NCBI RefSeq assembly: GCF_018141545.1
Contig: NZ_CP064356.1
Span: forward strand, 3,113,001 to 3,177,000
Direction of reading: 5' to 3'
Length of the DNA stretch: 64,000 bases
Source of the DNA: Miltoncostaea oceani
Lineage (GTDB): Bacteria; Actinomycetota; Thermoleophilia; Miltoncostaeales; Miltoncostaeaceae
Positions within the stretch are counted from its first letter, which is position 1. Each line of letters opens with the position of its first letter. The notes under the pieces were generated by a model. It was not told the DNA's origin. It ran no database searches and saw nothing but the letters and a program-made list of their open reading frames with translations. The translations under genes and the position numbers were made by a program. Of this stretch, positions 1 through 64,000 are shown one piece after another.

Positions 1-201
1 GCGGTCGATGAGGCGAGCCTCTGTCCTCTCGATGTCGACCACGAGCAGAACGGGAACCCGCTCCTCGAAGGCTTCGGTCCCCTCGACTGCGTTGTCGGCG
101 ACTTGGGACGCGAGACCGGAGATACGCATGTGGAACGCGATCTCCTCAGACAGTTCCCTCGAATGGTGGACGATCAGCACCTGGGGGCGGGGACCCATCA
201 T
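1..201 (-). CDS. Response-regulator receiver-like protein, N-terminal fragment (runs off window)
   Basis: The reverse strand reads open for 67 codons from ATG 201-199 to the window edge. The start of the protein has the beta-alpha pattern of a CheY-type receiver: PQVLIVHHS, an amphipathic helix, then VPVLLVVDIE. Asp56 in VVDIE sits where the phospho-accepting Asp is expected. The paired acidic residues that normally follow the first strand (DD or DE) are replaced by His12-His13, so Mg2+ binding and ordinary phosphorylation are doubtful. A second ATG at 198 could be the start instead. The rest of the gene, including any output domain, lies outside the window. The receiver fold is seen from pattern; non-canonical signalling is inferred. 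Confidence 0.6.
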   Translation of the reverse strand, partial: MMGPRPQVLIVHHSRELSEEIAFHMRISGLASQVADNAVEGTEAFEERVPVLLVVDIERTEARLIDR

Positions 202-466
202 CGCGGCGAGGATACCGGCGCCTGGCCCGCGCGGATGGCTCCCTAACGCAAGCCACCCGAGGCTTGGCATCAGGGCTTCGTGACCGTCGGCCTTCTGCTC
301 GTGCCCAGGCTCGCCCGACCGAAGGAGGGGCGCCACGAGGGCGATGCTCCGACGCGGAGCGCGATGGGGGCGCTGGGTGAACGAGGCTGCTCGGGAACGA
401 CACTCGCGACGGATTACCGCGAGGGGCGGGCGATGGGCTGCCCCGGACGACTGACTGGTAAGCCCG

Positions 467-853
467 CTACTCGTTCGCGAGCTGCGGGATGGTGAGGATC
501 GCCGAGGCCCCACGGGAGACCGGTACCGGCGAGCGGATTGCGAAGGACAGCGGGTCGTCGCCCGCGCCCGCGTGGGAATCCAGGAAGACCTGGAGCCCGG
601 TCCCGATGAAGGTGCCGCGCGCGTCGTAGAAGTCGGCCTGCAGCTCGAGGACGATCAGCTCGCTGACGTCCACGCTGTTGCGTATCCGGCCCCGAACGAC
701 GGGCCGCGCATCGTCGGAGATCGTGAGCGCCTCGATCTCGACCCGATCGGTGAAGGGGCCCTCCTCGACGCGGACCCGTCCGGGCGGAATTTTGTTTGTC
801 CGCGGCGTCCGTCGTGCCCCGGTCGCGACCGGGAGGGTCGCGGCGGTCTCCAA
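467..853 (-). CDS. Putative exported protein with FxLYD-like beta domain, 5' end frameshifted
   Basis: A 128-codon frame opens at TTG 853. The body (residues about 30-128) reads as one beta-sandwich of the kind seen in FxLYD-type extracytoplasmic proteins, with segments such as ARPVVRGRIRNSVD and LELQADFYDARGTFIGTG, ending IPQLANE. No signal peptide exists in this frame. A neighbouring frame at about 885-960 encodes an in-register lipobox (IAVAVAGCGG), which would make a natural lipoprotein N-terminus if one base were gained or lost in the G-rich stretch near 875-890. The intact ancestor was therefore probably a lipoprotein spanning 467 to about 960. Function unknown. Confidence 0.55.
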   Translation of the reverse strand: METAATLPVATGARRTPRTNKIPPGRVRVEEGPFTDRVEIEALTISDDARPVVRGRIRNSVDVSELIVLELQADFYDARGTFIGTGLQVFLDSHAGAGDDPLSFAIRSPVPVSRGASAILTIPQLANE

Positions 854-944
854 CGATCGTTCCGTCGGGCCGACAGAGGGGCTGTCCGAGCCCCTCCGCA
901 GCCTGCGACCGCGACGGCGATGAAGCCCGTCGCAAGGCGTGCGT

Positions 945-972
945 GGATGGGCCCCCAGCTAGGGGCCCATCC
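945..972. terminator. GC-rich hairpin, likely terminator after the phosphatase relic
   Basis: A perfect 11-bp inverted repeat (945-955 with 962-972, loop 956-961) lies just beyond the stop codon of the leftward phosphatase relic. There is no strong U-tract. It would separate the phosphatase from the small lipoprotein gene downstream. Confidence 0.6.
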
Positions 973-989
973 GGTAATGCGGTGACCGT

Positions 990-2262
990 TCATTTGTTCG
1001 AGAACCCGCGGAGGGACGTCCTCATCTTGGAGTAGATGTCGGTGTTGTCAAACGAGCCCTGGAACCTGGCGCTGCCCTTGCCGTACGCGTACAGGTTGAC
1101 GTTCGCCCCGGTGTGGTTGCCGGAGAGGTACGTGAGCCAGAGGCTCGCCTCGGGGTCACCCTCGGCCACGGTCGTCGGGTCGTCCGCCGTGCGGAAGGTC
1201 GCCGGGGCGAGGTTCCGGGGGTCCCCGCGCCGGACCCGTTGACCGGGCCGGTGGAGCGAAGCGGGTCCAGCGCGCTGCGGTCCGGACGCGAGGGCGTGCT
1301 GTTGTTGGCGGTGTTGCCCGAGTCAACGTTGCCTGGCGGGTTCGCGGCCTCGGCGTCGGTGAAGCTGCCCTTGGAGACGATGTTGAAGCCGGCGCACTCG
1401 TGGTCCGCCGTCACGATGACGAGCGTGTTCTTGTCCTTCTTGGCAAACGCCACCGCTGCCGCCACCGCGTCGTCGAAGGCCTTCATCTCCTCGAGGGTCT
1501 GAGCGGCGTCGTTGGCGTGCGAGCGCTTGTCGATGAGGGCGCCCTCGACCTGGAGGAAGAAGCCCTGCCGGCGGCCCTGGGTCGAGTCGGCCAGGAGCGC
1601 GATCACCCGCTGGTCACGACCGGACACCGCCCGCGAGGTCCTCGGCGGTCGGCACTGACTGGGTCGTCGGCGTCTGGACCTCGAGGGCGGGGTCCCCGAA
1701 GCTGCCGAGCACCGTGTAGCCGTTGGAGGCCAGGACGGCCTGGTCGTCGGGCTCGAAGCGCGACAGACCGCCGCCGAGGATCACGTCGGCCACGTTGTTG
1801 CGGGCGATCTGCTCCGCGATCGGTGTATCCCCGGGCTCGCAGGCGCTGGCCGAGAAGTCGGGCCCCTGGCAGCCACGCAGGCTCGAGTGGCTGAGCTGCA
1901 CGGCGGCCGTCGCGTCGGTGATCTCCAGGTCGCCACGTTGCCGGTGCGGAGCCCGCGGGCCTTCGCCTGCTCCATGAACGTCGCGACGGTCCGCCCCGCC
2001 GCGTCCTTGCCGATCGCGTTGTTGTAGGTCTTCACGCCCGACGCCCAGGCGGTACCGGCCGACGCCGAGTCGGTGACGGGGTCGACCACGGTCGGGTGTG
2101 ATGTTCTTCGCCTGCCCCTTCTTGGGGGCGTCGGACCCCCCGTGTTGGTGCCAACGGCCGAGGCGGCGTACCCGCCGCCGACCAGTGCGACGGTCGCCGC
2201 GACGGCGGCCACCTTGTTCAGTTCAGTCTCAAAACCGTCCTCCTTGAAGATGGCCAGCGCGA
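990..2262 (-). pseudogene. Decayed PhoA-family alkaline phosphatase
   Basis: Read leftward, fragments in at least four frames together spell an alkaline phosphatase. They are an N-terminal signal-like segment near 2212, then VTDSASAGTAWASGVKTYN near 2060 (the catalytic-Ser region of PhoA), VADVILGGGLSRFEP near 1800, VIVTADHECAGFN near 1410, and a C-terminus whose TGA stop is at 990-992. The frame breaks near 2105, 1930, 1620 and 1235. Between AKKGQAKNI-like residues and the catalytic-Ser region, the family's first metal-binding block (IGDGMG) and its flanks are missing, which is a true internal deletion. No start codon fits the Shine-Dalgarno-like AAGGAGG near 2250. This makes decay far more likely than sequencing error. 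Confidence 0.8.
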
Positions 2263-2587
2263 CCAGAGAGTGGATCGCTTCGCAGGCCCACCATCACACC
2301 CCGGTCGCCCGGCAGCTGTTGCAAAGTGGAGAAGCCTTTCCTAGGGCGATCCAGGTGGCCGTCTGCCGGTGGACCACTCCCGAGCGATGCACGCAGAAGT
2401 GAGGCGCCTGCCCGAGCCGCCACGCGGGCTGACGCGACGAGCAACACAGTGTCTGCGATGCCCGATTCAGGCTCTCCGGTGCGGAAGGAGACGGCCCATT
2501 CCGGCCGTCGCGAAATTGTTGGGAGGGGTGAGCGACAGCATCCACGCCGGCACGGTTTTTCAGCGGTTGACCTCGTACGCCCTTGCT
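2263..2587. other. Intergenic region between phosphatase relic and copper oxidase operon
   Basis: No frame here carries a credible protein. The only signals seen are a TTGACC at 2567-2572, which could be a -35 element for the rightward oxidase operon, and the operator that starts at 2588. Confidence 0.5.
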
Positions 2588-2603
2588 GTTAGCCGGGGCT
2601 AAC
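2588..2603. promoter_or_regulatory. Perfect 7-bp palindrome, probable metal-responsive operator
   Basis: GTTAGCC-GG-GGCTAAC lies 14 bp upstream of the oxidase start codon, downstream of a possible -35 (TTGACC, 2567-2572), so it would overlap the -10/start region. The TTAGCC/GGCTAA arms resemble DtxR/MntR/IdeR-family boxes. A DtxR-type repressor is an inference from sequence and from the metal genes behind it. Confidence 0.6.
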
Positions 2604-2617
2604 TGTATGAACCACCC

Positions 2618-3628
2618 ATGGCTAACAGACGGTTCACCAGGCGGCAGGCGATCATGGGCGCGGCCCCGGTCATCGCGGCGATCCCGATGGCGGGGCTGGC
2701 GGCGGCGCCGGCCCTCAGCGGCGCGTCGGGGCCACCCGCGGGCACGGGCGGCGACGCGCACGTCGCGATGGGTCACGCCTCGATGGTGGGCGACGCGGTC
2801 CCCGCCCCGGGGGGCCCGGGCGACCTCGACGCCCTCCTCACACCGCCGCCGGCCCTGCCGCACCAGCCGGGGCGGGTGCGCCGCTACACGCTCGCAGCGC
2901 TCGACCGTGACATCGAGATCGCCTCCGGGGTGACCTTCCCCGCCTGGACCTACAACGGCACCGTGCCGGGGCCGGTGATCCGGGCCACCGAGGACGACAT
3001 CCTCGAGGTGGAGTTCACGAACGCCGGCGCGCATCCGCACACGATCCACTTCCACGGCATCCACCCGTCGAACATGGACGGGGTGTTCGAGATCGTCGCG
3101 CCGGGCGAGAGCTTCACCTACCGCTTCCCCGCCCGCCCCTACGGGATGCAGCTCTACCACTGCCACACGCCGCCGCTGAAGAAGCACATCCACAAGGGCC
3201 TGTACGGCGCCTTCATCATCGACCCGCCCGAGCCGAGGCACCCCGCCCGTGAGATCGTCCTCGTGATGAACGGCTTCGACACCGACGGCGACGGCGAGAA
3301 CAACTTCTACACCGTCAACGGCAAGGCGTTCTACTACGCGAAGTACCCGATCAGGGCACGCCGCTCGGAGACGTTGAGGATCTACCTCGCGAACCTGACC
3401 GAGTTCGACCTCATCAACTCGTTCCACCTCCACGGCGAGTTCTTCCGCTACTACCGCACCGGCAGCACCGACCAGTTCGAGTACACCGACACGGTGATGC
3501 AGTGCCAAGGCGAGCGCGGCATCATCGAGATCGACTGGCACAACGCGGGCCGGTTCATGTTCCACGCCCACCAGTCCGAGTTCACGGACCTCGGCTGGAT
3601 GGGCTTCTTCGACGTGAGCGACGACTGA
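2618..3628 (+). CDS. Two-domain multicopper oxidase, Tat-exported
   Basis: The 336-residue protein begins with a Tat-like signal (RRFTRRQAIMG, then a hydrophobic Ala/Gly-rich stretch). Two cupredoxin domains follow. Domain 1 has HFHG (His144, His146) and YHCH with Cys182 as type-1 copper ligand and His190 downstream. The position of the usual axial Met is near Leu195, so the type-1 centre may lack Met. Domain 2 has FHLHG (His270, His272) and MFHAHQ (His316, His318). This is the layout of small nitrite-reductase-like two-domain oxidases. Substrate is unknown; periplasmic or surface oxidation of Cu(I), Fe(II) or Mn(II) would fit. No Shine-Dalgarno is visible, so the transcript may be leaderless. 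The stop overlaps the ZIP gene start (TGATG), so the two are coupled. Confidence 0.88.
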   Translation: MANRRFTRRQAIMGAAPVIAAIPMAGLAAAPALSGASGPPAGTGGDAHVAMGHASMVGDAVPAPGGPGDLDALLTPPPALPHQPGRVRRYTLAALDRDIEIASGVTFPAWTYNGTVPGPVIRATEDDILEVEFTNAGAHPHTIHFHGIHPSNMDGVFEIVAPGESFTYRFPARPYGMQLYHCHTPPLKKHIHKGLYGAFIIDPPEPRHPAREIVLVMNGFDTDGDGENNFYTVNGKAFYYAKYPIRARRSETLRIYLANLTEFDLINSFHLHGEFFRYYRTGSTDQFEYTDTVMQCQGERGIIEIDWHNAGRFMFHAHQSEFTDLGWMGFFDVSDD

Positions 3629-4842
3629 TGGCGACCGACGCCGTCGAACCGGTGCGTGGCGGAGGCTGGGGCGCCCGCCTGCTGGCGTTGCTTCCCATCC
3701 TGCTGCTGATCGGCGTCGCCTCGGCGTACGTGTCCTCGGGGAGCGCGATCACCGACCTGATCGGCACGAACCCACCCCCCGCCGACGAGGTGGAGATCCG
3801 CCGCGTCGAGTTCCATCCCGACGAGATCCGCGTCCTGGTCCGCAACCCACAGCCCGAGGACATCACCGTCGCCGTGGTCACGGTGGACGACGCCATCGTC
3901 CCGTTCACCACCGACGGCCCCGGCACCATCGGGCGGTTGCGCTCCACGACGATCGAGATCCCCTACACATGGGTCGAGGACGACCCCTACACCGTCGGCG
4001 TCACCAGCTCGAGCGGGATCCAGACGACGTTCGCGGTGCCGGCCGCGGTCGAGACGCCGGGCATCGACGGCGGCAGCATCGGGGGATACGCCCTCATCGG
4101 CTTCCTCGTCGGGGTGGTGCCGGTCGCGCTCGGCATGCTCTGGCTGCCGTCGCTGCGGCGCGCCGACCCCCGGTGGCTCGCCGCCTTCATGGCCCTCACC
4201 GGCGGTCTGCTCACGTTCCTCGCGATCGACGCCCTGTTCGAGGCCCTCGCGCTGCAGGCCGCCCTGCCCGGCGCGCTCGGCGGCCCCGGTCTCGTGCTGC
4301 TCGGGGCCGCGGTGAGCTACCTCGGCCTCTCCTGGGTCGCGCACCGCCTCTCGCGGCGCGGCGCGGCGGGTGCGGCGAACGCTCCGCTCGCCGGCTTGGC
4401 GCTCGCGACGATGGTCGCCATCGGCATCGGCCTCCACAACCTCGGCGAGGGGCTCGCGATCGGCTCGTCGTTCGCGCTCGGCCAACTCGCCCTCGGTTCG
4501 TTCCTGGTCATGGGCTTCATGGTCCACAACGTCACGGAGGGCCTCGGCATCGCGGCGCCGATCGCGGAGGGCCGGCGCGTCGGCCTGCGCCACCTCGCGG
4601 GGTTGGCGCTGATCGCCGGCGCCCCCGCGATCCTCGGCGCGTGGATCGGCGGCTTCCTCACCAACGAGGTCCTCGCGGTGCTGTTCTTCTCGATCGCCGT
4701 CGGCGCCGCGGCACAGGTCGTCGTGGAGGTCGGGCGGTACATCGCCCGGCGGGCCCCCGGCGGACTCGGCTCGGGGTGGGTCGTCGGCGGGTTCCTCGCG
4801 GGGATCGTGGTGATGTACCTGACAGGGCTGCTGGTGGGGTGA
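3628..4842 (+). CDS. ZIP-family metal transporter with extracytoplasmic N-terminal domain
   Basis: Start ATG 3628 overlaps the oxidase stop codon; an upstream in-frame extension would lie inside the oxidase gene and is rejected. The 404-residue protein has one N-terminal membrane segment, then about 100 residues of beta-rich sequence likely outside the membrane, then a ZIP core. The ZIP signature is duplicated: GLHNLGEG and MVHNVTEG in consecutive helices carry the His/Asn/Glu metal-site residues. ZIP proteins import Zn, Fe or Mn. Pairing with a copper oxidase suggests an oxidise-and-import (or reductive-uptake avoidance) module under the palindrome at 2588. The oxidase-ZIP partnership is seen directly; the metal is inferred. 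Confidence 0.88.
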   Translation: MATDAVEPVRGGGWGARLLALLPILLLIGVASAYVSSGSAITDLIGTNPPPADEVEIRRVEFHPDEIRVLVRNPQPEDITVAVVTVDDAIVPFTTDGPGTIGRLRSTTIEIPYTWVEDDPYTVGVTSSSGIQTTFAVPAAVETPGIDGGSIGGYALIGFLVGVVPVALGMLWLPSLRRADPRWLAAFMALTGGLLTFLAIDALFEALALQAALPGALGGPGLVLLGAAVSYLGLSWVAHRLSRRGAAGAANAPLAGLALATMVAIGIGLHNLGEGLAIGSSFALGQLALGSFLVMGFMVHNVTEGLGIAAPIAEGRRVGLRHLAGLALIAGAPAILGAWIGGFLTNEVLAVLFFSIAVGAAAQVVVEVGRYIARRAPGGLGSGWVVGGFLAGIVVMYLTGLLVG

Positions 4843-4928
4843 GGGCGTCGCCGCGAAGCCCTAGGTCGCGTCGGGTCAGGCCGGCCCTTACGATGCACGC
4901 ATGACGCGATCATGGTCTCGGTGGCCCT

Positions 4929-5291
4929 TTGCGTAGGCCGTTGTCGTTCGTCGCCTGCGGGGTGCTCATGCTTGCGCTGGCGCCGGGGTCCGCCAGCGGC
5001 CACTCCGAGCTCCTCGCCAGCTCCCCACGCGACGGTGACCGGCTGGCCGAAGCGCCGCCGGCCGTCGTCCTTCGCTTCAGCGAACCTCTGCGCCGTCCGA
5101 TCCTGGTCCGCGTGCGCGACGCGCGCGGCCGCGAGAAGGTACAAGCGGTTCGCTTCACCGCCCGCAAACCACGCATCGTCCGGGCTCCGCTATCCGCACT
5201 CGCCCCCGGGCGTTACAGAGTCCAGTGGATCGTCATCGCCGCCGACGGCTTCACGCAGGGCGGGGGCTTCGCCTTCCGGTTGACGCCATGA
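4929..5291 (+). CDS. CopC-domain copper-binding protein
   Basis: The 120-residue protein starts at TTG 4929 and has a signal peptide ending GSASG, immediately followed by HSELLASSPRDG. This leaves the N-terminal His that forms the Cu(II) site of CopC proteins. The remainder matches the CopC beta-barrel, with DRLAEAPPAVVLRFSEPL and a terminal HxxDGF-like AADGFTQGG. No ATG is available in frame near the signal peptide. The stop overlaps the next gene's ATG by four bases, so CopC and the Sco-like lipoprotein are co-translated. Confidence 0.82.
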   Translation: MRRPLSFVACGVLMLALAPGSASGHSELLASSPRDGDRLAEAPPAVVLRFSEPLRRPILVRVRDARGREKVQAVRFTARKPRIVRAPLSALAPGRYRVQWIVIAADGFTQGGGFAFRLTP

Positions 5292-6307
5292 CGGTGCGAC
5301 GGCTCGTGGCCAGCCTCGCGACGGGAGCGGCGGTCTTGGCCATCCTCGGGTGCGGCGGGGGCGACGAACCCGCCGCGGACGCTCCGCGATCAACCGCCAC
5401 CAGCGCGAGTCAGGCGCGGTTCGAGAAGCTGGTGCGCGAAGCATCGACGGCTGCCCCAGCCGACTTCCCAAAGGCTCGCGGGCGTACCCTTCAACAGATC
5501 GCCGACCTCGTGGATCCCGGCCCGCAGGTCGGGCTCGCGACCTCCGTCTACTTACCCGGGCGCAACCGATTCGCCTTCGGCGTGATCGCCGCTGACAACC
5601 GGTTGGTGTTCTCGCCGAGTGCGGTCTACATCGCCGAGACGGCCGCATCTCCGGCACGGGGACCGTTCGTGGCGACGCTCGATCCACTCTTGGTCGACCC
5701 CGCCTACCGCGGAGCGGACAGCGCCGCCGAGAACGACGTCTTCGCGGCGATCTACACGACGGAGGTCATGCTGCCCCGCGCGCGCACCTACGAGATCCTC
5801 GTGGTGACGCGGGTCGACGGGCGCCTGTACGGCGCCCCCACGATCGTCGAGGCGAAAACGGCGACCTCGGTACCGGATGTCGGAGCGCCTGCACCCGACG
5901 TCGCGACGGACACCCTGTCGTCGGCCGGCGGTGATCTCGCGAGTGTCGAAACCCGGGAACCGACCGACGGGATGCACGACGTCAGCCTCTCCGACGTGAT
6001 CGGCGAGCGACCTGTCGCGCTCCTGTTCTCCACACCCGCGCTCTGCGAGTCGCGGGTGTGTGGCCCGGTCCTCGATCTCGCCGTCCAGCTCGAAGCGACC
6101 TACGGTGATCGTGTCGAGTTCATCCACCAGGAGGTATTCGTTGACAACCGCCCGGACCGCGGTTTCCGACCGTCGCTCCGCGCGTTCGGCCTACCGACCG
6201 AGCCGTGGTTGTTCACCTTCGACGCCGACGGACGCGTGGCCGCCCGGCTGGAGGGATCCTTCGGCGTCGGCGAGTTCGAGCAGGCCCTGGAAGCGGCGCT
6301 TCGGTAA
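5288..6307 (+). CDS. Lipoprotein with C-terminal thioredoxin-like (Sco/TlpA-type) domain
   Basis: ATG 5288 overlaps the copC stop. The 339-residue protein has a lipobox (LAILGCGGG) followed by a low-complexity linker. A roughly 130-residue N-terminal domain of unknown family precedes a thioredoxin-like domain: RPVALLFSTPALCESRVCGPV, then EFIHQEVF and PTEPWLFTFDADGRVAARLEG. The Cys pair is CxxxxC, not CxxC. That could bind copper as in Sco proteins, which use CxxxC, or form a redox disulfide. Coupling to CopC supports a copper-delivery or copper-reduction role at the outer face of the membrane. Function is inferred. Confidence 0.7.
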   Translation: MTVRRLVASLATGAAVLAILGCGGGDEPAADAPRSTATSASQARFEKLVREASTAAPADFPKARGRTLQQIADLVDPGPQVGLATSVYLPGRNRFAFGVIAADNRLVFSPSAVYIAETAASPARGPFVATLDPLLVDPAYRGADSAAENDVFAAIYTTEVMLPRARTYEILVVTRVDGRLYGAPTIVEAKTATSVPDVGAPAPDVATDTLSSAGGDLASVETREPTDGMHDVSLSDVIGERPVALLFSTPALCESRVCGPVLDLAVQLEATYGDRVEFIHQEVFVDNRPDRGFRPSLRAFGLPTEPWLFTFDADGRVAARLEGSFGVGEFEQALEAALR

Positions 6308-6799
6308 CGGACGTCCCACGCGTACCGTTCAGCGCTGACTCGGGGTGGGAGCGCCAACCTCGGTGCCAAAGCGAGGGTCACATCGATGGGAGCGGCCGCA
6401 GATGACAGGGCGAGAGTTCGGCTGAACGCTCGGTCTCCTGGGCGAGCTCGGGGATCTGAGCGGCACTCCAACGAGCGCGAGCCGAGTGGATAGGACGGCG
6501 ACGGTCGTGCGGTGGGTGGCTGAGCGCTCTCCGGAGGGCTGATAGCACCTCGGCGCGAGCATGTCCGGCTCCGCCACCGGCGGAGACGGCAGCAGGACCA
6601 GAGAGATGTTCAACGACCCGGGTTCCAGCGACGATGGAGCGTCGGGTCCGCGACGGGTTCGCCTCGCCGACCCTGGTGCTTGATCCGCTAAGGTCGCCGA
6701 GTGGCGCCACGCGCGAAGGTAGCGGGCCGACTTCGGCGATCCATCGGCCACACATCCCCTGCTCCCAGTCCTCCCCAAGCGACTCTGGCCGAGGCGACA
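6308..6799. other. Intergenic region without a credible gene
   Basis: Several frames are open on both strands, but all have the Arg/Ser/Pro-rich composition of shadow frames. A GTG at 6701 could extend the signal peptidase upstream; I prefer ATG 6800 because GAGG sits nine bases before it. Confidence 0.45.
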
Positions 6800-7363
6800 A
6801 TGTTCGCGGCCCAGCGCCGGCATCGAGCGCGGACGCGGACGCGGACGGTGGCGATCTGCCTCGTTTCCCTAGTCGCCGTGACCAGCGATCAGCTCGCCCG
6901 ATGGACCGTGAGAGCCGCACTCCCGGTCGGCGACCATCATCGGCTCGCCCCCGGTCTCTCACTCACGCGCACGAGCAACCAGGGGATAGCGTTCGGCTTC
7001 TTTTCCGGCAACGGCCGCCTGATAGCCGTGCTGGGGGCGGTGACACTTGTAGGGCTCATCGCGATCGCCTGGCCACGAATCTCGTCATCTCCTGCGGGCC
7101 TGCTCGGACTCGTACTCCTCTTGGCGGGCGCGCTGGGCAACATCAGCGAGCGCCTGCTCCGCGCGAGCGTGACGGACTACATCGACCCCCTGCGTTGGCC
7201 CGCCTTCAACGGCGCGGATATCTTGATCTCTGTGGGCTGTGCAGTGGTTGTCTGGGCTGTGGTCCGGCCCCCGGCCCAGAGCGACAGCCTGCCTCGCGCC
7301 GGTAGAGAACCACTGCCGTGGGATGACCTAGGCCGTCACCCCGGAGGGCCTCACCCCCGCTGA
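6800..7363 (+). CDS. lspA: Lipoprotein signal peptidase (signal peptidase II)
   Basis: The 187-residue protein has four predicted membrane helices and the family blocks in order: TSDQLARW, TRTSNQGIAFGF (family N-x-G-x-A-F-G), LLAGALGNISERL, VTDYID and FNGADI. The two catalytic aspartates (VTD and GAD) are present. GNISER replaces the usual GNxxDR, a conservative change. LspA cleaves lipid-modified prolipoproteins at the lipobox Cys, and the window also encodes Lgt and several lipoproteins. The protein ends with a short hydrophilic tail. Confidence 0.85.
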   Translation: MFAAQRRHRARTRTRTVAICLVSLVAVTSDQLARWTVRAALPVGDHHRLAPGLSLTRTSNQGIAFGFFSGNGRLIAVLGAVTLVGLIAIAWPRISSSPAGLLGLVLLLAGALGNISERLLRASVTDYIDPLRWPAFNGADILISVGCAVVVWAVVRPPAQSDSLPRAGREPLPWDDLGRHPGGPHPR

Positions 7364-8197
7364 CCAGGGCGGGTGGGTTTACCGCGACGGAGGTACCCGT
7401 GGACAGTCGCACCCCTGGTCGATAAGTCGCGGTCATCGCCTTCGTTACCCTGCTCTTCACGAGCCGCAACGACGTAGGGCGATGACCCGCCCACAAGACG
7501 CGGTAGCCGACGAGGCCGGGCCGTCGTTGCGGTCGACGCGGAGTTGCGTGGCGTCCGAGGAGCGCAATGCCCTCCTTGGACGCAGGTGCGGTGGAGATCT
7601 TCGAGTAAGGGCAGGCCCGGCTCGTGTTCCGCCCGGTCGCGTACATCGGCCCCGAGCCCCGAGCGATGCGTCCTCGCCACGAAGGCAGCCCCGGAGCAAG
7701 ATGAGGGTCGCCGACGAAATTCCTCTACCGCAACCGGGCTATGGCAGGATCGGCTGACGCGCTGACGAGTTGGAGTCCTGAGCGAACGCACTCGGTCTCG
7801 ATCTCGACGCTGGAAACGCCACTGTCGCCCCCCCTGACTAGAGTGCGGTCGGCACCGCGCGGGGGCAGCCAAGGAGCACGCTGCGGGTGACTCCGACCTT
7901 CATCACCAGTGGACCCTGGGGGACGAGACCATCGAACGCGCCTTCATGGCCGGCTATATCGGCGACGCCACCGCCGAGCGGTCCCGGATGACGACCACCG
8001 GCAAAGCCGGTCACGGTCCGGTCGAGGCAACGGTCGCCTTCGGCGTCGTGTGCTGCGAGCGCCGGCGAGCGATGCTTGCTCCCATCTGCGGGATTCCTTT
8101 GGGCGCGGAGACATGGGGCCGCTGTGGCCGGCTGGAGCTCCACATCAGATGCCCGGAGCGCCTAGTCGCGGACCTTGGGCGCGAGGTCTAGATCCTC
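7364..8197. other. Gene-poor 830-bp region, possible relics
   Basis: No frame is convincing on either strand. One short stretch near 7875-7925 reads RVTPTFITSGP in the + strand and resembles the cis-Pro segment of DsbA proteins (ATPTFIIRGP in the intact copy at 21988), so an old DsbA relic may lie here. The evidence is a single motif. Confidence 0.3.
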
Positions 8198-9403
8198 GTG
8201 GGTCCCATCGTCGCCACAGCCTGCGTCGCGGTAGTCCTCTTCGGGACGGCGGTCGGCCTCGGAGCGGCTCAGCAACCCCCGGATCCGGCGCCCGTCGATG
8301 AGCGACTGGAGCGGGCGCAGGAGCGGCTGCGAGAGGCACGCGAGAGCGAGCGGGTCCTGACGGGCGACGTCGAAGCGTACGGCGACCAGATCCGCGCCGT
8401 CGAAGCGCGCCTCGCCCCCCTGCGGACGCGCTCCGCCCGACTCGAGGAAGAGCTGGCCGCCCTCCGCTTTCGGCTCGGCGATCTGTCGCGCCGGCTGACC
8501 GACGCGCGCGAGCGACTCGCCGCGGCGAAGGAGGCGCTTGCTCGTCGCCAGGTGCTGCTCGCCCGCCGCATCCGGGAGATATATGTGCGCGAAGAGCCGG
8601 GTCTGATCGTCGTACTGCTCCAGTCCGGCTCTCTTTCAGCGGCGGTCGAGTCCACCGAGCTCCTCCAGGGAATCGCCGATCGTGACGCGGCTCTTGCGCG
8701 TTCGGTGTCCGTCTATGCCGACGAGACGCGTCGGAGCCGTGATGCGATCGCGAAGGCCCGCCGCGAGGTCGCAGCCGCCGAGGCGCGCGCGCGGGACGCC
8801 GCCGCGGAGGCCCGGGCGGCCAAGGCGGAGCTGGAGGAGCAGCGGGCCGGCATGGCGACGCTCCTCGGGGAGCGCCGGGCGCTCCTGGCCGGGGTTCGGG
8901 GTAATCGCGAGGCGCTGGAGCTCGAGACACGCGACCTCCAGGCCCGCTCGGCCCGCCTCGCGGCGAAGATCCAGGCGGCCCAGTCCTCTCCGGCGGCCTC
9001 GGCCCCGACCTCAGACACACAGGCGCCGCCGCCCTCCTCGTCGGGTTTCGCGTGGCCTGTAAGCGGGACGCTGACATCGCCCTTCGGACCACGCTGGGGT
9101 CGCATGCACGAGGGGTTGGACATCGCAGGATCGAGTGGCACCCCGATCAGGGCGTCAGCCGCTGGGACAGTCATCCTCGCCGGTTGGAATGGCGGCTACG
9201 GCAACCTCGTCGTCGTCGACCATGGCGGCGGCCTCAGCACTGCCTACGCCCACAACTCGAGCATCTCCGTGTCTGTCGGGCAGAGCGTCGCCCAAGGCAC
9301 CGTCCTGGCGGGGATGGGGACGACCGGCAACTCCACCGGTGTCCATTTGCACTTCGAGATCCGGGTCAACGGGGCTGCGGTCAATCCCCTCGGCTATCTC
9401 TGA
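8198..9403 (+). CDS. Secreted M23 (LytM) peptidoglycan hydrolase with N-terminal coiled coil
   Basis: The 401-residue protein starts at GTG 8198 with a signal peptide ending LGAAQQ. Residues about 30-270 are a long Glu/Arg/Ala-rich coiled coil interrupted by a conserved patch (REIYVREEPGLIVVLLQSG), as in EnvC/NlpD-type activators and actinobacterial M23 proteins. The C-terminal 120 residues are an M23 domain: HEGLDIAG (His and Asp zinc ligands) and HLHFEIR (HxH). All zinc ligands are present, so it is probably an active endopeptidase rather than only an activator. It is closely paralogous to the gene at 40810-42051. Confidence 0.88.
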   Translation: MGPIVATACVAVVLFGTAVGLGAAQQPPDPAPVDERLERAQERLREARESERVLTGDVEAYGDQIRAVEARLAPLRTRSARLEEELAALRFRLGDLSRRLTDARERLAAAKEALARRQVLLARRIREIYVREEPGLIVVLLQSGSLSAAVESTELLQGIADRDAALARSVSVYADETRRSRDAIAKARREVAAAEARARDAAAEARAAKAELEEQRAGMATLLGERRALLAGVRGNREALELETRDLQARSARLAAKIQAAQSSPAASAPTSDTQAPPPSSSGFAWPVSGTLTSPFGPRWGRMHEGLDIAGSSGTPIRASAAGTVILAGWNGGYGNLVVVDHGGGLSTAYAHNSSISVSVGQSVAQGTVLAGMGTTGNSTGVHLHFEIRVNGAAVNPLGYL

Positions 9404-9508
9404 GGCGCGTGCAACCGACCCGGCCGGCGATCACCGGCGCGAACGACCTGCCCCACCCAGCCGGACGATCCCCTTCCCTCCGTTGGCGGTTGCTCTCCCC
9501 CCCCCGGG

Positions 9509-10146
9509 GCGGTTCTACTGGCGTTCCTCCTCCTCGCGGTGGGAGCCGGAAGCCTCTCTGCCCTATCGCTCTCGGACGCGTCGGTGGCCGCGGTCCTCTC
9601 GAGTGCGACGAGCCTGTTGCTCCTCGCGTTCGGCTTCGGGCTCTGGCGTCTGCTACCCGGCCATGAGCGTCGGCTTACGTCGGCGTCCAAGGGCCGTGGC
9701 CCGGAGTCGCTCGAGCCGGGGTCGGCATGGGGCTCGCCCTGGTCGCGGGCGCGGCCGGGATCATGGTGGCCGGTTCCGCCCTCGACCCGGCCGTGGAGCG
9801 GCGCCTCGAGGAGGTCCAGCCGAGCGGCACCGCTCCGTGGCAGCTGGGACTCACGCTCCTTGCGCTGGTCGTGCTCGCCCCGTTGGGTGAAGAACTTCTG
9901 TTTCGAGGGCTGATGCTCCGGGCGCTCGTGCGGGTCCTCCGCTTCTGGCCCGCCGCGTTCGTCAGTGCGGCACTGTTCACGGCGGCTCACCTCGATGCAT
10001 ACGTCCTCTGGCCTTGAGCGATATCGGTCTTTGCGACGGGCGTCGCTCTGGCCTGGCTCTATCGTCAGCGCGGCTACGTCGCCATCGTCGCGGCCCACGG
10101 CGTCGTCAACGCGGTGGCCTTCGTCGGCCTGCTCGCATCGTCGTAG
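9509..10146 (+). pseudogene. Broken CPBP-family intramembrane protease
   Basis: The hydrophobic N-terminal part (from about 9509, AVLLAFLLLAVGAGS) is in one frame. The catalytic part is in another from about 9727: LAPLGEELLFRGLMLRAL is the CPBP EExxxR motif, followed by FTAAHLDA. That second frame stops at TGA 10015-10017, yet the same frame continues afterwards with ATGVALAWLYRQRGY and VAAHGVVNA, the family's last helices, to TAG 10144-10146. So there is one frameshift (about 9690-9727) and one in-frame stop. A run of nine C at 9497-9505 just upstream may hide a further indel. It is either a pseudogene or a poorly sequenced intact gene. Confidence 0.7.
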
Positions 10147-10336
10147 TGGGGTTGGCCACCGCCCCGCGAAGGCGACCGCGGTTCGCCCACGGGCCCTTCC
10201 ACGAACCGGACGTGTAAACCCGGCGAAGGTGCAGGCGAGCTCGGTCGCGGTTGGCGTCCAATGCGGCGCGCATGACTTCGATCCGCCGGAGACGAGCCGC
10301 GTCTCTCCGGGCGCGCGCCGGTCGAACGGCTAGGGA

Positions 10337-10353
10337 CACCGGCCGCGCCGGTG
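10337..10353. repeat. Inverted repeat upstream of uppP
   Basis: CACCGGC-CGC-GCCGGTG is a perfect 7-bp inverted repeat ending 16 bp before the uppP start. It could be an operator or the end of the preceding transcript. Confidence 0.4.
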
Positions 10354-10369
10354 CGTATGGTCCCGCCCC

Positions 10370-11188
10370 GTGTCCTGGTTCGAAGCGATCATCCTCGGCA
10401 TCACGCAGGGGCTCACCGAGTTCCTGCCGATCTCGAGCACCGCCCACCTGCGGATCATCCCCGCCTTCGCGGGCTGGGAGGACCCGGGCGCGCTCTTCAC
10501 CGCCGTCATCCAGCTCGGGACTACCCTCGCCGTGGTCATCTACTTCTGGCGTGACCTCACCAGGATTACCGGGGTGTGGCTGCGGAGCCTCCGCCGGCCG
10601 GACCTGCGCGGTGAGCTCGACGCCCGGATGGGCTGGTACATCATCATTGCGACGATCCCCATCGGCGTCTTCGGCCTGGCCTTCAACGACCAGATCGAGA
10701 CCGGTGCGCGCAACCTGTATCTGATCGGCGTCGTGCTGATCGTTCTCGGGCTGATCCTGATGGTGGCCGAGATGGTCGGCCGCAAGACGCGCGGACTCGA
10801 GGAGGTCACCCGGTCCGATGCGATCTGGGTGGGCCTGGCCCAGGCGCTGGCACTCGTGCCGGGCACGTCGCGCTCGGGCGCGACCATCACGGCCGGCCTG
10901 TTCCTCGGCTTGGAGCGTGAGGCCGCGGCGCGGTTCTCGTTCCTGCTGTCCATCCCCGCGATCGTGCTGAGCGGCCTCTACGGCCTGACCGAACTGATCT
11001 CCGGCGACGACGACGTGGCGTTCGGCGCGCTCGCCATCGCGACCATCGCCGCGTTCGTCGTCGGCTACCTGTCGATCGCCTTCCTGCTGCGCTACCTGGC
11101 GCGGCACTCCACGTACATCTTCGTCGTCTACCGCGTGGTGCTCGGCGCCGTCGTCCTGATCCTCACGGCGACAGGGACCATCAGCTAG
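10370..11188 (+). CDS. uppP: Undecaprenyl-diphosphatase (BacA/UppP type)
   Basis: The 272-residue polytopic membrane protein starts at GTG 10370 and has both family signatures. One is GITQGLTEFLPISSTAHL near the N-terminus, with the conserved Glu and Ser/Thr cluster. The other is LVPGTSRSGATITAGL in the second half, with the catalytic Arg/Ser. UppP dephosphorylates undecaprenyl pyrophosphate outside the membrane, recycling the lipid carrier for peptidoglycan synthesis. It stands alone: upstream is the broken CPBP gene and downstream genes converge on it. Confidence 0.93.
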   Translation: MSWFEAIILGITQGLTEFLPISSTAHLRIIPAFAGWEDPGALFTAVIQLGTTLAVVIYFWRDLTRITGVWLRSLRRPDLRGELDARMGWYIIIATIPIGVFGLAFNDQIETGARNLYLIGVVLIVLGLILMVAEMVGRKTRGLEEVTRSDAIWVGLAQALALVPGTSRSGATITAGLFLGLEREAAARFSFLLSIPAIVLSGLYGLTELISGDDDVAFGALAIATIAAFVVGYLSIAFLLRYLARHSTYIFVVYRVVLGAVVLILTATGTIS

Positions 11189-11289
11189 CGGCGGGACGAG
11201 CATGGACCTCGGAGCCCTGAGTGCAGAACTCGGGCCGATTCGACGACACCGACCCGGTCGGCAGATTCGACGGCCGGCTCGTCGATCGA

Positions 11290-12009
11290 CTAACCGAACT
11301 GGTTGAAGCGCGCGAGCTCGCGTGTGATGACCGCGAGCTGTCCACTGGCCACCAGCAGGCCCATCGCTGCGAGACCCGCCCCGGAGACGAGGGACAGGGC
11401 GGCCCCGGCGCGGCGGACCCGTCCGAAGACGCCGACGGCCCGGTCGAACGCGATGCTGGTCAGGAGGAACGGGACCCCGAGTCCCGCCGAATAGACCAGC
11501 AGCAGAGCCGCGCCACCCGACGGACTCTGACCGGTCGCAGCGAAGGTGAGGATTCCACCGAGGATCGGCCCGATGCACGGCGTCCAGCCGATGGCGAAGA
11601 CCACACCTGTCAGCGCTCCGCCGCTCAACCGCCCGCCGCGCCCGGTCGCCCACATGAGCGGACGCCACTCGCGCTGCCCGAGACCGAGGCGGGGACCGAA
11701 CATGATCAGGAGGCCCAGCGCGATCAGGACCGCCCCCCCAACGAGTTCCAGCCCGCGACGCTCGTCCTTCAGCGTCGCACTGGCGCCCCCGATGCCGGCT
11801 CCCAGGAGGGTGAACACGAGCGCGAAACCAAAGATGAACGCCAGGGTCGGCGCCATCACGGCGCGGCGCTGATCCGGGATCCGGTCTACCGATACGCCCG
11901 ACAGGAAGGCGAGATACCCCGGCACCAGCGCGAGGACGCAGGGAGACAGGAAGGACAGGACCCCGCCGGTGAACGCGACCGCGAAGGCCGTGGCGCCGAT
12001 CTCACTCAC
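11290..12009 (-). CDS. ccdA: CcdA-family thiol:disulfide electron transfer membrane protein
   Basis: The 239-residue protein has six predicted helices and the two-helix-hairpin Cys motifs of CcdA/DsbD-beta: FLSPCVLALVPGY and GWTPCIGPILGG. CcdA passes electrons from cytoplasmic thioredoxin to extracytoplasmic thioredoxin-like proteins. Its ATG overlaps the stop of the TlpA-like gene (ATGA), so the partner is encoded next to it. Together with CcmF at 43866 this suggests cytochrome c maturation. Confidence 0.9.
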   Translation of the reverse strand: MSEIGATAFAVAFTGGVLSFLSPCVLALVPGYLAFLSGVSVDRIPDQRRAVMAPTLAFIFGFALVFTLLGAGIGGASATLKDERRGLELVGGAVLIALGLLIMFGPRLGLGQREWRPLMWATGRGGRLSGGALTGVVFAIGWTPCIGPILGGILTFAATGQSPSGGAALLLVYSAGLGVPFLLTSIAFDRAVGVFGRVRRAGAALSLVSGAGLAAMGLLVASGQLAVITRELARFNQFG

Positions 12010-12632
12010 GGTGCCTTGGGCGGGAGGATCAGATCCAGACCCTCTCCGATCTGGGCGGCGTCGATCTCCCCGATCCAGTGGACGCGGACACGGCCGGCTC
12101 GGTCCACGAAGTAGGTCTCCGGCAGACCGGTGAGTCCGTAGGCGCGGGACGTCTTGTCACTGCCGTCCCGGACGTGCGGGTAGGTCTGTCCGTACTCCGC
12201 GATGAAGGCGCGCGCGTTGCCGCGGATGTCCTGGACGTCGATCCCCAGCACGACTGCACCCCGTTGCCGCGCCGCGAGCCAGGCCTCCTCGAGGGCGGGC
12301 GCCTCTCGTCGGCAGGGATCGCACCAGGAGGCCCAGAAGTTGATGACCACCGGTCGCCCCCGTAACTCCTCGAGTGACAGGAGCTCGCCCTCGCGCTTTC
12401 CGACCGCCGAACCGTTGGCCAGGACGGGGAGGGTGAACGCGGGAGCCGCCTCGAGCTCGCCCCGGGCGATCGCGTCGTCGATGCTCCGGTCGATCCCTCC
12501 GGCCGTCAGACCGACGAGGAGAAGACCCAGGACGCCGGCGACGATCAACGACGCCACCACGGCGAACGCAAGGCGACGCGCGGGCCACTGTTTCTCCGGG
12601 CCCTCCGAGTCGGCGCGGTCGGAGTCCGTCAT
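12006..12632 (-). CDS. Membrane-anchored TlpA/ResA-like thioredoxin
   Basis: The 208-residue protein has a short charged N-terminus, one membrane anchor (residues about 22-45) and a thioredoxin domain with the active site FWASWCDPCRREAP. The cis-Pro region is GLPETYFVDRAG. ResA/TlpA proteins reduce apocytochrome c heme-binding cysteines or other extracytoplasmic disulfides, receiving electrons from CcdA, which is encoded directly downstream with a 4-bp overlap. Confidence 0.88.
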   Translation of the reverse strand: MTDSDRADSEGPEKQWPARRLAFAVVASLIVAGVLGLLLVGLTAGGIDRSIDDAIARGELEAAPAFTLPVLANGSAVGKREGELLSLEELRGRPVVINFWASWCDPCRREAPALEEAWLAARQRGAVVLGIDVQDIRGNARAFIAEYGQTYPHVRDGSDKTSRAYGLTGLPETYFVDRAGRVRVHWIGEIDAAQIGEGLDLILPPKAP

Positions 12633-12843
12633 CCATTCCAGCTTAGGGGACCCACGACGGATGGAGACGTCGAGATCGTTCGCGAGTACCTCCCTGGTGA
12701 CGACCGTCCCGGGCGGGAAAGGCCGACTCGACCGTACGGCCCGAGTCTGCTGATCGCGACGGGCTTCCGCTGTGGGAAGCGCCTGCGCGACGGGGCTGTT
12801 GGACGTGTGGGGCGACGCCAGCCGCCGCCCGGCAGGACCGGCC

Positions 12844-13758
12844 TCACTCGAACGCGGCCCAGCTCACCTCGGCGCCGACCAGCATCAGCGCCACCGCGAC
12901 CAGCGCGATGAGGATGGGCTGGTGCGCGAGATAGATCGGCAGCGCGTGGCGCCCGGGCCGGGCGACCGCACGCGCCCACCGGGGTTCACCGAGACCCCGT
13001 CCCCAGGTCCCCCGGCGACCGCCGGGGTAGAGCGCTCGCCCGAGCGCCACGCCGAAGAGGGCGGGACCGATCCACGGCAGGAGCGGGTACCAGTCGACAC
13101 CGGCACCACCCGACCGGGGTACTCCGAGGATCACGAGGCCGGAGATGTCGGTCGGCGGCAGGTCGCGGATGATGAACCCGGCAGCCACCGCCGCCGCCCC
13201 GAGCGCGACGTTCCACATCCCGAGCGGCACCAGGAGGGGGGCGATGACCATCGCCGCGGCGATGCAATGGAGGATCCCGAAGCGAACCCACTCGTCGCCC
13301 AGCACCAGCCACGTCGCGATGCTGACAGCGGCTGCGGCCGCGGCGACCTGTGAGGCGCGCCGGAGATGTCGGCGGTAGAGCGCCCAACCTGTGACGCCGC
13401 GCCCCCGCGAACGGGCATTCGCGATCGAGAGGCTCATCCCGACGAGCAGCAGGAACGTCGATCCCGTTGCGACCTGGAGCGCACGCCAGCCTCCACCGAA
13501 CGGATCGACGGCGATCGACGGCCCGAGAAGGTTGACGTCGTAGGCCACGTGGTACGCGACCATCATCGCGATCGCAACGGTCCGCAGCGCATCGATCTCC
13601 CACAGCCGGTCGGGCCCGGGCCGGGCGGCGCCGGCCGGTACCTGCGACGGGGTTCGACGTCGGAAGGTTTTCGGGAAGCCGGATCTCACCTGCATCGGTG
13701 GATCCCGACGAGCATCACCCCCGTCCTTCGGGCCATGGCGTCGTGACGGTACCGTCAC
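12844..13758 (-). CDS. DUF1624 membrane protein (HGSNAT-like acyltransferase domain)
   Basis: The 304-residue polytopic protein starts at GTG 13758, overlapping the stop of the zinc ATPase gene; an internal ATG 21 codons later is possible. It has the DUF1624/heparan-glucosaminide acetyltransferase-like blocks: RLWEIDALRTVAIAMMVAYH, WVRFGILHCIA, YPLLPWIGPALFGVALG and GRHALPIYLAHQPIL, each in a membrane helix. Members are thought to transfer acyl groups across the membrane to sugars, but the substrate here is unknown. A paralogue lies at 46648-47472. Its place as last gene of a zinc-efflux operon is unusual. Confidence 0.8.
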   Translation of the reverse strand: MTVPSRRHGPKDGGDARRDPPMQVRSGFPKTFRRRTPSQVPAGAARPGPDRLWEIDALRTVAIAMMVAYHVAYDVNLLGPSIAVDPFGGGWRALQVATGSTFLLLVGMSLSIANARSRGRGVTGWALYRRHLRRASQVAAAAAAVSIATWLVLGDEWVRFGILHCIAAAMVIAPLLVPLGMWNVALGAAAVAAGFIIRDLPPTDISGLVILGVPRSGGAGVDWYPLLPWIGPALFGVALGRALYPGGRRGTWGRGLGEPRWARAVARPGRHALPIYLAHQPILIALVAVALMLVGAEVSWAAFE

Positions 13759-16268
13759 CCGCGGAGCGATTCCTTCGGGTCGTGGTTGCCGGCGAGGTGG
13801 TCGGCGTGGTCATGCGCCGCAGCCTTGGGCTCGCAGCAGCCGCCGGCGTGCGCGGTCGCGTCACACGCGCCCCCCGGCCCGACATCGACGGGTTGCGGTT
13901 GCTTCGACGCCGGTTGCAGGAGCGGCACGGAGCGAAGCGATCCGGCTGGGCGACCCCGGATCAGCCGCAGGCCGTTGACGACGACGACCAGACTCGCGCC
14001 GACGTCCGCGACCACGGCGCCCCAGAGCGGCAGCGCACCGGCCGCGAGGATCCCGGCCGCGATCAGCTTCGTTCCAAGCGAGAACGCGATGTTCTGTCGC
14101 ACGACGGACTTCGTCCAGCGCGAGAGGCCGATCAGGCCGGCCACCTTGCGCGGGTCGTCCCCCATGATCGCCACGTCGGCGACCTCAATCGCGGTGTCGC
14201 TTCCGGCGCTGCCCATCGCGAAACCGATGCTGGCGGCGGCGAGGGCCGGCGCGTCGTTCACGCCGTCGCCGACCATGGCGACCCCGTCTCCGAGCTCGGC
14301 GATGGCCGCCGCCTTGTCCTGCGGCAACAGGCTCGCCCGAACATCGTCGATCCCGGCCGCGGCGGCCATCGCAGCCGCCGTCTTCGCGTTGTCGCCCGTG
14401 AGGAGAACGATCGATCCGACGCCGAGCCGACGCAGGTCGGAGACGGCCTCGGAGGCTTCTCCCCGGAGCGTGTCCGCGATGCCGATCGCCCCGAGGACCG
14501 TGTCGTCGACGCCCACCACCACCGCCGTCTGCGCGCGGGCACGGAGGGCGTCCACGGCGTCCACGACCGCGCCGGGCAGCGTCCCGAACAGACGCGGGTC
14601 GCCGATCACGACGGTGCGCCCGTCGATGCGGCCCCGCGCGCCGAGTCCGGTGAGGGCCTCGAATCCCTCGACCGCCCCGACCGAGACGCCCCGATCGCGG
14701 GCCTCCTGCACGATCGCGCGCGCGAGCGGGTGCTCGGAGCCCGCCTCGAGGGTCGCGGCCACGCCGAGGAGGTCCTCCTCGCTTCCCTCCATCACCTCGA
14801 TCGCAGCCACCCTTGGGCGGCCCTCGGTGAGCGTGCCCGTCTTGTCGAACGCGACGGCCCGGATGGAAGCGGCCTGCTCGAGGTGGGCGCCGCCCTTGAC
14901 CAGGACGCCGGCGGCGGAAGCGCGGCCGAGGGCGGACACGATCGCGACGGGGGTGGAGATCACGAGAGCGCACGGGCATGCGAGGATCAGGAGCGCCAGA
15001 GCGGCGTAGAACGATGCCGAGAAGTCGACGCCGAGGAGCGTCGGCACCGTCGCGACGAGAACCGCGGCGCCCACGACCGCCGGCGTGTACCAGCGCGCGA
15101 AGGCATCGACCCAGCGCTCGGACGGCGACTTCCGCCCCTGTGCCTCGGTCACCAGCTTGCCGATGCGTGCGAGCGTGGTGTCGCCCGGGGCGGTCGTGGT
15201 CTGCACGACGAGCAAGCCCTGCGCGTTGAGCGTGCCGGCGAACACCGGATCGCCGACGACCTTGTCGACCGGCGTGGATTCGCCGGTGATCGGTGCCTGG
15301 TCGACCGCGGATGCCCCCTCGCGCACCACGCCGTCGATGGGAATGCGCTCACCCGGGCGGATGATGACGACCTCGCCGACCATCACCTCGGCGACGTCGA
15401 CATCGATCTCCTGCACGAGCGCGAGGGGGCCGCTGCCCCGTCTGCGTCGCACGCGTGCCGTCTCGGGGGCGAGCGAGACGAGGCTCGCCAGCTCGCGCCG
15501 TGCCCGGTCGACCGCGCGGGACTCGAGCAGCTCGCCGGTCGCGAACAGGACGACGACGAGTGCGGCCTCGAGCCACGCGCCGATCACCGCGGCGCCGATG
15601 ACGGCGATGGTCATCAGCAGGTTGATGTCGGGCCGTCGCGTCGCGAGCAACGCCGCCACCCCGGAGCGGGCGAGGGGGAGTCCGCCGACGAGGGCGGCGG
15701 CGGCGTAGAGCGGGATCGCCGTCAGCCCGGTCGCGAAATCGACGAGGAGAGCCAGGCCGAGCAGGACGGCGGCGAGCATCGTCGTGTGCTCGCGGTTCGC
15801 CCAGGTCGCGAGCCGGCGACGAGAACCCTGCTCCCCGGCGCCCTCCACCTGGTAGCCGAGCCGACCGACCCGCCCAGCGATGCGCGGAAAGTCGATGACC
15901 GCCGGCTGGTACTCCACCCGCATGGTCGACGCGGGGAAGCTGACCGCGACGTTGGTGACGCCGTCCATCCGCGTCACGGCCCGCTCGATCGTCTGCGCGC
16001 AGTCGGCGCAGTCCATGCCCTCGAGACGGCAGACCCGGTGCTGGTAGGCCCCCTCGAGGTCGATCCGGAGTTCCTTCGCGGTCGCGTCGAGGCAGTCGAG
16101 CGAGCAGAGATCGGGGTCGTAGCTGACCATGATCGCGTCACGGCCGGCGATCGGCTCCACGCCGACGATCCCCCGATGGTTGGAGAGGCCCTCCCGCAGC
16201 CTGTCGGCGCACGCCCGACAGTCCCCCGGGTCCGTCATCGTCAACTCCACCGCGGCGGCAGGCGCCAT
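13755..16268 (-). CDS. zntA: P1B-type heavy-metal ATPase, Zn/Cd/Pb class
   Basis: Start ATG 16268 overlaps the CDF stop (TGATG); the longer open frame upstream is a shadow of the CDF gene. The 837-residue protein has a degenerate metal-binding domain (CRAC, Cys17/Cys20), then a canonical HMA domain (GMDCADC, Cys87/Cys90), eight predicted helices, TGES, the membrane CPC site (431-433), DKTGT (Asp475), SEHPLA and GDGVNDAPAL. The Cys/His-rich tail after about residue 795 could bind metal. CPC plus the ArsR/CDF partners with a DxHx10HxxH sensor point to Zn(II)/Cd(II) export, which is inferred. Confidence 0.9.
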   Translation of the reverse strand: MAPAAAVELTMTDPGDCRACADRLREGLSNHRGIVGVEPIAGRDAIMVSYDPDLCSLDCLDATAKELRIDLEGAYQHRVCRLEGMDCADCAQTIERAVTRMDGVTNVAVSFPASTMRVEYQPAVIDFPRIAGRVGRLGYQVEGAGEQGSRRRLATWANREHTTMLAAVLLGLALLVDFATGLTAIPLYAAAALVGGLPLARSGVAALLATRRPDINLLMTIAVIGAAVIGAWLEAALVVVLFATGELLESRAVDRARRELASLVSLAPETARVRRRRGSGPLALVQEIDVDVAEVMVGEVVIIRPGERIPIDGVVREGASAVDQAPITGESTPVDKVVGDPVFAGTLNAQGLLVVQTTTAPGDTTLARIGKLVTEAQGRKSPSERWVDAFARWYTPAVVGAAVLVATVPTLLGVDFSASFYAALALLILACPCALVISTPVAIVSALGRASAAGVLVKGGAHLEQAASIRAVAFDKTGTLTEGRPRVAAIEVMEGSEEDLLGVAATLEAGSEHPLARAIVQEARDRGVSVGAVEGFEALTGLGARGRIDGRTVVIGDPRLFGTLPGAVVDAVDALRARAQTAVVVGVDDTVLGAIGIADTLRGEASEAVSDLRRLGVGSIVLLTGDNAKTAAAMAAAAGIDDVRASLLPQDKAAAIAELGDGVAMVGDGVNDAPALAAASIGFAMGSAGSDTAIEVADVAIMGDDPRKVAGLIGLSRWTKSVVRQNIAFSLGTKLIAAGILAAGALPLWGAVVADVGASLVVVVNGLRLIRGRPAGSLRSVPLLQPASKQPQPVDVGPGGACDATAHAGGCCEPKAAAHDHADHLAGNHDPKESLRG

Positions 16269-17173
16269 CAGATCATCATCTCCTTCGCATCGTCGAACCC
16301 GGGCGACTCGATCTGCAGGGTCACGTGCTCGATCCCCGCCTCGTCCCTGACGACCGCCGTGGCGTGCTCCAGGACGGTTCCGGCGTCGGCGTCGGCGGTG
16401 ACGTCGAGGTGGCCGCTCGCAACGCGCATGCCGGACGTGAGCGTCCACACGTGCAGGTTGTGGACGCCCGAGACCCCCGCGACCGAGGCGAGCCGGCGCT
16501 CGAGGTCCGCGACATCGACCTCCGACGGGGCGATCTGCAACAGCACGCGCAGGGCTTCCCGGCCGAGGCGGTATGCGCGCGGCAGGATGAACAGTCCGAT
16601 CGCCACGCCGACGATCGGATCGATGTAGGGCCAACCCGTCGCCATCAGCACGATGGCGGCGACGATCACGCCCAGCGAGCCGAGCAGGTCGGAGAGGACC
16701 TCCAGGGAGGCGCCACGGACGTTCAGGCTCGCCGCAGCACCTCGACGGAGGAGGAGGAACGACACGACGTTGACGACGAGACCGATCGTCGCCACCACGA
16801 GCAGCCACGCGCCCGGCACGTCCGTCGGATCCTCGAAGCGCCGCCATGCCTCGTACAACACGTAGGCGGCGACGCCGAAGAGGAGGACGGCGTTCGCAAG
16901 AGCCGCGAGTACCTCGAGCCGGTAGAGACCGAATGTCGCGGCGGGCGAGCGCACGCTCTGGGCCACCTGGATCGCCGCCAGTGCCATCCCCAGCCCCGCC
17001 ACATCGGTCAGCATGTGTCCGGCGTCGGAGATCAGCGCCAGCGAACCGATGGAGAAACCGACCACCACCTCCACGACCAGGAAGGACGCGGTCAGGAGGA
17101 GCGCGATCAGGAGCGGCCGCTTGTGGCGGCCCGAGGCGCTGATCGCCGTCGTGTGCTCGTGGTCGGCGCTCAC
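16268..17173 (-). CDS. Cation diffusion facilitator (Zn/Cd efflux)
   Basis: The 301-residue protein has six predicted helices and a cytoplasmic C-terminal domain. Helix 2 carries SLALISDAGHMLTD (HxxxD) and helix 5 carries GASLEVLSDLLGS, with Glu rather than His at the position facing the SD pair. The C-terminal domain includes VHNLHVWTLTSG and ASGHLDV, as in CzcD/ZitB. It antiports Zn(II)/Cd(II) against protons. It is coupled by 4-bp overlaps to the ArsR regulator upstream and to the ATPase downstream, so all are controlled together. Confidence 0.9.
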   Translation of the reverse strand: MSADHEHTTAISASGRHKRPLLIALLLTASFLVVEVVVGFSIGSLALISDAGHMLTDVAGLGMALAAIQVAQSVRSPAATFGLYRLEVLAALANAVLLFGVAAYVLYEAWRRFEDPTDVPGAWLLVVATIGLVVNVVSFLLLRRGAAASLNVRGASLEVLSDLLGSLGVIVAAIVLMATGWPYIDPIVGVAIGLFILPRAYRLGREALRVLLQIAPSEVDVADLERRLASVAGVSGVHNLHVWTLTSGMRVASGHLDVTADADAGTVLEHATAVVRDEAGIEHVTLQIESPGFDDAKEMMI

Positions 17174-17547
17174 CCGTGGGTCACATGCTGGAGCGCCACG
17201 TCGAGCAGCGTGCGGATGTGGTCGTCGTCGAGGGTGTAGTAGACGTTCCGGCCCTGTCTGCGGTAACGGACGAGCCGTTGGGCGCGGAGCAGGCGCAGGT
17301 TGTGCGAGCAGGCCGTCTGGGAAAGGCCGCTTGCCTCGGCCAGGTCGCAGACACAGAGCTCGTCCGCAGCGAGCAACGCCGCGATCAACCTCAGCCGGCC
17401 GGCATCTGAGAGCAGCCGGAAGGTCTCGGCGAGATCCAGCGCGGCCGCCTCCGGAAGCGCCGAACGTAAATCATCGAGGCCGCCGTCAGCGAGCCGCGGC
17501 GCCTCGCAGACCTCGCCCCCTGGGTTCGATCCTGTGGATATCTTCAC
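17170..17547 (-). CDS. ArsR/SmtB-family zinc-type repressor
   Basis: The 125-residue winged-helix protein starts at GTG 17547. It has a classic ArsR core: LFRLLSDAGRLRLI-like helix, CDLAEASGLSQTACSHNLRLL recognition helix, and a beta-wing. It carries two possible metal sites. One is ELCVCDL (Cys65, Cys67) in the alpha-3 position, as in CadC/ArsR. The other is a complete alpha-5 motif, DxH-x10-HxxH (Asp108, His110, His121, His124), as in zinc sensors SmtB/CzrA. The start codon lies within the palindromic operator, which fits autoregulation and perhaps a leaderless transcript. It heads the operon with CDF, ATPase and DUF1624. Confidence 0.9.
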   Translation of the reverse strand: MKISTGSNPGGEVCEAPRLADGGLDDLRSALPEAAALDLAETFRLLSDAGRLRLIAALLAADELCVCDLAEASGLSQTACSHNLRLLRAQRLVRYRRQGRNVYYTLDDDHIRTLLDVALQHVTHG

Positions 17548-17561
17548 AGACGTGAAGGTAT
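17538..17561. promoter_or_regulatory. ArsR-type operator overlapping the repressor start codon
   Basis: ATATCTTCAC-AGAC-GTGAAGGTAT is an inverted repeat with 9 of 10 matching positions per arm. The GTG start of the repressor (17547-17545) is part of the left arm. Length and dyad spacing suit an SmtB/CzrA dimer. Confidence 0.7.
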
Positions 17562-17693
17562 CACGAACGCTCTCCGCGTCCCGAAGGCTCCGGCCCCAAT
17601 GCCGCCCACCGCGCCCGGCTCGGGGGTATGGCGAGAGTCGGTTCCGGTGGTGGGCGCCGGGTCACCGCCGGCGTAGGGACGCAAGCGCAACCG

Positions 17694-18050
17694 GCGCCGC
17701 ACGAACGTGGCGCGCTCGCCGCCGAAGCCGCCGAACACACGGCGATGCGGTCCCTCATCAGCCGCCTTTACCGCATCAGAGCGAGGAGAGCAGCGACGCG
17801 TCGACCAACCAGCTTCTAGCGCGGTCGGTCTCGGCGATCCGACTCGACGCTCGGCCGCGGCGGCGCGTCTACGCCTACGCCGAGATCCGTGAGGATTTCG
17901 CTGACCGTTCTGGCGCGGTGCGAGCGGCCGGCGTCGAGGCGACGCCCACCTTCATGGTCGGGCGTTCACGCGGCGGGGTTGTCGTGGTGGGGTTGCGGAC
18001 GCCGACGAGATCAACCCGGCCGTCGCTCCGGTCGGTCGCGAGTGAGTCGC
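17694..18050 (+). pseudogene. Relic of a DsbA-like thioredoxin
   Basis: Two frames together reproduce the C-terminal half of the intact DsbA-like protein at 21988-22677. From about 17703 one frame reads HERGALAAEAAEHTAM (intact copy: SSERGALAAEAAAEQDAM). After a frameshift near 17800 another reads FADRSGAVRAAGVEATPTFMVG (first 20 residues match the spacing of the intact RAAAAEADEVRATPTFIIRG). The CxxC active-site half is missing. A duplication followed by truncation and frameshift is the simplest explanation. Confidence 0.65.
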
Positions 18051-18165
18051 GGGGCCAAGGCTTGTCCCGAAGCCATGATGCCCGGGCTTGGAGCCCCTCG
18101 GGCACCTCGCACGTGAACCGGTTGAGCCCCTTCGGGGTTACCCGTGGCGAGGTCTCACTGGTCGC

Positions 18166-19140
18166 TCAGGCAGTGACGCGGTAGAGCCCGATCATGCCGT
18201 TGCGCATGTGCGACTCGACGTGGCAATGGTAGTACCAGGTGCCGGGCTCCTCCTCACGGAACCGCACGAGACGGGTGCTCGATGGACCGAGGTCCTCGGA
18301 GTCCACGGGGATCCCGTTCCGCATCCAGCGATGTCCGTGGATGTGGAACGTGTGGAACAGGTCCCCGATGGTGAGGACGTCCCACTGCACGAGCTCGCCG
18401 ACGCGGGCCTTGAACGTCGGCGTGTTGCCGATGAACGCCCGGCCGTTGATCGTGTCCATCCCCCCGTGGGCCGCGAAGTAGACGACGAACTCGCGATCGG
18501 GCTTCGGGTCCTGCGGCCGGGTGATGACGATCGTGCCGTACATGCCGGCCATGATCGACTCGTGCATGAAGTGGGAGTGGTCGTGGTACGGCCAGACCCC
18601 GTGCGAGTCGGGTAACGCGAGCAGCTCGTAGGTGAACGACTGCCCGTACGGGACGGCCCCCCCGCGGCCGCTCACGTGGGGGATGAACGCCCCGTCACTG
18701 CCGGGCGCGTACCGGAACGCGTGGAAGTGCATCGAGTGGGGCCACCGGTTGGCGGCGTCCAGGTTCTTGAAGTGCACGAGGACGCGATCGCCGACCTCTG
18801 CACGGATCGTCGGACCCGGGATGCCACCGTTGTCACCGCTCTGGCGGTTCGGCCACGGCCGCCGCCAACCGGGGGTGAAGCGGCGGTAGACGAGGGCGGG
18901 GAAGCGGTGGGCCTCCGCGGCGACCGGCTCGTTCATCACCGCATCGCGCCCATTGGGTGCCATGTCCCAGGTCGTGCTGACCGCGGCGACCCAGTAGTGC
19001 AGGACACGGCCCGAGGGACGGAACGGGGTTGCGCTCGCCTCTGGCGTGCCATTGGGCCTCGCCCCGCCGAGCAGCGCAAGCGCGCCTCCGCCCGCGGCGG
19101 CGGTGATCAGTCTGCGACGGGTGAACGACGGAAGTGGCAT
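18166..19140 (-). CDS. Two-domain multicopper oxidase (laccase-like), Tat-exported
   Basis: The 324-residue protein starts with a Tat-like signal (FTRRRLITAAAGGG). Domain 1 has HSMHFHAF (His138, His140) and PYHDHSHFMHE (His186, His188). Domain 2 has HTFHIHGH and, close to the C-terminus, YYHCHVESHMRNGM. The last is the HCHxxxHxxxxM pattern that supplies the type-1 copper ligands and links type 1 to the trinuclear cluster. Type-1 copper is thus in domain 2, unlike the oxidase at 2618. A role in Cu(I) detoxification is suggested by the neighbouring YcnI-CopCD genes; the natural substrate is unknown. Confidence 0.88.
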   Translation of the reverse strand: MPLPSFTRRRLITAAAGGGALALLGGARPNGTPEASATPFRPSGRVLHYWVAAVSTTWDMAPNGRDAVMNEPVAAEAHRFPALVYRRFTPGWRRPWPNRQSGDNGGIPGPTIRAEVGDRVLVHFKNLDAANRWPHSMHFHAFRYAPGSDGAFIPHVSGRGGAVPYGQSFTYELLALPDSHGVWPYHDHSHFMHESIMAGMYGTIVITRPQDPKPDREFVVYFAAHGGMDTINGRAFIGNTPTFKARVGELVQWDVLTIGDLFHTFHIHGHRWMRNGIPVDSEDLGPSSTRLVRFREEEPGTWYYHCHVESHMRNGMIGLYRVTA

Positions 19141-19265
19141 GTCCGCACGCTAGTGCGTCGGTTGGCGGCAGGTGTCCTGACCATACCGCTCGCGCCCCAT
19201 CGATCGTGCTTCTCCGCTCGCCGTAACCGGCCACGGGTGCGTTGATCGCGTGCGACCCGCGTTGG

Positions 19266-19478
19266 TCAACGGTCGTGGTCGGTCTGGCCCCGGCTCACCG
19301 CGGCCACAAGCATCGCGATGACGACGACGGCGAGCCCGAGAGTGCCGACCATGAGGATCGCGTCGAGCCGGAGGTCGAGAGCCGACGCCGCGGCGCCTAC
19401 AGCGATCACGACCACCCACGACCAGCCAAACCCCCTGCGAACCGCACGCGCCAGCCCACCCTGGTCGCCGGTGCTCAC
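19266..19478 (-). CDS. Small membrane protein downstream of CopCD
   Basis: The 70-residue protein starts at GTG 19478, 24 bp after the CopCD stop on the same strand. It has two predicted membrane helices (residues about 18-35 and 40-62) and a charged tail. No family recognised. Its position suggests it is the last gene of the YcnI-CopCD operon. Confidence 0.55.
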   Translation of the reverse strand: MSTGDQGGLARAVRRGFGWSWVVVIAVGAAASALDLRLDAILMVGTLGLAVVVIAMLVAAVSRGQTDHDR

Positions 19479-19502
19479 CCCGGAGTCACGCCGGTGGACT
19501 GC

Positions 19503-20960
19503 TCACGACGCCCCCGGCGGCTGCGCGACGAGGAGGGAGGCGATGATGACGACCGCGATCGACAGGCCGAGCTCGGCGGTGGCCAGAAGGCGGACACGCC
19601 GCAGCGTGGCCCGGTTCGGCCGCTCCACGCGGCGCAGGGCCGTGATGATGCGGCGGTTGTAGAGCGCCAGGAACCCGATGGGACAGAGGAGCAGGAGCTT
19701 GTAGAGGATGCTGCGGCCGTATCCGGTCTCCCACAGCTCCGCCGGATCGCCCAGCTCGGACACCGACCGCAGGGCACCCGTCGCGACCGCCACCCCGACG
19801 GCGATCAGAGCGACGCGGGAGAAGCGGCCGAGGATCTGCGCGGAGAGGACCGGGCCGCCCCGAGGGGCGGCCGCCGGCACCCGGAGGAAGACAATCGCGA
19901 GCAGAGCCAGACCGCTGATCCAGACGGCGACAACCGCGAGATGGGCGATCTGCGCGGAGATCTGCAGAGCGGGCACAGCCGCGACCCGTGGGTGCCCTTG
20001 CGCGGCGACGCCAGTCATCACCGCGAGCAACAGGACGGCGAGAGCCGCCGAGCCGGAACGGCCGTACCCCGCCTGCGGCGGCTTCGGATCTGAGGATGCG
20101 CCGAACTCCCGCAGGAACAACACGGTCCCGAGGGCGAAGACCCCGAACAGGATCGCGCCCCGCAACTGGACGAGGGAGCCGAAATCCGTCCCGCCAAGAA
20201 CTTGGGCGACGCCGTTGGCGTCCCCGAGGGCAGGCAGGACACCCACGCCGAGCACGCCGGCGCTCTGAACGATCAAGAGGTACCCCTCGGCGAGCATCGC
20301 GCCGACCGCGAGGCAACCGAAGCCGATCCAGTAGGCGTCCCGCCCCCAGGAGAGGACGGCGACGCGCTCCCCCTCATCGAGGACGGTCGTCCGGTTCAAG
20401 ACAGGAGCCCACACCAGCCACCGGAAGGCCAGGAGGCCGAGGAGCCCCCCGAGGCCCACCAGCTGCAGGAACCTCGAGCTGACCCCCCAGATGCCCGTCT
20501 CCGAGGGCCCTCGCTCCGGCGACCCCTCCAGGTACGGCTCGGCGAGCTCTCCGCCACCCACCCCGAAGACGAAGACGCCCGGGATGACGTGGGAATCGGC
20601 CCCGATGATCCGGTACCGGACGGTGTACGTCCCGTCGGCCAGGTCCGGTTGGAGCGGCATCTCCAGGACTCTGGCGTCCCGCGCCGCGATGCTGCCCCCC
20701 TTGCTGACCGTCGTCCCCTCCTCGTCGACGACGTCGGCGTCATCAGGCTCCAGCAGTTGGACCGGCTCGGTGAAGGTGAGCGTCACGGCCGGCGGAGCGG
20801 CGGACAGGCGTGCGTCGCTCGAGGGCGTGGAGTTCGCGAGTGTCGCGTGGCCGAGGGCCGTCGCGGCGAACAGGAGGAGGCCGGTCATCGCGAGGAGCGC
20901 GGTCGCCAGGGTCCTCTCGGCGACCGAAAGTCGCCTCGGCGGGGTGGTCCGGCGCATCAA
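19503..20960 (-). CDS. CopC-CopD fusion copper transport protein
   Basis: The 485-residue protein has a signal peptide ending TALG, then HATLANSTPSSDARL, a CopC domain (residues about 36-135) with N-terminal His and GADSHVIPGVF. A CopD/PcoD membrane domain of about eight helices follows, including HLAVVAVWISGLAL, with the conserved His of the family, and a last helix before the C-terminus. CopCD proteins move copper ions across the membrane. ATG 20960 overlaps the YcnI stop, so YcnI, CopCD and probably the small membrane protein form one operon. Confidence 0.88.
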   Translation of the reverse strand: MMRRTTPPRRLSVAERTLATALLAMTGLLLFAATALGHATLANSTPSSDARLSAAPPAVTLTFTEPVQLLEPDDADVVDEEGTTVSKGGSIAARDARVLEMPLQPDLADGTYTVRYRIIGADSHVIPGVFVFGVGGGELAEPYLEGSPERGPSETGIWGVSSRFLQLVGLGGLLGLLAFRWLVWAPVLNRTTVLDEGERVAVLSWGRDAYWIGFGCLAVGAMLAEGYLLIVQSAGVLGVGVLPALGDANGVAQVLGGTDFGSLVQLRGAILFGVFALGTVLFLREFGASSDPKPPQAGYGRSGSAALAVLLLAVMTGVAAQGHPRVAAVPALQISAQIAHLAVVAVWISGLALLAIVFLRVPAAAPRGGPVLSAQILGRFSRVALIAVGVAVATGALRSVSELGDPAELWETGYGRSILYKLLLLCPIGFLALYNRRIITALRRVERPNRATLRRVRLLATAELGLSIAVVIIASLLVAQPPGAS

Positions 20961-21661
20961 CCGTCGTCTTCCGGGAGTCGAGCGGGTCGCGTCGCCCAGA
21001 GCAGCCCGACGCCCACCACGGCGAGGATGGACACGCCGATCGCGACGAGGCCGAGCCAGTAGTCGTCCGAGGATCCAGAGCCATCACCCTCGGCGGCGGG
21101 TGGCCCCTCCGATCCGGCCACCCGGATCTCGGTGGCTGAAGCGGGCCCGGGAGCCTCCGGACCCGTCTCCTGCGCGGCGTCGCCGAGCGCCTCTGGCGGT
21201 CCCGTCCATGGCTTGACGACGCCGTCGGAGTAGGTCTGTGTCGTCTTCCAGACGGCCGATCCTGCCTCCTGCGGGGTGCCGAGGACCTCGAATTCCTGGA
21301 ACTGGTCCTCGCCGATGCGGCCGCCTCGGAAGATCACGCCCCTCATGCGCCGGTCGGGTCGGTAGAGGATCCGCGCTGTCCAGCCGGCGGCGGGGTTGAC
21401 GGAGTACACGGAGATCTGCGTCGGGAACGAGACCCTCACCGCGACGGTGTCCTCGGCGCGTTCGGACGGCACTCGGATCGTGAACTTCTCCGCTGATCCC
21501 GCGGCCACTTCCGAGGGAAGGACATCGACGTGCCCGACTGCGGGGCCCGCCCCCACCGCCATCAGGGCGATGACGCCGAGCACAAGGACCCCTGTGCGCA
21601 CCGCTCTGAGCAGATGACGACGTGGGCCGTTCGGCGCACGCCCCCAACCGGGACCCGTCAC
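20957..21661 (-). CDS. YcnI-domain copper-binding membrane protein
   Basis: I choose GTG 21661, preceded by AGGCGG seven bases away, giving 234 residues; the frame is open further upstream but lacks signals. A signal peptide ends GPAVG, leaving HVDVLPSEVAAGSAEKFT with the N-terminal His that binds Cu in YcnI (DUF1775) proteins. TQISVYSVNPAAGWTARIL and the WKTTQTYSDGVVKPWTGP block (Trp brace) are typical. A proline/acidic linker and one C-terminal membrane helix follow. YcnI commonly precedes CopCD, as here with a 4-bp overlap. Confidence 0.85.
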   Translation of the reverse strand: MTGPGWGRAPNGPRRHLLRAVRTGVLVLGVIALMAVGAGPAVGHVDVLPSEVAAGSAEKFTIRVPSERAEDTVAVRVSFPTQISVYSVNPAAGWTARILYRPDRRMRGVIFRGGRIGEDQFQEFEVLGTPQEAGSAVWKTTQTYSDGVVKPWTGPPEALGDAAQETGPEAPGPASATEIRVAGSEGPPAAEGDGSGSSDDYWLGLVAIGVSILAVVGVGLLWATRPARLPEDDG

Positions 21662-21987
21662 TCGCCGACCGCCTGGGTCGTCCTCGACCGCGACAGAGAG
21701 TCCGTCCCGGTCGCTTCCCCCGGAACCAGCGTACCGCCCCCGCAGCGGGAGGGAGGATCCTCGCCGGCGTCTGCACGCTGACCCAGCGCCGCGTCGGCCT
21801 TCATACGGTGGTCTCCACGAGCGTGACACCTGTGTTCTTATCGTCGTAGCGGGCTTGCGCGGGCCGAGCGCCCACCCTCCGCGCATGGCGGACACCTGGC
21901 ACCACGCTAGTCGGCAATTGCAACGAACTCGTGAAGCGCAAGGCAGCGCTCCCTCATGGGATGTCTTGGCGGCCGTAGGCTCGGGCG
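21662..21987. other. Divergent promoter region between YcnI and DsbA-like genes
   Basis: About 325 bp separate the two divergent operons. No protein-like frame is seen, and no clear metal-response palindrome was found. Confidence 0.4.
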
Positions 21988-22677
21988 ATGAGCACACGAC
22001 AGGTCTTGGTCATGGTCGCCATTGCGACCGCGGTTGTCGCGGCCCTCCTCGCGATCAGCCTCTCGAGGGACGAGGCGGACGCGGAAGGGACGGCGGCGAC
22101 GCTCGTCGGTGTCGGCGCCGTCAGGGAGGAACTCGCGGGGGTAGCTCAGCGCGGAAACGCCCTCGGCTCACCGGACGCACCGGTCCAGATCGTCGAGTAC
22201 GGAGACCTCGCGTGCCCGGCGTGCAAAGCCGCCGCCGACACGACCGTCCCCGATGTCATCGCCGAGTTCGTTCGCGCGGGGGACGCCACCCTCGAATTCC
22301 GTCCGATCGCGTTCATCGGTCCGAGTTCCGAGCGCGGAGCGCTCGCCGCGGAAGCCGCCGCCGAGCAGGACGCGATGTGGCCATTGATCGGGCTCCTCTA
22401 CCGGAGTCAGGGCGACGAGAGGACCGATTGGTTGACGGATGACCTCCTCGAGCAGGCCGTGACCGCGCTCAGTCTGGATGTCGCGGCATGGAGACGCGAC
22501 TACCGCTCACCTGCGATCCGGCAACAGGTCGCCGAGCGAGCGGCCGCGGCCGAGGCCGACGAGGTCCGCGCGACGCCGACCTTCATCATTCGCGGCCCGC
22601 GCGGCCTCAAGGTCGTGAAGGGGGTTGCTGACGTCGCCGAGTTCCGGAACGCGATTAAGGAGGTGGGGCCCTCGTGA
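21988..22677 (+). CDS. DsbA-family thiol:disulfide oxidoreductase, membrane-anchored
   Basis: The 229-residue protein has an N-terminal membrane anchor/signal (residues 6-26), the approach sequence GSPDAPVQIVEYGD, active site CPAC, a helical insertion and the cis-Pro loop RATPTFII, as in the DsbA/BdbD-like family. It probably introduces or isomerises disulfides outside the membrane. Its stop overlaps the GTG of the zinc-ribbon gene, so the two are coupled. A truncated relic of the same gene lies at 17694-18050. Confidence 0.88.
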   Translation: MSTRQVLVMVAIATAVVAALLAISLSRDEADAEGTAATLVGVGAVREELAGVAQRGNALGSPDAPVQIVEYGDLACPACKAAADTTVPDVIAEFVRAGDATLEFRPIAFIGPSSERGALAAEAAAEQDAMWPLIGLLYRSQGDERTDWLTDDLLEQAVTALSLDVAAWRRDYRSPAIRQQVAERAAAAEADEVRATPTFIIRGPRGLKVVKGVADVAEFRNAIKEVGPS

Positions 22678-22874
22678 ACAATGTCTGCAGTTCATGCGGA
22701 GCACGCATCGAGGAGACGGTCGTCTCGGGGATCGTGTCGCTCAAGCGCCGGCGGACGATGGTGCCGTCCGCTCGTGTCAGTGCGATCCGGGCGGAGACGT
22801 GTGTGCGCTGCGGCCGCACGGAGATGTTCGCCGCGCGCCCGGAGCGGCTCTTCTCCGATCTCCGGGAAGACTAG
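22674..22874 (+). CDS. Small double-CxxC zinc-ribbon protein
   Basis: The 66-residue protein starts at GTG 22674, overlapping the DsbA stop by four bases. Two Cys pairs (CSSC near the N-terminus and CVRC about 35 residues later) form a likely zinc ribbon. The sequence is Arg-rich between them. It is clearly related to the protein at 60995-61261; both share a TVVSG block, ETCVRCG and an FA-x-x-P-x-R block. Function unknown; coupling to an oxidoreductase hints at a redox or chaperone role. Confidence 0.7.
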   Translation: MNNVCSSCGARIEETVVSGIVSLKRRRTMVPSARVSAIRAETCVRCGRTEMFAARPERLFSDLRED

Positions 22875-23027
22875 GTCCTTCCCGGCAGACGCCTCCTCGG
22901 CCGAGGGCCGGCGATGGCGACCTGGGGCCGTCCTTGACCTACGCCCCGGCCCGCTCGTACAGTGCCCCCGTTCCCGAACGACCCCGGTCGCTCCCGGATC
23001 GCCCTGTGTTCTACGGGCGGTCCCGGC

Positions 23028-23951
23028 GTGAGCATCGACAGAAGGAGCCGGACCATCCGGAGGAGAACGTCGAACGCCCCCGTCCGCGGCGCAGTCGTCG
23101 CGGCACTCGCCGGGCTCTCCGCCCTCGCCACCGGGGCGCCCGTCCTGGCCGTTGAAGTCGAAGTCCCGAGCCCATCCGCCGTAGCCCCACCCGCCCCACC
23201 GCCTGCGCCGGCGGCGGCACCCCCCGCCACGGTTCCCCCGACCACGGCGCCGGCCGCGGTCGCGAGGGCCTCCCTGCGTATCCAGCTTGGGTCCTCCGGC
23301 CCGCTCGTCCGCGACCTGCAGCGCGAGTTGCGTCGGCGGGGCTTCCGTATCGCCGTGGACGGCTCCTTCGGACCTGCCACCAAGGGGGCTCTCCGTGGCC
23401 TGCAGCGCCGACTCGGCCTGCGACCGACCGGCGTGGGCGACGCGCGTCTGCTCCGGCGGCTGGGAATCCGCGTCCGCACCGCCGCGGCGGCCGGACCGAG
23501 GAGCGTGCGGCCGGCGGGGGGCCTCTACGTGAAGGTGTTCCCGGTGGCCGGTGATCACGCGTACTCGAACGACTGGGGAGCCCCCCGAGGGCAGGGTGGC
23601 CACGAGGGCACGGACATCCTGGCCGACCGGCACACCCCGCTCGTGGCGGCCGACTCGGGCGTGATCTCCAAGATCTCGCGGACGGAGAGTGGCCTCGGGG
23701 GGATCTACCTCTGGCTCCGACGCCCCGACGGCATCCAGTTCTACTACGCCCACATGCAGTCGGTCGCCGAGGGCCTCGACCTCGGCTCCCCCGTGGCGGT
23801 GGGTCAGGTCGTCGGCACCGTCGGGAACAGCGGGGACGCCCGCTTCGGGGCGACTCACGTCCACTTCGAGGTCCGCAGGGACTGGACGCCGTTCAACCCG
23901 TACCCGGAGCTCGTCGGGGCGGACCCCGACCATTCCGCAGAGGCGCGCTAG
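23028..23951 (+). CDS. Secreted M23 peptidase with N-terminal peptidoglycan-binding domain
   Basis: I choose GTG 23028 because it precedes a twin-Arg-rich, then hydrophobic signal region; a start at 22962 is also open. The 307-residue protein has a signal ending APVLA, a Pro/Ala linker and a PG_binding_1 domain (LGSSGPLVRDLQRELRRRGF, DGSFGPATKGALRGLQRR). The M23 domain has HEGTDILADR (His/Asp ligands) and HVHFEV (HxH). It is a likely cell-wall endopeptidase that docks on glycan. It has the same architecture as the gene at 42677-43525. Confidence 0.85.
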   Translation: MSIDRRSRTIRRRTSNAPVRGAVVAALAGLSALATGAPVLAVEVEVPSPSAVAPPAPPPAPAAAPPATVPPTTAPAAVARASLRIQLGSSGPLVRDLQRELRRRGFRIAVDGSFGPATKGALRGLQRRLGLRPTGVGDARLLRRLGIRVRTAAAAGPRSVRPAGGLYVKVFPVAGDHAYSNDWGAPRGQGGHEGTDILADRHTPLVAADSGVISKISRTESGLGGIYLWLRRPDGIQFYYAHMQSVAEGLDLGSPVAVGQVVGTVGNSGDARFGATHVHFEVRRDWTPFNPYPELVGADPDHSAEAR

Positions 23952-24756
23952 ATCAGCGGACTGTGCGGCGCGGCGCGTCCTGTACCGCCAAGCCGCGCCG
24001 TCGCTTCGTCAGGCGCGACGCGGTCGCTCATGGCCGCCGCGTGGGTCGCAGTCCTCGTCTCGGCCGGGGAACCCACACAGGGTTGGTCGGCACGCTGCCG
24101 CTGAAGGGGATCGCCTGCCGGCCTACCGGCGCGCGTCATGGTTGAACCACTCCGCGCATCTCGGAGGCAGCCGAGGTGGACGGGATAGAGATCGGACGGA
24201 AGGTGCGGCTCGCTCAAGCGACGCCGGCCGTGTTGTGATCCCGGTGCGGGCGGGAGCCCGACCGGGGTGGTCCGTCGTCCAATGGGTCGTGGCTCCGCGG
24301 ACGGACATCCGCCCCCGGGCGAGATGACCTCACGGCGGCCCGCCCATCGGGAGAGGCCAGAGGTGAACGCGTCGTGAACTAGCGTCGTGGTCCAAGTGCT
24401 GAGCATGAGCGGGTCTAAACGCCTACGTGCGAGCAGTGCGCCCTGCGCTCGGAGGGGGGCCGGATCACGGGCGGACATTACGGGCGGCCCGCGGGCGGGC
24501 CACTTGACGGCTGCCGCGCGCCGACCGGCCGCGGTCCTGAGGGCGCGTCGCTCACAGGAGCTGAAGGTCGTAGCTGGGCGCGGCCCGCTCGAAGAGGCGG
24601 TCAAGGCGCAGCTGGTCGGAGCCGCATGTCAGGGACGTCGAGTGGAGGCAATCAGCGCGGCTCAGCCTCCGGTCGAGCATTTCGTAGGGGGACTACGAAA
24701 CTGACAGGCGGCGCTCCTGGGCGATTCAATGCCAAAGCTCACGCCCGCCAAGCTCA
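23952..24756. other. Gene-poor 800-bp region
   Basis: No frame on either strand looks like a real protein. The one structured element seen is the 11-bp-period direct repeat at 24363-24379. Confidence 0.45.
24363..24379. promoter_or_regulatory. 11-bp direct repeat resembling a Pho box
   Basis: GTGAAC-GCGTC-GTGAAC; the reverse strand reads GTTCAC-GACGC-GTTCAC. Two GTTCAC units with 11-bp period match the known actinobacterial PhoP box (repeats of GTTCACC). No adjacent gene is obvious, so the target is unclear. Confidence 0.4.
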
Positions 24757-24942
24757 CTACCGTTTTCCTCGCCCGCCCATCCCTCCTACGCCTCCCATCA
24801 TCATCCACACCATGACGCCCATCATGAGCATGCAGGGGATCAGGAAGAGGAGAAAGGCCGGGTTCGCGAAAGCCACGGCGAGAGCGACCCCGAGGAGGAC
24901 GACCGCGATACACACCAGCATCGTTCTTTTCGACTGAGTCAT
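24757..24942 (-). CDS. Small Met/Gly-rich membrane protein
   Basis: The 61-residue protein has two predicted helices and ends in a Met/Gly-rich tail (IPCMLMMGVMVWMMMGG, then GGMGGRGKR). The Cys and the Met cluster could bind copper. Short proteins of this look occur in copper-resistance clusters (DUF2933-like), but similarity is only in composition. Confidence 0.5.
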   Translation of the reverse strand: MTQSKRTMLVCIAVVLLGVALAVAFANPAFLLFLIPCMLMMGVMVWMMMGGVGGMGGRGKR

Positions 24943-26020
24943 GGTTCGAGGGTACGCCTCCGCCCTAGCGAGATGCGTCCGTAGGAAACCGCTGAGGGGT
25001 GTGGGCGAGTCGCGCCGTCATCGGTTCGTCACGCGAGCGGCCTCAGGGGGGACGGGCCGCGAGGGCACCGATGGATGGCCAGACGGCTACGAGCTGCGGC
25101 TCGCTCTTGAGCACACTCATGCTGCCGTCGGCACGTCCTTCGCGCCCGACCCCGACCGGGTCATGCTGGTCGCGGGTGCTAAACGAGCACAGCCGCGAGC
25201 ACTCCGTCGAGGCGGCGGAGCTCGTGGCCCGCGCCCGGACGATCGGCAGAGCCACTGTGGCACGACGGACACCCGCGATGGTCGTTGACGGAATCAGCCA
25301 TGCGGCGGCCTTGGCGAGCGCGGGCCGGCATCGCAATGATCTCGCGACGGCACCGAGGGCGATGAGGCGGGACGTCGCCCCTCGTGACGCACATCCCATG
25401 GGCGGCGACGGTGTCTTCGGCCGGCTGGGGTCGTCGTAGAGGAGGAGGCCGAGATCGTCGGCCTAGCAGTCGGGGTCCGGCCGCGAGCCGGACGTCGTCG
25501 CTCAGGACGCTCAGATCACGCCGGCCGCCGCAATGCTGAGGACAGCGCCGCACGACCGACTGACCCCGGTCGACGAGGGCCGCGCTCGGCACATCGGCAG
25601 ACCCGTCGCGTCACGTCGCGACCGGGCCGACGCCGCCGAGGGGGGTAAGTCCGTCGGCATGCCGCCTCCTGCCCCGTCAGCCGGACGTGTCGATGCTTGC
25701 GACCGTTGGAGCGGTCCGGTCGCCGTGCCGGAGGAAGCCGACAAGGCCCACTGAGTACGAGCGATTGCGCGGCTCGTCATCAGGTCGTCACACTCGGCCG
25801 GAACTATGCTGCAGGGGGCTGACCGCAGCCGGGTCGAGGGGGCCAGATGAGCGACGAAGATGATGCGGCACGACGACAGGACGAGGCCGATGAGCTCGAG
25901 GGCGTCCCTCGGTAGGTCAAGATTGCGCCGTCATCGTCCTCGCAGCCCTGATCGTGTTGGCCGTCCTCCTCTTGACCAGCGCGGGCGACCACGGCCCCGG
26001 CCGGCACTCCCTGGCACCAG
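24943..26020. other. Gene-poor 1.08-kb region
   Basis: Many overlapping short frames occur on both strands, none with a consistent domain. A stretch near 25190-25330 in the + strand (AAELVARARTIG..., ATVARRTPAMVVD) faintly recalls a universal stress protein, but no nucleotide-binding GxxG motif can be found in any frame. Confidence 0.4.
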
Positions 26021-26575
26021 ATGACAATTCGCTGGCCGCCGAAGCCACCGTCTTGGCGTGATGGTCCCTTGAGCGGTCGCCGGAAGGTCACCTTGACCGT
26101 CCATGTTGTCGTCTCGGTCGGCTGGCTCGGGGCGGTGGTGAGCTCGCTCGCGCTCGCGGTTATCGCCCTCACGAGCGACCAGGTTGAGACAGTGGGCGTG
26201 GCGTACCCGGCGATGCAGTTCATCGCTCGCCACAGCCTCATCCCCCTGAGCCTCGCGACGCTGTTGACCGGCGTTGTGCAGTCGCTGACGACCCCATGGG
26301 GGCTCTTAAGGATAGTAGTCAAGCTCGCGCTTACAATCCTCGGCGTCGTCGTCCTGTTTACCTACAGCCAGACGATCGCGGGACTCGCCGACACATCCCG
26401 GACGGCTGCCGACGCACACCGCCTCGCCGGCGGGCTTAAAAGCGGGTCCGCCGTGCTCCATTCCGGAGGAGCTCTCGTGCTGCTGATGGCCGCCGTGGCG
26501 CCGTCGGTGTTCAAGCCGAAGGGGATGACCCGCTACGGACAGCGGCGGGTGAAGCGGGTGCGGCCGGTTTCCTGA
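26021..26575 (+). CDS. DUF2269-like integral membrane protein
   Basis: The 184-residue protein has four predicted helices. The first is KVTLTVHVVVSVGWLGAVV with the His in the helix, then a helix with PLSLATLLTGVVQSLTTPWG, typical of small DUF2269-type actinobacterial membrane proteins. ATG 26021 is the only ATG; the first 20 residues look untypical and a later non-ATG start is possible. The neighbourhood is degenerate, and no partner gene is apparent. Confidence 0.65.
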   Translation: MTIRWPPKPPSWRDGPLSGRRKVTLTVHVVVSVGWLGAVVSSLALAVIALTSDQVETVGVAYPAMQFIARHSLIPLSLATLLTGVVQSLTTPWGLLRIVVKLALTILGVVVLFTYSQTIAGLADTSRTAADAHRLAGGLKSGSAVLHSGGALVLLMAAVAPSVFKPKGMTRYGQRRVKRVRPVS

Positions 26576-26659
26576 GGGCTCCCCCGACGGCTCGCGCCCG
26601 TCGCTGGCGCGAGGTCGCCGGTGGCGGGCGCCGAGGACGACCGATCCTCGCCCGCTTGG

Positions 26660-26770
26660 TAGAAAGCGGTAGCCGCTTCAGCGCGAAGGCGTTGAGGGCG
26701 ACGATCATCCTCAAGCCGACCATCGTCACCGCCGCAATCTCGGGGCGCAACATGAGACCCCGCGGCCCGA
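26660..26770 (-). pseudogene. C-terminal relic of a P1B-type ATPase
   Basis: About 100 bp (26668-26767) is strongly similar, base for base, to the 3' part of the ATPase gene at 28599 (28675-28774). It reads GLMLRPEIAAVTMVG and MIVALNAFALKRLPL where the intact gene reads GLTLRPEIAAITMAG and IIVALNALALKRLPL. Nothing else of the ATPase remains upstream of it. It is the scar of a duplication or of recombination in this 2-kb neighbourhood. Confidence 0.7.
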
Positions 26771-27058
26771 GAGTTCGCCCAAGGTCCTAAGCATCCATTG
26801 CTGCGCTCGAACGCGCCGCCGGGCGTGAGCCGACGCCGCCGCCCGGACCCGCGCGGGAGGCCCAGCCAGTAGCGACGCTTTGCCGGCCCGCCGCGGGCTC
26901 GACCCGTCCGACTGGCGGTTACGCAACCCCCGCACAGCCGGTCCTTCGCGGGCGATCGCCCCCGCCGCCGCGTTCGTGGCGGTCCAGCGCTTCCGGGCGA
27001 GCATGCTCCCGGTGGTCGGGGTCTGCGCACCCGTCGGTCCGCTGGCCGAGGTGCTCGC

Positions 27059-28056
27059 CTAGGAGGACCTCGGCCGCGCCGGGGCGGTGCGGACGATCGC
27101 CTCGCCGAAGAACTCCACCTCGTCGCGGAGGCGCTCGGTGACGCGCTCGCTGATCCGGTGGCCCTCGGCGACGTCCATGCCGCCATCGACCTCGGCGTCG
27201 ATCTCGGCCCTGATCACGTGCCCCTGCCAACGGGCCCGCACCCCGGGTAGCCCCCGCACACCCTCGGTTCCGGCCGCCACGTCGCGGATCCGCTCCGCGA
27301 CCGCAGGATCGACCCCGTCGAGCAGCCGCTCGCCGATGCTCTTCGCCGCATCCCAGACGATCTTCAGGATGACCGCGCGGATCAGCAGGCCGACGACGGG
27401 GTCGGCGGCGGGCCAGCCGAACGCGACGCCGATCGCGCCGACGACGACCGCGAGGGAGGTGAACCCGTCGGTCCGTGCGTGGTACCCGTCGGCGACGAGG
27501 GCCGCCGAGCCGATCTGGCGGCCCACCCGGATGCGGAAGATCGCCACCGCCTCGTTGCCGACGACGCCGATCACCCCTGCGAGCGCGACCGCCCAGAGCA
27601 ACTGCACGTTCTGCGGGTCGAACAGGCGCCGGATGGACTCGTAGGCCGCGAAGACGGCGGAGAATAGGATCAGCCCGATGATGACGAGGCCAGCGAGGTC
27701 CTCGGAGCGGTGCAGTCCGAAGGGGAAGCGAGCCGTCGGGGGCCGGTGTGAGAGCAGGAAGGCGATGACGAGGGCACCGCCGAGAGGGCGTCGCCGACGT
27801 TGCGGACCGTGTCCGCCAGGAGGGCGACGGAGCCGGTGATGACGACGATCACGACCTGGAGCGCGGCCGTCACCCCGAGTCCCACGAGCGACCACTCCAA
27901 GGCCCAGAGCCCGCGCTCCGACGAGGCGATCGCCGGATCCACGGTCCCGTGGCGGTGCCCGTGCGGCCCGTGATGCCTATGCGTGGGGTCATGCCTGTGG
28001 TGGCCGTGTTCCTCGTGGCCGGACGCGGCCCCCCTCCGACGCACGCGGCCGATCAC
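27059..28056 (-). pseudogene. Cation diffusion facilitator with one frameshift
   Basis: The start is GTG 28056, overlapping the ArsR stop. The N-terminal 36 residues are extremely His-rich (HEEHGHHRHDPTHRHH and more), as in zinc CDF proteins. The first helices read VIVVITGSVALLADTVRN and VGDAL. Near 27782 the frame shifts (two extra bases or one missing) and the protein continues as GGALVIAFLLSHRPP, LVADGYHARTDGFTSLA (HxxxD metal site) and a C-terminal cytoplasmic domain, ending 27059. If the shift is a sequencing error the protein is a normal CDF; if real, the zinc exporter of this pair is lost. Confidence 0.75.
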
Positions 28057-28370
28057 GCGACGACCCGGCGGTGGCCGGGTGTCGCCGCGAGCCCGAGCCG
28101 GGTGTGCTCGGTGTGGGAGACGGCCTGGTCGAGCAGCTCGGCGACGTGGTCGTCGTGCAGGGCGTAGACGACCGTCCGTCCGTCCCGGGCACCGGCGACC
28201 AGGCCGAGCAGGCGCAGCACCCTCAACTGGTGCGACACCGCCGACTGCTCCATGCCGAGGTGGGCGGCGAGCTCGGTGACCGTGCACTCCGACTCGCGGA
28301 GCCGCCCGAGGATCATCACGCGGCTCGGCGTCGCGAGGGCCTGCATGACACGCGCGATCTCCGTGGCCAC
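28053..28370 (-). CDS. ArsR/SmtB-family zinc-type repressor
   Basis: A longer frame starts at TTG 28442, but that TTG is part of a consensus promoter, so the protein must start further in. GTG 28370 gives 105 residues: the core begins ATEIARVMQALATPSRVMIL, with recognition helix GMEQSAVSHQLRVLR. A DDH-x10-HTEH segment near the C-terminus completes the DxHx10HxxH alpha-5 zinc site. There is no alpha-3 Cys pair. It overlaps and presumably controls the CDF gene downstream. Confidence 0.82.
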   Translation of the reverse strand: MATEIARVMQALATPSRVMILGRLRESECTVTELAAHLGMEQSAVSHQLRVLRLLGLVAGARDGRTVVYALHDDHVAELLDQAVSHTEHTRLGLAATPGHRRVVA

Positions 28371-28413
28371 GACGTGATCGATCGGGTGGCGCCCGAGGTC
28401 GTGACCGTGTCCC

Positions 28414-28442
28414 GTTATAAACAAGCTTACATGAACAGTCAA
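28414..28442 (-). promoter_or_regulatory. Consensus sigma-70-type promoter of the ArsR-CDF unit
   Basis: On the reverse strand TTGACT (28442-28437) is followed, after 17 bp, by TATAAC (28419-28414). The AT-rich spacer contains GTTCAT and AAGCTT, which may be repressor half-sites. Confidence 0.7.
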
Positions 28443-28598
28443 TCATGCGATCTGTCTAGTGATCGACGACTGCAGCCCACCACGGCGGCCAGGGGAAGAG
28501 CTCTGTGCTTCCTTCACCGCGGAGAACCCCGACGGTGCGGACCCGTCCGACAGGGCGGCAAGACGGTCCGACGGGCTCCCGGGCCGATCCCGCACGGT

Positions 28599-31007
28599 TC
28601 AGCCAGGCATAGGCGCGACCTCAACGGGCGCCGGCGGGGAGGGCGAGCGGTCGTCGCCCGATTCCGAGGGGAGTGGTAGCCGCTTCAGCGCGAGGGCGTT
28701 CAGGGCGACGATGATGCTCGAGCCGGCCATCGTTATCGCCGCGATCTCGGGGCGTAGCGTCAGACCCCAGGGCTCGAAGACGCCGGCAGCGATCGGCAGG
28801 GCAAGCGAGTTGTAGCCGATCGCCCAGGCGAGGTTCTGACGCATCTTCCGCACGGTCCCGCGGGCGATCGCAACCGCCGTCGCTACGTCGAGGGGGTCCG
28901 AGCGCATGAGCACGATGTCGGCCGTCTCGACGGCGACGTCGGTGCCGGTGCCGATGGCGATGCCGACGTCGGCCTGAGCCAGCGCGGGCGCGTCGTTGAC
29001 GCCGTCGCCGACCATGGCGACCCGGCGGCCCTCGGCCTGCAGCCCCGCGACCGTCGCCGCCTTGTCGCCGGGCAGGACCTCGGCCAGCACCTCGTCTATC
29101 CCCACCTCCCCCGCGACCCGGGCGGCGGTTGCGCGGCTGTCGCCGGTCAGCATCACCGAGCGGACCTCGAGCTCTCTCAGGGCGCCGACGGCCTGAGCCG
29201 CGCTGGGGCGCCCCGCGTCGGCCAGCGCGATCGCTCCCACAGCCGTCCCGTCGACCGCGACGAGGACGACGGTGCGGCCCTCACGGGCGAGTTCGTCCGC
29301 CCGTCGTTCGAGTTCGCTCTCGGGAACACCCTCGCGGCGCAGCAGACGTGTGTTCCCGACGGCGACCCGCCGGCCGCCGACGTGTGCAACCGCCCCGTGG
29401 CCGGGCACGCTGTCGAACCGCTCGGCGACTGGGACCTCGAGTCCGCGGTCCCGTGCGTCCACCACGATCGCCTGCGCGAGAGGGTGCTCACTCTCGCGCT
29501 CGACGGCCGCGACCGCGCGCAGGAGATCGTCCTCGGCGACGCCGTCGGCGGTGATCACGCCGACGACGCTCGGCTCGCCTTTGGTGAGAGTGCCGGTCTT
29601 GTCGAACACGGCCGTGTCCACGGCCGCGGCCTGTTCGAGGGCGACGGCGTTCTTGACGAGGATGCCGCGGCGCGCGCCGAGGCCCATGCCGACCATGATC
29701 GCCATTGGCGTCGCGAGGCCGAGGGCGTCGGGGCACGTGATCACGACGACGGTGATGGCGAAGAGCAACGCCTCCTCGACCGGCCGGCCCACGACGACGT
29801 ACCAGGCGAGGAACGTCGCGAGGCCGCCGATCAACGCCACGAAGACGAGCCAGAACGCCGCCCGGTCAGCCAGGCGCTGGCCCGGGGCCTTCGAGTTCTG
29901 CGCCTCCTGCACCATCGCGACGATCTGCGCGAGGGCGGTGTCGGCCCCGACGGCGGTGGCCCGGGCGCGCAGCGTCCCGGTGGTGTTGATGGTGGCGCCG
30001 ACCAGCGCGGAGCCGGGGCCCTTGGCGACCGGGACGCTCTCGCCCGTGACGGTCGACTCGTCGACCTCGCTCTCCCCCTCGAGCACCTCGGCGTCCACGG
30101 GGACCTTCGCCCCCGGCCGGATGAGCAGGAGGTCGCCGACCACCAGGTCGGCCGTCGGCACCTCGACCGGCTCCCCGTCGCGGATGACGAGGGCGATCGC
30201 CGGGGCTAGGTCGAGCAAGGCCCGGATGGCGTCGTTGGCGCCTCCACGGGCGCGCATCTCGAGCCAGTGCCCGAGCAGGACGAAGGTGGCGAGCAACGCG
30301 GCGGCCTCGTAGAAGACCTCGCCCTCGATCCAGAACGTCGCGGCGACCGAGTAGATCCATCCCGCGCCGATCGCCACGGCGACCAGCACCATCATGTCGA
30401 GGGTGCGTGCACGAAGCGCGATCCACGCCCCGTGGAAGAAGATCCACGACGAGTAGAAGACGACCGGCAGGCTGAGGATCAGCTGCAGGACGTCGCGGTC
30501 GATCCCGAACGGGGTGCCGAGATCGAGCCCGAGCACGTCCGTGCCCAGGGGCGACCAGAGCACGATCGGGATCGCGAAGAGCAGGGCCACCAGAACCCGG
30601 TTGCGCATGTCGCGGGCCATGCCGTCCATCGACATGCCGGCATGTCCGCCGTGGCCGCCGCCGTGCGCCTCGTCGGCACGGTGGACCGCCCCGTCGTGAC
30701 CAGCGGCCCCTTCGTCCACGTCGTCGCCCATCGGGTCGCAGACGTGGCCGGGGACCGAGCGCCCCGCGCAGTGGTAGCCGCACTCCTTGACCCAGGCGCT
30801 CAAGTCCGGAACAGAGGTGCGGCCGGGGTCGTAGGTGACGGTCGCCGTCTGCGCGACCGGGTTCGCCTCGATCGCAATCACTCCGGGCCGGTGCCCGAGC
30901 ATCCGCTCGACGACGTCCTTCTCGCTGGCGTAGTGCAGCCCGCCGACGTGGATGACCTCCGTGCGCAGCGCGGTGTCCGCGGCCGTCCGGCCGGTGGGGG
31001 TGCTCAT
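28599..31007 (-). CDS. P1B-type ATPase with CPD membrane motif, copper-regulon member
   Basis: The 802-residue protein has an HMA-like N-terminal fold (residues about 15-80) that lacks CxxC: GLHYAS stands where GMTCxxC is expected. A His/Met-rich stretch follows (about 104-130). The catalytic core is complete: TGES (321-324), DKTGT (Asp469), SEHPLA and GDGVNDAPAL. The membrane metal site is Cys-Pro-Asp (425-427), neither CPC nor the CPH of CopB-type pumps. It is encoded 4 bp after CsoR on the same transcript. Copper export is likely from context, but the motif allows a different ion or oxidation state. Confidence 0.85.
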   Translation of the reverse strand: MSTPTGRTAADTALRTEVIHVGGLHYASEKDVVERMLGHRPGVIAIEANPVAQTATVTYDPGRTSVPDLSAWVKECGYHCAGRSVPGHVCDPMGDDVDEGAAGHDGAVHRADEAHGGGHGGHAGMSMDGMARDMRNRVLVALLFAIPIVLWSPLGTDVLGLDLGTPFGIDRDVLQLILSLPVVFYSSWIFFHGAWIALRARTLDMMVLVAVAIGAGWIYSVAATFWIEGEVFYEAAALLATFVLLGHWLEMRARGGANDAIRALLDLAPAIALVIRDGEPVEVPTADLVVGDLLLIRPGAKVPVDAEVLEGESEVDESTVTGESVPVAKGPGSALVGATINTTGTLRARATAVGADTALAQIVAMVQEAQNSKAPGQRLADRAAFWLVFVALIGGLATFLAWYVVVGRPVEEALLFAITVVVITCPDALGLATPMAIMVGMGLGARRGILVKNAVALEQAAAVDTAVFDKTGTLTKGEPSVVGVITADGVAEDDLLRAVAAVERESEHPLAQAIVVDARDRGLEVPVAERFDSVPGHGAVAHVGGRRVAVGNTRLLRREGVPESELERRADELAREGRTVVLVAVDGTAVGAIALADAGRPSAAQAVGALRELEVRSVMLTGDSRATAARVAGEVGIDEVLAEVLPGDKAATVAGLQAEGRRVAMVGDGVNDAPALAQADVGIAIGTGTDVAVETADIVLMRSDPLDVATAVAIARGTVRKMRQNLAWAIGYNSLALPIAAGVFEPWGLTLRPEIAAITMAGSSIIVALNALALKRLPLPSESGDDRSPSPPAPVEVAPMPG

Positions 31008-31011
31008 CGGG

Positions 31012-31326
31012 CTACCTCCGCCCGACCAGGCGGGTGAGCGCCGTCATCAGCTCGGCGCGCATCTCCTCCTGGTTCTCGGTTGCGGCGCCCAGGACGCAAT
31101 GGCGGGTGTGCTCGTCCACCAGCGCCAGGGCGACCTTATCGAGCGCCGCCTGGGCCGCGCTGATCTGTTGGAGCACGTCGAGGCAGTAGCGGTCGTCCTC
31201 GACCATCCCGGCAATCCCGCGCACCTGCCCCTCCACGCGGCGCAGACGCTTGAGGATCCCGCTCTTCGCGCCGGCCGCGGCGTACCCGGGGTCGGTGAGT
31301 CTTGGGGTGTTCTGGGAATTCGTCAT
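31012..31326 (-). CDS. csoR: CsoR-family copper-sensing repressor
   Basis: The 104-residue all-helical protein has the DUF156 signature KRLRRVEGQVRGIAGMVE and the Cu(I) ligand triad Cys48, His73 and Cys77 (YCLDVLQQ and DEHTRHC). Cu(I) binding releases CsoR from G-tract operators. Two such sites occur in the intergenic region upstream, shared with the divergent copZ operon. It forms an operon with the CPD-type ATPase. Confidence 0.9.
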   Translation of the reverse strand: MTNSQNTPRLTDPGYAAAGAKSGILKRLRRVEGQVRGIAGMVEDDRYCLDVLQQISAAQAALDKVALALVDEHTRHCVLGAATENQEEMRAELMTALTRLVGRR

Positions 31327-31335
31327 GGGGCGACC

Positions 31336-31391
31336 TTGACATACATGGGGGGAGTATTCAAGATGGCGTCGTCAGTTACTCCCCCCCAGTA
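31336..31391. promoter_or_regulatory. Divergent copper promoter with two inverted CsoR-type sites
   Basis: Site 1 (31342-31356) is TACATGGGGGGAGTA and site 2 (31377-31391) is TACTCCCCCCCAGTA. Each is a G-tract flanked by TAC/GTA as in CsoR operators, and they are near mirror images. TTGACA at 31336-31341 with CAAGAT 17 bp later serves the rightward operon, so site 1 lies in its spacer. AAGGAG at 31391-31396 is the copZ ribosome-binding site. Confidence 0.7.
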
Positions 31392-31405
31392 AGGAGACGA
31401 CCGCG

Positions 31406-31612
31406 ATGTCGGACGAGCGCACGTATCACGTGGACGGCATGACCTGCGGTCATTGCCGCGTCGCGGTGTTGGAGGAGGTTGGCGCCCTCGCCGGCGTTGA
31501 CGAGGTCGAGGTCGATCTCGCCACCGGCCGGATGGTGGTACGCGGCGACGCCGTCGACGACGGCGCCGTCGCGACCGCGGTCGACGAGGCCGGGTACGAG
31601 GTGCGGTCGTGA
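31406..31612 (+). CDS. copZ: Copper chaperone (HMA domain)
   Basis: The 68-residue protein is a single HMA domain with DGMTCGHC (metal-binding CxxC) near the N-terminus and the usual ferredoxin-like pattern through the end. AAGGAG lies nine bases before ATG 31406. It carries Cu(I) in the cytoplasm to the CopA ATPase encoded two genes downstream. The TGA overlaps the GTG of the next gene. Confidence 0.9.
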   Translation: MSDERTYHVDGMTCGHCRVAVLEEVGALAGVDEVEVDLATGRMVVRGDAVDDGAVATAVDEAGYEVRS

Positions 31613-32475
31613 GGACACCCGTCCGCATGGCCGCCTTCGCTGCGGTCCTGGGGGTCACTTTCGGCGCGGCCGCCCTCGCGGGCGGGGCGCTCGATCCCCT
31701 TCGCGACTCCGGCGACGGCCACGGCGGCGGCCACGGCGGCGAGCACGTCCCTGTCGCGGTGGCGCCGGCCGCGGAGCACGGCCCGCCGGGGCTCGCTGTG
31801 GCCGACGACGACCTGCGCCTAGTGGCGGACACGACGACGCTCGTCCGCGGTGCGACCACGCGGTGGAGCTTCCGCGTTGTGACGGCCGACGGCGTCGCCG
31901 TGAAGGACTTCGAGGTGGAGCACGAGCGCGAGATGCACCTCATCGTCGTCCGCCGCGACCTGAGCGGCTACCAGCACCTGCACCCGCGCCGCGGCGCGGA
32001 CGGCACCTGGACCGTGGCCCTGGAGCTGCCCGAGGCGGGCGTCTACCGCGCCTACGCCGACTTCACGACGGGCGGCCGTCCGTCCACCCTGGCGACGGAT
32101 CTGTTCGTCGCCGGCGCCTTCGCGCCGCGGCCGCTCCCCGCCCCGACCCCGATCGACGAGGCGGCGGGGTACCGGGCCGACCTGTCGGCGCAGGGCGTCG
32201 CGGCGGGGGCAACCGCCGACCTTTCCTACGACCTGACCCGCAACGGCCAGCCCCTCGATCGCATCGAGCCCTACCTGGGGGCGGACGGCCACCTGGTGGC
32301 CCTTCGCGAGGGCGACCTGGCCTTCCTGCACGTGCACCCCGAGCAGTCGGGCACCGCGGGCACGATCCGCTTCGGGGCCGAGCTGCCCTCGGCGGGGCGC
32401 TACCGTCTGTTCCTGCAGTTCCGCCACGACGGCGCCGCCCGTACCGTCGCGCACACGCTGGAGGTGTCCCGATGA
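31609..32475 (+). CDS. Secreted His-rich copper-associated protein
   Basis: The 288-residue protein starts at GTG 31609, overlapping the copZ stop. It has a signal peptide ending AAALAGG, a His/Gly-rich stretch (HGGGHGGEH), then two related beta domains. Both repeat a His cluster: EMHLIVVRRDLSGYQHLHP in the first and GHLVALREGDLAFLHVHP in the second, so the protein is an internal duplication with two likely metal sites. Its stop overlaps the copA start. Extracytoplasmic copper binding is inferred from the cluster and the His pattern. Confidence 0.75.
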   Translation: MRTPVRMAAFAAVLGVTFGAAALAGGALDPLRDSGDGHGGGHGGEHVPVAVAPAAEHGPPGLAVADDDLRLVADTTTLVRGATTRWSFRVVTADGVAVKDFEVEHEREMHLIVVRRDLSGYQHLHPRRGADGTWTVALELPEAGVYRAYADFTTGGRPSTLATDLFVAGAFAPRPLPAPTPIDEAAGYRADLSAQGVAAGATADLSYDLTRNGQPLDRIEPYLGADGHLVALREGDLAFLHVHPEQSGTAGTIRFGAELPSAGRYRLFLQFRHDGAARTVAHTLEVSR

Positions 32476-34721
32476 GCGCGACGACCAACCCCTCCCCCGA
32501 GCGGGTCGAGCTGCCCATCACCGGGATGACCTGCGCCTCGTGCGCGGCGCGCATCGAGAAGCGACTGAACCGGCTGGAGGGCGTCGAAGCGTCGGTGAAC
32601 TACGCGACCGAGACGGCGTCGGTTACCTTCGACGCGGCCGTCGTCGCCCCCGAGCGCCTGGTGGAGGCCGTCGAGCAGGTGGGCTACAGCGCCCAACTGC
32701 CGACCACTCCCGACGCGGATGCCCCCTCGAGCGAGGACGAGGCAGATCCCGCGGCCCCGCTTCGCCGCCGCCTGACTTGGTCAGCCCTGCTGTCGGTGCC
32801 CGTGGTCCTGATGTCGATGATTCCTGCGCTGCAGTTCGACAACTGGCAGTGGCTCGCGCTGCAGCTGGCCACCCCGGTCGTGATCTGGGGGGCCTGGCCC
32901 TTCCACCGCGCCGCCTGGACGAACCTGCGCCACGGCGCGGCGACGATGGACACGCTCATCTCGATCGGCGTCCTCGCAGCCTGGACCTGGTCGCTTGTGG
33001 CGCTCTTCTTCCTCGGGGCCGGTGATCCCGGCATGCGGATGGGCTTCAACCTGGTGGTCGACCCCGGCGCCGCCGCCGACCACATCTACCTGGAGGTGGC
33101 CACCGTCGTGACCACCTTCCTGCTGGCCGGCCGCTACTTCGAGGTGCGCGCTAAGCGCAGCGCGGGCGCCGCCCTGCGGGCCCTCCTGGAGCTGGGTGCC
33201 AAGGAGGCCTCCGTGCTGGGTGACGACGGCGCCGAGCGCCGCGTGCCGATTGCCGACCTCACGGTGGGCGACCGCTTCGTGGTGCGCCCCGGTGAGCGGA
33301 TCGCCACCGACGGAGTCGTGGAGGAGGGATCCTCCGCGGTTGACGCGTCGCTTCTCACGGGCGAGAGCGTGCCGGTCGAGGTCGGCCCGGGCGACGCCGT
33401 CGCCGGGGCGACGATCAACGCGGGCGGTCGGCTGGTCGTGCGCGCGACGCGTGTCGGCGCCGACACCGCCCTGGCGCAGATCGGACGGCTCGTGACGGAG
33501 GCGCAGACCGGCAAAGCCCCGATCCAGCGCCTGGCCGACCGCATCTCGGCGGTCTTCGTGCCCATCGTGCTCGCGCTGTCGGTGGGAACCCTCGGGTTCT
33601 GGCTTGCCAACGGGGCGGGGGCGACCTTCGCCTTCACCGCCGCCGTGGCGGTGCTGATCATCGCCTGCCCCTGCGCCCTCGGGCTGGCCACCCCCACCGC
33701 GCTGCTGGTGGGCACGGGCCGCGGCGCCCAGCTCGGCATCCTGATCAAGGGCCTCGAGGTGCTGGAGTCGACACGCCGGGTGGACACCGTCGTGCTCGAC
33801 AAGACCGGCACCGTGACGAGCGGCGAGATGGCGCTGGTGGACATCGCCCTCGCGCCGGGGGAGGACCGCTCCGAGGTCCTTCGTCTCGTCGGCGCCCTGG
33901 AGGACGGCTCCGAGCACCCAATCGCCCGAGCGATCGCAAGGGCGGCGCGCGAGGAGCTGAGCACGCTGCCGCCGCCCGAGGGCTTTGCCAACCGCGAGGG
34001 CCTCGGCGTCGAGGGGGTCGTCGAGGGGCACGGCGTGGTCGTCGGGCGACCGGCGCTGCTGGCCGACTGGGGCCTGACGCTGGACGACGCCCTCACCGCG
34101 GCGCGGGAGCGGGCGCAGGCAAGCGGGCGCACCGCGGTCGCCGCCGCCTGGGACGGTAAGGTGCGCGCGATTCTGATCGTGTCCGACACGGTCAAGCCGT
34201 CCAGCGCCGAGGCGATCCGCCGTCTGAAGGACCTCGGCCTGCGGCCTGTCCTCTTAACCGGCGACAACGAGGCGACGGCGGGGGCCGTATCCGCCGAGGT
34301 CGGGATCGACGAGGTGATCGCCGAGGTCCTGCCCGGCGAGAAGGCCGAGGTGGTGCGTCGGCTGCAGTCCGAGGGGCGCGTGGTGGCGATGGTGGGCGAC
34401 GGCGTCAACGACGCCCCGGCGCTCGCGCAGGCCGACCTCGGCCTCGCGATCGGCACCGGCACCGACGTGGCGATCGAGGCATCCGACCTCACGCTCGTGT
34501 CGGGCGACCTGCGATCGGCCGGCGACGCCATCCGGCTCTCGCGGCGCACGCTCGGGACCATCAAGGCCAACCTGTTCTGGGCTTTCGCCTACAACGTGGC
34601 GGCCCTGCCGCTCGCGGCGCTCGGGTACCTCAACCCGGTCGTCGCGGGGGTTGCGATGGCGCTCTCCAGCGTCTTCGTCGTCTCCAACTCGCTGCGCCTG
34701 CGCCGGTTCCAGCGGGCGTGA
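32472..34721 (+). CDS. copA: Cu(I)-exporting P1B-type ATPase
   Basis: ATG 32472 overlaps the preceding stop; the open frame upstream is a shadow. The 749-residue protein has one HMA domain (GMTCASC, Cys21/Cys24), eight predicted helices, TGES, the CPC site (399-401), DKTGT (Asp443), SEHPIA and GDGVNDAPAL. Near the end, YNVAALPLAALG and MALSSVFVVSNSLRLRRF give the YN and MSSS-like signatures of Cu(I) pumps (P1B-1). It is the last gene of the copZ operon, followed by a hairpin. Confidence 0.93.
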   Translation: MSATTNPSPERVELPITGMTCASCAARIEKRLNRLEGVEASVNYATETASVTFDAAVVAPERLVEAVEQVGYSAQLPTTPDADAPSSEDEADPAAPLRRRLTWSALLSVPVVLMSMIPALQFDNWQWLALQLATPVVIWGAWPFHRAAWTNLRHGAATMDTLISIGVLAAWTWSLVALFFLGAGDPGMRMGFNLVVDPGAAADHIYLEVATVVTTFLLAGRYFEVRAKRSAGAALRALLELGAKEASVLGDDGAERRVPIADLTVGDRFVVRPGERIATDGVVEEGSSAVDASLLTGESVPVEVGPGDAVAGATINAGGRLVVRATRVGADTALAQIGRLVTEAQTGKAPIQRLADRISAVFVPIVLALSVGTLGFWLANGAGATFAFTAAVAVLIIACPCALGLATPTALLVGTGRGAQLGILIKGLEVLESTRRVDTVVLDKTGTVTSGEMALVDIALAPGEDRSEVLRLVGALEDGSEHPIARAIARAAREELSTLPPPEGFANREGLGVEGVVEGHGVVVGRPALLADWGLTLDDALTAARERAQASGRTAVAAAWDGKVRAILIVSDTVKPSSAEAIRRLKDLGLRPVLLTGDNEATAGAVSAEVGIDEVIAEVLPGEKAEVVRRLQSEGRVVAMVGDGVNDAPALAQADLGLAIGTGTDVAIEASDLTLVSGDLRSAGDAIRLSRRTLGTIKANLFWAFAYNVAALPLAALGYLNPVVAGVAMALSSVFVVSNSLRLRRFQRA

Positions 34722-34740
34722 GCACAGCCTCATGGTTGGG

Positions 34741-34774
34741 CACCGACGGGTCGCCGCTGCGCGGCCCGTCGGTG
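34741..34774 (+). terminator. Hairpin after copA
   Basis: CACCGACGGG (34741-34750) pairs perfectly with CCCGTCGGTG (34765-34774), loop 14 nt, 20 bp beyond the copA stop and followed by TTGCGTGCC. This is the likely end of the copZ operon. Confidence 0.65.
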
Positions 34775-34923
34775 TTGCGTGCCTGAGAGGAGCGACTCGA
34801 GACAGGAACGCGGAGGCACGGCCGCGTCCCCGTCGACGCGCTCCCCGTCACGGCGGCGCGGACGGCGGCGGCGACGTTCGGCACGAGGCGCTGGCCCTGC
34901 TCGTGTGGGACCGATTTACCGCG

Positions 34924-35874
34924 TCACACCGGTGCGGCGCCGGCGAGATAACCCGCCAGCGCCAGAGAGATCGGCTGGCCCGTCGCCTGCTCGAACGCGC
35001 TGTAGGCCGGACTGGGGTTGACCTCGAAGCAGTAGGTCTCTCCGTCGGGGGTGATCCGCAGATCGATCCCAGCGAAGTCGAGGCCGAGACCCGCGGCGAG
35101 CTCCAGGCATCGACCGGCTGTCGCATCATCGAGGGCGAAGGGGAACATTCGCGCCTCGCCCTGCTCATGGTGGGCGTAGCGCCAATCGGCGCTGCCGCTC
35201 TCGATCGCCGTCGCGAAGACGCCGCCGTCGGAGAGCGTGTGGACCCGGACATCGAGTCCGTCGATGCGTTCCTGGAACTGGACCGGACAGACGGCCAGGC
35301 GGTCCAGGCGGCGGAGGTCGTCGCCGTCCAGCTCGCGCACGATCGAGCGTGCACCGCTGATGGACTTGTAGATGACCCGCTCGTGGATCTCCTTGAAGGC
35401 GAGCACCTCGTCCGGATCGTTGGTGACGAGGGTCTCAGGCACGGCGAAGAGATCGGCGATGAGACGCGCCTGGTATGGCTTCGAGGCGTTCGAGGCCTGG
35501 GCGGAGAGTCGGTTGACCACCCGGCCCGGCATCAGTTCGCACCAGACGGCAAGCGCCTCGTGCAGGCGGTCGGCGCGGAGGCGCATCGCATCATCGGGAG
35601 GGAGCGCGGCCAGCTCCGGGAGGATCTGGTGGTCGACGACCCGGTTGTAGACCCCCCTAACGTCCTCCAGAGTGATCGGCTGCCCGGCGACATGCAGGAC
35701 CCCGGCGGTCTCCCCACGATCGACGGAGACACCCATCTCCAGCGTCGCGACCTCTCGTTGGTTGACGACGGCGTAGGGCAGGCGCAGCTTCTCGAGGGCC
35801 GCGGCCACCATCGCGAGCGGCGGCTCCGATGGAATGCCGACGAGGAGGACCGAGGCGGTCGCGCCGTCAGGCAT
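34924..35874 (-). CDS. ATP-grasp ligase (RimK/graspetide-synthetase-like)
   Basis: ATG 35874 overlaps the stop of the gene upstream; the longer frame is rejected because it lies inside that gene. The 316-residue protein has a pre-grasp domain (SVLLVGIPSEPP, GVYNRVVDHQ, PGRVVNRLSA) and an ATP-grasp domain. Visible ATP-grasp features are the Lys of VIYKSISGARS, QERIDGLDVRVH, and the Mg-binding set Asp271 (GIDLRI), Glu284 and Asn286 (CFEVNPSP). Such enzymes join carboxylates to amines or hydroxyls, for example in ribosomal peptides or protein C-termini. Last gene of the tyrosinase operon; its substrate is not known. Confidence 0.82.
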   Translation of the reverse strand: MPDGATASVLLVGIPSEPPLAMVAAALEKLRLPYAVVNQREVATLEMGVSVDRGETAGVLHVAGQPITLEDVRGVYNRVVDHQILPELAALPPDDAMRLRADRLHEALAVWCELMPGRVVNRLSAQASNASKPYQARLIADLFAVPETLVTNDPDEVLAFKEIHERVIYKSISGARSIVRELDGDDLRRLDRLAVCPVQFQERIDGLDVRVHTLSDGGVFATAIESGSADWRYAHHEQGEARMFPFALDDATAGRCLELAAGLGLDFAGIDLRITPDGETYCFEVNPSPAYSAFEQATGQPISLALAGYLAGAAPV

Positions 35875-36580
35875 CGAGCGCGCGCCGCAGCGCATCGAGG
35901 GCCGGCCGGCCGCCGTGGCGGAGATCCGGGAGCGGGGTCGCGTCCTCGAGCGCCCACTCGCCGCCGGGATCACGCGCGAAGGTTACGCCGAGGAGGGTGA
36001 CCCCGGCGGCATGGGCGAGCTCGCGACAGCCGGCGGCAAGCTCGTCCGGCACGGATCCCGTCACCTCGTCCCCGATGACAACGGCGGCGGCGCGCTCGAC
36101 CGGCTCCGGGGCGGGAGAGTCATCCCAACTGGCCCGGCTCCACTCCCGGGCGGGTAGGCCGACGCGAGCTGCCAGCCACCGCCACTGCGCCGGCCAACGC
36201 CACGGACCGCACAGGAGGGCGGGGCTGGGCCGATTCAGCACCGGGCAGGGCAGGGACGCCATCCAGCTGGCGAGCGCCGCGGTGATCTCCTCAGCCACAT
36301 AGTCGCGGTCAGTCGCCCCGAGGGACGCGAGGGCCGCCTGGGGGACGTGCGTCGTGCGGTTGATGACGCCTCGGACCTCACCGGAGCGGACCTCCACACC
36401 GCGGCGGGTGACGAGCTCGACGCTCGCCTGCCCGCCGCGGTCGAGGCGGTGGACCAGCCGGGCGCCGACAACGAGCTCGTCCGGCAGGAGGATCTCGAGC
36501 GGCGCGACCCCGAGGTGGCGCAGCCCCGCGACGGCCCAGATCGCGGCCTCATCGTGTGGCTCGCAGATGGCAAGCCACAC
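35867..36580 (-). CDS. ATP-grasp-associated protein with pre-grasp-like domain only
   Basis: The 237-residue protein starts at GTG 36580, 6 bp from the tyrosinase stop. Its middle matches the pre-grasp part of the next gene's product: GVINRTTHVP against GVYNRVVDHQ, and ASWMASLPCPVLNRP against AVWCELMPGRVVNR. A C-terminal part follows that lacks the ATP-grasp EVNP metal motif and the Lys-rich loops, so it is unlikely to bind ATP by itself. It could be a non-catalytic partner subunit or substrate-recognition factor for the ligase. This is an inference from the shared sequence and coupling. Confidence 0.65.
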   Translation of the reverse strand: MWLAICEPHDEAAIWAVAGLRHLGVAPLEILLPDELVVGARLVHRLDRGGQASVELVTRRGVEVRSGEVRGVINRTTHVPQAALASLGATDRDYVAEEITAALASWMASLPCPVLNRPSPALLCGPWRWPAQWRWLAARVGLPAREWSRASWDDSPAPEPVERAAAVVIGDEVTGSVPDELAAGCRELAHAAGVTLLGVTFARDPGGEWALEDATPLPDLRHGGRPALDALRRALDA

Positions 36581-36586
36581 GGCGGG

Positions 36587-37789
36587 CTAGAAGGGGCCGC
36601 CGCCGCGCAGTTCCTCGGCGCGCAGCATGAGCTCCTCCTGGAGCTCTGCGAGGTCCGGCTCGAAGCCGAGCGCGGCCTGGGTGAGATCCGGTCGCAGCTC
36701 CTCGGGAATGAAGGGGCCGATCTCCTCGCGCGCGAACCGCTTCGGGCCCTCGCGGACGTCCTTCAGCTCCTTCGGATCGCGGTCCTTCCCGAGCTCCTTG
36801 GGGGCACGGTCCTTGACCAGCTCCTTCGGCAGCCGCTCCTTGACGCGCTCCTTGTCCTTGATGAGTTCCTTCGGCAGCCGCTCCTTGAACTCCTTCGGGA
36901 GCCGATCCTTGATCAACTCCTTCGGGAGGCGCTCCTTGATGAACTCCTTGGGCAGGCGATCCTTCGGCTTGATCGCCCGGCACGGAGGATCGATCGTGTC
37001 GTAGAGCGTGTTGAGCACCCGGTGGTCGAGCAGGTCGGCGGGTCGGACGCTCTCGGGGACCGTCGTCCACGGGAGGATGCCGAAGGGGCTCGTCCCGCCG
37101 TTCCACGGCCACATGGTGTCGTTCAGGTTGTGGCCGCTCGGGCCGCCGGACGCGGGCGCGTACTGCACCCACCCCGCCTGGCCGGACTTGGCGACGGTCC
37201 ACTCCGCCCAGAGGCGATCGACGTTGCAGTGGATCAGCCAGAAGACCGGATCCCGCGGAGCGAAGGCGATATCTCCGACGGTTCCCCCCACCCAGGAGTG
37301 CGACGCGCCGTGCGGGCTCTCGAGCCCGCGCATCAGCGTGTAGTCGAACTCGTCGACGAAACCCGCGATGGTCCCGCCGCCGCCGGGGAACTGGAAGATG
37401 TCGAAGCGGTTGCGCCGGAGGTTCCAGGCCGGACCGGTGAAGGGGCCGGTTGCCACGGCGAAGTTCGCGCCACTCCCCGGACCGCCCATGAAGTCGTCGC
37501 GCCAGATGAGGCTCTCGGTACCCGCGGCGTTGAGGTTCGCGACAGTCCAGTCCCAGTAGGGGATGTTCACGCTCGAGTCGATCGCCTGCAGCTCGAGCTC
37601 GAAACGACGAAGTAGCTCACGGTGCCACGGGAAGAAGGCCGGGCCGAAGTGGCCGTGGTTGAGCCCCCCCTGGTGCATCGTCGCGTAGCGGTCGTATCCC
37701 CCGTTGGCCTTGAGCTGGAGCACCGCGTTGACGAACGCCTGGCGCTCCGACAGCGTCAGGCGGGTGAGGTTCTTCCGACAACCCATCAC
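36587..37789 (-). CDS. Tyrosinase (type-3 copper oxidase) with C-terminal charged repeats
   Basis: The 400-residue protein has no signal peptide. The CuA site is His39, His47 and His56 (NHGHFGPAFFPWHRELL) and the CuB site is His160, His164 and His187 (HGASHS and FWLIHCNVDRLW). DPVFWLIH is the family signature. After the catalytic domain, residues 276-343 are seven or eight tandem nine-residue units of the form K(D/E)RLPKEL(I/V), followed by a 55-residue acidic tail. Tyrosinases hydroxylate phenols and oxidise catechols; the repeats are not part of the known fold. ATG 37789 overlaps the stop of the 125-residue protein gene. Confidence 0.9.
   Translation of the reverse strand: MMGCRKNLTRLTLSERQAFVNAVLQLKANGGYDRYATMHQGGLNHGHFGPAFFPWHRELLRRFELELQAIDSSVNIPYWDWTVANLNAAGTESLIWRDDFMGGPGSGANFAVATGPFTGPAWNLRRNRFDIFQFPGGGGTIAGFVDEFDYTLMRGLESPHGASHSWVGGTVGDIAFAPRDPVFWLIHCNVDRLWAEWTVAKSGQAGWVQYAPASGGPSGHNLNDTMWPWNGGTSPFGILPWTTVPESVRPADLLDHRVLNTLYDTIDPPCRAIKPKDRLPKEFIKERLPKELIKDRLPKEFKERLPKELIKDKERVKERLPKELVKDRAPKELGKDRDPKELKDVREGPKRFAREEIGPFIPEELRPDLTQAALGFEPDLAELQEELMLRAEELRGGGPF
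36761..36964 (-). repeat. In-frame 27-bp tandem repeats in the tyrosinase gene
   Basis: The coding repeat units are about 27 bp long, encoding KDRLPKEFI, KERLPKELI, KDRLPKEF, KERLPKELI, a degenerate KDKERV, KERLPKELV, KDRAPKELG and KDRDPKELK. Alternation of D/E and L/F shows divergence under protein-level constraint. Confidence 0.85.
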
Positions 37790-38163
37790 CGCCTCCTTGT
37801 ACGACCGCCGCCACGCTTCTTACCCTCGTTCCCCTCGGCGGCGTCATCGTGTCGGTCGTCGTCCGGTGCTCCCGCCATCGGATGGGCCGACACCACCCCG
37901 CCGGGCGGACGCTCACCGTGGCCGTGGCCCTCGCTGGGAGCGAAGTCGGGGCTGTTGAAGATGTAGGCGTAGTCGACGAGGTGCCGGATGACGCTCACTG
38001 GGTCGTCGGACATGAAGTAGGCCTCCGGGCAACCCCAGACCCGGACCTCGCCCTCATGCCGGGTCAGCGTGACGACCCGCTCGCCGACGGTCGCCGTTAT
38101 GTGGTCATCGTCCTCGTACTCGATCGCGATGGCCGTGCCCTTGTACGACATGTGCTGCGCCAT
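37786..38163 (-). CDS. Small acidic/His-rich protein heading the tyrosinase operon
   Basis: The 125-residue protein starts at ATG 38163 behind a strong ribosome-binding site (AGGAGGG, five bases upstream). Residues 1-75 look folded: GTAIAIEYEDDDHITATVG, VWGCPEAYFMSDDPVSVIRH and LVDYAYIFN. Residues 76-125 are low in complexity, with EGHGHGE, HDD clusters and a basic end (GKKRGGGRTRRR). It could be a copper-delivery caddie for the tyrosinase or the peptide substrate of the ATP-grasp enzyme. No family recognised. The stop overlaps the tyrosinase ATG. Confidence 0.75.
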   Translation of the reverse strand: MAQHMSYKGTAIAIEYEDDDHITATVGERVVTLTRHEGEVRVWGCPEAYFMSDDPVSVIRHLVDYAYIFNSPDFAPSEGHGHGERPPGGVVSAHPMAGAPDDDRHDDAAEGNEGKKRGGGRTRRR

Positions 38164-38714
38164 GCTTTCCCTCCTGGGGCGTCACGCCGAGACTGCGCCC
38201 GAACGCGAGGGACTGTCAACACCGACGCCGAGCGCGGCGCGGGAAGTGAAACCGCCTCCCAGGAGAACGCCTCAAACGCTGCGATGGCGACGCTGCGGTC
38301 CCTTCGGCGAGGGATCCGGCTAACGCCAAGGAGGGGCCCGGCGATCCCTGCCGTCGGCGCCGAGCGGCGCGCGCCGATCGCCGAGCAGGCCTGAAGCCAA
38401 CGACTGGTGGGCGCGTGCCGTGGGCGGCTCGCCCCGAGGACGTCGCGCGGAGAGCTGCTCGTCGCCGGGATCGCGATGGCGCCGTACAGCGTCTTCGTTG
38501 ACGACCAGCTCGCGGTGCCTGCGCCGTTCCGCCGGGCGCAAGCCGGCCCCTCTCCGTGCGCACACATTGGCGCCGTTCGTGCGGGTACCGTCGGTACGCG
38601 ATGGTTAGGGATCCGCGCACGTCCGACGCTGGTCGTGCCGGATCGGGCGTACGCGGATGCCGGACGTCGCGGCCCCGGCGCGGTCCCCGGCCGGCGCGTT
38701 CTGAGGCCTTGGGC
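38164..38714. other. Region upstream of the tyrosinase operon, no gene seen
   Basis: About 550 bp with several overlapping shadow frames but no protein-like sequence. It must hold the tyrosinase operon promoter; no consensus -35/-10 pair is evident. Confidence 0.4.
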
Positions 38715-39075
38715 ATGGAACCGGTGGGGGTGGTGGAGTCGATGGATTCCGCGGCTCAGGATCGGCTGATGCTCGCCTTCACCACCAAGCACTTCACGCT
38801 TGAGACCGCCCGCCCGGCGACGATCTCCGAATCGGCCGGGCGGGCGGCGCTCTTCCTGTTCAAGGTCTCGAGCGGCATCGTCGCGCTGGCCTTCGGCGGC
38901 CAGTCGCCGGGCCTCGGCCCGGCGTTCGACCTCCTCGCCCTCACCGTCCTCCCAGTGCTCGTCCTCCTCGGTCCAATCACCCATCTCCGGCTCGTGCAGA
39001 GCGCCGTCGAGGACCCTGGGCGATCCTTCTCGAGGACCGGACGCCGTCGCCCACAGGCAACGGCTCTGAAGCAAG
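38715..39075 (+). pseudogene. Truncated small membrane protein
   Basis: From ATG 38715 the frame reads LMLAFTTKHFTLETARPATISESAGRAAL in outline (start TKHFTLETARPATISES), then a helix ALFLFKVSSGIVALAFGG and a second helix DLLALTVLPVLVLLG. This resembles the first two-thirds of an actinobacterial hypothetical membrane protein of about 170 residues. After VQSAVED the sequence turns into unrelated Arg/Ser-rich residues and the frame runs into the next gene. The C-terminal part is therefore lost. Confidence 0.5.
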
Positions 39076-39094
39076 CGTTTCGCATCGACGCGCT

Positions 39095-39111
39095 CGTCAC
39101 GAGTTCGTCAC
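39095..39111. promoter_or_regulatory. CGTCAC direct repeat, 11-bp period (site A)
   Basis: CGTCAC-GAGTT-CGTCAC, 23 bp before the M23 start at 39134. One of seven similar sites in the 39-63 kb island. Confidence 0.6.
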
Positions 39112-39133
39112 ATCTGAGGGTGATCGTGCCGGG

Positions 39134-40297
39134 ATGCGTCTGCATCGGCTACCCGTCCCCGCGGCGATCCTCGTCGTCGTCGCGGCGCTGGCCGTCCCGG
39201 CGGCGTCGGCACCGGGTGACATCGCCTCGAAGCGCCAGCAGGTCGCCGAGCTGGACCGCGAGCTGTCGGCGGTCGACGCCGAGGCCGGTGCGGCGGCCGC
39301 CGCTCACAACGCCGCGCTCGACCGGAGGGACGCCGTGGCGACGCGGATCGGCGAGACCCGCACCGAGGTCCGGCTGACGACTCGGCAGCTGCGGAGCTCA
39401 CGGGAGCGCCTCGGTGAGCGGATGGTCGCCCTCTACGTCCGCGAACCGCCGGATCCCTTCGAGGCCCTCCTGCAGAGCGGCGACCTAGCCGACGTCCTCG
39501 CGGTCACGGATCTGCTCGAGCGGACCGCGGCCTCCGACGCTGCCGTGGTGGCGAAGGTCAAGGAGAGACGCCAGGCGCTCGAACGGCTGCGCGCGCGACT
39601 CGCCGCCGACGCTGTGGTCGCCGGTCGCGAGCTGGCGGAGGCGCAGAGTCAGCGGCGCCGAGTCGAGGCGCTGCTCGACACCAGGCGTCGCGCCCTCGAG
39701 GGGGCTCGCGAAGAGCTCGGAACCCTGCTCGCGGCGGAGCGGGCGCGCCTGGCTCGTCTGGCGGCCCGGAAGAAGGAGGCCCAGGAGGAGGCCCGACGCG
39801 CAGCGGCGACGTCGGTCGCATCCCCCTCGGTCTCACCAGGGCCGGCGTCTCCGTCTGCCGGAGCCGCATCCGCCCCCGTCCCCGGGGGCTCGCACGTCTA
39901 CCCGCTCGCCGGGCCGAGCACCTTCGGGGACGACTGGCTGGCGTCACGGCCGGGCGGTCGCTACCACGAGGGCATCGACCTCTTCGCGGCACGGGGCACG
40001 CCCGTCGTCGCCGTGGCCGACGGCACCCTCTTCCGCGTCGGCTACAGCGGGATCAGCGGCAACCGCTTCTGGCTCCGCGACGAGGGGGGCACCGAGTTCT
40101 TCTACGCCCACCTCGATGGCTACACCGCCGCCGCCCGGGAGGGGGCAGCCGTGGCTAAGGGGACGGTGCTCGGCTACAACGGCGACACGGGCGATGCCCG
40201 GGGCACGTCGCCTCACGTCCATTTCGAGATCCACCCCGGCGGGGGTGGGCCGGTCCGCCCCTACCCCATCGTCAGCGCCTGGCCGCGCGTCGGGTGA
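39134..40297 (+). CDS. Secreted M23 peptidase with N-terminal coiled coil
   Basis: The 387-residue protein has a signal peptide ending PAASA, a coiled coil (residues about 30-225) with the conserved patch MVALYVREPPDPFEALLQSG, a Ser/Pro/Ala linker, and an M23 domain with YHEGIDLFA and HVHFEIHPGG. All zinc ligands are present. No Shine-Dalgarno is visible, so translation may be leaderless, consistent with the direct-repeat operator close to the ATG. It belongs to the same paralogue group as the hydrolases at 8198 and 40810. Confidence 0.87.
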   Translation: MRLHRLPVPAAILVVVAALAVPAASAPGDIASKRQQVAELDRELSAVDAEAGAAAAAHNAALDRRDAVATRIGETRTEVRLTTRQLRSSRERLGERMVALYVREPPDPFEALLQSGDLADVLAVTDLLERTAASDAAVVAKVKERRQALERLRARLAADAVVAGRELAEAQSQRRRVEALLDTRRRALEGAREELGTLLAAERARLARLAARKKEAQEEARRAAATSVASPSVSPGPASPSAGAASAPVPGGSHVYPLAGPSTFGDDWLASRPGGRYHEGIDLFAARGTPVVAVADGTLFRVGYSGISGNRFWLRDEGGTEFFYAHLDGYTAAAREGAAVAKGTVLGYNGDTGDARGTSPHVHFEIHPGGGGPVRPYPIVSAWPRVG

Positions 40298-40342
40298 TCG
40301 AAGCGAGTCTCCTCGCTACGGGTCTACCGGGGGGACCGAGCT

Positions 40343-40375
40343 GCACATGCGATGACCTGCCGACGATGCATGTGC
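40343..40375. terminator. Hairpin between converging genes
   Basis: GCACATGC (40343-40350) pairs with GCATGTGC (40368-40375), loop 17 nt, between the stop of the rightward M23 gene and the stop of the leftward SHOCT gene. It may act on both strands. Confidence 0.4.
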
Positions 40376-40379
40376 GGAA

Positions 40380-40649
40380 CTACTGACTCGGGAGCTTGAG
40401 CGCCTCGGATCGTGCACGGTACTCGGCAGCGTCGATCTCGCCCCGAGCCAGCCGCTCCGCCAGGATCTGCTCCGCGGACTGCCGAGCGGGTCTGGGGTGC
40501 GCCTCGTCGTGGGGATGGGAATGCGTGGTGCTGCGCCAGACGAGGAAGACCCCCCATGCGACGAGGGCGAGGAAGGCCAGCATCGTCAAGCTCATCAGGA
40601 GCCAGCCACCCCAGCCCCAGCCCCCGTCGTGCGCGTAGTCGCCGTACAT
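40380..40649 (-). CDS. Small membrane protein with SHOCT domain
   Basis: The 89-residue protein has an N-terminal Gly/Trp-rich segment, one membrane helix (about 17-40), a His-rich stretch (THSHPHDEAH) and a C-terminal SHOCT motif: AEQILAERLARGEIDAAEYR. SHOCT is a short oligomerisation motif. The role is unknown; such proteins are common next to metal or envelope genes. Confidence 0.8.
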   Translation of the reverse strand: MYGDYAHDGGWGWGGWLLMSLTMLAFLALVAWGVFLVWRSTTHSHPHDEAHPRPARQSAEQILAERLARGEIDAAEYRARSEALKLPSQ

Positions 40650-40809
40650 GAGTCACTCCAGTCTCTGCCGTGGTTGACCGTGAGGGAGCCTGACCGCAGG
40701 GCAGAGGCGGGGCATCCGGGAATTGCTTGTTCGCACTGCGGATTCCCCGACGGCGCTAGATATCCACCGGGGCGATCGCGAGACCGGTGCACGACGGAGC
40801 CGTCTGTGC

Positions 40810-42051
40810 TCAGAGGTAGCTAAGTGGATCGACAGCAGCGCCGTTGATGCGGATCTCGAAATGGGAATGGACGCCCGTCGAGTTGCCCGTCGTCCCCATG
40901 CCAGCAAGGACCGACCCCTGGGAGACACTCTGCCCGACCGACACGGAGACGCTCGCATTGTGCGCGTACGCCGTGCTGATGCCGGCGCCGTGATCGACGA
41001 CCACGAGGTTGCCGTAACCGCCGCTCCACCCTGCGAGGATGACGGTGCCCGCGCGTGCGGCGACGATGGGACTGCCTGTGGCGCCGGCGATGTCGATGCC
41101 CTCGTGCATGCGCCCCCACCGGGGTCCGTATTGCGAGGTCAGGGTCCCCTGCGCAGGCCAGATGAACCCGGAACCACCCGCTGGGGCTGGCTGGGCGGGG
41201 GCGGGAGCAGGGGCGGCGGGCGTGGGCTCTTGTGCGCCGCGGATCGCTGCGGCGAGGCGCGCCGATCGAGCCTGCAGGCCTCGCGTCTCGATCTCGAGCT
41301 CCTGGCGGTCGCCCTGCACGCCGGAGAGCAGCGTCCGGCGCTCCTCGAGGAGTTCGGTCAGTCCGGCCCGCTCCCGCTCGAGCTCTGACTTTGCAGCGAG
41401 CGCCTGCTCTGCCGCGTCCTCCGCGCGCGCTTCCGAACTGACGACCTCGGCGCGGATGTCGGCGATCCGGGCCACACGCACGCGCGTCTCATCGGCGAAC
41501 GTCGACACAGCGTCCGCGAGACCAGCGTCGCGGTCGGCGATCCCCTCGATCAGATCAGCCGTCTCCAACGCCGAGGACAAGCTGCCCGACTCGACCAATA
41601 GGAGGATGGGATCCGGCTCGCCGCGAACGTAGAGCTCACGGAGACGTCGCGCCAACAGCACCTGACGACGCGCCAGCGCGCTGCGCGCGGCGGCCAGCCG
41701 GCCGCGTTCGGCCGCGAGATCGCGCGTGAGTCCCGCGAGCCGGACGCGGAGGTCAGCGAGGTCTCGTGCGAGAGCCTCGGACCGCTCCCGTTGCGAGATC
41801 AGCCGAGACTCCACCGCCTGGATACGTTGGCCGTACGCCTCGACGTCCGCGGTGAGGACGCGCTCACGATCGCGCGCGTCCTGCAGCCGCGCCTGAGCCT
41901 GCTCGAGCTGGTCATTGGTGTTCCCCTGTGCTGCGCTCCGGGGGACGGCGAGAACCCCTACCAACAGCACGAAGATGCCGATGAGCGCTGCGAGCACGGT
42001 GCTCCAGGGGCCCGTTGGCCTGCCACGGCCCGTCTGTCGCGTCACGTTCAC
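40810..42051 (-). CDS. Secreted M23 peptidase with coiled coil, paralogue of the 8198 gene
   Basis: The 413-residue protein starts at GTG 42051, overlapping the stop of the gene upstream. It has a signal ending SAAQG, a coiled coil of about 230 residues with LRELYVRGEPDPILLLVESGS, and an M23 domain with HEGIDIAGATG and HSHFEIRINGAAV. The last 130 residues closely match the hydrolase at 8198-9403, showing a recent duplication. It is the third gene of a leftward unit with the PG-binding/M23 protein and the 210-residue protein. Confidence 0.88.
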   Translation of the reverse strand: MNVTRQTGRGRPTGPWSTVLAALIGIFVLLVGVLAVPRSAAQGNTNDQLEQAQARLQDARDRERVLTADVEAYGQRIQAVESRLISQRERSEALARDLADLRVRLAGLTRDLAAERGRLAAARSALARRQVLLARRLRELYVRGEPDPILLLVESGSLSSALETADLIEGIADRDAGLADAVSTFADETRVRVARIADIRAEVVSSEARAEDAAEQALAAKSELERERAGLTELLEERRTLLSGVQGDRQELEIETRGLQARSARLAAAIRGAQEPTPAAPAPAPAQPAPAGGSGFIWPAQGTLTSQYGPRWGRMHEGIDIAGATGSPIVAARAGTVILAGWSGGYGNLVVVDHGAGISTAYAHNASVSVSVGQSVSQGSVLAGMGTTGNSTGVHSHFEIRINGAAVDPLSYL

Positions 42052-42680
42052 ACGCCCGGGTAGCTGGAGACGACGAGGCGCAGGACGTCGGGCGTCGGCC
42101 GGTCCGCGTCCTCGAGGCGCCGCAAGGCGTACGTGAATCCCGCGTAGGTCGCCTTCTGCAGGCTGGCGGTGCGAGCTTCAGGCGCGCCGAACCAGAGGAG
42201 AACTCCTTCGAGGGCCAGCGCGGCCGAGAGATGCACGTCCGTCGAGACCTCGCTCAGGGCGACACCCGCAAGAGCGGCGGTCGAGGAAGCCATGGCCAGG
42301 GCCGACGGTGCGGGTTCCTTCACAGCTGCGGCGACGCCCTCGCGGGCCTCGATCAACCGTCCGACGATGCTGGGCTCGCCGGGCCTCGTCCGCGGGACCA
42401 GCCGACGGCCGGCGACCCTCTCGGCCCAGGACTGACCGGACTCCCGCGGGGGCGGTTCTGTCATGGTCGCGGCGAATTGCATGATCAGGTGCCGGACGCG
42501 AGGTGTCAGGCTGCGGCTGGTCTGCCGCAGGGTCAAGGCCGCGAAGCAGACCGGCAGGAGGAGGCGGTCGAGTGACTCGCTGTCCGGCCACCGGTGCGCT
42601 CTCGGTTCGAGGCTGACCGCGGCGGCGGATCCTCCGTAGAGGTCCACCTGGATGGCGACGACGGGGCGCTGGCGCTTCAC
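42048..42680 (-). CDS. Conserved-looking protein of unknown function in M23 operon
   Basis: The 210-residue protein starts at GTG 42680 and overlaps its neighbours by four bases at both ends. It has no clear signal peptide or membrane helix. The first part is beta-like (VVAIQVDLYGGSAAAVSLEP); the second is helical and Ala-rich. No family recognised. Tight coupling between two M23 peptidases suggests a role in cell-wall hydrolysis or its control. Confidence 0.6.
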   Translation of the reverse strand: MKRQRPVVAIQVDLYGGSAAAVSLEPRAHRWPDSESLDRLLLPVCFAALTLRQTSRSLTPRVRHLIMQFAATMTEPPPRESGQSWAERVAGRRLVPRTRPGEPSIVGRLIEAREGVAAAVKEPAPSALAMASSTAALAGVALSEVSTDVHLSAALALEGVLLWFGAPEARTASLQKATYAGFTYALRRLEDADRPTPDVLRLVVSSYPGV

Positions 42681-43525
42681 CGATCTGGATCCGTGGCCAC
42701 GAGGTGTGGGAAGGGATTCACCGCCGCGGATCCGCCAGGATGGATCTCGAAGTGGACGTGCGGCGCCCCGAAGCGCGCGTCACCGGTGTTGCCGTTCGCG
42801 CCGATGCGCTGACCGACGGTCACCCTGCTGCCCTCGTCGAGCCCCGGTGTGAGGGAGTCGAGGTGGGCGTAGTAGTACTCCGTCCCGTCGTCGCGGCGCA
42901 GCCAGACGTAGATGCCGCCGAGCCCTCGTTCCGTCCGACTGAGGCGGTCGACCACGGCGTCCGATACCGCGACGACGGGTGCGCCGCGGTCCGCGAGGAT
43001 GTCGTTGCCCTCGTGGGCCCCTTGCCCCCGCGGTGCGCCATAGTCGTCGGAGTAGCTGTTGTCGGCGGCGACGGGGAATGTGTCCAGAAGACGACTGGCA
43101 CCCGGCGATGACGGCGCTCCCGGCGCTGCGGCCGCGCGGCGTGTCTGGAGACCCAGGCGCCTCTGCAGGGTCACTTCCACCTGTCCGGTCACGGGGACGC
43201 CGAACCGCAGCTGAATGCGTTCGACGGCTCGTCGCGTCGCTCGCCCGAAGATCCCGTCTGTCGCCACGGCGAGACCTCGACGGCGCAGGATGCGCTGAAG
43301 GTCGCGCACGACCGGACCGCTCGAGCCGATCTTCAGTATCCCGCCAAGCGCCCCGGCGGGAATCGCACGACGGGAGACGGCGGGCGCAGAGCGGGGCACA
43401 GCGGAGCTGCTACCAGGGGCGGGCGGCGGCGCGGGCACAGGACTACTGGGGGGTGACGGCGGAGGAAGGTCCAGCTGGGCGCCGGTGGCCGGCGTCACAG
43501 CCGAGAGGGCGGCGACGACGACCAA
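42677..43525 (-). CDS. M23 peptidase with peptidoglycan-binding domain; true start probably upstream
   Basis: From TTG 43525 the protein has 282 residues: signal core, Pro-rich linker, PG_binding_1 domain (IGSSGPVVRDLQRILRRRG, DGIFGRATRRAVERIQ) and M23 domain (HEGNDILADRG, HVHFEIHPGG). The frame stays open upstream and encodes the basic n-region (RARSHRRLRRLSAGAA) expected before the signal core. AAGGAG (43592-43587 on this strand) stands before it, but no ATG/GTG/TTG follows; an ATC at 43582 is in frame. Either a rare start is used or the start codon is mutated. Confidence 0.8.
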   Translation of the reverse strand: MVVVAALSAVTPATGAQLDLPPPSPPSSPVPAPPPAPGSSSAVPRSAPAVSRRAIPAGALGGILKIGSSGPVVRDLQRILRRRGLAVATDGIFGRATRRAVERIQLRFGVPVTGQVEVTLQRRLGLQTRRAAAAPGAPSSPGASRLLDTFPVAADNSYSDDYGAPRGQGAHEGNDILADRGAPVVAVSDAVVDRLSRTERGLGGIYVWLRRDDGTEYYYAHLDSLTPGLDEGSRVTVGQRIGANGNTGDARFGAPHVHFEIHPGGSAAVNPFPHLVATDPDR

Positions 43526-43680
43526 GGCGGCCCCCGCCGAGAGGCGACGCAGACGACGATGTGAACGCGCTCGCGTGGAGATGAATCTCCTTCCGCTGCT
43601 ATTGCGGCCTCGCTGCGAACGTGTCGACAGTCGCCGGGGCCCGAACAGCGAGGCAGACTAGACACCGGCCGGGGCCGGGT

Positions 43681-43697
43681 GTGACGAACCGGTGACG
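43681..43697. promoter_or_regulatory. CGTCAC direct repeat (site B)
   Basis: On the reverse strand CGTCAC-CGGTT-CGTCAC, about 100 bp upstream of the leftward M23 operon. Same 17-bp design as site A. Confidence 0.65.
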
Positions 43698-43759
43698 GTG
43701 GGGTGTCGTCGCGGCGCAAGGTGGCGAGTCGGCCACTCCACGCCCCATCCTGTCCGGCT

Positions 43760-43776
43760 CTCAACAGGTTCGTCAC
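43760..43776. promoter_or_regulatory. CGTCAC-like direct repeat (site C)
   Basis: CTCAAC-AGGTT-CGTCAC, followed by AGG, 90 bp upstream of ccmF. First unit diverged, second perfect. Together with site B it lies in the divergent promoter gap between the M23 and ccmF operons. Confidence 0.55.
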
Positions 43777-43865
43777 AGGCCTGTGCGACCGTCAGATCGC
43801 GTGCTCGGCTGCCGACGTCCCATCACTTCGCACCCCGCTGGCGATCTGACGCCACGAGGAGACCC

Positions 43866-45857
43866 GTGAGCATCCTCGGTCGCGCCGCCCTGCTGCTGGC
43901 CCTGGCGGCGGCGGTTTACGTCGTCTACGCCGCGCTGCGCTCCCGCCGTCCCGGCGGCCGCGCCTGGGAGGCGAGCGCCGAGCGCGCCGTCTACGCCGTC
44001 TGCGCGTTCACGACCCTCGCGGTGGTGACGATGTGGGTGGCCCTCGCCACCGACGCCTTCGAGCTGCGGAACGTGGCCGAGTACACCTCGAGCACGCTCG
44101 GGTGGCAGTTCAAGCTGACGGCCCTCTGGGGGAGCCAGGCGGGGTCGCTGCTGCTGTGGGCGTGGATCCTCACCGTCTTCTCGGCGATCGTCGTGCGGAC
44201 CAACCGGGACCGCAACCGCCTGCTGATGCCGGTCGTGATGGCGGTGCTGATGGGCATCGCGATCTTCTTCCTGCTGCTGCTCTCGTTCGTGACGAGCCCG
44301 TTCGAGACGCTCGCCCAGGTGCCCGCCGAGGGCCGCGGGCTCAACCCGCTGCTCCAGAACCCGTACATGCAGATCCACCCGCCGATGCTCTACCTCGGCT
44401 TCGTGGGCCTGTCGGTGCCGTTCGCCTTCGCGATCGCCGCGCTCGTGACCCGCAAGGTCGACACCGCGTGGATCGCGAGCGTCCGGCGCTGGACGATCTT
44501 CTCGTGGCTGTTCCTCGGCATCGGCATCCTGCTCGGCGCCAAGTGGGCGTACGAGACCCTCGGCTGGGGCGGCTACTGGGCCTGGGACCCCGTCGAGAAC
44601 GCGGCCTTCATGCCATGGCTCGTCGCGACCGCGTTCCTCCACTCCGTGATGGTGCAGGAGCGCCGGGGGATGCTGAAGGTCTGGAACATGGTGCTGGTCA
44701 TCCTGACCTTCACCCTCTGCCTGTTCGGCACGTTCCTGACGCGGTCCGGGGTCATCTCGTCGGTGCACGCCTTCGGCGAGTCGACGCTCGGCCCGTTCTT
44801 CCTCGCCTTCATCGCGGTCATCCTGATCGCGTCGGTGGCGCTGCTCGTGAGCCGGCTGCCGCTGCTGCGCTCCCAGCACACGCTCGAGAGCTACATCTCG
44901 CGCGAGGCGATCTTCCTCTTCAACAACCTGCTCCTGGTGGGGCTGGCGTTCGCGGTCTTCTGGGGGACGGTCTTCCCGATCATCTCCGAGGCCCTGCGCG
45001 GCGAGCGGATCACGGTGGGGCAGGGGTACTTCAACCAGGTCGCCCTGCCGATCGGCATCGCGCTGCTCGTCCTCACCGGCGTGGGCCCGCTGATCGCCTG
45101 GCGCAAGTCCTCGCCGGCGCAGCTGCGCCGGCGCTTCGTGGGCCCGATCGTCGTCGCCGCGGTCGCCGCCGTGCCGCTGCTCGTCCTCACCGACCTGCGC
45201 AACAGCCCGGCCGCCGCCGCCACGATCATCGCGGGCGTCTTCGTCACCGCGTGCATCACCGGCGAGTTCTGGCGCGGGATGAAGGTGCGCCACGCCCTCG
45301 GGGGCGTCTCGTGGCCGGGGTCGCTGACGAGCATGGTGGCGCGCAACCGGCGCCGCTACGGCGGCTACGTCGTCCACCTCGGCATCGTGCTCCTGTTCAT
45401 CGGCTTCGCCGGATCGAAGGGCTTCGTCACCGAGTCCGACATCGCCGTCGCCCAGGGCGAGCGCGCCACGGTCGCCGGCTACACGTTCGTCAACGAGGGG
45501 TCCGACCGCACCTCCGACGACCACTCGTCGATCGTGTCCGTGACGATGGGCGTCTACCGCGGCGGCGAGCGGATCGGGACGATGACCCCCGGCGTCGAGA
45601 CCTTCGCAGCCGACGGCACGCGCTCGTCAGACATCGCGATCGACACGAGCCCGCGGCGCGACATCTACCTGTTCCTGACGCGTCTCGAGGACAACGGCCT
45701 CGCCCGCGTGTCGGTGTACGTCAACCCGCTCGTCGCATGGATCTGGGTGGCGGGCGTGCTCATGTTCGCCGGCGGCCTGCTGGCCGCGTGGCCCGCCCGG
45801 GCCTTGCCGGGATACCAGGACGCAACGACCCGGTCGGAGGGGGCGGCCCCGGCTTGA
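43866..45857 (+). CDS. ccmF: Cytochrome c heme lyase subunit CcmF-like
   Basis: GTG 43866 follows GAGGAG. The 663-residue protein has about 15 predicted helices and the CcmF/CcsA heme-handling WWD-type motif, [15 protein letters not shown], followed by ATAFLHS. Conserved His residues flank it ([20 protein letters not shown]). The large domain near the C-terminus is extracytoplasmic (about 535-625). CcmF ligates heme to apocytochrome c. No CcmA-E or CcmH appears in the window, but CcdA and a TlpA-like protein do. It begins an operon with lgt and DUF1624. Confidence 0.88.
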
Positions 45858-46651
45858 CCATCGGACTCGCACCCACTTTCGACGCCGGGCCGCTGACCCT
45901 CTCCTGGCACGGCCTCATGACCGCCATCGGTCTCCTCGTCGGCATCGCACTGGCTCAGCGTCTTGCGGGGGCACGGGGGGCCGACCCGGATGCGGTACTC
46001 GGGATGGCGGTCGTCAGCACGATCGCCGGGCTCGCGGGGGCACGGCTGTACTACCTGGCGCAGGAGGACCCCGCGCGGCTGGTGACCCCGTGGCGGGATG
46101 CGTCCAGCGGCTTCGCGTTCTACGGCACCGTCATCGCCGTGCTTCCCGCCGTGGCGATCTTCCTGCGTGTGACGGGTCGCTCCGTCCTGCCCCATCTCGA
46201 CGTCCTCGCGTTGGCATTCCCGGCTGGCATGGCCCTCGGGCGAGTAGGCGACCTTTTGAACGGCGAGCACTACGGCCCACCGACGGGCCTTCCGTGGGGG
46301 GTCACCTACACCGACCCGGCGTCCCACGTCCCGGAGACTGGCGTCGCCTATCACTCCGGCGCGCTCTACGAGGTCGCGTTTGTCATCGTCCTCGCCGTCG
46401 CGGTCCTTGTGGGTCATCGGTATCTGCGCCGCCCCGGCGATGCCCTCTGGCTCGTCCTGGGCGCGTACAGCGTCGGGCGTTTCGTCGTCTTCTTCTGGGT
46501 GCGGGACGTCGACGTCGTCGCTCTCGGCCTACGCCAGGCACAGTGGACCAGTCTGGCTCTCCTTTCCGTCGCGGTGATCGGAGCGGCGGCTCTCCGTGTC
46601 CTCGGCCGCCGTCATGTACCGCGTCCGGAGTCGGGCGTCGGGCCCGCATGA
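45854..46651 (+). CDS. lgt: Prolipoprotein diacylglyceryl transferase
   Basis: TTG 45854 overlaps the ccmF stop (TTGA). The 265-residue protein has about seven predicted helices and the Lgt signature [13 protein letters not shown], in which Arg, Asn and Glu are the conserved residues. ISWHG-like [11 protein letters not shown] occurs at the N-terminus and a conserved YHSGALYE later. It transfers diacylglycerol from phosphatidylglycerol to the lipobox Cys, the first step of lipoprotein maturation, upstream of LspA (6800). The larger open frame covering it and ccmF is a shadow. Confidence 0.88.
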
Positions 46652-47472
46652 TCACCGGCGAAATCCGAGACGACCTTGTCGCCGCCGCGGGCGGGCGCCC
46701 CGATCGGGCACGGAGCCGGCTGTGGGAGATTGATCTCGGGCGCACGCTGGCGATCACCATGATGGTCGCTTACCACACGGTCTACGACATCGAGCTCCTC
46801 TCGCCGGGGCTCGGCCCGGACCCATTCACAGGCACGTGGGGAGCCCTGCCGGAGGCGACCGGCTCACTCTTCCTGTTCGTCGCGGGCGTCTCGTTCGCGG
46901 TGTCCGACGAACGGATGCGAGCGCGCGGCCTCGACGCCGGCCGGCGTCGACGGCGGCACGCGCGTCGCGCGGTGTTGGTCTTGGGCGCGGCAATGGTCGT
47001 GTCGGTCGCGACGTGGGTGGCCTTCGACGAGCGGTACGTCCGCTTCGGAATCCTCCACGCCATCGCCGTCGGGACCGCGGTCTGTGCCGTGACGATCCGT
47101 CTACGCGCCGTGAACCTCGTCTTGGGCCTCGCCGTGATAGCGCTCGGCGTACTCGTGACCGCCGTCGACTCGGGGTCTTCTTGGTTACTCCCGATCGGGC
47201 TCGGGCCCCCGGAGATCGGCAGCGTCGACTACTGGCCCCTGCTTCCCTGGCTCGGCCCCATGCTGATCGGCGTCGCGGTCGGCACCCGCCTCTATCCGGC
47301 GGGTGTGCGCAGCCGGTTCATCGCCCCGCTCGGTCGCCGCGCCGTCCCCGGGCCGCTGACCACACCCGGCCGTCATTCGCTGATGATCTACCTCGTCCAC
47401 CAGCTCGTCCTGATCCCCCTTGTCTGGACAGTGCTCGTCGTGGGCGGTGTCGAGGTGCCGTGGCCGCTCTGA
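46648..47472 (+). CDS. DUF1624 membrane protein (HGSNAT-like acyltransferase domain)
   Basis: ATG 46648 overlaps the lgt stop. The 274-residue protein has about seven predicted helices and the same blocks as its paralogue at 12844: RLWEIDLGRTLAITMMVAYH, YVRFGILHAIA, WPLLPWLGPMLIGVAVG and GRHSLMIYLVHQLVLIP. It probably transfers an acyl group to an envelope sugar. Its place between lgt and PBP2 ties it to envelope assembly. Confidence 0.8.
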   Translation: MITGEIRDDLVAAAGGRPDRARSRLWEIDLGRTLAITMMVAYHTVYDIELLSPGLGPDPFTGTWGALPEATGSLFLFVAGVSFAVSDERMRARGLDAGRRRRRHARRAVLVLGAAMVVSVATWVAFDERYVRFGILHAIAVGTAVCAVTIRLRAVNLVLGLAVIALGVLVTAVDSGSSWLLPIGLGPPEIGSVDYWPLLPWLGPMLIGVAVGTRLYPAGVRSRFIAPLGRRAVPGPLTTPGRHSLMIYLVHQLVLIPLVWTVLVVGGVEVPWPL

Positions 47473-47482
47473 AAGAACGCCG

Positions 47483-49405
47483 GTGACCACCTCGTCGAGT
47501 CGTCGCGGACGCAGGCGAGTCCGGCGACCCGGGCACAGCGTCCTGACTCCGGAGTCCGCGATCCGGATCGCCATGTTCGGTGGCATCCTGCTCGTGGCCC
47601 TTGGCGTCCTGTTGCTGAGGTTGTGGTTTCTCCAGGTCATCTCCGAGGAGCAGTACGCCGAGCGCGCCGACGCAAACCGCCTGAGGACCGTGCGCCAGGA
47701 GGCACCCCGCGGGGCGATCGTCGACCGGGAGGGCCGGACCCTGGTCACGCATCGAACCGGCATCAATGTCGTGGCGCGCGCACAGGAGTTCGACGAGGGC
47801 CGCCGCCCAGGCGTCATCCGTCGGCTCGCCAAGGTGCTCGACCTCCCACCGTCAACCTTGGTGGCCAAGGTCCGGAAGGCCAGCGGATCACCGCTGCAGG
47901 CCGTCGTCCTCGCTGAGGACATCAACCGGGATACCCGCCTCTACCTCGCCGAGCGCCGCCGGGACTTTCCCGGCATAGATCTTGAAGAGACCTACCCCCG
48001 TGAGTACCCGATCGGGACGTCTCTCGCTCATGTGATCGGTTACACGGGGCCCATCACCGCCGAGACCATCGAGGAGTACCGCCAGAGGGGCTACCTCGGC
48101 AATGAGATCGTCGGGACGAGTGGGCTCGAAGCCCAGTACGAGCAGTATCTCGCGGGTAAGCAGGGGGAAGCGGTCATCGAGGTGGACGCGGCGGGCGAGC
48201 CGCGAAGCCGACAGGTGTTGTCGGCCACCCCTCCTCAGCCTGGGAACACGCTGGAGTTGGCCATCCACATGCCTACCCAGGTGGCACTTGCGCGTGCCAT
48301 CGCGGAGCGCGTGTCCGAGAGCGGCAGTCCCGGCGGGGGCGCCGGCGTCGCGCTCGACCCTGAGACCGGGGAGGTGCTGGCGATCGCATCCTTCCCGTCC
48401 TATCGTCCCGACAGCTTCTCGGGCACCCGCCCACTGGCGGTGGACCGGCTCCTGGACGACTCTCGCCGCCCGCTCCTGAACCGGGCGGTCGGAGGCCTCT
48501 ACCCGGCGGCGTCGACCTTCAAGGTCGTCACGGCCGCCGCCGCCATGAGGCGTGGCTTCCTCGGGACGACCGAAGTCCTTCCATCACCCGGATCGCTGGA
48601 ACTCTACAGCCAGGTCTTTCGCGGATTCGAGAGCCGGAGCTGGGGTGAGCTGGACGTGCGACGGGCGCTCGAGGTATCCAGCGACACGTTCTTCTACCAG
48701 CTGGGCGACCTCTTCTATCAGGACATGCCTCGCACCGCGCTCCAGGACGAGGCGCGGCGCTTCGGGCTCGGCGCACCCACAGGAATCGACCTCCCGGGGG
48801 GCGACGAGGAAGGCATCGTCCCGGACCTGGAGTGGAAGAAGGAGGCCTTCCGCGATAGCCCCGATCCACTCGACCGGACGTGGAAGCCCGGCGATTCCAT
48901 CAACCTATCGACGGGTCAGGGGAACCTGCTGGTCACGCCCCTGCAGATGGCGACCGCATACGCGGCGATCGCCAATGGCGGGACCGTCGTCGCTCCGACG
49001 ATCGGCCGGCGGGTGCTTGATTCGACGGGTCGCCCGCTCCGGTCGCTGGTCGGCAGTCGGCCGAGCCGCTCGGCGGCTATCGACCCCACCGTCCTCCAGG
49101 CGCTCCGCGACGGACTGGCGCAGGCGGCGAACGGGGCGGATGGGACCTCGACCGCAGTGTTCGGCGGTCTGCCGGAAACGGCTCGCGTCGCCGGCAAGAC
49201 CGGGACGGCCGAGAACGAGACCGGTGTCGACCACTCCTGGTACGTCGGATACGCCCCCGCCGACGCCCCGAAGATCGTCGTCGCGGTCGTCATCGAGCAG
49301 GGCGGTCAGGGGGCCAACGCGGCGGCCCCGGCTGTCTGCCAGACGATGGCGGCGTTCCTCGCATTCGACCGGACGCTCTGTGGCGGAGGCGCCAGCGCCA
49401 ATTGA
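47483..49405 (+). CDS. mrdA: Penicillin-binding protein 2-type transpeptidase
   Basis: GTG 47483 lies 11 bp after the DUF1624 stop. The 640-residue protein has a basic cytoplasmic end, one membrane anchor (about 28-52), a class-B dimerisation domain (RGAIVDREGRTL, EETYPREYPIGT, GTSGLEAQYEQYL) and a transpeptidase domain with Ser344 in STFK, SSD (399-401) in place of the usual SxN, and KTGTAE (572-577). It cross-links peptidoglycan during elongation. SSD is a mild departure. No MreBCD or RodA gene is seen in the window. Confidence 0.9.
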   Translation: MTTSSSRRGRRRVRRPGHSVLTPESAIRIAMFGGILLVALGVLLLRLWFLQVISEEQYAERADANRLRTVRQEAPRGAIVDREGRTLVTHRTGINVVARAQEFDEGRRPGVIRRLAKVLDLPPSTLVAKVRKASGSPLQAVVLAEDINRDTRLYLAERRRDFPGIDLEETYPREYPIGTSLAHVIGYTGPITAETIEEYRQRGYLGNEIVGTSGLEAQYEQYLAGKQGEAVIEVDAAGEPRSRQVLSATPPQPGNTLELAIHMPTQVALARAIAERVSESGSPGGGAGVALDPETGEVLAIASFPSYRPDSFSGTRPLAVDRLLDDSRRPLLNRAVGGLYPAASTFKVVTAAAAMRRGFLGTTEVLPSPGSLELYSQVFRGFESRSWGELDVRRALEVSSDTFFYQLGDLFYQDMPRTALQDEARRFGLGAPTGIDLPGGDEEGIVPDLEWKKEAFRDSPDPLDRTWKPGDSINLSTGQGNLLVTPLQMATAYAAIANGGTVVAPTIGRRVLDSTGRPLRSLVGSRPSRSAAIDPTVLQALRDGLAQAANGADGTSTAVFGGLPETARVAGKTGTAENETGVDHSWYVGYAPADAPKIVVAVVIEQGGQGANAAAPAVCQTMAAFLAFDRTLCGGGASAN

Positions 49406-51042
49406 TGCCCCTCCGCCGCCACCGCGCCCGAGCGGCGATCCAGCGCCTGCCGACGGATTCTCTCCTCGCCGGCGCCGCAGCCATCCTCACCCTGATGGGT
49501 GTCTCCACGATCGTCGCGGCCCGTGTCCTGCACCCAGATCGGGATCGGATCCCGCCTGGCGTGTCAATCGCCGGAACTCCGGTAGGGCGCCTCACGCCGG
49601 CCGAGGCGACCCGCACACTGACGGCGCGCCGGCGCGCACCGAACGGCGCCCTCCTCCTGATCGGTCCGGACGGTGACCCCGTGCTCCCGCCCGTCCGGCT
49701 GGCGACTCTGCGGCCCATCCCGCTCGTTGAGGAGGCGGTGGGTCTGGCGAGCCGTCCGGTCGGCCTGGGCTACCGGCTCCGCCGCGAGCTCGGATTGGGG
49801 GGCACGCGAGACATCCAGCTCGAGTATCGGTTGCGCCGGCATGTCGTGGACCGGCTGACCGCTCGGGCCGCTCGCGCGCTCGACCGCCCCGCGCGGTCGG
49901 CCTACGTCCGGGTCACAGGGTCCGAACTGGTGGTCGTCCCGTCGTCAAGGGGCAGAGCGGTCGATCGCGCGGCACTGGCTCGCCGCCTTGAGAGCCTGCC
50001 CCGAGAGGTTCAGGTGCCGGTCGTGCCGGTCACGCCGGAGATCACCGACCTCCAGGCCCAGATCGGGCGAGCGAAGGGACTGCGGATCGTCCGGGCCCCC
50101 ACGATCGTCAGCGCCGGCGGACAGCGGGCGCAGATCAACCGGGCGCTGCTCCTACGGGCGCTCGACTTCAAGAACGAGGGCGGCACCCTCGAGCCACGCA
50201 TCGATCCCAGGACCATCGACGGCCTCCTCGATCGGCGTCTCGGCCACGTCGAGCGGCCTCCCCGCTCAGCCCGGTTCCGTGTCAGGGGGAGGCGGGTCGA
50301 GGTCATCGCCGGCAGACCCGGCCGGGCCATCGACTCCGTGGCCGTCGCGCGCTCGATCGAGGACCGCCCGGGCGAAACGGTGTCGCTCCGCACCCGCATG
50401 GTGGCCCCCCCGCTGACGACCCGCGAGGCGGAGGACCTCGGGATCAGGGAGGTCGTCGGCGAGTTCCGGACGCCCTACGCCTGCTGCCAGCCTCGCGTGA
50501 CCAACATCCGCCGTGCGGCCGAACTCCTCGACGGCGTGATCATCCCGGCAGGCGCCACCTTCTCCCTGAACACACTCCTGGGGGAGAGGACGCGTGCCCG
50601 GGGCTTCGTGGCCGCCCCCCAGATAAACGCCGGCAAACTGGAGGACGCCGTCGGTGGAGGCATCAGCCAGGTGGCGACGACCCTGTTCAACGCGGCTTTT
50701 CTTGCGGGGTTGCGCATCGTGTCTCACACGCCGCATGAGTTCTGGATCCCGCGCTACCCAGCGGGGCGCGAGGCCACGATCTCCTGGGGCGGCCCGGAGC
50801 TGGTCCTTAAGAATGACTGGCCGTCCGCGATCCTCCTCAAGGTCGTCGCCGCAGACGAGGGGATCACGGTGCGACTGTTCTCGTCTCGATACGGCCGGCG
50901 GGTTTCGACGGAGACCATCGGTTTCCCCAGCGAGGGCTCGGCCTTCTCAGTGGTCTACACACGTCGGGTGGTGCGGGGGTCGGGGGGAGAGCGAAACGAG
51001 CGCTTCACGTGGACGTACCGGGCCCCGCCTCGGCCGGACTGA
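49405..51042 (+). CDS. VanW-domain cell-wall protein with repeated PG-binding-type domains
   Basis: ATG 49405 overlaps the PBP2 stop. The 545-residue protein has an N-terminal membrane anchor (about 20-42) and two related 120-residue regions of the YoaR/PG_binding_4 type (RAVDRAALARRLE and RAIDSVAVARSIED are matching pieces). The VanW domain begins at about 370, with PAGATFSLNTLLGERT, GGGISQVATTLFNAAF and IPRYPAGREATISW. Such proteins accompany peptidoglycan synthesis; the exact activity is unknown. Its 3' end overlaps the convergent PAP2-GT gene by 38 bp. Confidence 0.87.
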   Translation: MPLRRHRARAAIQRLPTDSLLAGAAAILTLMGVSTIVAARVLHPDRDRIPPGVSIAGTPVGRLTPAEATRTLTARRRAPNGALLLIGPDGDPVLPPVRLATLRPIPLVEEAVGLASRPVGLGYRLRRELGLGGTRDIQLEYRLRRHVVDRLTARAARALDRPARSAYVRVTGSELVVVPSSRGRAVDRAALARRLESLPREVQVPVVPVTPEITDLQAQIGRAKGLRIVRAPTIVSAGGQRAQINRALLLRALDFKNEGGTLEPRIDPRTIDGLLDRRLGHVERPPRSARFRVRGRRVEVIAGRPGRAIDSVAVARSIEDRPGETVSLRTRMVAPPLTTREAEDLGIREVVGEFRTPYACCQPRVTNIRRAAELLDGVIIPAGATFSLNTLLGERTRARGFVAAPQINAGKLEDAVGGGISQVATTLFNAAFLAGLRIVSHTPHEFWIPRYPAGREATISWGGPELVLKNDWPSAILLKVVAADEGITVRLFSSRYGRRVSTETIGFPSEGSAFSVVYTRRVVRGSGGERNERFTWTYRAPPRPD

Positions 51043-52909
51043 CCGGTACCGCCTCCGGGAGCCGCGTCAACTCGGCTGAGTGGAGTGCGCGGCGGTACTG
51101 ACCCTCGATCTGAGCGGACACCCTCTCCCAGGCGAACGGGGCCGACGCACGTTGTGCGACGGCGCGAAGGCGATCCCTCAGTCCTGCGTCGGCGAGGGTC
51201 TCGTTGAGGGCGGCGGCGAGGGCCGACGGGTCGCCGGGAGGGACGAGCCGACCGCAGCGCGGGTCGAGGACGTCGCAGTACCCGGGGATCGCTGAAGCGA
51301 CCACGGGCACGGCCTCCGCCATCGCCTCGGTGAGCACCAGGCCGAAGCTCTCGCCACCCAAGGACGGCGCACAGAGAACATCTGCGCGACGCAGGAGGCG
51401 GTGCCGTTCCTCATCGGAGATCCGCCCGTGGGCGACGATGCGCGCGGTCTGATCGCTCGTGGCGAGCTGTCGTGCGACCTCGTCCGGCTGAACGCCGACG
51501 AGGTCGAGGAACACATCGTCGGGTAGTTCACGGAAAGCCTCCAGGAGGACGGCCAGACCCTTGCGGGGCTCATGCCGACCGATGAAGAGGACGCGGCGGA
51601 CCGGGTTCTCCGCGGGGATCTCCACGGCACCGCCTCGAGCCGTCCAGATCCCGTTGGGGATCACGGCGTCGATGTGGAACAGGCGTGTCGCGCATGCCCG
51701 CGCCGATTCCGAGACAGCGATCGCGGCGGAGAGCGCACGCAGGGGACGTCGCAGCGCGACGCCGAGCAACCGATAAGGAAGGGCGCGGACGCTGTACATG
51801 TGGAACGTCCCTACGAAAACCGTGCCGCGGCATCGCAGAGCCGCGCGGGAAACGAGCGGGACCACCGGCTCGTGCACATGGACAACGTCGTAGGCGCCCT
51901 TCTCGAGCGCCCTGCGAGTCCGGCTCGCCGCACAGGGGCCGAGGGCGATGCGCGCGACGGAGCCATTGGCCCTCACCGGGGTGGTGGCGCCGACCAGTAT
52001 GAGCCCCGGTCGGGAACCTGACCGCTTTCCCGCGGCCAATACGTCGACGGAGTGGCCACGGGCTCGGAGGGCCTCGGCGAGGCCTGCGACGTGGGTGCGC
52101 ACGCCGCCCGGCCGGTGCCAGTCGTAGGGGCACACGAGCGCAACGCGCAGCCGTCTCGGTGTCGTCGGCCGCGTGTACAGGCGCCCGAGGCGATGGGGTT
52201 CCTCAGCCCTGTGGAGGAGGAGCGCAACAGCGAAACCGCCCGCGACGGCGAGCAGCCCGAGCAGCACGTCGAGAACGAAGTGGTTGCCCGTCGCGATCAC
52301 GACGAGCCCGATCGCCGGACCCCACCCGAGCCCGACGAACCTGAGCCACAATCGTCTCGTCGATGCCGCGACTCCGATGCCGATCGCGAACGCAAAGCCA
52401 GCGTGGAGGCTCGGTACCGCGGCGACAGGATTGTAGAAGGCCGTGACGAGTGGGGAGTCAAGCGCGAATGATGTCTGCGAGCTCACCGTGTCGAGGATCC
52501 CGATGCCGGCGAGACGAGGTGGAGCCGTGGGGAAGAACGCATACACCGGCAGGGCGATGAGCCACGTCGCCAGGACTGTGGTCCGAAGCCGCGGATAGAG
52601 GTGCGGACGACGTCGATAGATCCACACCAGGCCCGCCGGGACCACCGCGAACTGCGCCACGAGGTAGAGCCGGTTGAGCACCCACATGACCGGTTGTCCG
52701 ATCAGGTGCTCCTGAACCGCCCGCTCCACCCCGATCCCGAGACGAGCCTGGACCTCGATGATCAGGCGGGCGTTCGTCAATGCGGTGTCGAACGAGGCCG
52801 ACGCGGCGCCGCGTGCCAACGAGTACGCGAGATAGGCGCCGACGAACAGGAGCACTTCACGGCGCCAGGAGAGCGAACGACGCGCCGGCAAGCAGGCCGC
52901 GGCGCTCAC
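51005..52909 (-). CDS. Fusion of PAP2-type phosphatase/transferase and GT4 glycosyltransferase
   Basis: The 634-residue protein has two parts. Residues 1-235 are a polytopic PAP2-like domain of the AUR1/inositol-phosphotransferase type: FFPTAPPR, AVPSLHAGFAF and ATGNHFVLDVLLG carry the conserved His/Asp triad. Residues 255-620 are a GT-B glycosyltransferase of family GT4 (PimA-like): RPGGVRTHVAGLAEALRARG, HVHEPVVPL, GRHEPRKG and the EX7E block GGESFGLVLTEAMA. A single protein may thus release or transfer a lipid-linked headgroup and glycosylate it. GTG 52909 overlaps the next gene's stop, coupling it to the flippase-like protein. Confidence 0.87.
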   Translation of the reverse strand: MSAAACLPARRSLSWRREVLLFVGAYLAYSLARGAASASFDTALTNARLIIEVQARLGIGVERAVQEHLIGQPVMWVLNRLYLVAQFAVVPAGLVWIYRRRPHLYPRLRTTVLATWLIALPVYAFFPTAPPRLAGIGILDTVSSQTSFALDSPLVTAFYNPVAAVPSLHAGFAFAIGIGVAASTRRLWLRFVGLGWGPAIGLVVIATGNHFVLDVLLGLLAVAGGFAVALLLHRAEEPHRLGRLYTRPTTPRRLRVALVCPYDWHRPGGVRTHVAGLAEALRARGHSVDVLAAGKRSGSRPGLILVGATTPVRANGSVARIALGPCAASRTRRALEKGAYDVVHVHEPVVPLVSRAALRCRGTVFVGTFHMYSVRALPYRLLGVALRRPLRALSAAIAVSESARACATRLFHIDAVIPNGIWTARGGAVEIPAENPVRRVLFIGRHEPRKGLAVLLEAFRELPDDVFLDLVGVQPDEVARQLATSDQTARIVAHGRISDEERHRLLRRADVLCAPSLGGESFGLVLTEAMAEAVPVVASAIPGYCDVLDPRCGRLVPPGDPSALAAALNETLADAGLRDRLRAVAQRASAPFAWERVSAQIEGQYRRALHSAELTRLPEAVPVSPAEAGPGTST

Positions 52910-54087
52910 TGGACGCGACCGGGGTCCGCCCCTCCCAAGGTGCGGGCAGCGCGGCAGAGACGGCCGATGTCCTCACCCTCCCGCGCCAGGCTCGCGGCCC
53001 CCGCGAGGGCGACGGGCCCCGACTGGACGAGCTGGAGGACCAGACCCACGGCCACCGCGGTCGCAGCGGGGACGCCGAACGTGGCCACGAGCGGCAGGGC
53101 CGCCGCGGCCTGGAAGACGCCGACGTTCCCCGGGAGCAACGGCACCGTCTGCGCCACGGTCACGCTGACGAGGACCAACGCGGCGGCTTCCCACCCCCCG
53201 CTGATGTCGAACGCCCGCAGCACCGCGTAGACGCTGACACCCTGCGCGACCCACCCGAGGATGCTCGCGGCGGACAACGGCACGAGCACCTCGGGTCGCC
53301 CGAGAGCCCGATGTCCGTGCGCAACCGACCCCCAGATGCGTCGTGCGGCGGCGAGGCCGCGGCGAGCCGATCCGGAAGGCGTTTGCGGGTCGGGGGTGGC
53401 CCCCCAGTTCCGCACGGCCGCGACGACGATGAGCAACCATGCCGCCGTCAACACCATCACGACCCACCAGACGCTGGACGGGAGCGGCAGGATGGCACCG
53501 ACCGCCGCGACGAGTCCCACCCACGCGACGGTCGAGGCGAGGCTCTCCGTCACGGCCGACCCGATGACCGCGGGCAATGGCGCGACCCGGCCGTCGCGGG
53601 TCAGGCGGGAGTGAACGAGGAGGACGCGAGCGGCCTCGCCGACGCGCCCGATGAGGACGGTGTTGAGCAGGGCGCCGACCATCACCGGTCCCATGACCGT
53701 CCGGAGCGGTATCCGCCGGTTTCCGAGGGCGGGTCGCAGCGTGCTCCTCCACGCAACCGCCTTCATCGGAACCGTGGCCAAGTGCAGCAGCGCGGCCAGA
53801 GACAGGAGAGTCCACGCATGCGCTGAGTCAAGAGACCCGAGCGCCCCCCAATCGGTTCGCCAGGCCGTCACCACGATCGCCGCGGTCGCGATGGCCAGGA
53901 CTACAACGCGGGCCGGCGATCCCGTCGCAGCGCGCATCTCCCGGGGCGCCGGGCCGTCCTGCCCAGGCCCACGGCCACTCGCCGAGACGGACCGCGAGCC
54001 GGCCGTCGCCGACGGCACGGCAGGGTCGCTCCAGAGGGTGACCCGATCCATTCGATCACGGTACAAGCTCGGATGACGTGGCTTCAT
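52906..54087 (-). CDS. Flippase-like membrane protein (LPG synthase TM/UPF0104 family)
   Basis: The 393-residue protein has a hydrophilic N-terminal extension of about 58 residues and eight or so helices with the family blocks AVAWRSTLRPAL, GALLNTVLIGRVGEAARV, GWVAQGVSVYAVLRAF and PLLPGNVGVFQAAAAL. An internal ATG at 54051 is an alternative start. These proteins are thought to flip lipids or lipid-linked sugars. Its downstream partner is the PAP2-GT4 fusion, so the pair may make and move one glycolipid. Confidence 0.8.
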   Translation of the reverse strand: MKPRHPSLYRDRMDRVTLWSDPAVPSATAGSRSVSASGRGPGQDGPAPREMRAATGSPARVVVLAIATAAIVVTAWRTDWGALGSLDSAHAWTLLSLAALLHLATVPMKAVAWRSTLRPALGNRRIPLRTVMGPVMVGALLNTVLIGRVGEAARVLLVHSRLTRDGRVAPLPAVIGSAVTESLASTVAWVGLVAAVGAILPLPSSVWWVVMVLTAAWLLIVVAAVRNWGATPDPQTPSGSARRGLAAARRIWGSVAHGHRALGRPEVLVPLSAASILGWVAQGVSVYAVLRAFDISGGWEAAALVLVSVTVAQTVPLLPGNVGVFQAAAALPLVATFGVPAATAVAVGLVLQLVQSGPVALAGAASLAREGEDIGRLCRAARTLGGADPGRVQ

Positions 54088-54124
54088 GAGATCCCCGTCG
54101 CCAGGGAGGTCTTTCGGTTCCGGT

Positions 54125-54141
54125 CGTCACAGGTCCGTCAC
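54125..54141. promoter_or_regulatory. CGTCAC direct repeat (site D)
   Basis: CGTCAC-AGGTC-CGTCAC, with TAGAAA at 54152-54157 as a possible -10 and the methyltransferase GTG at 54164. The repeat would occupy the -35 position. Confidence 0.65.
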
Positions 54142-54163
54142 GACGCACGTCTAGAAACCCGGC

Positions 54164-54958
54164 GTGCAGAATCCACGGAGCACTTCAGGGTCGGAGCGTG
54201 CGTCGGCCGCGCCCCCGGAACGAAACGCCCTCGGCCGGGCGAGGGTCCACTCACGTGTGTCGTCGCAACGCCGACGTTGGTCGCGACGCGCCGAGTCCTG
54301 GGATGAAGGGGCCGCCGGCAACCCGGGACTCGTTTCCACCATCGACGCGGTCGTGGCCGCGGCCCGCGTCATGCCAGGCATGACCGTCCTCGACATGGGG
54401 TGCGGGTCCGGCCAGCTGACGATCCCGCTGGCCCGCGTCGCGGCCGAGGTGATCGCCGTCGACCTGAGCCCGTCGATGATCGGACTGCTCCGCCGGAACC
54501 TCGACCACGAGCGCGTGGAGAACGTCTGCTGTCGGCTCGAGGCCCTCGAGGCGCTCTGCGTCGAACCGGCGTCCCTCGATCTGGTCGTCTCGAACTACGC
54601 CCTCCATCACCTCGCTGACGACGACAAGCGTCATCTGGTGAGCGCTGTTGCGGTGTGGTTGCGACCCGGTGGGCGCCTCGTGATCGGAGATCTCATGCTC
54701 GGACGCGGGACGGACCCCCGTGACCGGGCGGTGATCCGGGCGAAGTTCGTCGCGCTCGGCAGACGAGGTCCCGGCGGCTGGTGGCGTATCGCCAAGAACA
54801 CATGGCGCTTCACGGCCCGGACAGCCGAGCGCCCACTGTCGATGAGCTCCTGGATCCGCCTCTTGGAGGAAGCCGGGTTCGTGGAGGTCACCGCCCGGTC
54901 GATCGTCTCCGAAGCGGCCGTCGTCTGCGGCACCCGTCCGCTGCCCGGGCATGACTAG
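54164..54958 (+). CDS. Class I SAM-dependent methyltransferase
   Basis: The 264-residue protein starts at GTG 54164, probably leaderless. It has the SAM-binding motif VLDMGCGSGQLTIPLA, the acidic residue after strand 2 (VIAVDLSPSM) and LDLVVSNYALHHLADDD. A C-terminal part (WWRIAKNTWRFTAR) may embrace the substrate. UbiE-like or lipid/envelope methylation is possible; the substrate is unknown. Its stop overlaps the start of the C39-like gene. Confidence 0.85.
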   Translation: MQNPRSTSGSERASAAPPERNALGRARVHSRVSSQRRRWSRRAESWDEGAAGNPGLVSTIDAVVAAARVMPGMTVLDMGCGSGQLTIPLARVAAEVIAVDLSPSMIGLLRRNLDHERVENVCCRLEALEALCVEPASLDLVVSNYALHHLADDDKRHLVSAVAVWLRPGGRLVIGDLMLGRGTDPRDRAVIRAKFVALGRRGPGGWWRIAKNTWRFTARTAERPLSMSSWIRLLEEAGFVEVTARSIVSEAAVVCGTRPLPGHD

Positions 54959-55955
54959 GCGCGGCACCCACGAGCGCGTGGCGGCCGCCCGCCGGGGGCT
55001 CCTTCTCGTCGCGGTAGGCGCCGCGGTCCTTGCGGCGGTCGTCGTGCTCACGACAAACGGCGCCTTCAGCTCGCCCATCACCGTGCCCCCCCCGGCCACC
55101 CCGGAGGTCGCACAGCCCGTGGCCCTCGAGATCCGCCTCGGCACCGCACGGCGCACGCGGGTCGAGCTCGCCTCCGCGCTACGGGAGGAGATCCTGGATC
55201 CGGACCGCGTTCGCGCTCTCCTGTCAGCCGGGGTGCCGTCACGCTGGGTCGTCCGCTCGGCGACCGGGACCGTCGTCTACCGACTCAGCCGACGCCTGGC
55301 CCTACGGGCAATCCTTCGCAGCGACGAGGACGTCGTGCGGCTCGCGGCACGGCCCGTCGCCTCCACGATCGCGGCGCCGACCATCGCCCAGCAATTGCGA
55401 AACAACTGCGAGTCCGCGGCCCTCGAGATCCTGCTCGCCACGACCGGCCGGCGGATCCCCCAGTCGTCCCTCCAGGCCGACCTCCCTGTGAGCGGCGGCC
55501 TCGACCCCGTCGACGATGGAACGGCGCGGGTCTGGGGCGACCCAGAACTCGGGTACGTCGGCCGCCCCGACGGGGGAGGGACGGCCGGCGGCTTCGGCGT
55601 CTACGAGGGGCCGATCATGGAGGTGGCCGAGCGACGCGGGGTGCAGCTCGACAGGCTCAGCGGTCGTCCCTCCGCCGAGATCGTCCGTCGGGTCCGTGCA
55701 GGATACGCGGTGATGGTGTGGGTCGGGCTGTCGGCAGGACCGTATGGCGAGTGGCGATCCCCCGCAGGTCGGCGAGTGAGAGTGAACTTCGGTGAACACA
55801 CCGTGGTATTGGCAGGGGTGACGGCGGATGGGCGACTCCGGGTCGTGAACCCGCTAGAGGGAACGCGCGAGGTGTGGACACGCGAGCGTTTCGAGGCGAT
55901 GTGGCGCCTCTTGGACCGCCGCGCCGTCGCCGTACCGACCGACGTCGCCGGATAA
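54951..55955 (+). CDS. Membrane-anchored C39-like cysteine peptidase
   Basis: The 334-residue protein has one N-terminal membrane segment (about 15-38), a 100-residue spacer and a papain-like C39-type domain. NNCESAALEILL carries the catalytic Cys, and GEHTVVLAGVTADGRLRVVNPLEG carries His and the following Asn/Asp. It probably acts outside the membrane on a peptide or protein. It overlaps the methyltransferase gene by eight bases. Confidence 0.8.
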   Translation: MTRRGTHERVAAARRGLLLVAVGAAVLAAVVVLTTNGAFSSPITVPPPATPEVAQPVALEIRLGTARRTRVELASALREEILDPDRVRALLSAGVPSRWVVRSATGTVVYRLSRRLALRAILRSDEDVVRLAARPVASTIAAPTIAQQLRNNCESAALEILLATTGRRIPQSSLQADLPVSGGLDPVDDGTARVWGDPELGYVGRPDGGGTAGGFGVYEGPIMEVAERRGVQLDRLSGRPSAEIVRRVRAGYAVMVWVGLSAGPYGEWRSPAGRRVRVNFGEHTVVLAGVTADGRLRVVNPLEGTREVWTRERFEAMWRLLDRRAVAVPTDVAG

Positions 55956-56333
55956 GGATCGGGACGCGCCGGCGCCGTGGGCCGATGCTCTGCAACTCGC
56001 CCGGAGCGCCACGGCCAGCGATACCGCATCCGACTCGGCTCCACGCGTCCTGCAGAACCGCTGGGGGTTGTCCGCGACGCGAAACGTGGCGATCGACTCC
56101 GCGGGCCGACTCGACGCAGCGGCTTCCCGCACCCGTCGTCACCCCGCCGGATCACTCCGGTTCCGCAAGCCGCGCGGGCCACGACGACACAGACCCGGGC
56201 ATCGCCGCTCTCCTGCTCCGAGAGCTTCAGCCGCAGCGGCGTCCCCCGTGACCGGACCGCGCTCGCGGACCGCCCTATCCCAGCGGGAACGGGGTGCCGA
56301 TCCGTCCACGCACCGGCGTCCATCACCTCCTGA
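55956..56333. other. Intergenic gap between converging genes
   Basis: About 380 bp without a credible protein or an obvious terminator hairpin. Confidence 0.4.
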
Positions 56334-57458
56334 CTACGGCCTCACAGCGCCGACGTAGTCGCTCCGGCTGCTCATGCTCGAGACCTTGACGACGTCGCCG
56401 GTCTGAGGGGCGTTCACGTACTGACCGCCGCCGATGTAGATGCCCATGTGGCCGAGACCGCGGTAGAAGACCAGGTCACCAACCTGTAGCTGGTCGGCAG
56501 GCACCCTGGGGAACGCATTCCAAATCGCGACCGTGTAATGCGGCACGCTCTTGCCGATCTGCGCGTACGCGTATGAGGCGAGGCCGCTGCAGTCGAACCC
56601 CGTCGACGGGGACGCCCCACCCCACTTGTAGGGGACGCCCAGATACCTCATCGCCACACTCGCCGCCGCGGCGTTGCCGGACCCGCTGGGCAGGGAGTCA
56701 GTAGGGTCAGTCGGTTCGGGTTGGGGCGAGGGATTCGACTGAACCGTTCCAGGAGTCCCTGTTGCGGGTGCCGCGGATCGAAGCCGTCCGGTGGGCGGTG
56801 TCGCGCCTGGGGCCGCGGCTGACAAGGGCGTCAGCTGCCGTCGTGCACTCTCCGCCGCGATGGCTGCGATCCGACGTTCACGCGCTTGCTGCGCCTCCAG
56901 TGCCTCGGCGAGCTCGCCTCGGGCGCTCTCCAGCACTGCTTTGCGCTGCTCGAGCAACGCCTGCACAACTTCGCTCTGACGTTCCCGGAGCGCTAGCTCC
57001 AGCCCCGCGTCCCGTCGGTCGGCCTCCAGTTCAGCGCGCAACTGCCCGAGTCTGGCCCGGCTCGCCCGGAGGCCGTCGACGAGCTCGGCGTCGCTGCGGC
57101 CGATCCTCTCGAGAAGATCGACTTGGCTGACCGCGTTGAAGAGGCTCCCGCTGGTCACCAAGACATCCGCAAAGGAGGGCGAGGGATTCGCGTAAAGCCC
57201 TCTCAACCGCCGCGCCAACACGTCGCGTTTCACCCGGAGATCTCGGTTGGTCCGAGCGATCGCCTGTTCATTGTCGGTCACGCGGTCGGCTGCTTGCGAC
57301 AGGCGATATCGCGCACCGTTGTAGGCCTCAGCTGCGTCCTCGACGCGATGGTCGATCTGCTGGATCTCGGCCGTTATTCGAGCCACCTCTGCCCGCTTCA
57401 CGTCGATCTGAGCTTCCCCTACCGCGGGCATTCCGAAAGCGATCGACAGCACGAGCAT
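56334..57458 (-). CDS. Secreted NlpC/P60 endopeptidase with N-terminal coiled coil
   Basis: I chose ATG 57458, which begins the signal peptide (MLVLSIAFGMPAVGEA); GTG 57461 or an upstream start up to 57713 is possible. The 374-residue protein has a coiled coil similar in design to the M23 paralogues (LRGLYANPSPSFADVLVTSGS), a Pro/Ser/Thr linker and an NlpC/P60 domain: FDCSGLASYAYAQIG with the catalytic Cys, LGHMGIYIGGGQY with the His, and APQTGDVVKV. It cleaves peptide stems of peptidoglycan. It is the last gene in the direction of the two-component operon. Confidence 0.85.
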   Translation of the reverse strand: MLVLSIAFGMPAVGEAQIDVKRAEVARITAEIQQIDHRVEDAAEAYNGARYRLSQAADRVTDNEQAIARTNRDLRVKRDVLARRLRGLYANPSPSFADVLVTSGSLFNAVSQVDLLERIGRSDAELVDGLRASRARLGQLRAELEADRRDAGLELALRERQSEVVQALLEQRKAVLESARGELAEALEAQQARERRIAAIAAESARRQLTPLSAAAPGATPPTGRLRSAAPATGTPGTVQSNPSPQPEPTDPTDSLPSGSGNAAAASVAMRYLGVPYKWGGASPSTGFDCSGLASYAYAQIGKSVPHYTVAIWNAFPRVPADQLQVGDLVFYRGLGHMGIYIGGGQYVNAPQTGDVVKVSSMSSRSDYVGAVRP

Positions 57459-57644
57459 CACCAACGTGCATCGGGACCGCGTCCGGACCGGCGCGGTGCT
57501 CGCCTCTCCGGGCGGATTCAGCAAAAACTCCCGGCGTCTGACAGCCCAGCTGAGGAAGCGAGGGGCAGACGTCGGAGGCGGTGAAACGGCATCGGTCGAC
57601 GCTAGACCGCATCTGAGTGCAGCACAACTGCAGTCGCGGCCGAC

Positions 57645-57661
57645 CTCAACAGGATCGTCAT
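57645..57661. promoter_or_regulatory. CGTCAC-like direct repeat (site E)
   Basis: CTCAAC-AGGAT-CGTCAT, in the gap between the 128-residue protein gene and the NlpC/P60 gene. It is nearly identical to site C. Confidence 0.5.
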
Positions 57662-57702
57662 GCGCGCGGGGTGGAAACCCGTGTGAGTGGAGGACTGGCC
57701 CC

Positions 57703-58089
57703 TTACGGACCATCCAGGGCCCCGGTCAGACGTTCCGCGAGGTCGTTTTGAGGCGAGATCTGGTCCTCGGACACGCCGAATCTGGCCTCCCCGACGTCTC
57801 CGGACGGCCTCACGACGAGCCGGGCGATCACCAGATGTCCTGCTCCGGTCGGTGAGGGCACCGCACTCCACGAAACATCGAGCGTTCCACCGCGTGCCTC
57901 GATCCGCATCTCGGCATCGCGCAGTCCGGTGCCGACCGACCGCTGGACCTGCTGTATGGCCTGCGCGCCCCGTGCGCTGTCCTGGGTGGCGAGGACCGCA
58001 AGCAGGCCGCCTGCGGCGATCACCACGACGATGATGCTGGCAACGGTCCAGCAGCGACCGCGACCTCGCGGCTTGCCGACAGGACTCAC
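57703..58089 (-). CDS. Small membrane-anchored protein coupled to the sensor kinase
   Basis: GTG 58089 overlaps the kinase stop (GTGA). The 128-residue protein has a basic start, one membrane helix (about 16-36) and a folded outer domain (AQAIQQVQRSVGTGLRDAEM, LDVSWSAVPSPTGAGHLVIA). No family recognised. Its position suggests a modulator or target of the two-component system. Confidence 0.65.
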   Translation of the reverse strand: MSPVGKPRGRGRCWTVASIIVVVIAAGGLLAVLATQDSARGAQAIQQVQRSVGTGLRDAEMRIEARGGTLDVSWSAVPSPTGAGHLVIARLVVRPSGDVGEARFGVSEDQISPQNDLAERLTGALDGP

Positions 58090-59507
58090 TCCGCGCTCCG
58101 TCTTTCCTCGACCCCTTGGGCCAGGGGAGAAGCGGCGGCGGATGCGACACCCTTCTTGCGGACCCCGGGAAGGGGCGTTGCAATGGCCGGCAGGGTCAGG
58201 GTGAAGCACGTACCGGGTCCTGTGCCTTCGATCCGAAGGTCTCCACCTTGAGCGACAGCCAATCCGCGCGCGATCGTCAACCCCAGGCCGACCCCGCTAC
58301 TCATGTCTGCGGCACCAGGCCCACGATAGAAGCGCTGGAAGAGGCGCGCGCCCTCCTCCACGTCGTCGATACCGGATCCCGCATCCCGGACGCGGAGGAT
58401 CGCCACGGCCTCGTCCCGAGAGGTCGACAAGTGGACCGTGCTGTCGTCGGGTGCGTACTTCAAGGCGTTGCTCAGGAGATTCGTGATGATCTGACCGACG
58501 GCATCTCGGTCCGCGACGGCCGGCGTCGGGGGGGCGTCCAGTTCGAGGGTCAGTCCGCGAATCTCGAAGGCGGCCGCGAGTGCCGCATGGGCTGCCCGTG
58601 CCAGTTGGTCGAGAGCGACCGTCTCGCCGTGCATGGCGGGCGGCTGGGCTTCGGCCTCGGCCAACCGCTCGATCTGGCCGATCAGTCGGCTGAGGCGCAA
58701 CGTCTCGGTGTGGAGGGTCGCCAATCCCTCCGCGTCAAAAGGCAGGATCCCGTCCTGCATCCCCTCGATCCGGCTCTGAAGCAACATCATCGGCGTCCGC
58801 AGCTCATGCGACAGATCCTGTGCCAACTGGCGACGAGCCCGCTGCTGACGACTGAGGCTGTTGGCGAGGTCCGAGAGGGACTCCCCGAGTTCGCGGACCT
58901 CGCGGGAGCCCGAGGCGGGCACCACGGACGGGGGTCGACCCGCACCGAGTTCCCGCGCCGCCATGGAGAGGCGTTGCAGGGGTCGCGAGAGACGTCCGGC
59001 CACGACCAAGCCAGCAACGATGGCAACGATCGCCGCCACTACGGCCGCCAGCAGATGAGCGCGGTCCAACTCTGCTCGCAGGGTGTTGTCGGCCGGCATG
59101 TTCCCCCGGGGACCGAGCGCGTAGAGCTGAAGCGTCGCGACCTCGTCCCCGCCGGGGCCGCGGACCGGGACACTCGACACCTGGCGGAAGTCCGTTCCCT
59201 CCTCCTCCAGCTTGGTCGTGTCGAGGAGCACGCGGCCGTCCGCGACGAGCCGGAAGTCGTAGCCGGTGACCACGAGCTCGTGCGCGAGCAGGTCAACGCC
59301 TCGGTCGGTCCAGCCCCCGGAGTCCGCGTAGGACGATTCGGCGAGAACGAGAGAGCTGGCGGCAGCATCCTGCGTGCGCTGCTCGAGGTAAGCGTCGAAA
59401 CGATGATGCAGGCCGAGGCTCGTGAGGAGCGCCGAAACCAACGTGGTCAGGGCCGCGATCCCGACGAAAGCCGCCACGAGGCGCGCACGGAGCCCCAGCG
59501 CGGCCAT
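58086..59507 (-). CDS. Sensor histidine kinase (BaeS-type)
   Basis: The 473-residue protein has two membrane helices (about 10-30 and 150-172) enclosing a roughly 120-residue sensor domain and a HAMP-like linker. The HisKA box is DLSHELRTPMMLLQ, and the ATPase domain has NLLSNALKYAPD (N box), RDAGSGID (G1), RFYRGPG (F box) and GVGLGLTIARG (G2). It phosphorylates the OmpR-type regulator encoded directly upstream. The sensor domain is not recognisable. Confidence 0.92.
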   Translation of the reverse strand: MAALGLRARLVAAFVGIAALTTLVSALLTSLGLHHRFDAYLEQRTQDAAASSLVLAESSYADSGGWTDRGVDLLAHELVVTGYDFRLVADGRVLLDTTKLEEEGTDFRQVSSVPVRGPGGDEVATLQLYALGPRGNMPADNTLRAELDRAHLLAAVVAAIVAIVAGLVVAGRLSRPLQRLSMAARELGAGRPPSVVPASGSREVRELGESLSDLANSLSRQQRARRQLAQDLSHELRTPMMLLQSRIEGMQDGILPFDAEGLATLHTETLRLSRLIGQIERLAEAEAQPPAMHGETVALDQLARAAHAALAAAFEIRGLTLELDAPPTPAVADRDAVGQIITNLLSNALKYAPDDSTVHLSTSRDEAVAILRVRDAGSGIDDVEEGARLFQRFYRGPGAADMSSGVGLGLTIARGLAVAQGGDLRIEGTGPGTCFTLTLPAIATPLPGVRKKGVASAAASPLAQGVEERRSAE

Positions 59508-59509
59508 CG

Positions 59510-60208
59510 TCAGGCGGGCTCGTCGAGACGGTAGCCGACGCCGTACACAGTGGTGACGTAGTCGGCCGCCCCTGGAAGCGTTTCGTCAAGCTTCTTGCGC
59601 AGTCGCATCACATGGACGTCTACCGTCCGCTCGAACCCCTCCACGTCAGGACCCTGCAGGATCTGGAGAAGCTCGAACCGGGAGAACACCCGTCGGGGCT
59701 GTCGGGCGAGTGCGGCCAGGAGCCGGAACTCGGTCGCGGTGAGTGGCACGATAGCGCCACCCACGCGCGCTTCGTGCGCGGGTAGATCGATTTCAAGCCG
59801 GCCATCGTCGATGACAAGCAGATCCATTGGTGGTTCGCTGGATCCTGGTACGCGCCGTAAGATCGCCCGAGCCCGGGCGACCAACTCGCGGGGCGAGAAG
59901 GGTTTGACGAGGTAGTCGTCGGCTCCGAGCGCCAAGCCACGGAGACGGTCTTCTTCGGCCGCCTTCGCTGTGAGCATCAGTATCGGAACGGAGGTCTGGC
60001 GGCGGAGTCGCACACAGACCTCCTCCCCCGAGATGTCCGGCAGCATCAGATCCAGGATGATCAGGTCGGGAGGCTGGGTCGCGATCGAGTCCAGAGCGCG
60101 TTGCCCCGTCATCGCCGTGCGCACCAGATATCCGTCGCGCTTCAGATAGGCCGATGCGACCTCGAGGATCCCGGGTTCGTCGTCGACGACGAGGACCGAG
60201 CGGCTCAC
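59510..60208 (-). CDS. OmpR-family response regulator
   Basis: The 232-residue protein starts at GTG 60208. The receiver domain has the acidic pair VVDDEP, phospho-accepting Asp in IILDLMLP, and Thr/Lys in MLTAKA and VKPFSP. The winged-helix domain ends VDVHVMRLRKKLDE and VYGVGYRL. OmpR-type proteins bind direct repeats with about 11-bp period; the seven repeats of that type in this island are candidate targets. The start codon lies in the loop of a long hairpin (60191-60228). Confidence 0.93.
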   Translation of the reverse strand: MSRSVLVVDDEPGILEVASAYLKRDGYLVRTAMTGQRALDSIATQPPDLIILDLMLPDISGEEVCVRLRRQTSVPILMLTAKAAEEDRLRGLALGADDYLVKPFSPRELVARARAILRRVPGSSEPPMDLLVIDDGRLEIDLPAHEARVGGAIVPLTATEFRLLAALARQPRRVFSRFELLQILQGPDVEGFERTVDVHVMRLRKKLDETLPGAADYVTTVYGVGYRLDEPA

Positions 60209-60228
60209 GAGACGGCCGCTCGGTCCTC
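60191..60228. repeat. 14-bp perfect inverted repeat around the regulator start codon
   Basis: GAGGACCGAGCGGC (60191-60204) and GCCGCTCGGTCCTC (60215-60228) pair perfectly with a 10-nt loop. The GTG start (60208-60206) of the response regulator is in the loop. It begins 15 bp after the DUF305 stop, so it may be a terminator for that gene, a translational switch, or both. Confidence 0.75.
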
Positions 60229-60242
60229 GCGTGAGCGGAGCC

Positions 60243-60863
60243 CTAACCTCGCGGGAACCACTGGTCGCGCCAGCGCTGCATCTGCCCGATTTCCTTGGCT
60301 TGCGCGGCGACGATCTCCTCGGCGATCACGGTCACCTCGTCACGCGGAGAACCCATCATGACGCTTTCGGCCATCGTGATGGCGCTGGCATGGTGGGGGA
60401 TCATCATCGACAGGAACGCCAGGTCGAACCGGTCGCCCGACACGCCCTCGAGCGAGCCCATGTCCATCGAACCGTGCGCTCCACTTGCGTTCGACGTCAG
60501 CTCCTCGCCGAACCACGCGAGATGCCATGCCTTCATCTGGCCGATCTCGCTCTCCTGAGCGGCGACGATCGCCTTGGCGAGTCGCCGAATCTGCGGCCTT
60601 TCGGACTTCTGGAGCGCGATCTGCGCCATCTCGATGGCTGATTCGTGGTGCGGGACCATCTGCTCGAGGAATGCCTTCTCGTCGAGCGCGGAGGTCTCTC
60701 CGCTCGCCCCATGAATGGACTCCATCATTCCCGTGCCCGTGCCCGTGGACGCGGCGGTGGCCCCGTGCTCGCCGCCCGACCAGATGGCGGCACCGATGCC
60801 GACGCCAGCGGCAAGGGCCACTACCCCCACAACCACCAATGTCGCCCATAGCCGATTTGTCAC
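60243..60863 (-). CDS. DUF305 protein with two His-pair repeats, membrane-anchored
   Basis: The 206-residue protein starts at GTG 60863 with one membrane helix/signal (6-28). Two DUF305 repeats follow: MVPHHESAIEMAQIAL and MIPHHASAITMAESVM, each with a His pair in a four-helix-bundle fold, plus Met/His residues (HGSMDMGS) between them. DUF305 proteins often accompany copper or silver resistance. It is encoded just upstream of, and in line with, the response regulator. Confidence 0.88.
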   Translation of the reverse strand: MTNRLWATLVVVGVVALAAGVGIGAAIWSGGEHGATAASTGTGTGMMESIHGASGETSALDEKAFLEQMVPHHESAIEMAQIALQKSERPQIRRLAKAIVAAQESEIGQMKAWHLAWFGEELTSNASGAHGSMDMGSLEGVSGDRFDLAFLSMMIPHHASAITMAESVMMGSPRDEVTVIAEEIVAAQAKEIGQMQRWRDQWFPRG

Positions 60864-60994
60864 GCTAGGCCTCCCGTCTCGAGTTCCTCGGCGAGGATCG
60901 CAAGCGCGTGTGTCAGACCGATGAACGGGTGGAATGACAATGACGACTCCGTGGGCGTAGCCGGCCCCTGCGCACCGTGTCTGCCCGCGACCGC

Positions 60995-61261
60995 CTACTG
61001 ATGCGTGACGCCGGAGGGATCGCCATCTTCCCGCGAATCGCGGGACACGACCCTTTGCGGTTCCTCGGCGAAGATCGTCGTATGACCACAGCGGACGCAG
61101 GTCTCGCCTCGCATTCGGCTGCGCCGACGACGCAGCCCAGGGAGACCGCGCCCAGGCCGCAGCACGGGCCCTGAGACGACGGTGGCTTCGAGCCGTCCTC
61201 TACATGAGGGACACCGCGAACCCGGAGCGATTCCAACCGCCATCTTCTTCCGCTTGCGCAC
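60995..61261 (-). CDS. Small double-CxxC zinc-ribbon protein, second copy
   Basis: The 88-residue protein starts at GTG 61261 with a Lys/Arg-rich end. CPSC and CVRC pairs, TVVSG between them and ETCVRCGHTTIFAEEPQR after them match the protein at 22674-22874 closely in order and spacing. The middle is Arg-rich. Unknown function; a zinc ribbon that might bind nucleic acid or a partner protein. Confidence 0.6.
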   Translation of the reverse strand: MRKRKKMAVGIAPGSRCPSCRGRLEATVVSGPVLRPGRGLPGLRRRRSRMRGETCVRCGHTTIFAEEPQRVVSRDSREDGDPSGVTHQ

Positions 61262-61313
61262 AAGGCGAAACGTATGTGCCCTGAGCCCCCGCCACCATAC
61301 GAATTCCTGTCAG

Positions 61314-61330
61314 CGTCACAGGTTCGTCAT
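61314..61330. promoter_or_regulatory. CGTCAC direct repeat (site F)
   Basis: CGTCAC-AGGTT-CGTCAT in the divergent gap between the zinc-ribbon gene and the CNNM/CorC gene, about 108 bp before the latter. Confidence 0.6.
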
Positions 61331-61437
61331 CGGCGCGACGGTCGTAGCGCAAAGGACGAAGCGACGGACGGCGGCCGCGGAGCGGAACCGGGGGCGGCGG
61401 GGACTATCCTGCGACCCGTGAACCTCTCCCCGGGCCG

Positions 61438-62787
61438 TTGACGAACACGGTCCAGATCGTCGCGGCACTCCTGCTGGTGCTGCTGAACGGCTTCTTCGTC
61501 GCCGCGGAGTTCTCCCTGGCCCGCGCGAGGATGACCCGCCTCGACCAGCTCGCCGAGCAGGGCCGCGGCAGCGCCGTGCTCGCCCGCGAGCAGGTGCGGC
61601 ACATCGACCGCTACCTCGCGGCGTGCCAGCTCGGCATCACCCTCGCCAGCCTGGGCCTCGGCTGGCTCGGCGAGCCGGCGTTCGCGGGTGTCCTGGAGCC
61701 TTTCTTGACCGGAGCGGGACTCGGCGAGTCGAGCGCCACCCTCACCGCGGTGATCATCGCGTTCGCGATCATCACCGTCCTCCACGTCGTGGTGGGCGAG
61801 CTGGCGCCGAAGACCGTCGCCATCCAGCGCGCCGAGCCGACGGCCCTCAGCATCGCGCGCCCCCTCGAGTGGTTCCGGTGGGTCTTCTCCCCCTTCATCT
61901 TCCTGTTGAACGGCGCGGGCAACGCCCTGGTCCGCGCGCTCGGCGTGGAGCCGGCGAGCGAGCGGGAGCTCGCCTCGACGCCGGAGGACCTGCAGATCCT
62001 CATCGCCCAGAGCGAGGAGGGCGGCGCGATCGAGCCGGAGGAGGCCGACATGCTGGAGGGCGTCTTCGGCCTCCAGGCGAGCCTCACCCGCGACATCATG
62101 ACCCCGCGTCCCGAGGTCACCACGCTCGTCGCCGACCAACCGGTCCTGACGGCGCTGACCCAGGCGCTCGGCACCCGGCACAGCCGCTTCCCGGTGCTGA
62201 ACGGCGACGGGGTGCTCGGCATCGTGCACCTCAGCCAGCTCGCGCGCGGCCTGTTGGAGAGCGGTGAGGACACCCCCGTGCGGGGCCTCGTCGGGCCCGC
62301 CCTGTTCGTCCCGGAGACCCAGCCGGTCGACGACCTGCTGCGCCAGCTCCAGGCGCGCCGCGCCTCGGTCGCGGTGGTGCTCGACGAGTACGGCGACTTC
62401 GCCGGCGTTGTGACCGTCGAGGACGTGATCGAGGAGATCGTCGGCGAGATCGATGACGAACGCGACCGCGCACCCGCCGTCGACCAGCTCCCCGACGGCC
62501 GCCTCATCGTGCGCGGCCACGTCCCGATCGAGGACCTCGCCGACCACGGCGTGGAGCTCATCGACGACACCGTGACGAGCGTCGGCGGCCTGGTCTTCAC
62601 CCGCCTCGGCCGCCTGCCCCGGACGGGGGACAGCGTCACCGCGGACGGCTGGCAGCTCACCGTCGAGGCGACCCGCGGCACGCGGGTGGTGCTCGTCGCG
62701 ATCGAGCCGGCGGAAGAGCGCGACGAGACCCCGCGGGAATCGGAGCCCGGGCCAAAGGACTCGGCAGACCACTCACGGAGGGCTTGA
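61438..62787 (+). CDS. CNNM/CorC-family membrane protein with CBS domains
   Basis: The 449-residue protein starts at TTG 61438. It has a CNNM (DUF21) membrane domain of four helices (LNGFFVAAEFSLARARM; ACQLGITLASLGLGWLGEPA), two CBS domains (LTRDIMTPRPEV; RRASVAVVLDEYGDFAGVVT) and a CorC_HlyC C-terminal domain (PDGRLIVRGHVPIEDL). These proteins move or sense Mg2+ and other divalent ions. The acidic/Glu-rich tail is not conserved. Confidence 0.9.
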   Translation: MTNTVQIVAALLLVLLNGFFVAAEFSLARARMTRLDQLAEQGRGSAVLAREQVRHIDRYLAACQLGITLASLGLGWLGEPAFAGVLEPFLTGAGLGESSATLTAVIIAFAIITVLHVVVGELAPKTVAIQRAEPTALSIARPLEWFRWVFSPFIFLLNGAGNALVRALGVEPASERELASTPEDLQILIAQSEEGGAIEPEEADMLEGVFGLQASLTRDIMTPRPEVTTLVADQPVLTALTQALGTRHSRFPVLNGDGVLGIVHLSQLARGLLESGEDTPVRGLVGPALFVPETQPVDDLLRQLQARRASVAVVLDEYGDFAGVVTVEDVIEEIVGEIDDERDRAPAVDQLPDGRLIVRGHVPIEDLADHGVELIDDTVTSVGGLVFTRLGRLPRTGDSVTADGWQLTVEATRGTRVVLVAIEPAEERDETPRESEPGPKDSADHSRRA

Positions 62788-62911
62788 ATGCATCGCGCTC
62801 GGCTGCCGCGCCGCACATAGCGTCGCGCCGTGAGCTGGCTGGTCGAGGTCCGGGGTCGCAGCTGAACACCGCCACGGCTCGGTCCTCGCAGTCGCCGCCC
62901 CATTCTGCTGT

Positions 62912-62928
62912 GTGACGGACCGATGACG
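62912..62928. promoter_or_regulatory. CGTCAC direct repeat, reverse orientation (site G)
   Basis: On the reverse strand CGTCAT-CGGTC-CGTCAC, 54 bp before the lipoprotein start at 62982. Confidence 0.55.
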
Positions 62929-62981
62929 GCTTCCATGGAATGCCGCTCGCTGTCACTCCCAGGTAGGGCATCATCACACCG

Positions 62982-63863
62982 GTGCAGATCGGAACGACAA
63001 CCTTCAGGACGGCCCTGGTTCTCGCGATCGTGAGCATCGTGCTCGTGCTGACCGGGTGCACCGGTGCCGACGGCGAAGGCTCGAACGACGTCTATGCCGA
63101 TCTGGGTCCTGAGCACGTGCACGGTCTCGGGCTGAACCCGGCCGACGGGTCGCTCTACATCGCTACTCACACCGGACTCTTCCGGATGCCCGAGGACTCG
63201 GACGACAGTGAGCGTGTGGGAGACCGCCTCCAGGACACCATGGGGTTCGCCGTGATCGGCCCGGATCGCTTCCTCGGATCCGGCCATCCGGACCTGAGAG
63301 ACGACCTGCCACCCCTGTTGGGCCTCATCGAGTCCTCGGACGCCGGGCGTACATGGGAGTCGATCTCGCTCCTCGGAGAAGCGGACTTCCACGCCCTACG
63401 CGTCAGCGGCTCGCGTGTAGTCGGGTACGACGCCGGTGGCGCCCGGGTGATGTCCAGCGCAGACGGAGGCCGCGCTTGGACGACCCTCGACACGCCCGCC
63501 GAGATCTCTGACCTTGTTCTGGATCCCGACTCCTCTGCGCGGATCGTCGCCGCGAGCGCGGCGGGGGTCATCGCGACCTCGGACGAAGGCGACACGTGGA
63601 CGCGGTTGGTCACCGACGCCGACATCCTTGCGTGGCCGGCGGGTGATGCGCTTTATGGCTTCGCGGCCGACGGGGCGGTGACGGTCAGCCACGACCGTGG
63701 CGCGTCGTGGGAACAGGTCGGCGATCTAGGTGGCGAGCCCGCAGCCGCGATGGCGGCGGACCGCGACACCCTGGTCGTTGCGCTCCACGACGCCCGCATA
63801 ATCAGCAGCGGCGACGGAGGGCGCTCCTGGTCAAAGGGCGCTTGGACCAGCGGGGACCAGTGA
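62982..63863 (+). CDS. BNR-repeat (sialidase/photosystem-stability-like) lipoprotein
   Basis: The 293-residue protein starts at GTG 62982 with a lipobox (VLVLTGCTG). It begins EHVHGLGLNPADGSLYIATHTGLFR and contains at least four BNR-type Asp-box segments: SSDAGRTWE, SADGGRAWT, TSDEGDTWT and SHDRGASWE, plus SGDGGRSWS near the end. This is a beta-propeller of the kind annotated as F510_1955-like. Such propellers bind carbohydrate or act as assembly factors. No catalytic residues are evident, so hydrolase activity should not be assumed. Confidence 0.82.
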   Translation: MQIGTTTFRTALVLAIVSIVLVLTGCTGADGEGSNDVYADLGPEHVHGLGLNPADGSLYIATHTGLFRMPEDSDDSERVGDRLQDTMGFAVIGPDRFLGSGHPDLRDDLPPLLGLIESSDAGRTWESISLLGEADFHALRVSGSRVVGYDAGGARVMSSADGGRAWTTLDTPAEISDLVLDPDSSARIVAASAAGVIATSDEGDTWTRLVTDADILAWPAGDALYGFAADGAVTVSHDRGASWEQVGDLGGEPAAAMAADRDTLVVALHDARIISSGDGGRSWSKGAWTSGDQ

Positions 63864-64000
63864 TCAGAAGAATCCCTCACGCCGTCGGTGGTAGGAGCGA
63901 CAGTCGGGTTACGAGCGGCGGCATTGTCGCGGCCTCGTCGCCGACCGCCTCGGCCTCGGTCGCTTAGCGCTCGTCAGGCTGCGTCCGGGAGGTGACACGG

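Follow-up and report, generated by a model that had tools for sequence, protein, structure and literature searches.

Why a tyrosinase gene should be tightly coupled to two ATP-grasp genes, and on which molecule the encoded enzymes might act, is the question raised by four minus-strand genes at positions 38163-34924 of the window, by which we mean the whole 64,000-nucleotide stretch of the Miltoncostaea oceani genome analysed here. This operon had been proposed from the letters of the window (hereafter the sequence-only reading) and was confirmed with small corrections of the coordinates. With the starts that we chose (ATG 37786 and ATG 35874) the junctions from gene 1 to gene 4 are a 1-nt overlap, a 6-bp gap and an 8-nt overlap, and an RBS-like AGGAGGG is located just 5’ of gene 1. 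ATG 37786 is most likely the start of the tyrosinase: it is preceded by AAGGAGG, it overlaps the stop codon of gene 1 as TGATG, and the predicted protein begins with MGCRKN, as does its Nitrospira homologue. Co-occurrence of the four genes elsewhere, which the sequence-only reading had named as a check, was found in a Nitrospira MAG, where all four are syntenic and in the same order; the four-gene unit is thus not accidental.

Graspetides are known as small modified peptides. Gene 4 (P0004; 34924-35874, minus strand; 316 aa) matches the graspetide maturase model TIGR04187 at 1.5e-30, with a score of 106 versus a curated cut-off of 350, and since its NCBIfam scores lie far below the curated cut-offs it represents a divergent branch, a point against the explanation favoured below. 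Searching the family profile against the PDB retrieved PsnB, MdnC, MdnB, CdnC, AMdnB and PruB, and also RimK structures. RimK and glutathione synthetase ligases share the ATP-grasp fold, but their sequence match is far weaker (TIGR00768 (RimK) 7.6e-10, GSH-S_ATP 0.13) than that of the graspetide maturases. We therefore rejected a glutathione- or RimK-type assignment, and the earlier placement of the enzyme with graspetide maturases rather than glutathione-type ligases stands. In 14 relatives the residues K131, K169, D270, E283 and N285 (P0004 numbering, not counting the initial Met) do not vary. By these matches gene 4 is a ligase of the graspetide synthetase family, with its predicted catalytic residues intact. 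On plasmids, tblastn with gene 4 returned only distant ATP-grasp ligases, mostly of the ordinary graspetide type (six regions fetched).

Gene 3 (35867-36580, minus strand, with a GTG start at 36580; 237 aa) is related to the gene 4 family with a profile-profile probability of 98.7%. Its AF2 model has a pLDDT of 90.6 and matches AMdnB, MdnC and PruB with VIA Z-scores of about 20, while the ATP-binding lid region is largely missing. In its family the catalytic K/K/E/N are gone in 12 of 12 relatives and the catalytic D in 10 of 12; in the N-terminal part Arg77 is kept in 11 of 12 and Asn120 in all 12. The previous label “pre-grasp-like” came close, but the model points to a whole graspetide-type ATP-grasp fold from which the lid has been deleted, and we read gene 3 as a pseudoenzyme partner of gene 4. 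No match to gene 3 was found in PHROGs, and none by tblastn on plasmids.

Gene 2 (36587-37786, minus strand; 399 aa) encodes an ordinary tyrosinase domain in residues 1-271 (PF00264 2e-32; NF047834 MelC2 1.3e-46, under that model’s cut-off). Candidate copper ligands, read by position, are His38, 46 and 55 and His159, 163 and 186, and the protein is 65% identical to its Nitrospira homologue. What sets it apart is a C-terminal tail of roughly 128 residues (272-399), in which 17 Lys-Asp/Glu dyads are followed by PFIPEELRPDL. The repeat segment (36716-36973, minus strand) is the predicted core and putative cross-link site; C-terminal to it lies the predicted recognition motif PFIPEELRPDLT (36680-36715, minus strand), the motif being aligned in 8 tails. 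Against the 17 dyads of the 86-residue repeat segment, 20,000 shuffles gave 4.6 on average and never more than 13. Among tyrosinase relatives from other genomes the nearest (L004-L017) carry no tail and have no ATP-grasp pair, and the tail is present only on the Nitrospira protein (L003).

Neither the tail nor the pair is confined to tyrosinases. In Psychrobacter coccoides an S8 protease with an equivalent tail is followed by the gene 3-gene 4 pair. We examined 20 loci containing the pair, and at all of them a motif-bearing gene adjoins it. At 13 of the 20 a large protein carries the motif at its C-terminal end, in almost every case with a charged repeat before it. The carriers at these 13 loci are two tyrosinases, two S8 proteases (L018, L046), a trypsin-like protease (L064), two M6 proteases (L047, L049), an M43 protease (L075), a DUF676-type esterase (L051), a kelch protein (L059), and two DUF6519 proteins and a CIS13-family protein (L048, L045, L050), the CIS13-family carrier being located in a contractile-injection locus. 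L046 has a second tailed protein besides the S8 protease. At the remaining seven loci it is a small PqqD-like protein that bears the motif, at its N-terminus, which we count against the explanation favoured below; most of these seven have a second ATP-grasp of nearly full length. A profile of the tail end gave eight matches in seven pair-bearing genomes, each in a gene or genes beside the pair. In 396 genomes of the window’s phylum only two matched, both pair-bearing, and in the genomes searched the profile found no copies away from the pair. The tail is thus modular, and tail and pair are strictly adjacent. Since there are loci without any tyrosinase where pair and tail go with a protease, an esterase or an injection-system protein, tyrosine oxidation, which the sequence-only reading had made part of the pathway, is not a common step.

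To describe what the tails have in common we pooled 12 of them. Lys directly precedes Asp or Glu 217 times, where 80 would be expected (z 23). An acidic residue two positions after Lys is under-represented (5 versus 79). As far as these counts go, the conserved element is the K[DE] dyad, neither tail length nor a helix. A single-helix tail was set aside on account of prolines within the repeats of the window and Nitrospira tails. Because repeat length and spacing vary, the sequences do not point to one particular ring connectivity. In L075 the tail of the M43 protease is built on another donor/acceptor repeat, IKKxEPDT. The eCIS tail of L050 is poor in K[DE] dyads (0.30); this and the varying repeat geometry likewise count against the favoured explanation.

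PFIPEELRPDL fits the graspetide leader type Phhx(1,2)h, after binding of which graspetide synthetases join Thr, Ser or Lys to Asp or Glu side chains (PMC8939145). Equivalents are present at 20 of 20 pair loci, the leading Pro not being kept in all. Two further loci, L061 and L062, have a single ATP-grasp gene each, and their carriers end in TLKFRDD-type repeats followed by PFILxTPHH; the carrier is a tyrosinase with its own MelC1-like caddie in L061 and an M43 protease in L062. In a tree of ATP-grasp genes these two are on the same side as the known graspetide synthetases and separate from the genes that occur in pairs, although several forks are open, branches are long, and the tree and the alignment-based counts come from small samples. 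If this placement holds, tyrosinases acquired tails of this kind on two or more occasions.

Taken together, the occurrence of tail and pair on unrelated enzymes, their strict adjacency, the enrichment of K[DE] and the tail-less, pair-free tyrosinase relatives suggest that the Lys/Glu/Asp-rich tail of the tyrosinase is likely the substrate of the pair. The idea of a protein-modification system is thereby retained as the best reading, with the tyrosinase’s own tail in place of the 125-residue protein. In the explanation that we favour, with a probability of roughly 0.62, genes 3 and 4 form a split graspetide synthetase, which is guided by the motif and introduces Lys-Asp/Glu cross-links into this tail. 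Gene 4 would provide ATP-dependent catalysis, and gene 3, as its catalytically dead paralogue, would probably be the other half of a dimer and/or hold the substrate. The pair would recognise PFIxxELRPDL close to the C-terminus of the tyrosinase and, in the Lys-Asp/Glu repeats upstream of it, would activate Asp/Glu carboxylates, with which Lys amines would form side-chain isopeptide bonds, each at a loss of 18 Da. The outcome would be an otherwise normal tyrosinase that receives its copper from the gene 1 protein and whose multiply cross-linked tail may stabilise or anchor the enzyme or inhibit it in cis. For the wider proposal of a general bacterial protein-tailing system, in which a live and a dead ATP-grasp covalently cross-link the Lys-Asp/Glu tails of many unrelated enzymes and of contractile-injection-system parts and so give them some property in common, for instance extreme stability, anchoring or latency, we see the chances as evenly divided.

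Precedents for such a split synthetase exist. A 2026 report describes corallotide with a large precursor of repeated Lys-Asp isopeptide motifs, and rosaritide, whose synthetase depends on the SurA/RRE-like partner protein MirC (PMC13097080). A leader moved to the C-terminus was functional in an engineered system (PMC13003496), and graspetide synthetases are able to cyclise whole proteins, one of them also to cross-link separate chains (PMC12291112). The single-ATP-grasp loci L061 and L062 with their donor/acceptor repeats lend further support. The two systems of the 2026 report resemble the operon in the large Lys-Asp precursor and in partner dependence, respectively, but their precursors are not enzymes and MirC is not a degenerate ATP-grasp, unlike gene 3. 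Groups 34, 35 or 41 listed there (long repetitive precursors, copper amine oxidase) may overlap with the system described here. With the classical graspetides (microviridin/MdnB-MdnC, plesiocin/PsnB, fuscimiditide/ThfB; TIGR04184, TIGR04185, TIGR04187) the operon shares the ligase family and its catalytic residues, a PFI-type recognition motif and donor/acceptor-rich, sometimes repeated cores. Whereas these systems use a short precursor with an N-terminal leader before the core, here a 399-aa tyrosinase is the candidate substrate and the motif follows the repeats; furthermore the operon couples a dead ATP-grasp paralogue to a live one. A leader protease and an exporter are frequent, though not universal, in graspetide clusters; neither is found among the four genes, and the neighbours tested comprise an M23 peptidase besides genes for copper handling.

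The strongest competing explanation is that the pair adds something to the tail, be it amino acids as RimK does, a small amine or a protein chain, the latter giving covalent multi-enzyme assemblies. RimK-family ligases are the next nearest relatives of gene 4, the chain-to-chain cross-linking cited above would be a precedent, and the dense Lys and Asp/Glu would suit inter-chain bonds. Against this, similarity to the graspetide maturases is much stronger than to RimK, and the TLKFRDD repeats of L061 and L062 resemble intramolecular core repeats, so that we consider addition unlikely.

A role for the modified tail as a built-in inhibitor or pro-segment, with activity blocked until removal of the tail, would be compatible with the favoured cross-linking. 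Several carriers are proteases, and microviridins inhibit serine proteases, microviridin A also inhibiting tyrosinase, weakly, at 0.33 mM (PMC7823629). A shared inhibitory role is ill-suited to the esterase, kelch and injection-system carriers, and the esterase and injection-system carriers argue for a more general role of the tail; latency as the common function appears improbable. Slightly more doubtful still is the view that the tail is merely a docking tag or an export or loading signal, with the pair acting on another site or molecule. It would agree with the lack of an obvious signal peptide on the carriers, as judged by eye, and loading tags are plausible for those carriers that lie in contractile injection system loci. 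The repeat segment, on the other hand, consists almost wholly of residues that graspetide synthetases join, and in the genomes searched the tail occurs only beside the pair.

Gene 1 (P0001; 37786-38163, minus strand; 125 aa) had been taken for the cross-linked substrate. It matches no family model, PHROGs included, and its sequence profile retrieved nothing from the PDB, so that its relationship is visible by fold comparison only. The AF2 model comprises six strands and one helix with a mean pLDDT of 65.8 and is confident only over about residues 1-70 (about 71-88). In the VIA comparison the best 20 rows are tyrosinase caddies with Z-scores of 7.1-7.8, the following row reaching 5.1. Foldseek likewise proposed MelC1 (6j2u) with a probability of 0.98, but at an E-value of 0.41, which is not significant by itself. 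A more distant relative of gene 1, at the same position beside the tyrosinase of L061, matches NF047833 MelC1 at 5.2e-5. Based on these fold matches and the L061 relative, gene 1 is most likely a MelC1-type copper caddie rather than a substrate. Its C-terminus is His-rich. That P0001 would instead be oxidised by the tyrosinase and cross-linked by the ATP-grasp enzyme is very improbable: Tyr49 is invariant among three relatives and Streptomyces tyrosinase oxidises Tyr98 of its own caddie (PMC6312201), but P0001 lacks the PFIxxELRPDL motif, and its caddie fold together with the absence of a counterpart at non-tyrosinase loci that keep the pair led us to reject it as the cross-linked substrate.

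The pairing of caddie and tyrosinase genes is common to this operon and the Streptomyces MelC1/MelC2 operon; only here are a tail predicted to be cross-linkable and two ATP-grasp genes added, and, unlike in Streptomyces, the caddie shows no evident signal peptide. On one side the operon is flanked by a copper-handling cluster of two P1B ATPases with HMA domains, a CsoR-type repressor and a CopZ-like HMA protein, which fits a copper enzyme.

In the open-licence literature we found nothing joining graspetide, tyrosinase and ATP-grasp, and nothing like this system described. In other bacteria a like tail and enzyme pair accompany a contractile injection machine as well as an esterase and unrelated proteases, which suggests, at the level of sequence comparison, an undescribed way of modifying whole proteins. 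Graspetide chemistry would seem to act here on folded enzymes, at their tails, by way of a C-terminal recognition tag and a pseudoenzyme partner. If true, this would be a natural counterpart of the two engineering results, C-terminal leader and whole-protein cyclisation, and would yield a portable tag with which to cross-link protein tails; it also offers a concrete candidate substrate for ATP-grasp loci that have no obvious precursor peptide. The tail/pair system is rare: it is present in 1 of 42 genomes of the window’s order, 2 of 296 of its phylum and 1 of 247 genomes of the phylum of L015 (an Acidobacteria MAG), and a related ATP-grasp gene in 17 of 246 genomes of the phylum of Nitrospira.

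In a contractile injection system locus (L050 of G635, 1174–12686), which encodes eCIS_core, CIS12 and an AAA ATPase, a CIS13-family protein bearing both a charged tail and the sequence FIRPGERPDV is followed by the pair of degenerate and catalytic ATP-grasp genes. The position of the CIS13-family protein is held by DUF6519 proteins in locus L048, which has adjoining baseplate/tail genes as well, and in the viral contig L045.

Repeats of other types were found on further carriers. TLKFRDD-type repeats are borne by a tyrosinase accompanied by a MelC1-like gene (L061, 9972–11774) and by an M43 protease (L062, 7468–8982), each adjacent to a single ATP-grasp gene. An M43 protease with IKKxEPDT repeats accompanies the pair in locus L075 (4737–9820), and the protein following the pair there looks from its sequence to be a radical SAM enzyme of the B12-binding kind.

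In seven loci (L052–L058) a PqqD-like protein comes after two ATP-grasp genes and carries PFITADLRPDL or a variant at its N-terminus. These loci may belong to a peptide pathway of their own within the Nitrospira phylum. On a plasmid of Candidatus Megaera polyxenophila (L076, 7007–10202) an ATP-grasp gene annotated as glutathione synthase precedes a gene for a hypothetical protein and two genes for dioxygenases.

In the window, the operon is adjoined by a copper-handling cluster (28599–34721) encoding two P1B-type ATPases with HMA domains, a CsoR-type repressor, a CopZ-like HMA protein and a YtkA-like protein. Three closely spaced proteins within 39134–43525 (39134–40297, 40810–42051 and 42677–43525) have M23-peptidase-like C-termini; the Pfam comparison of this trio was confined to 39134–40297.
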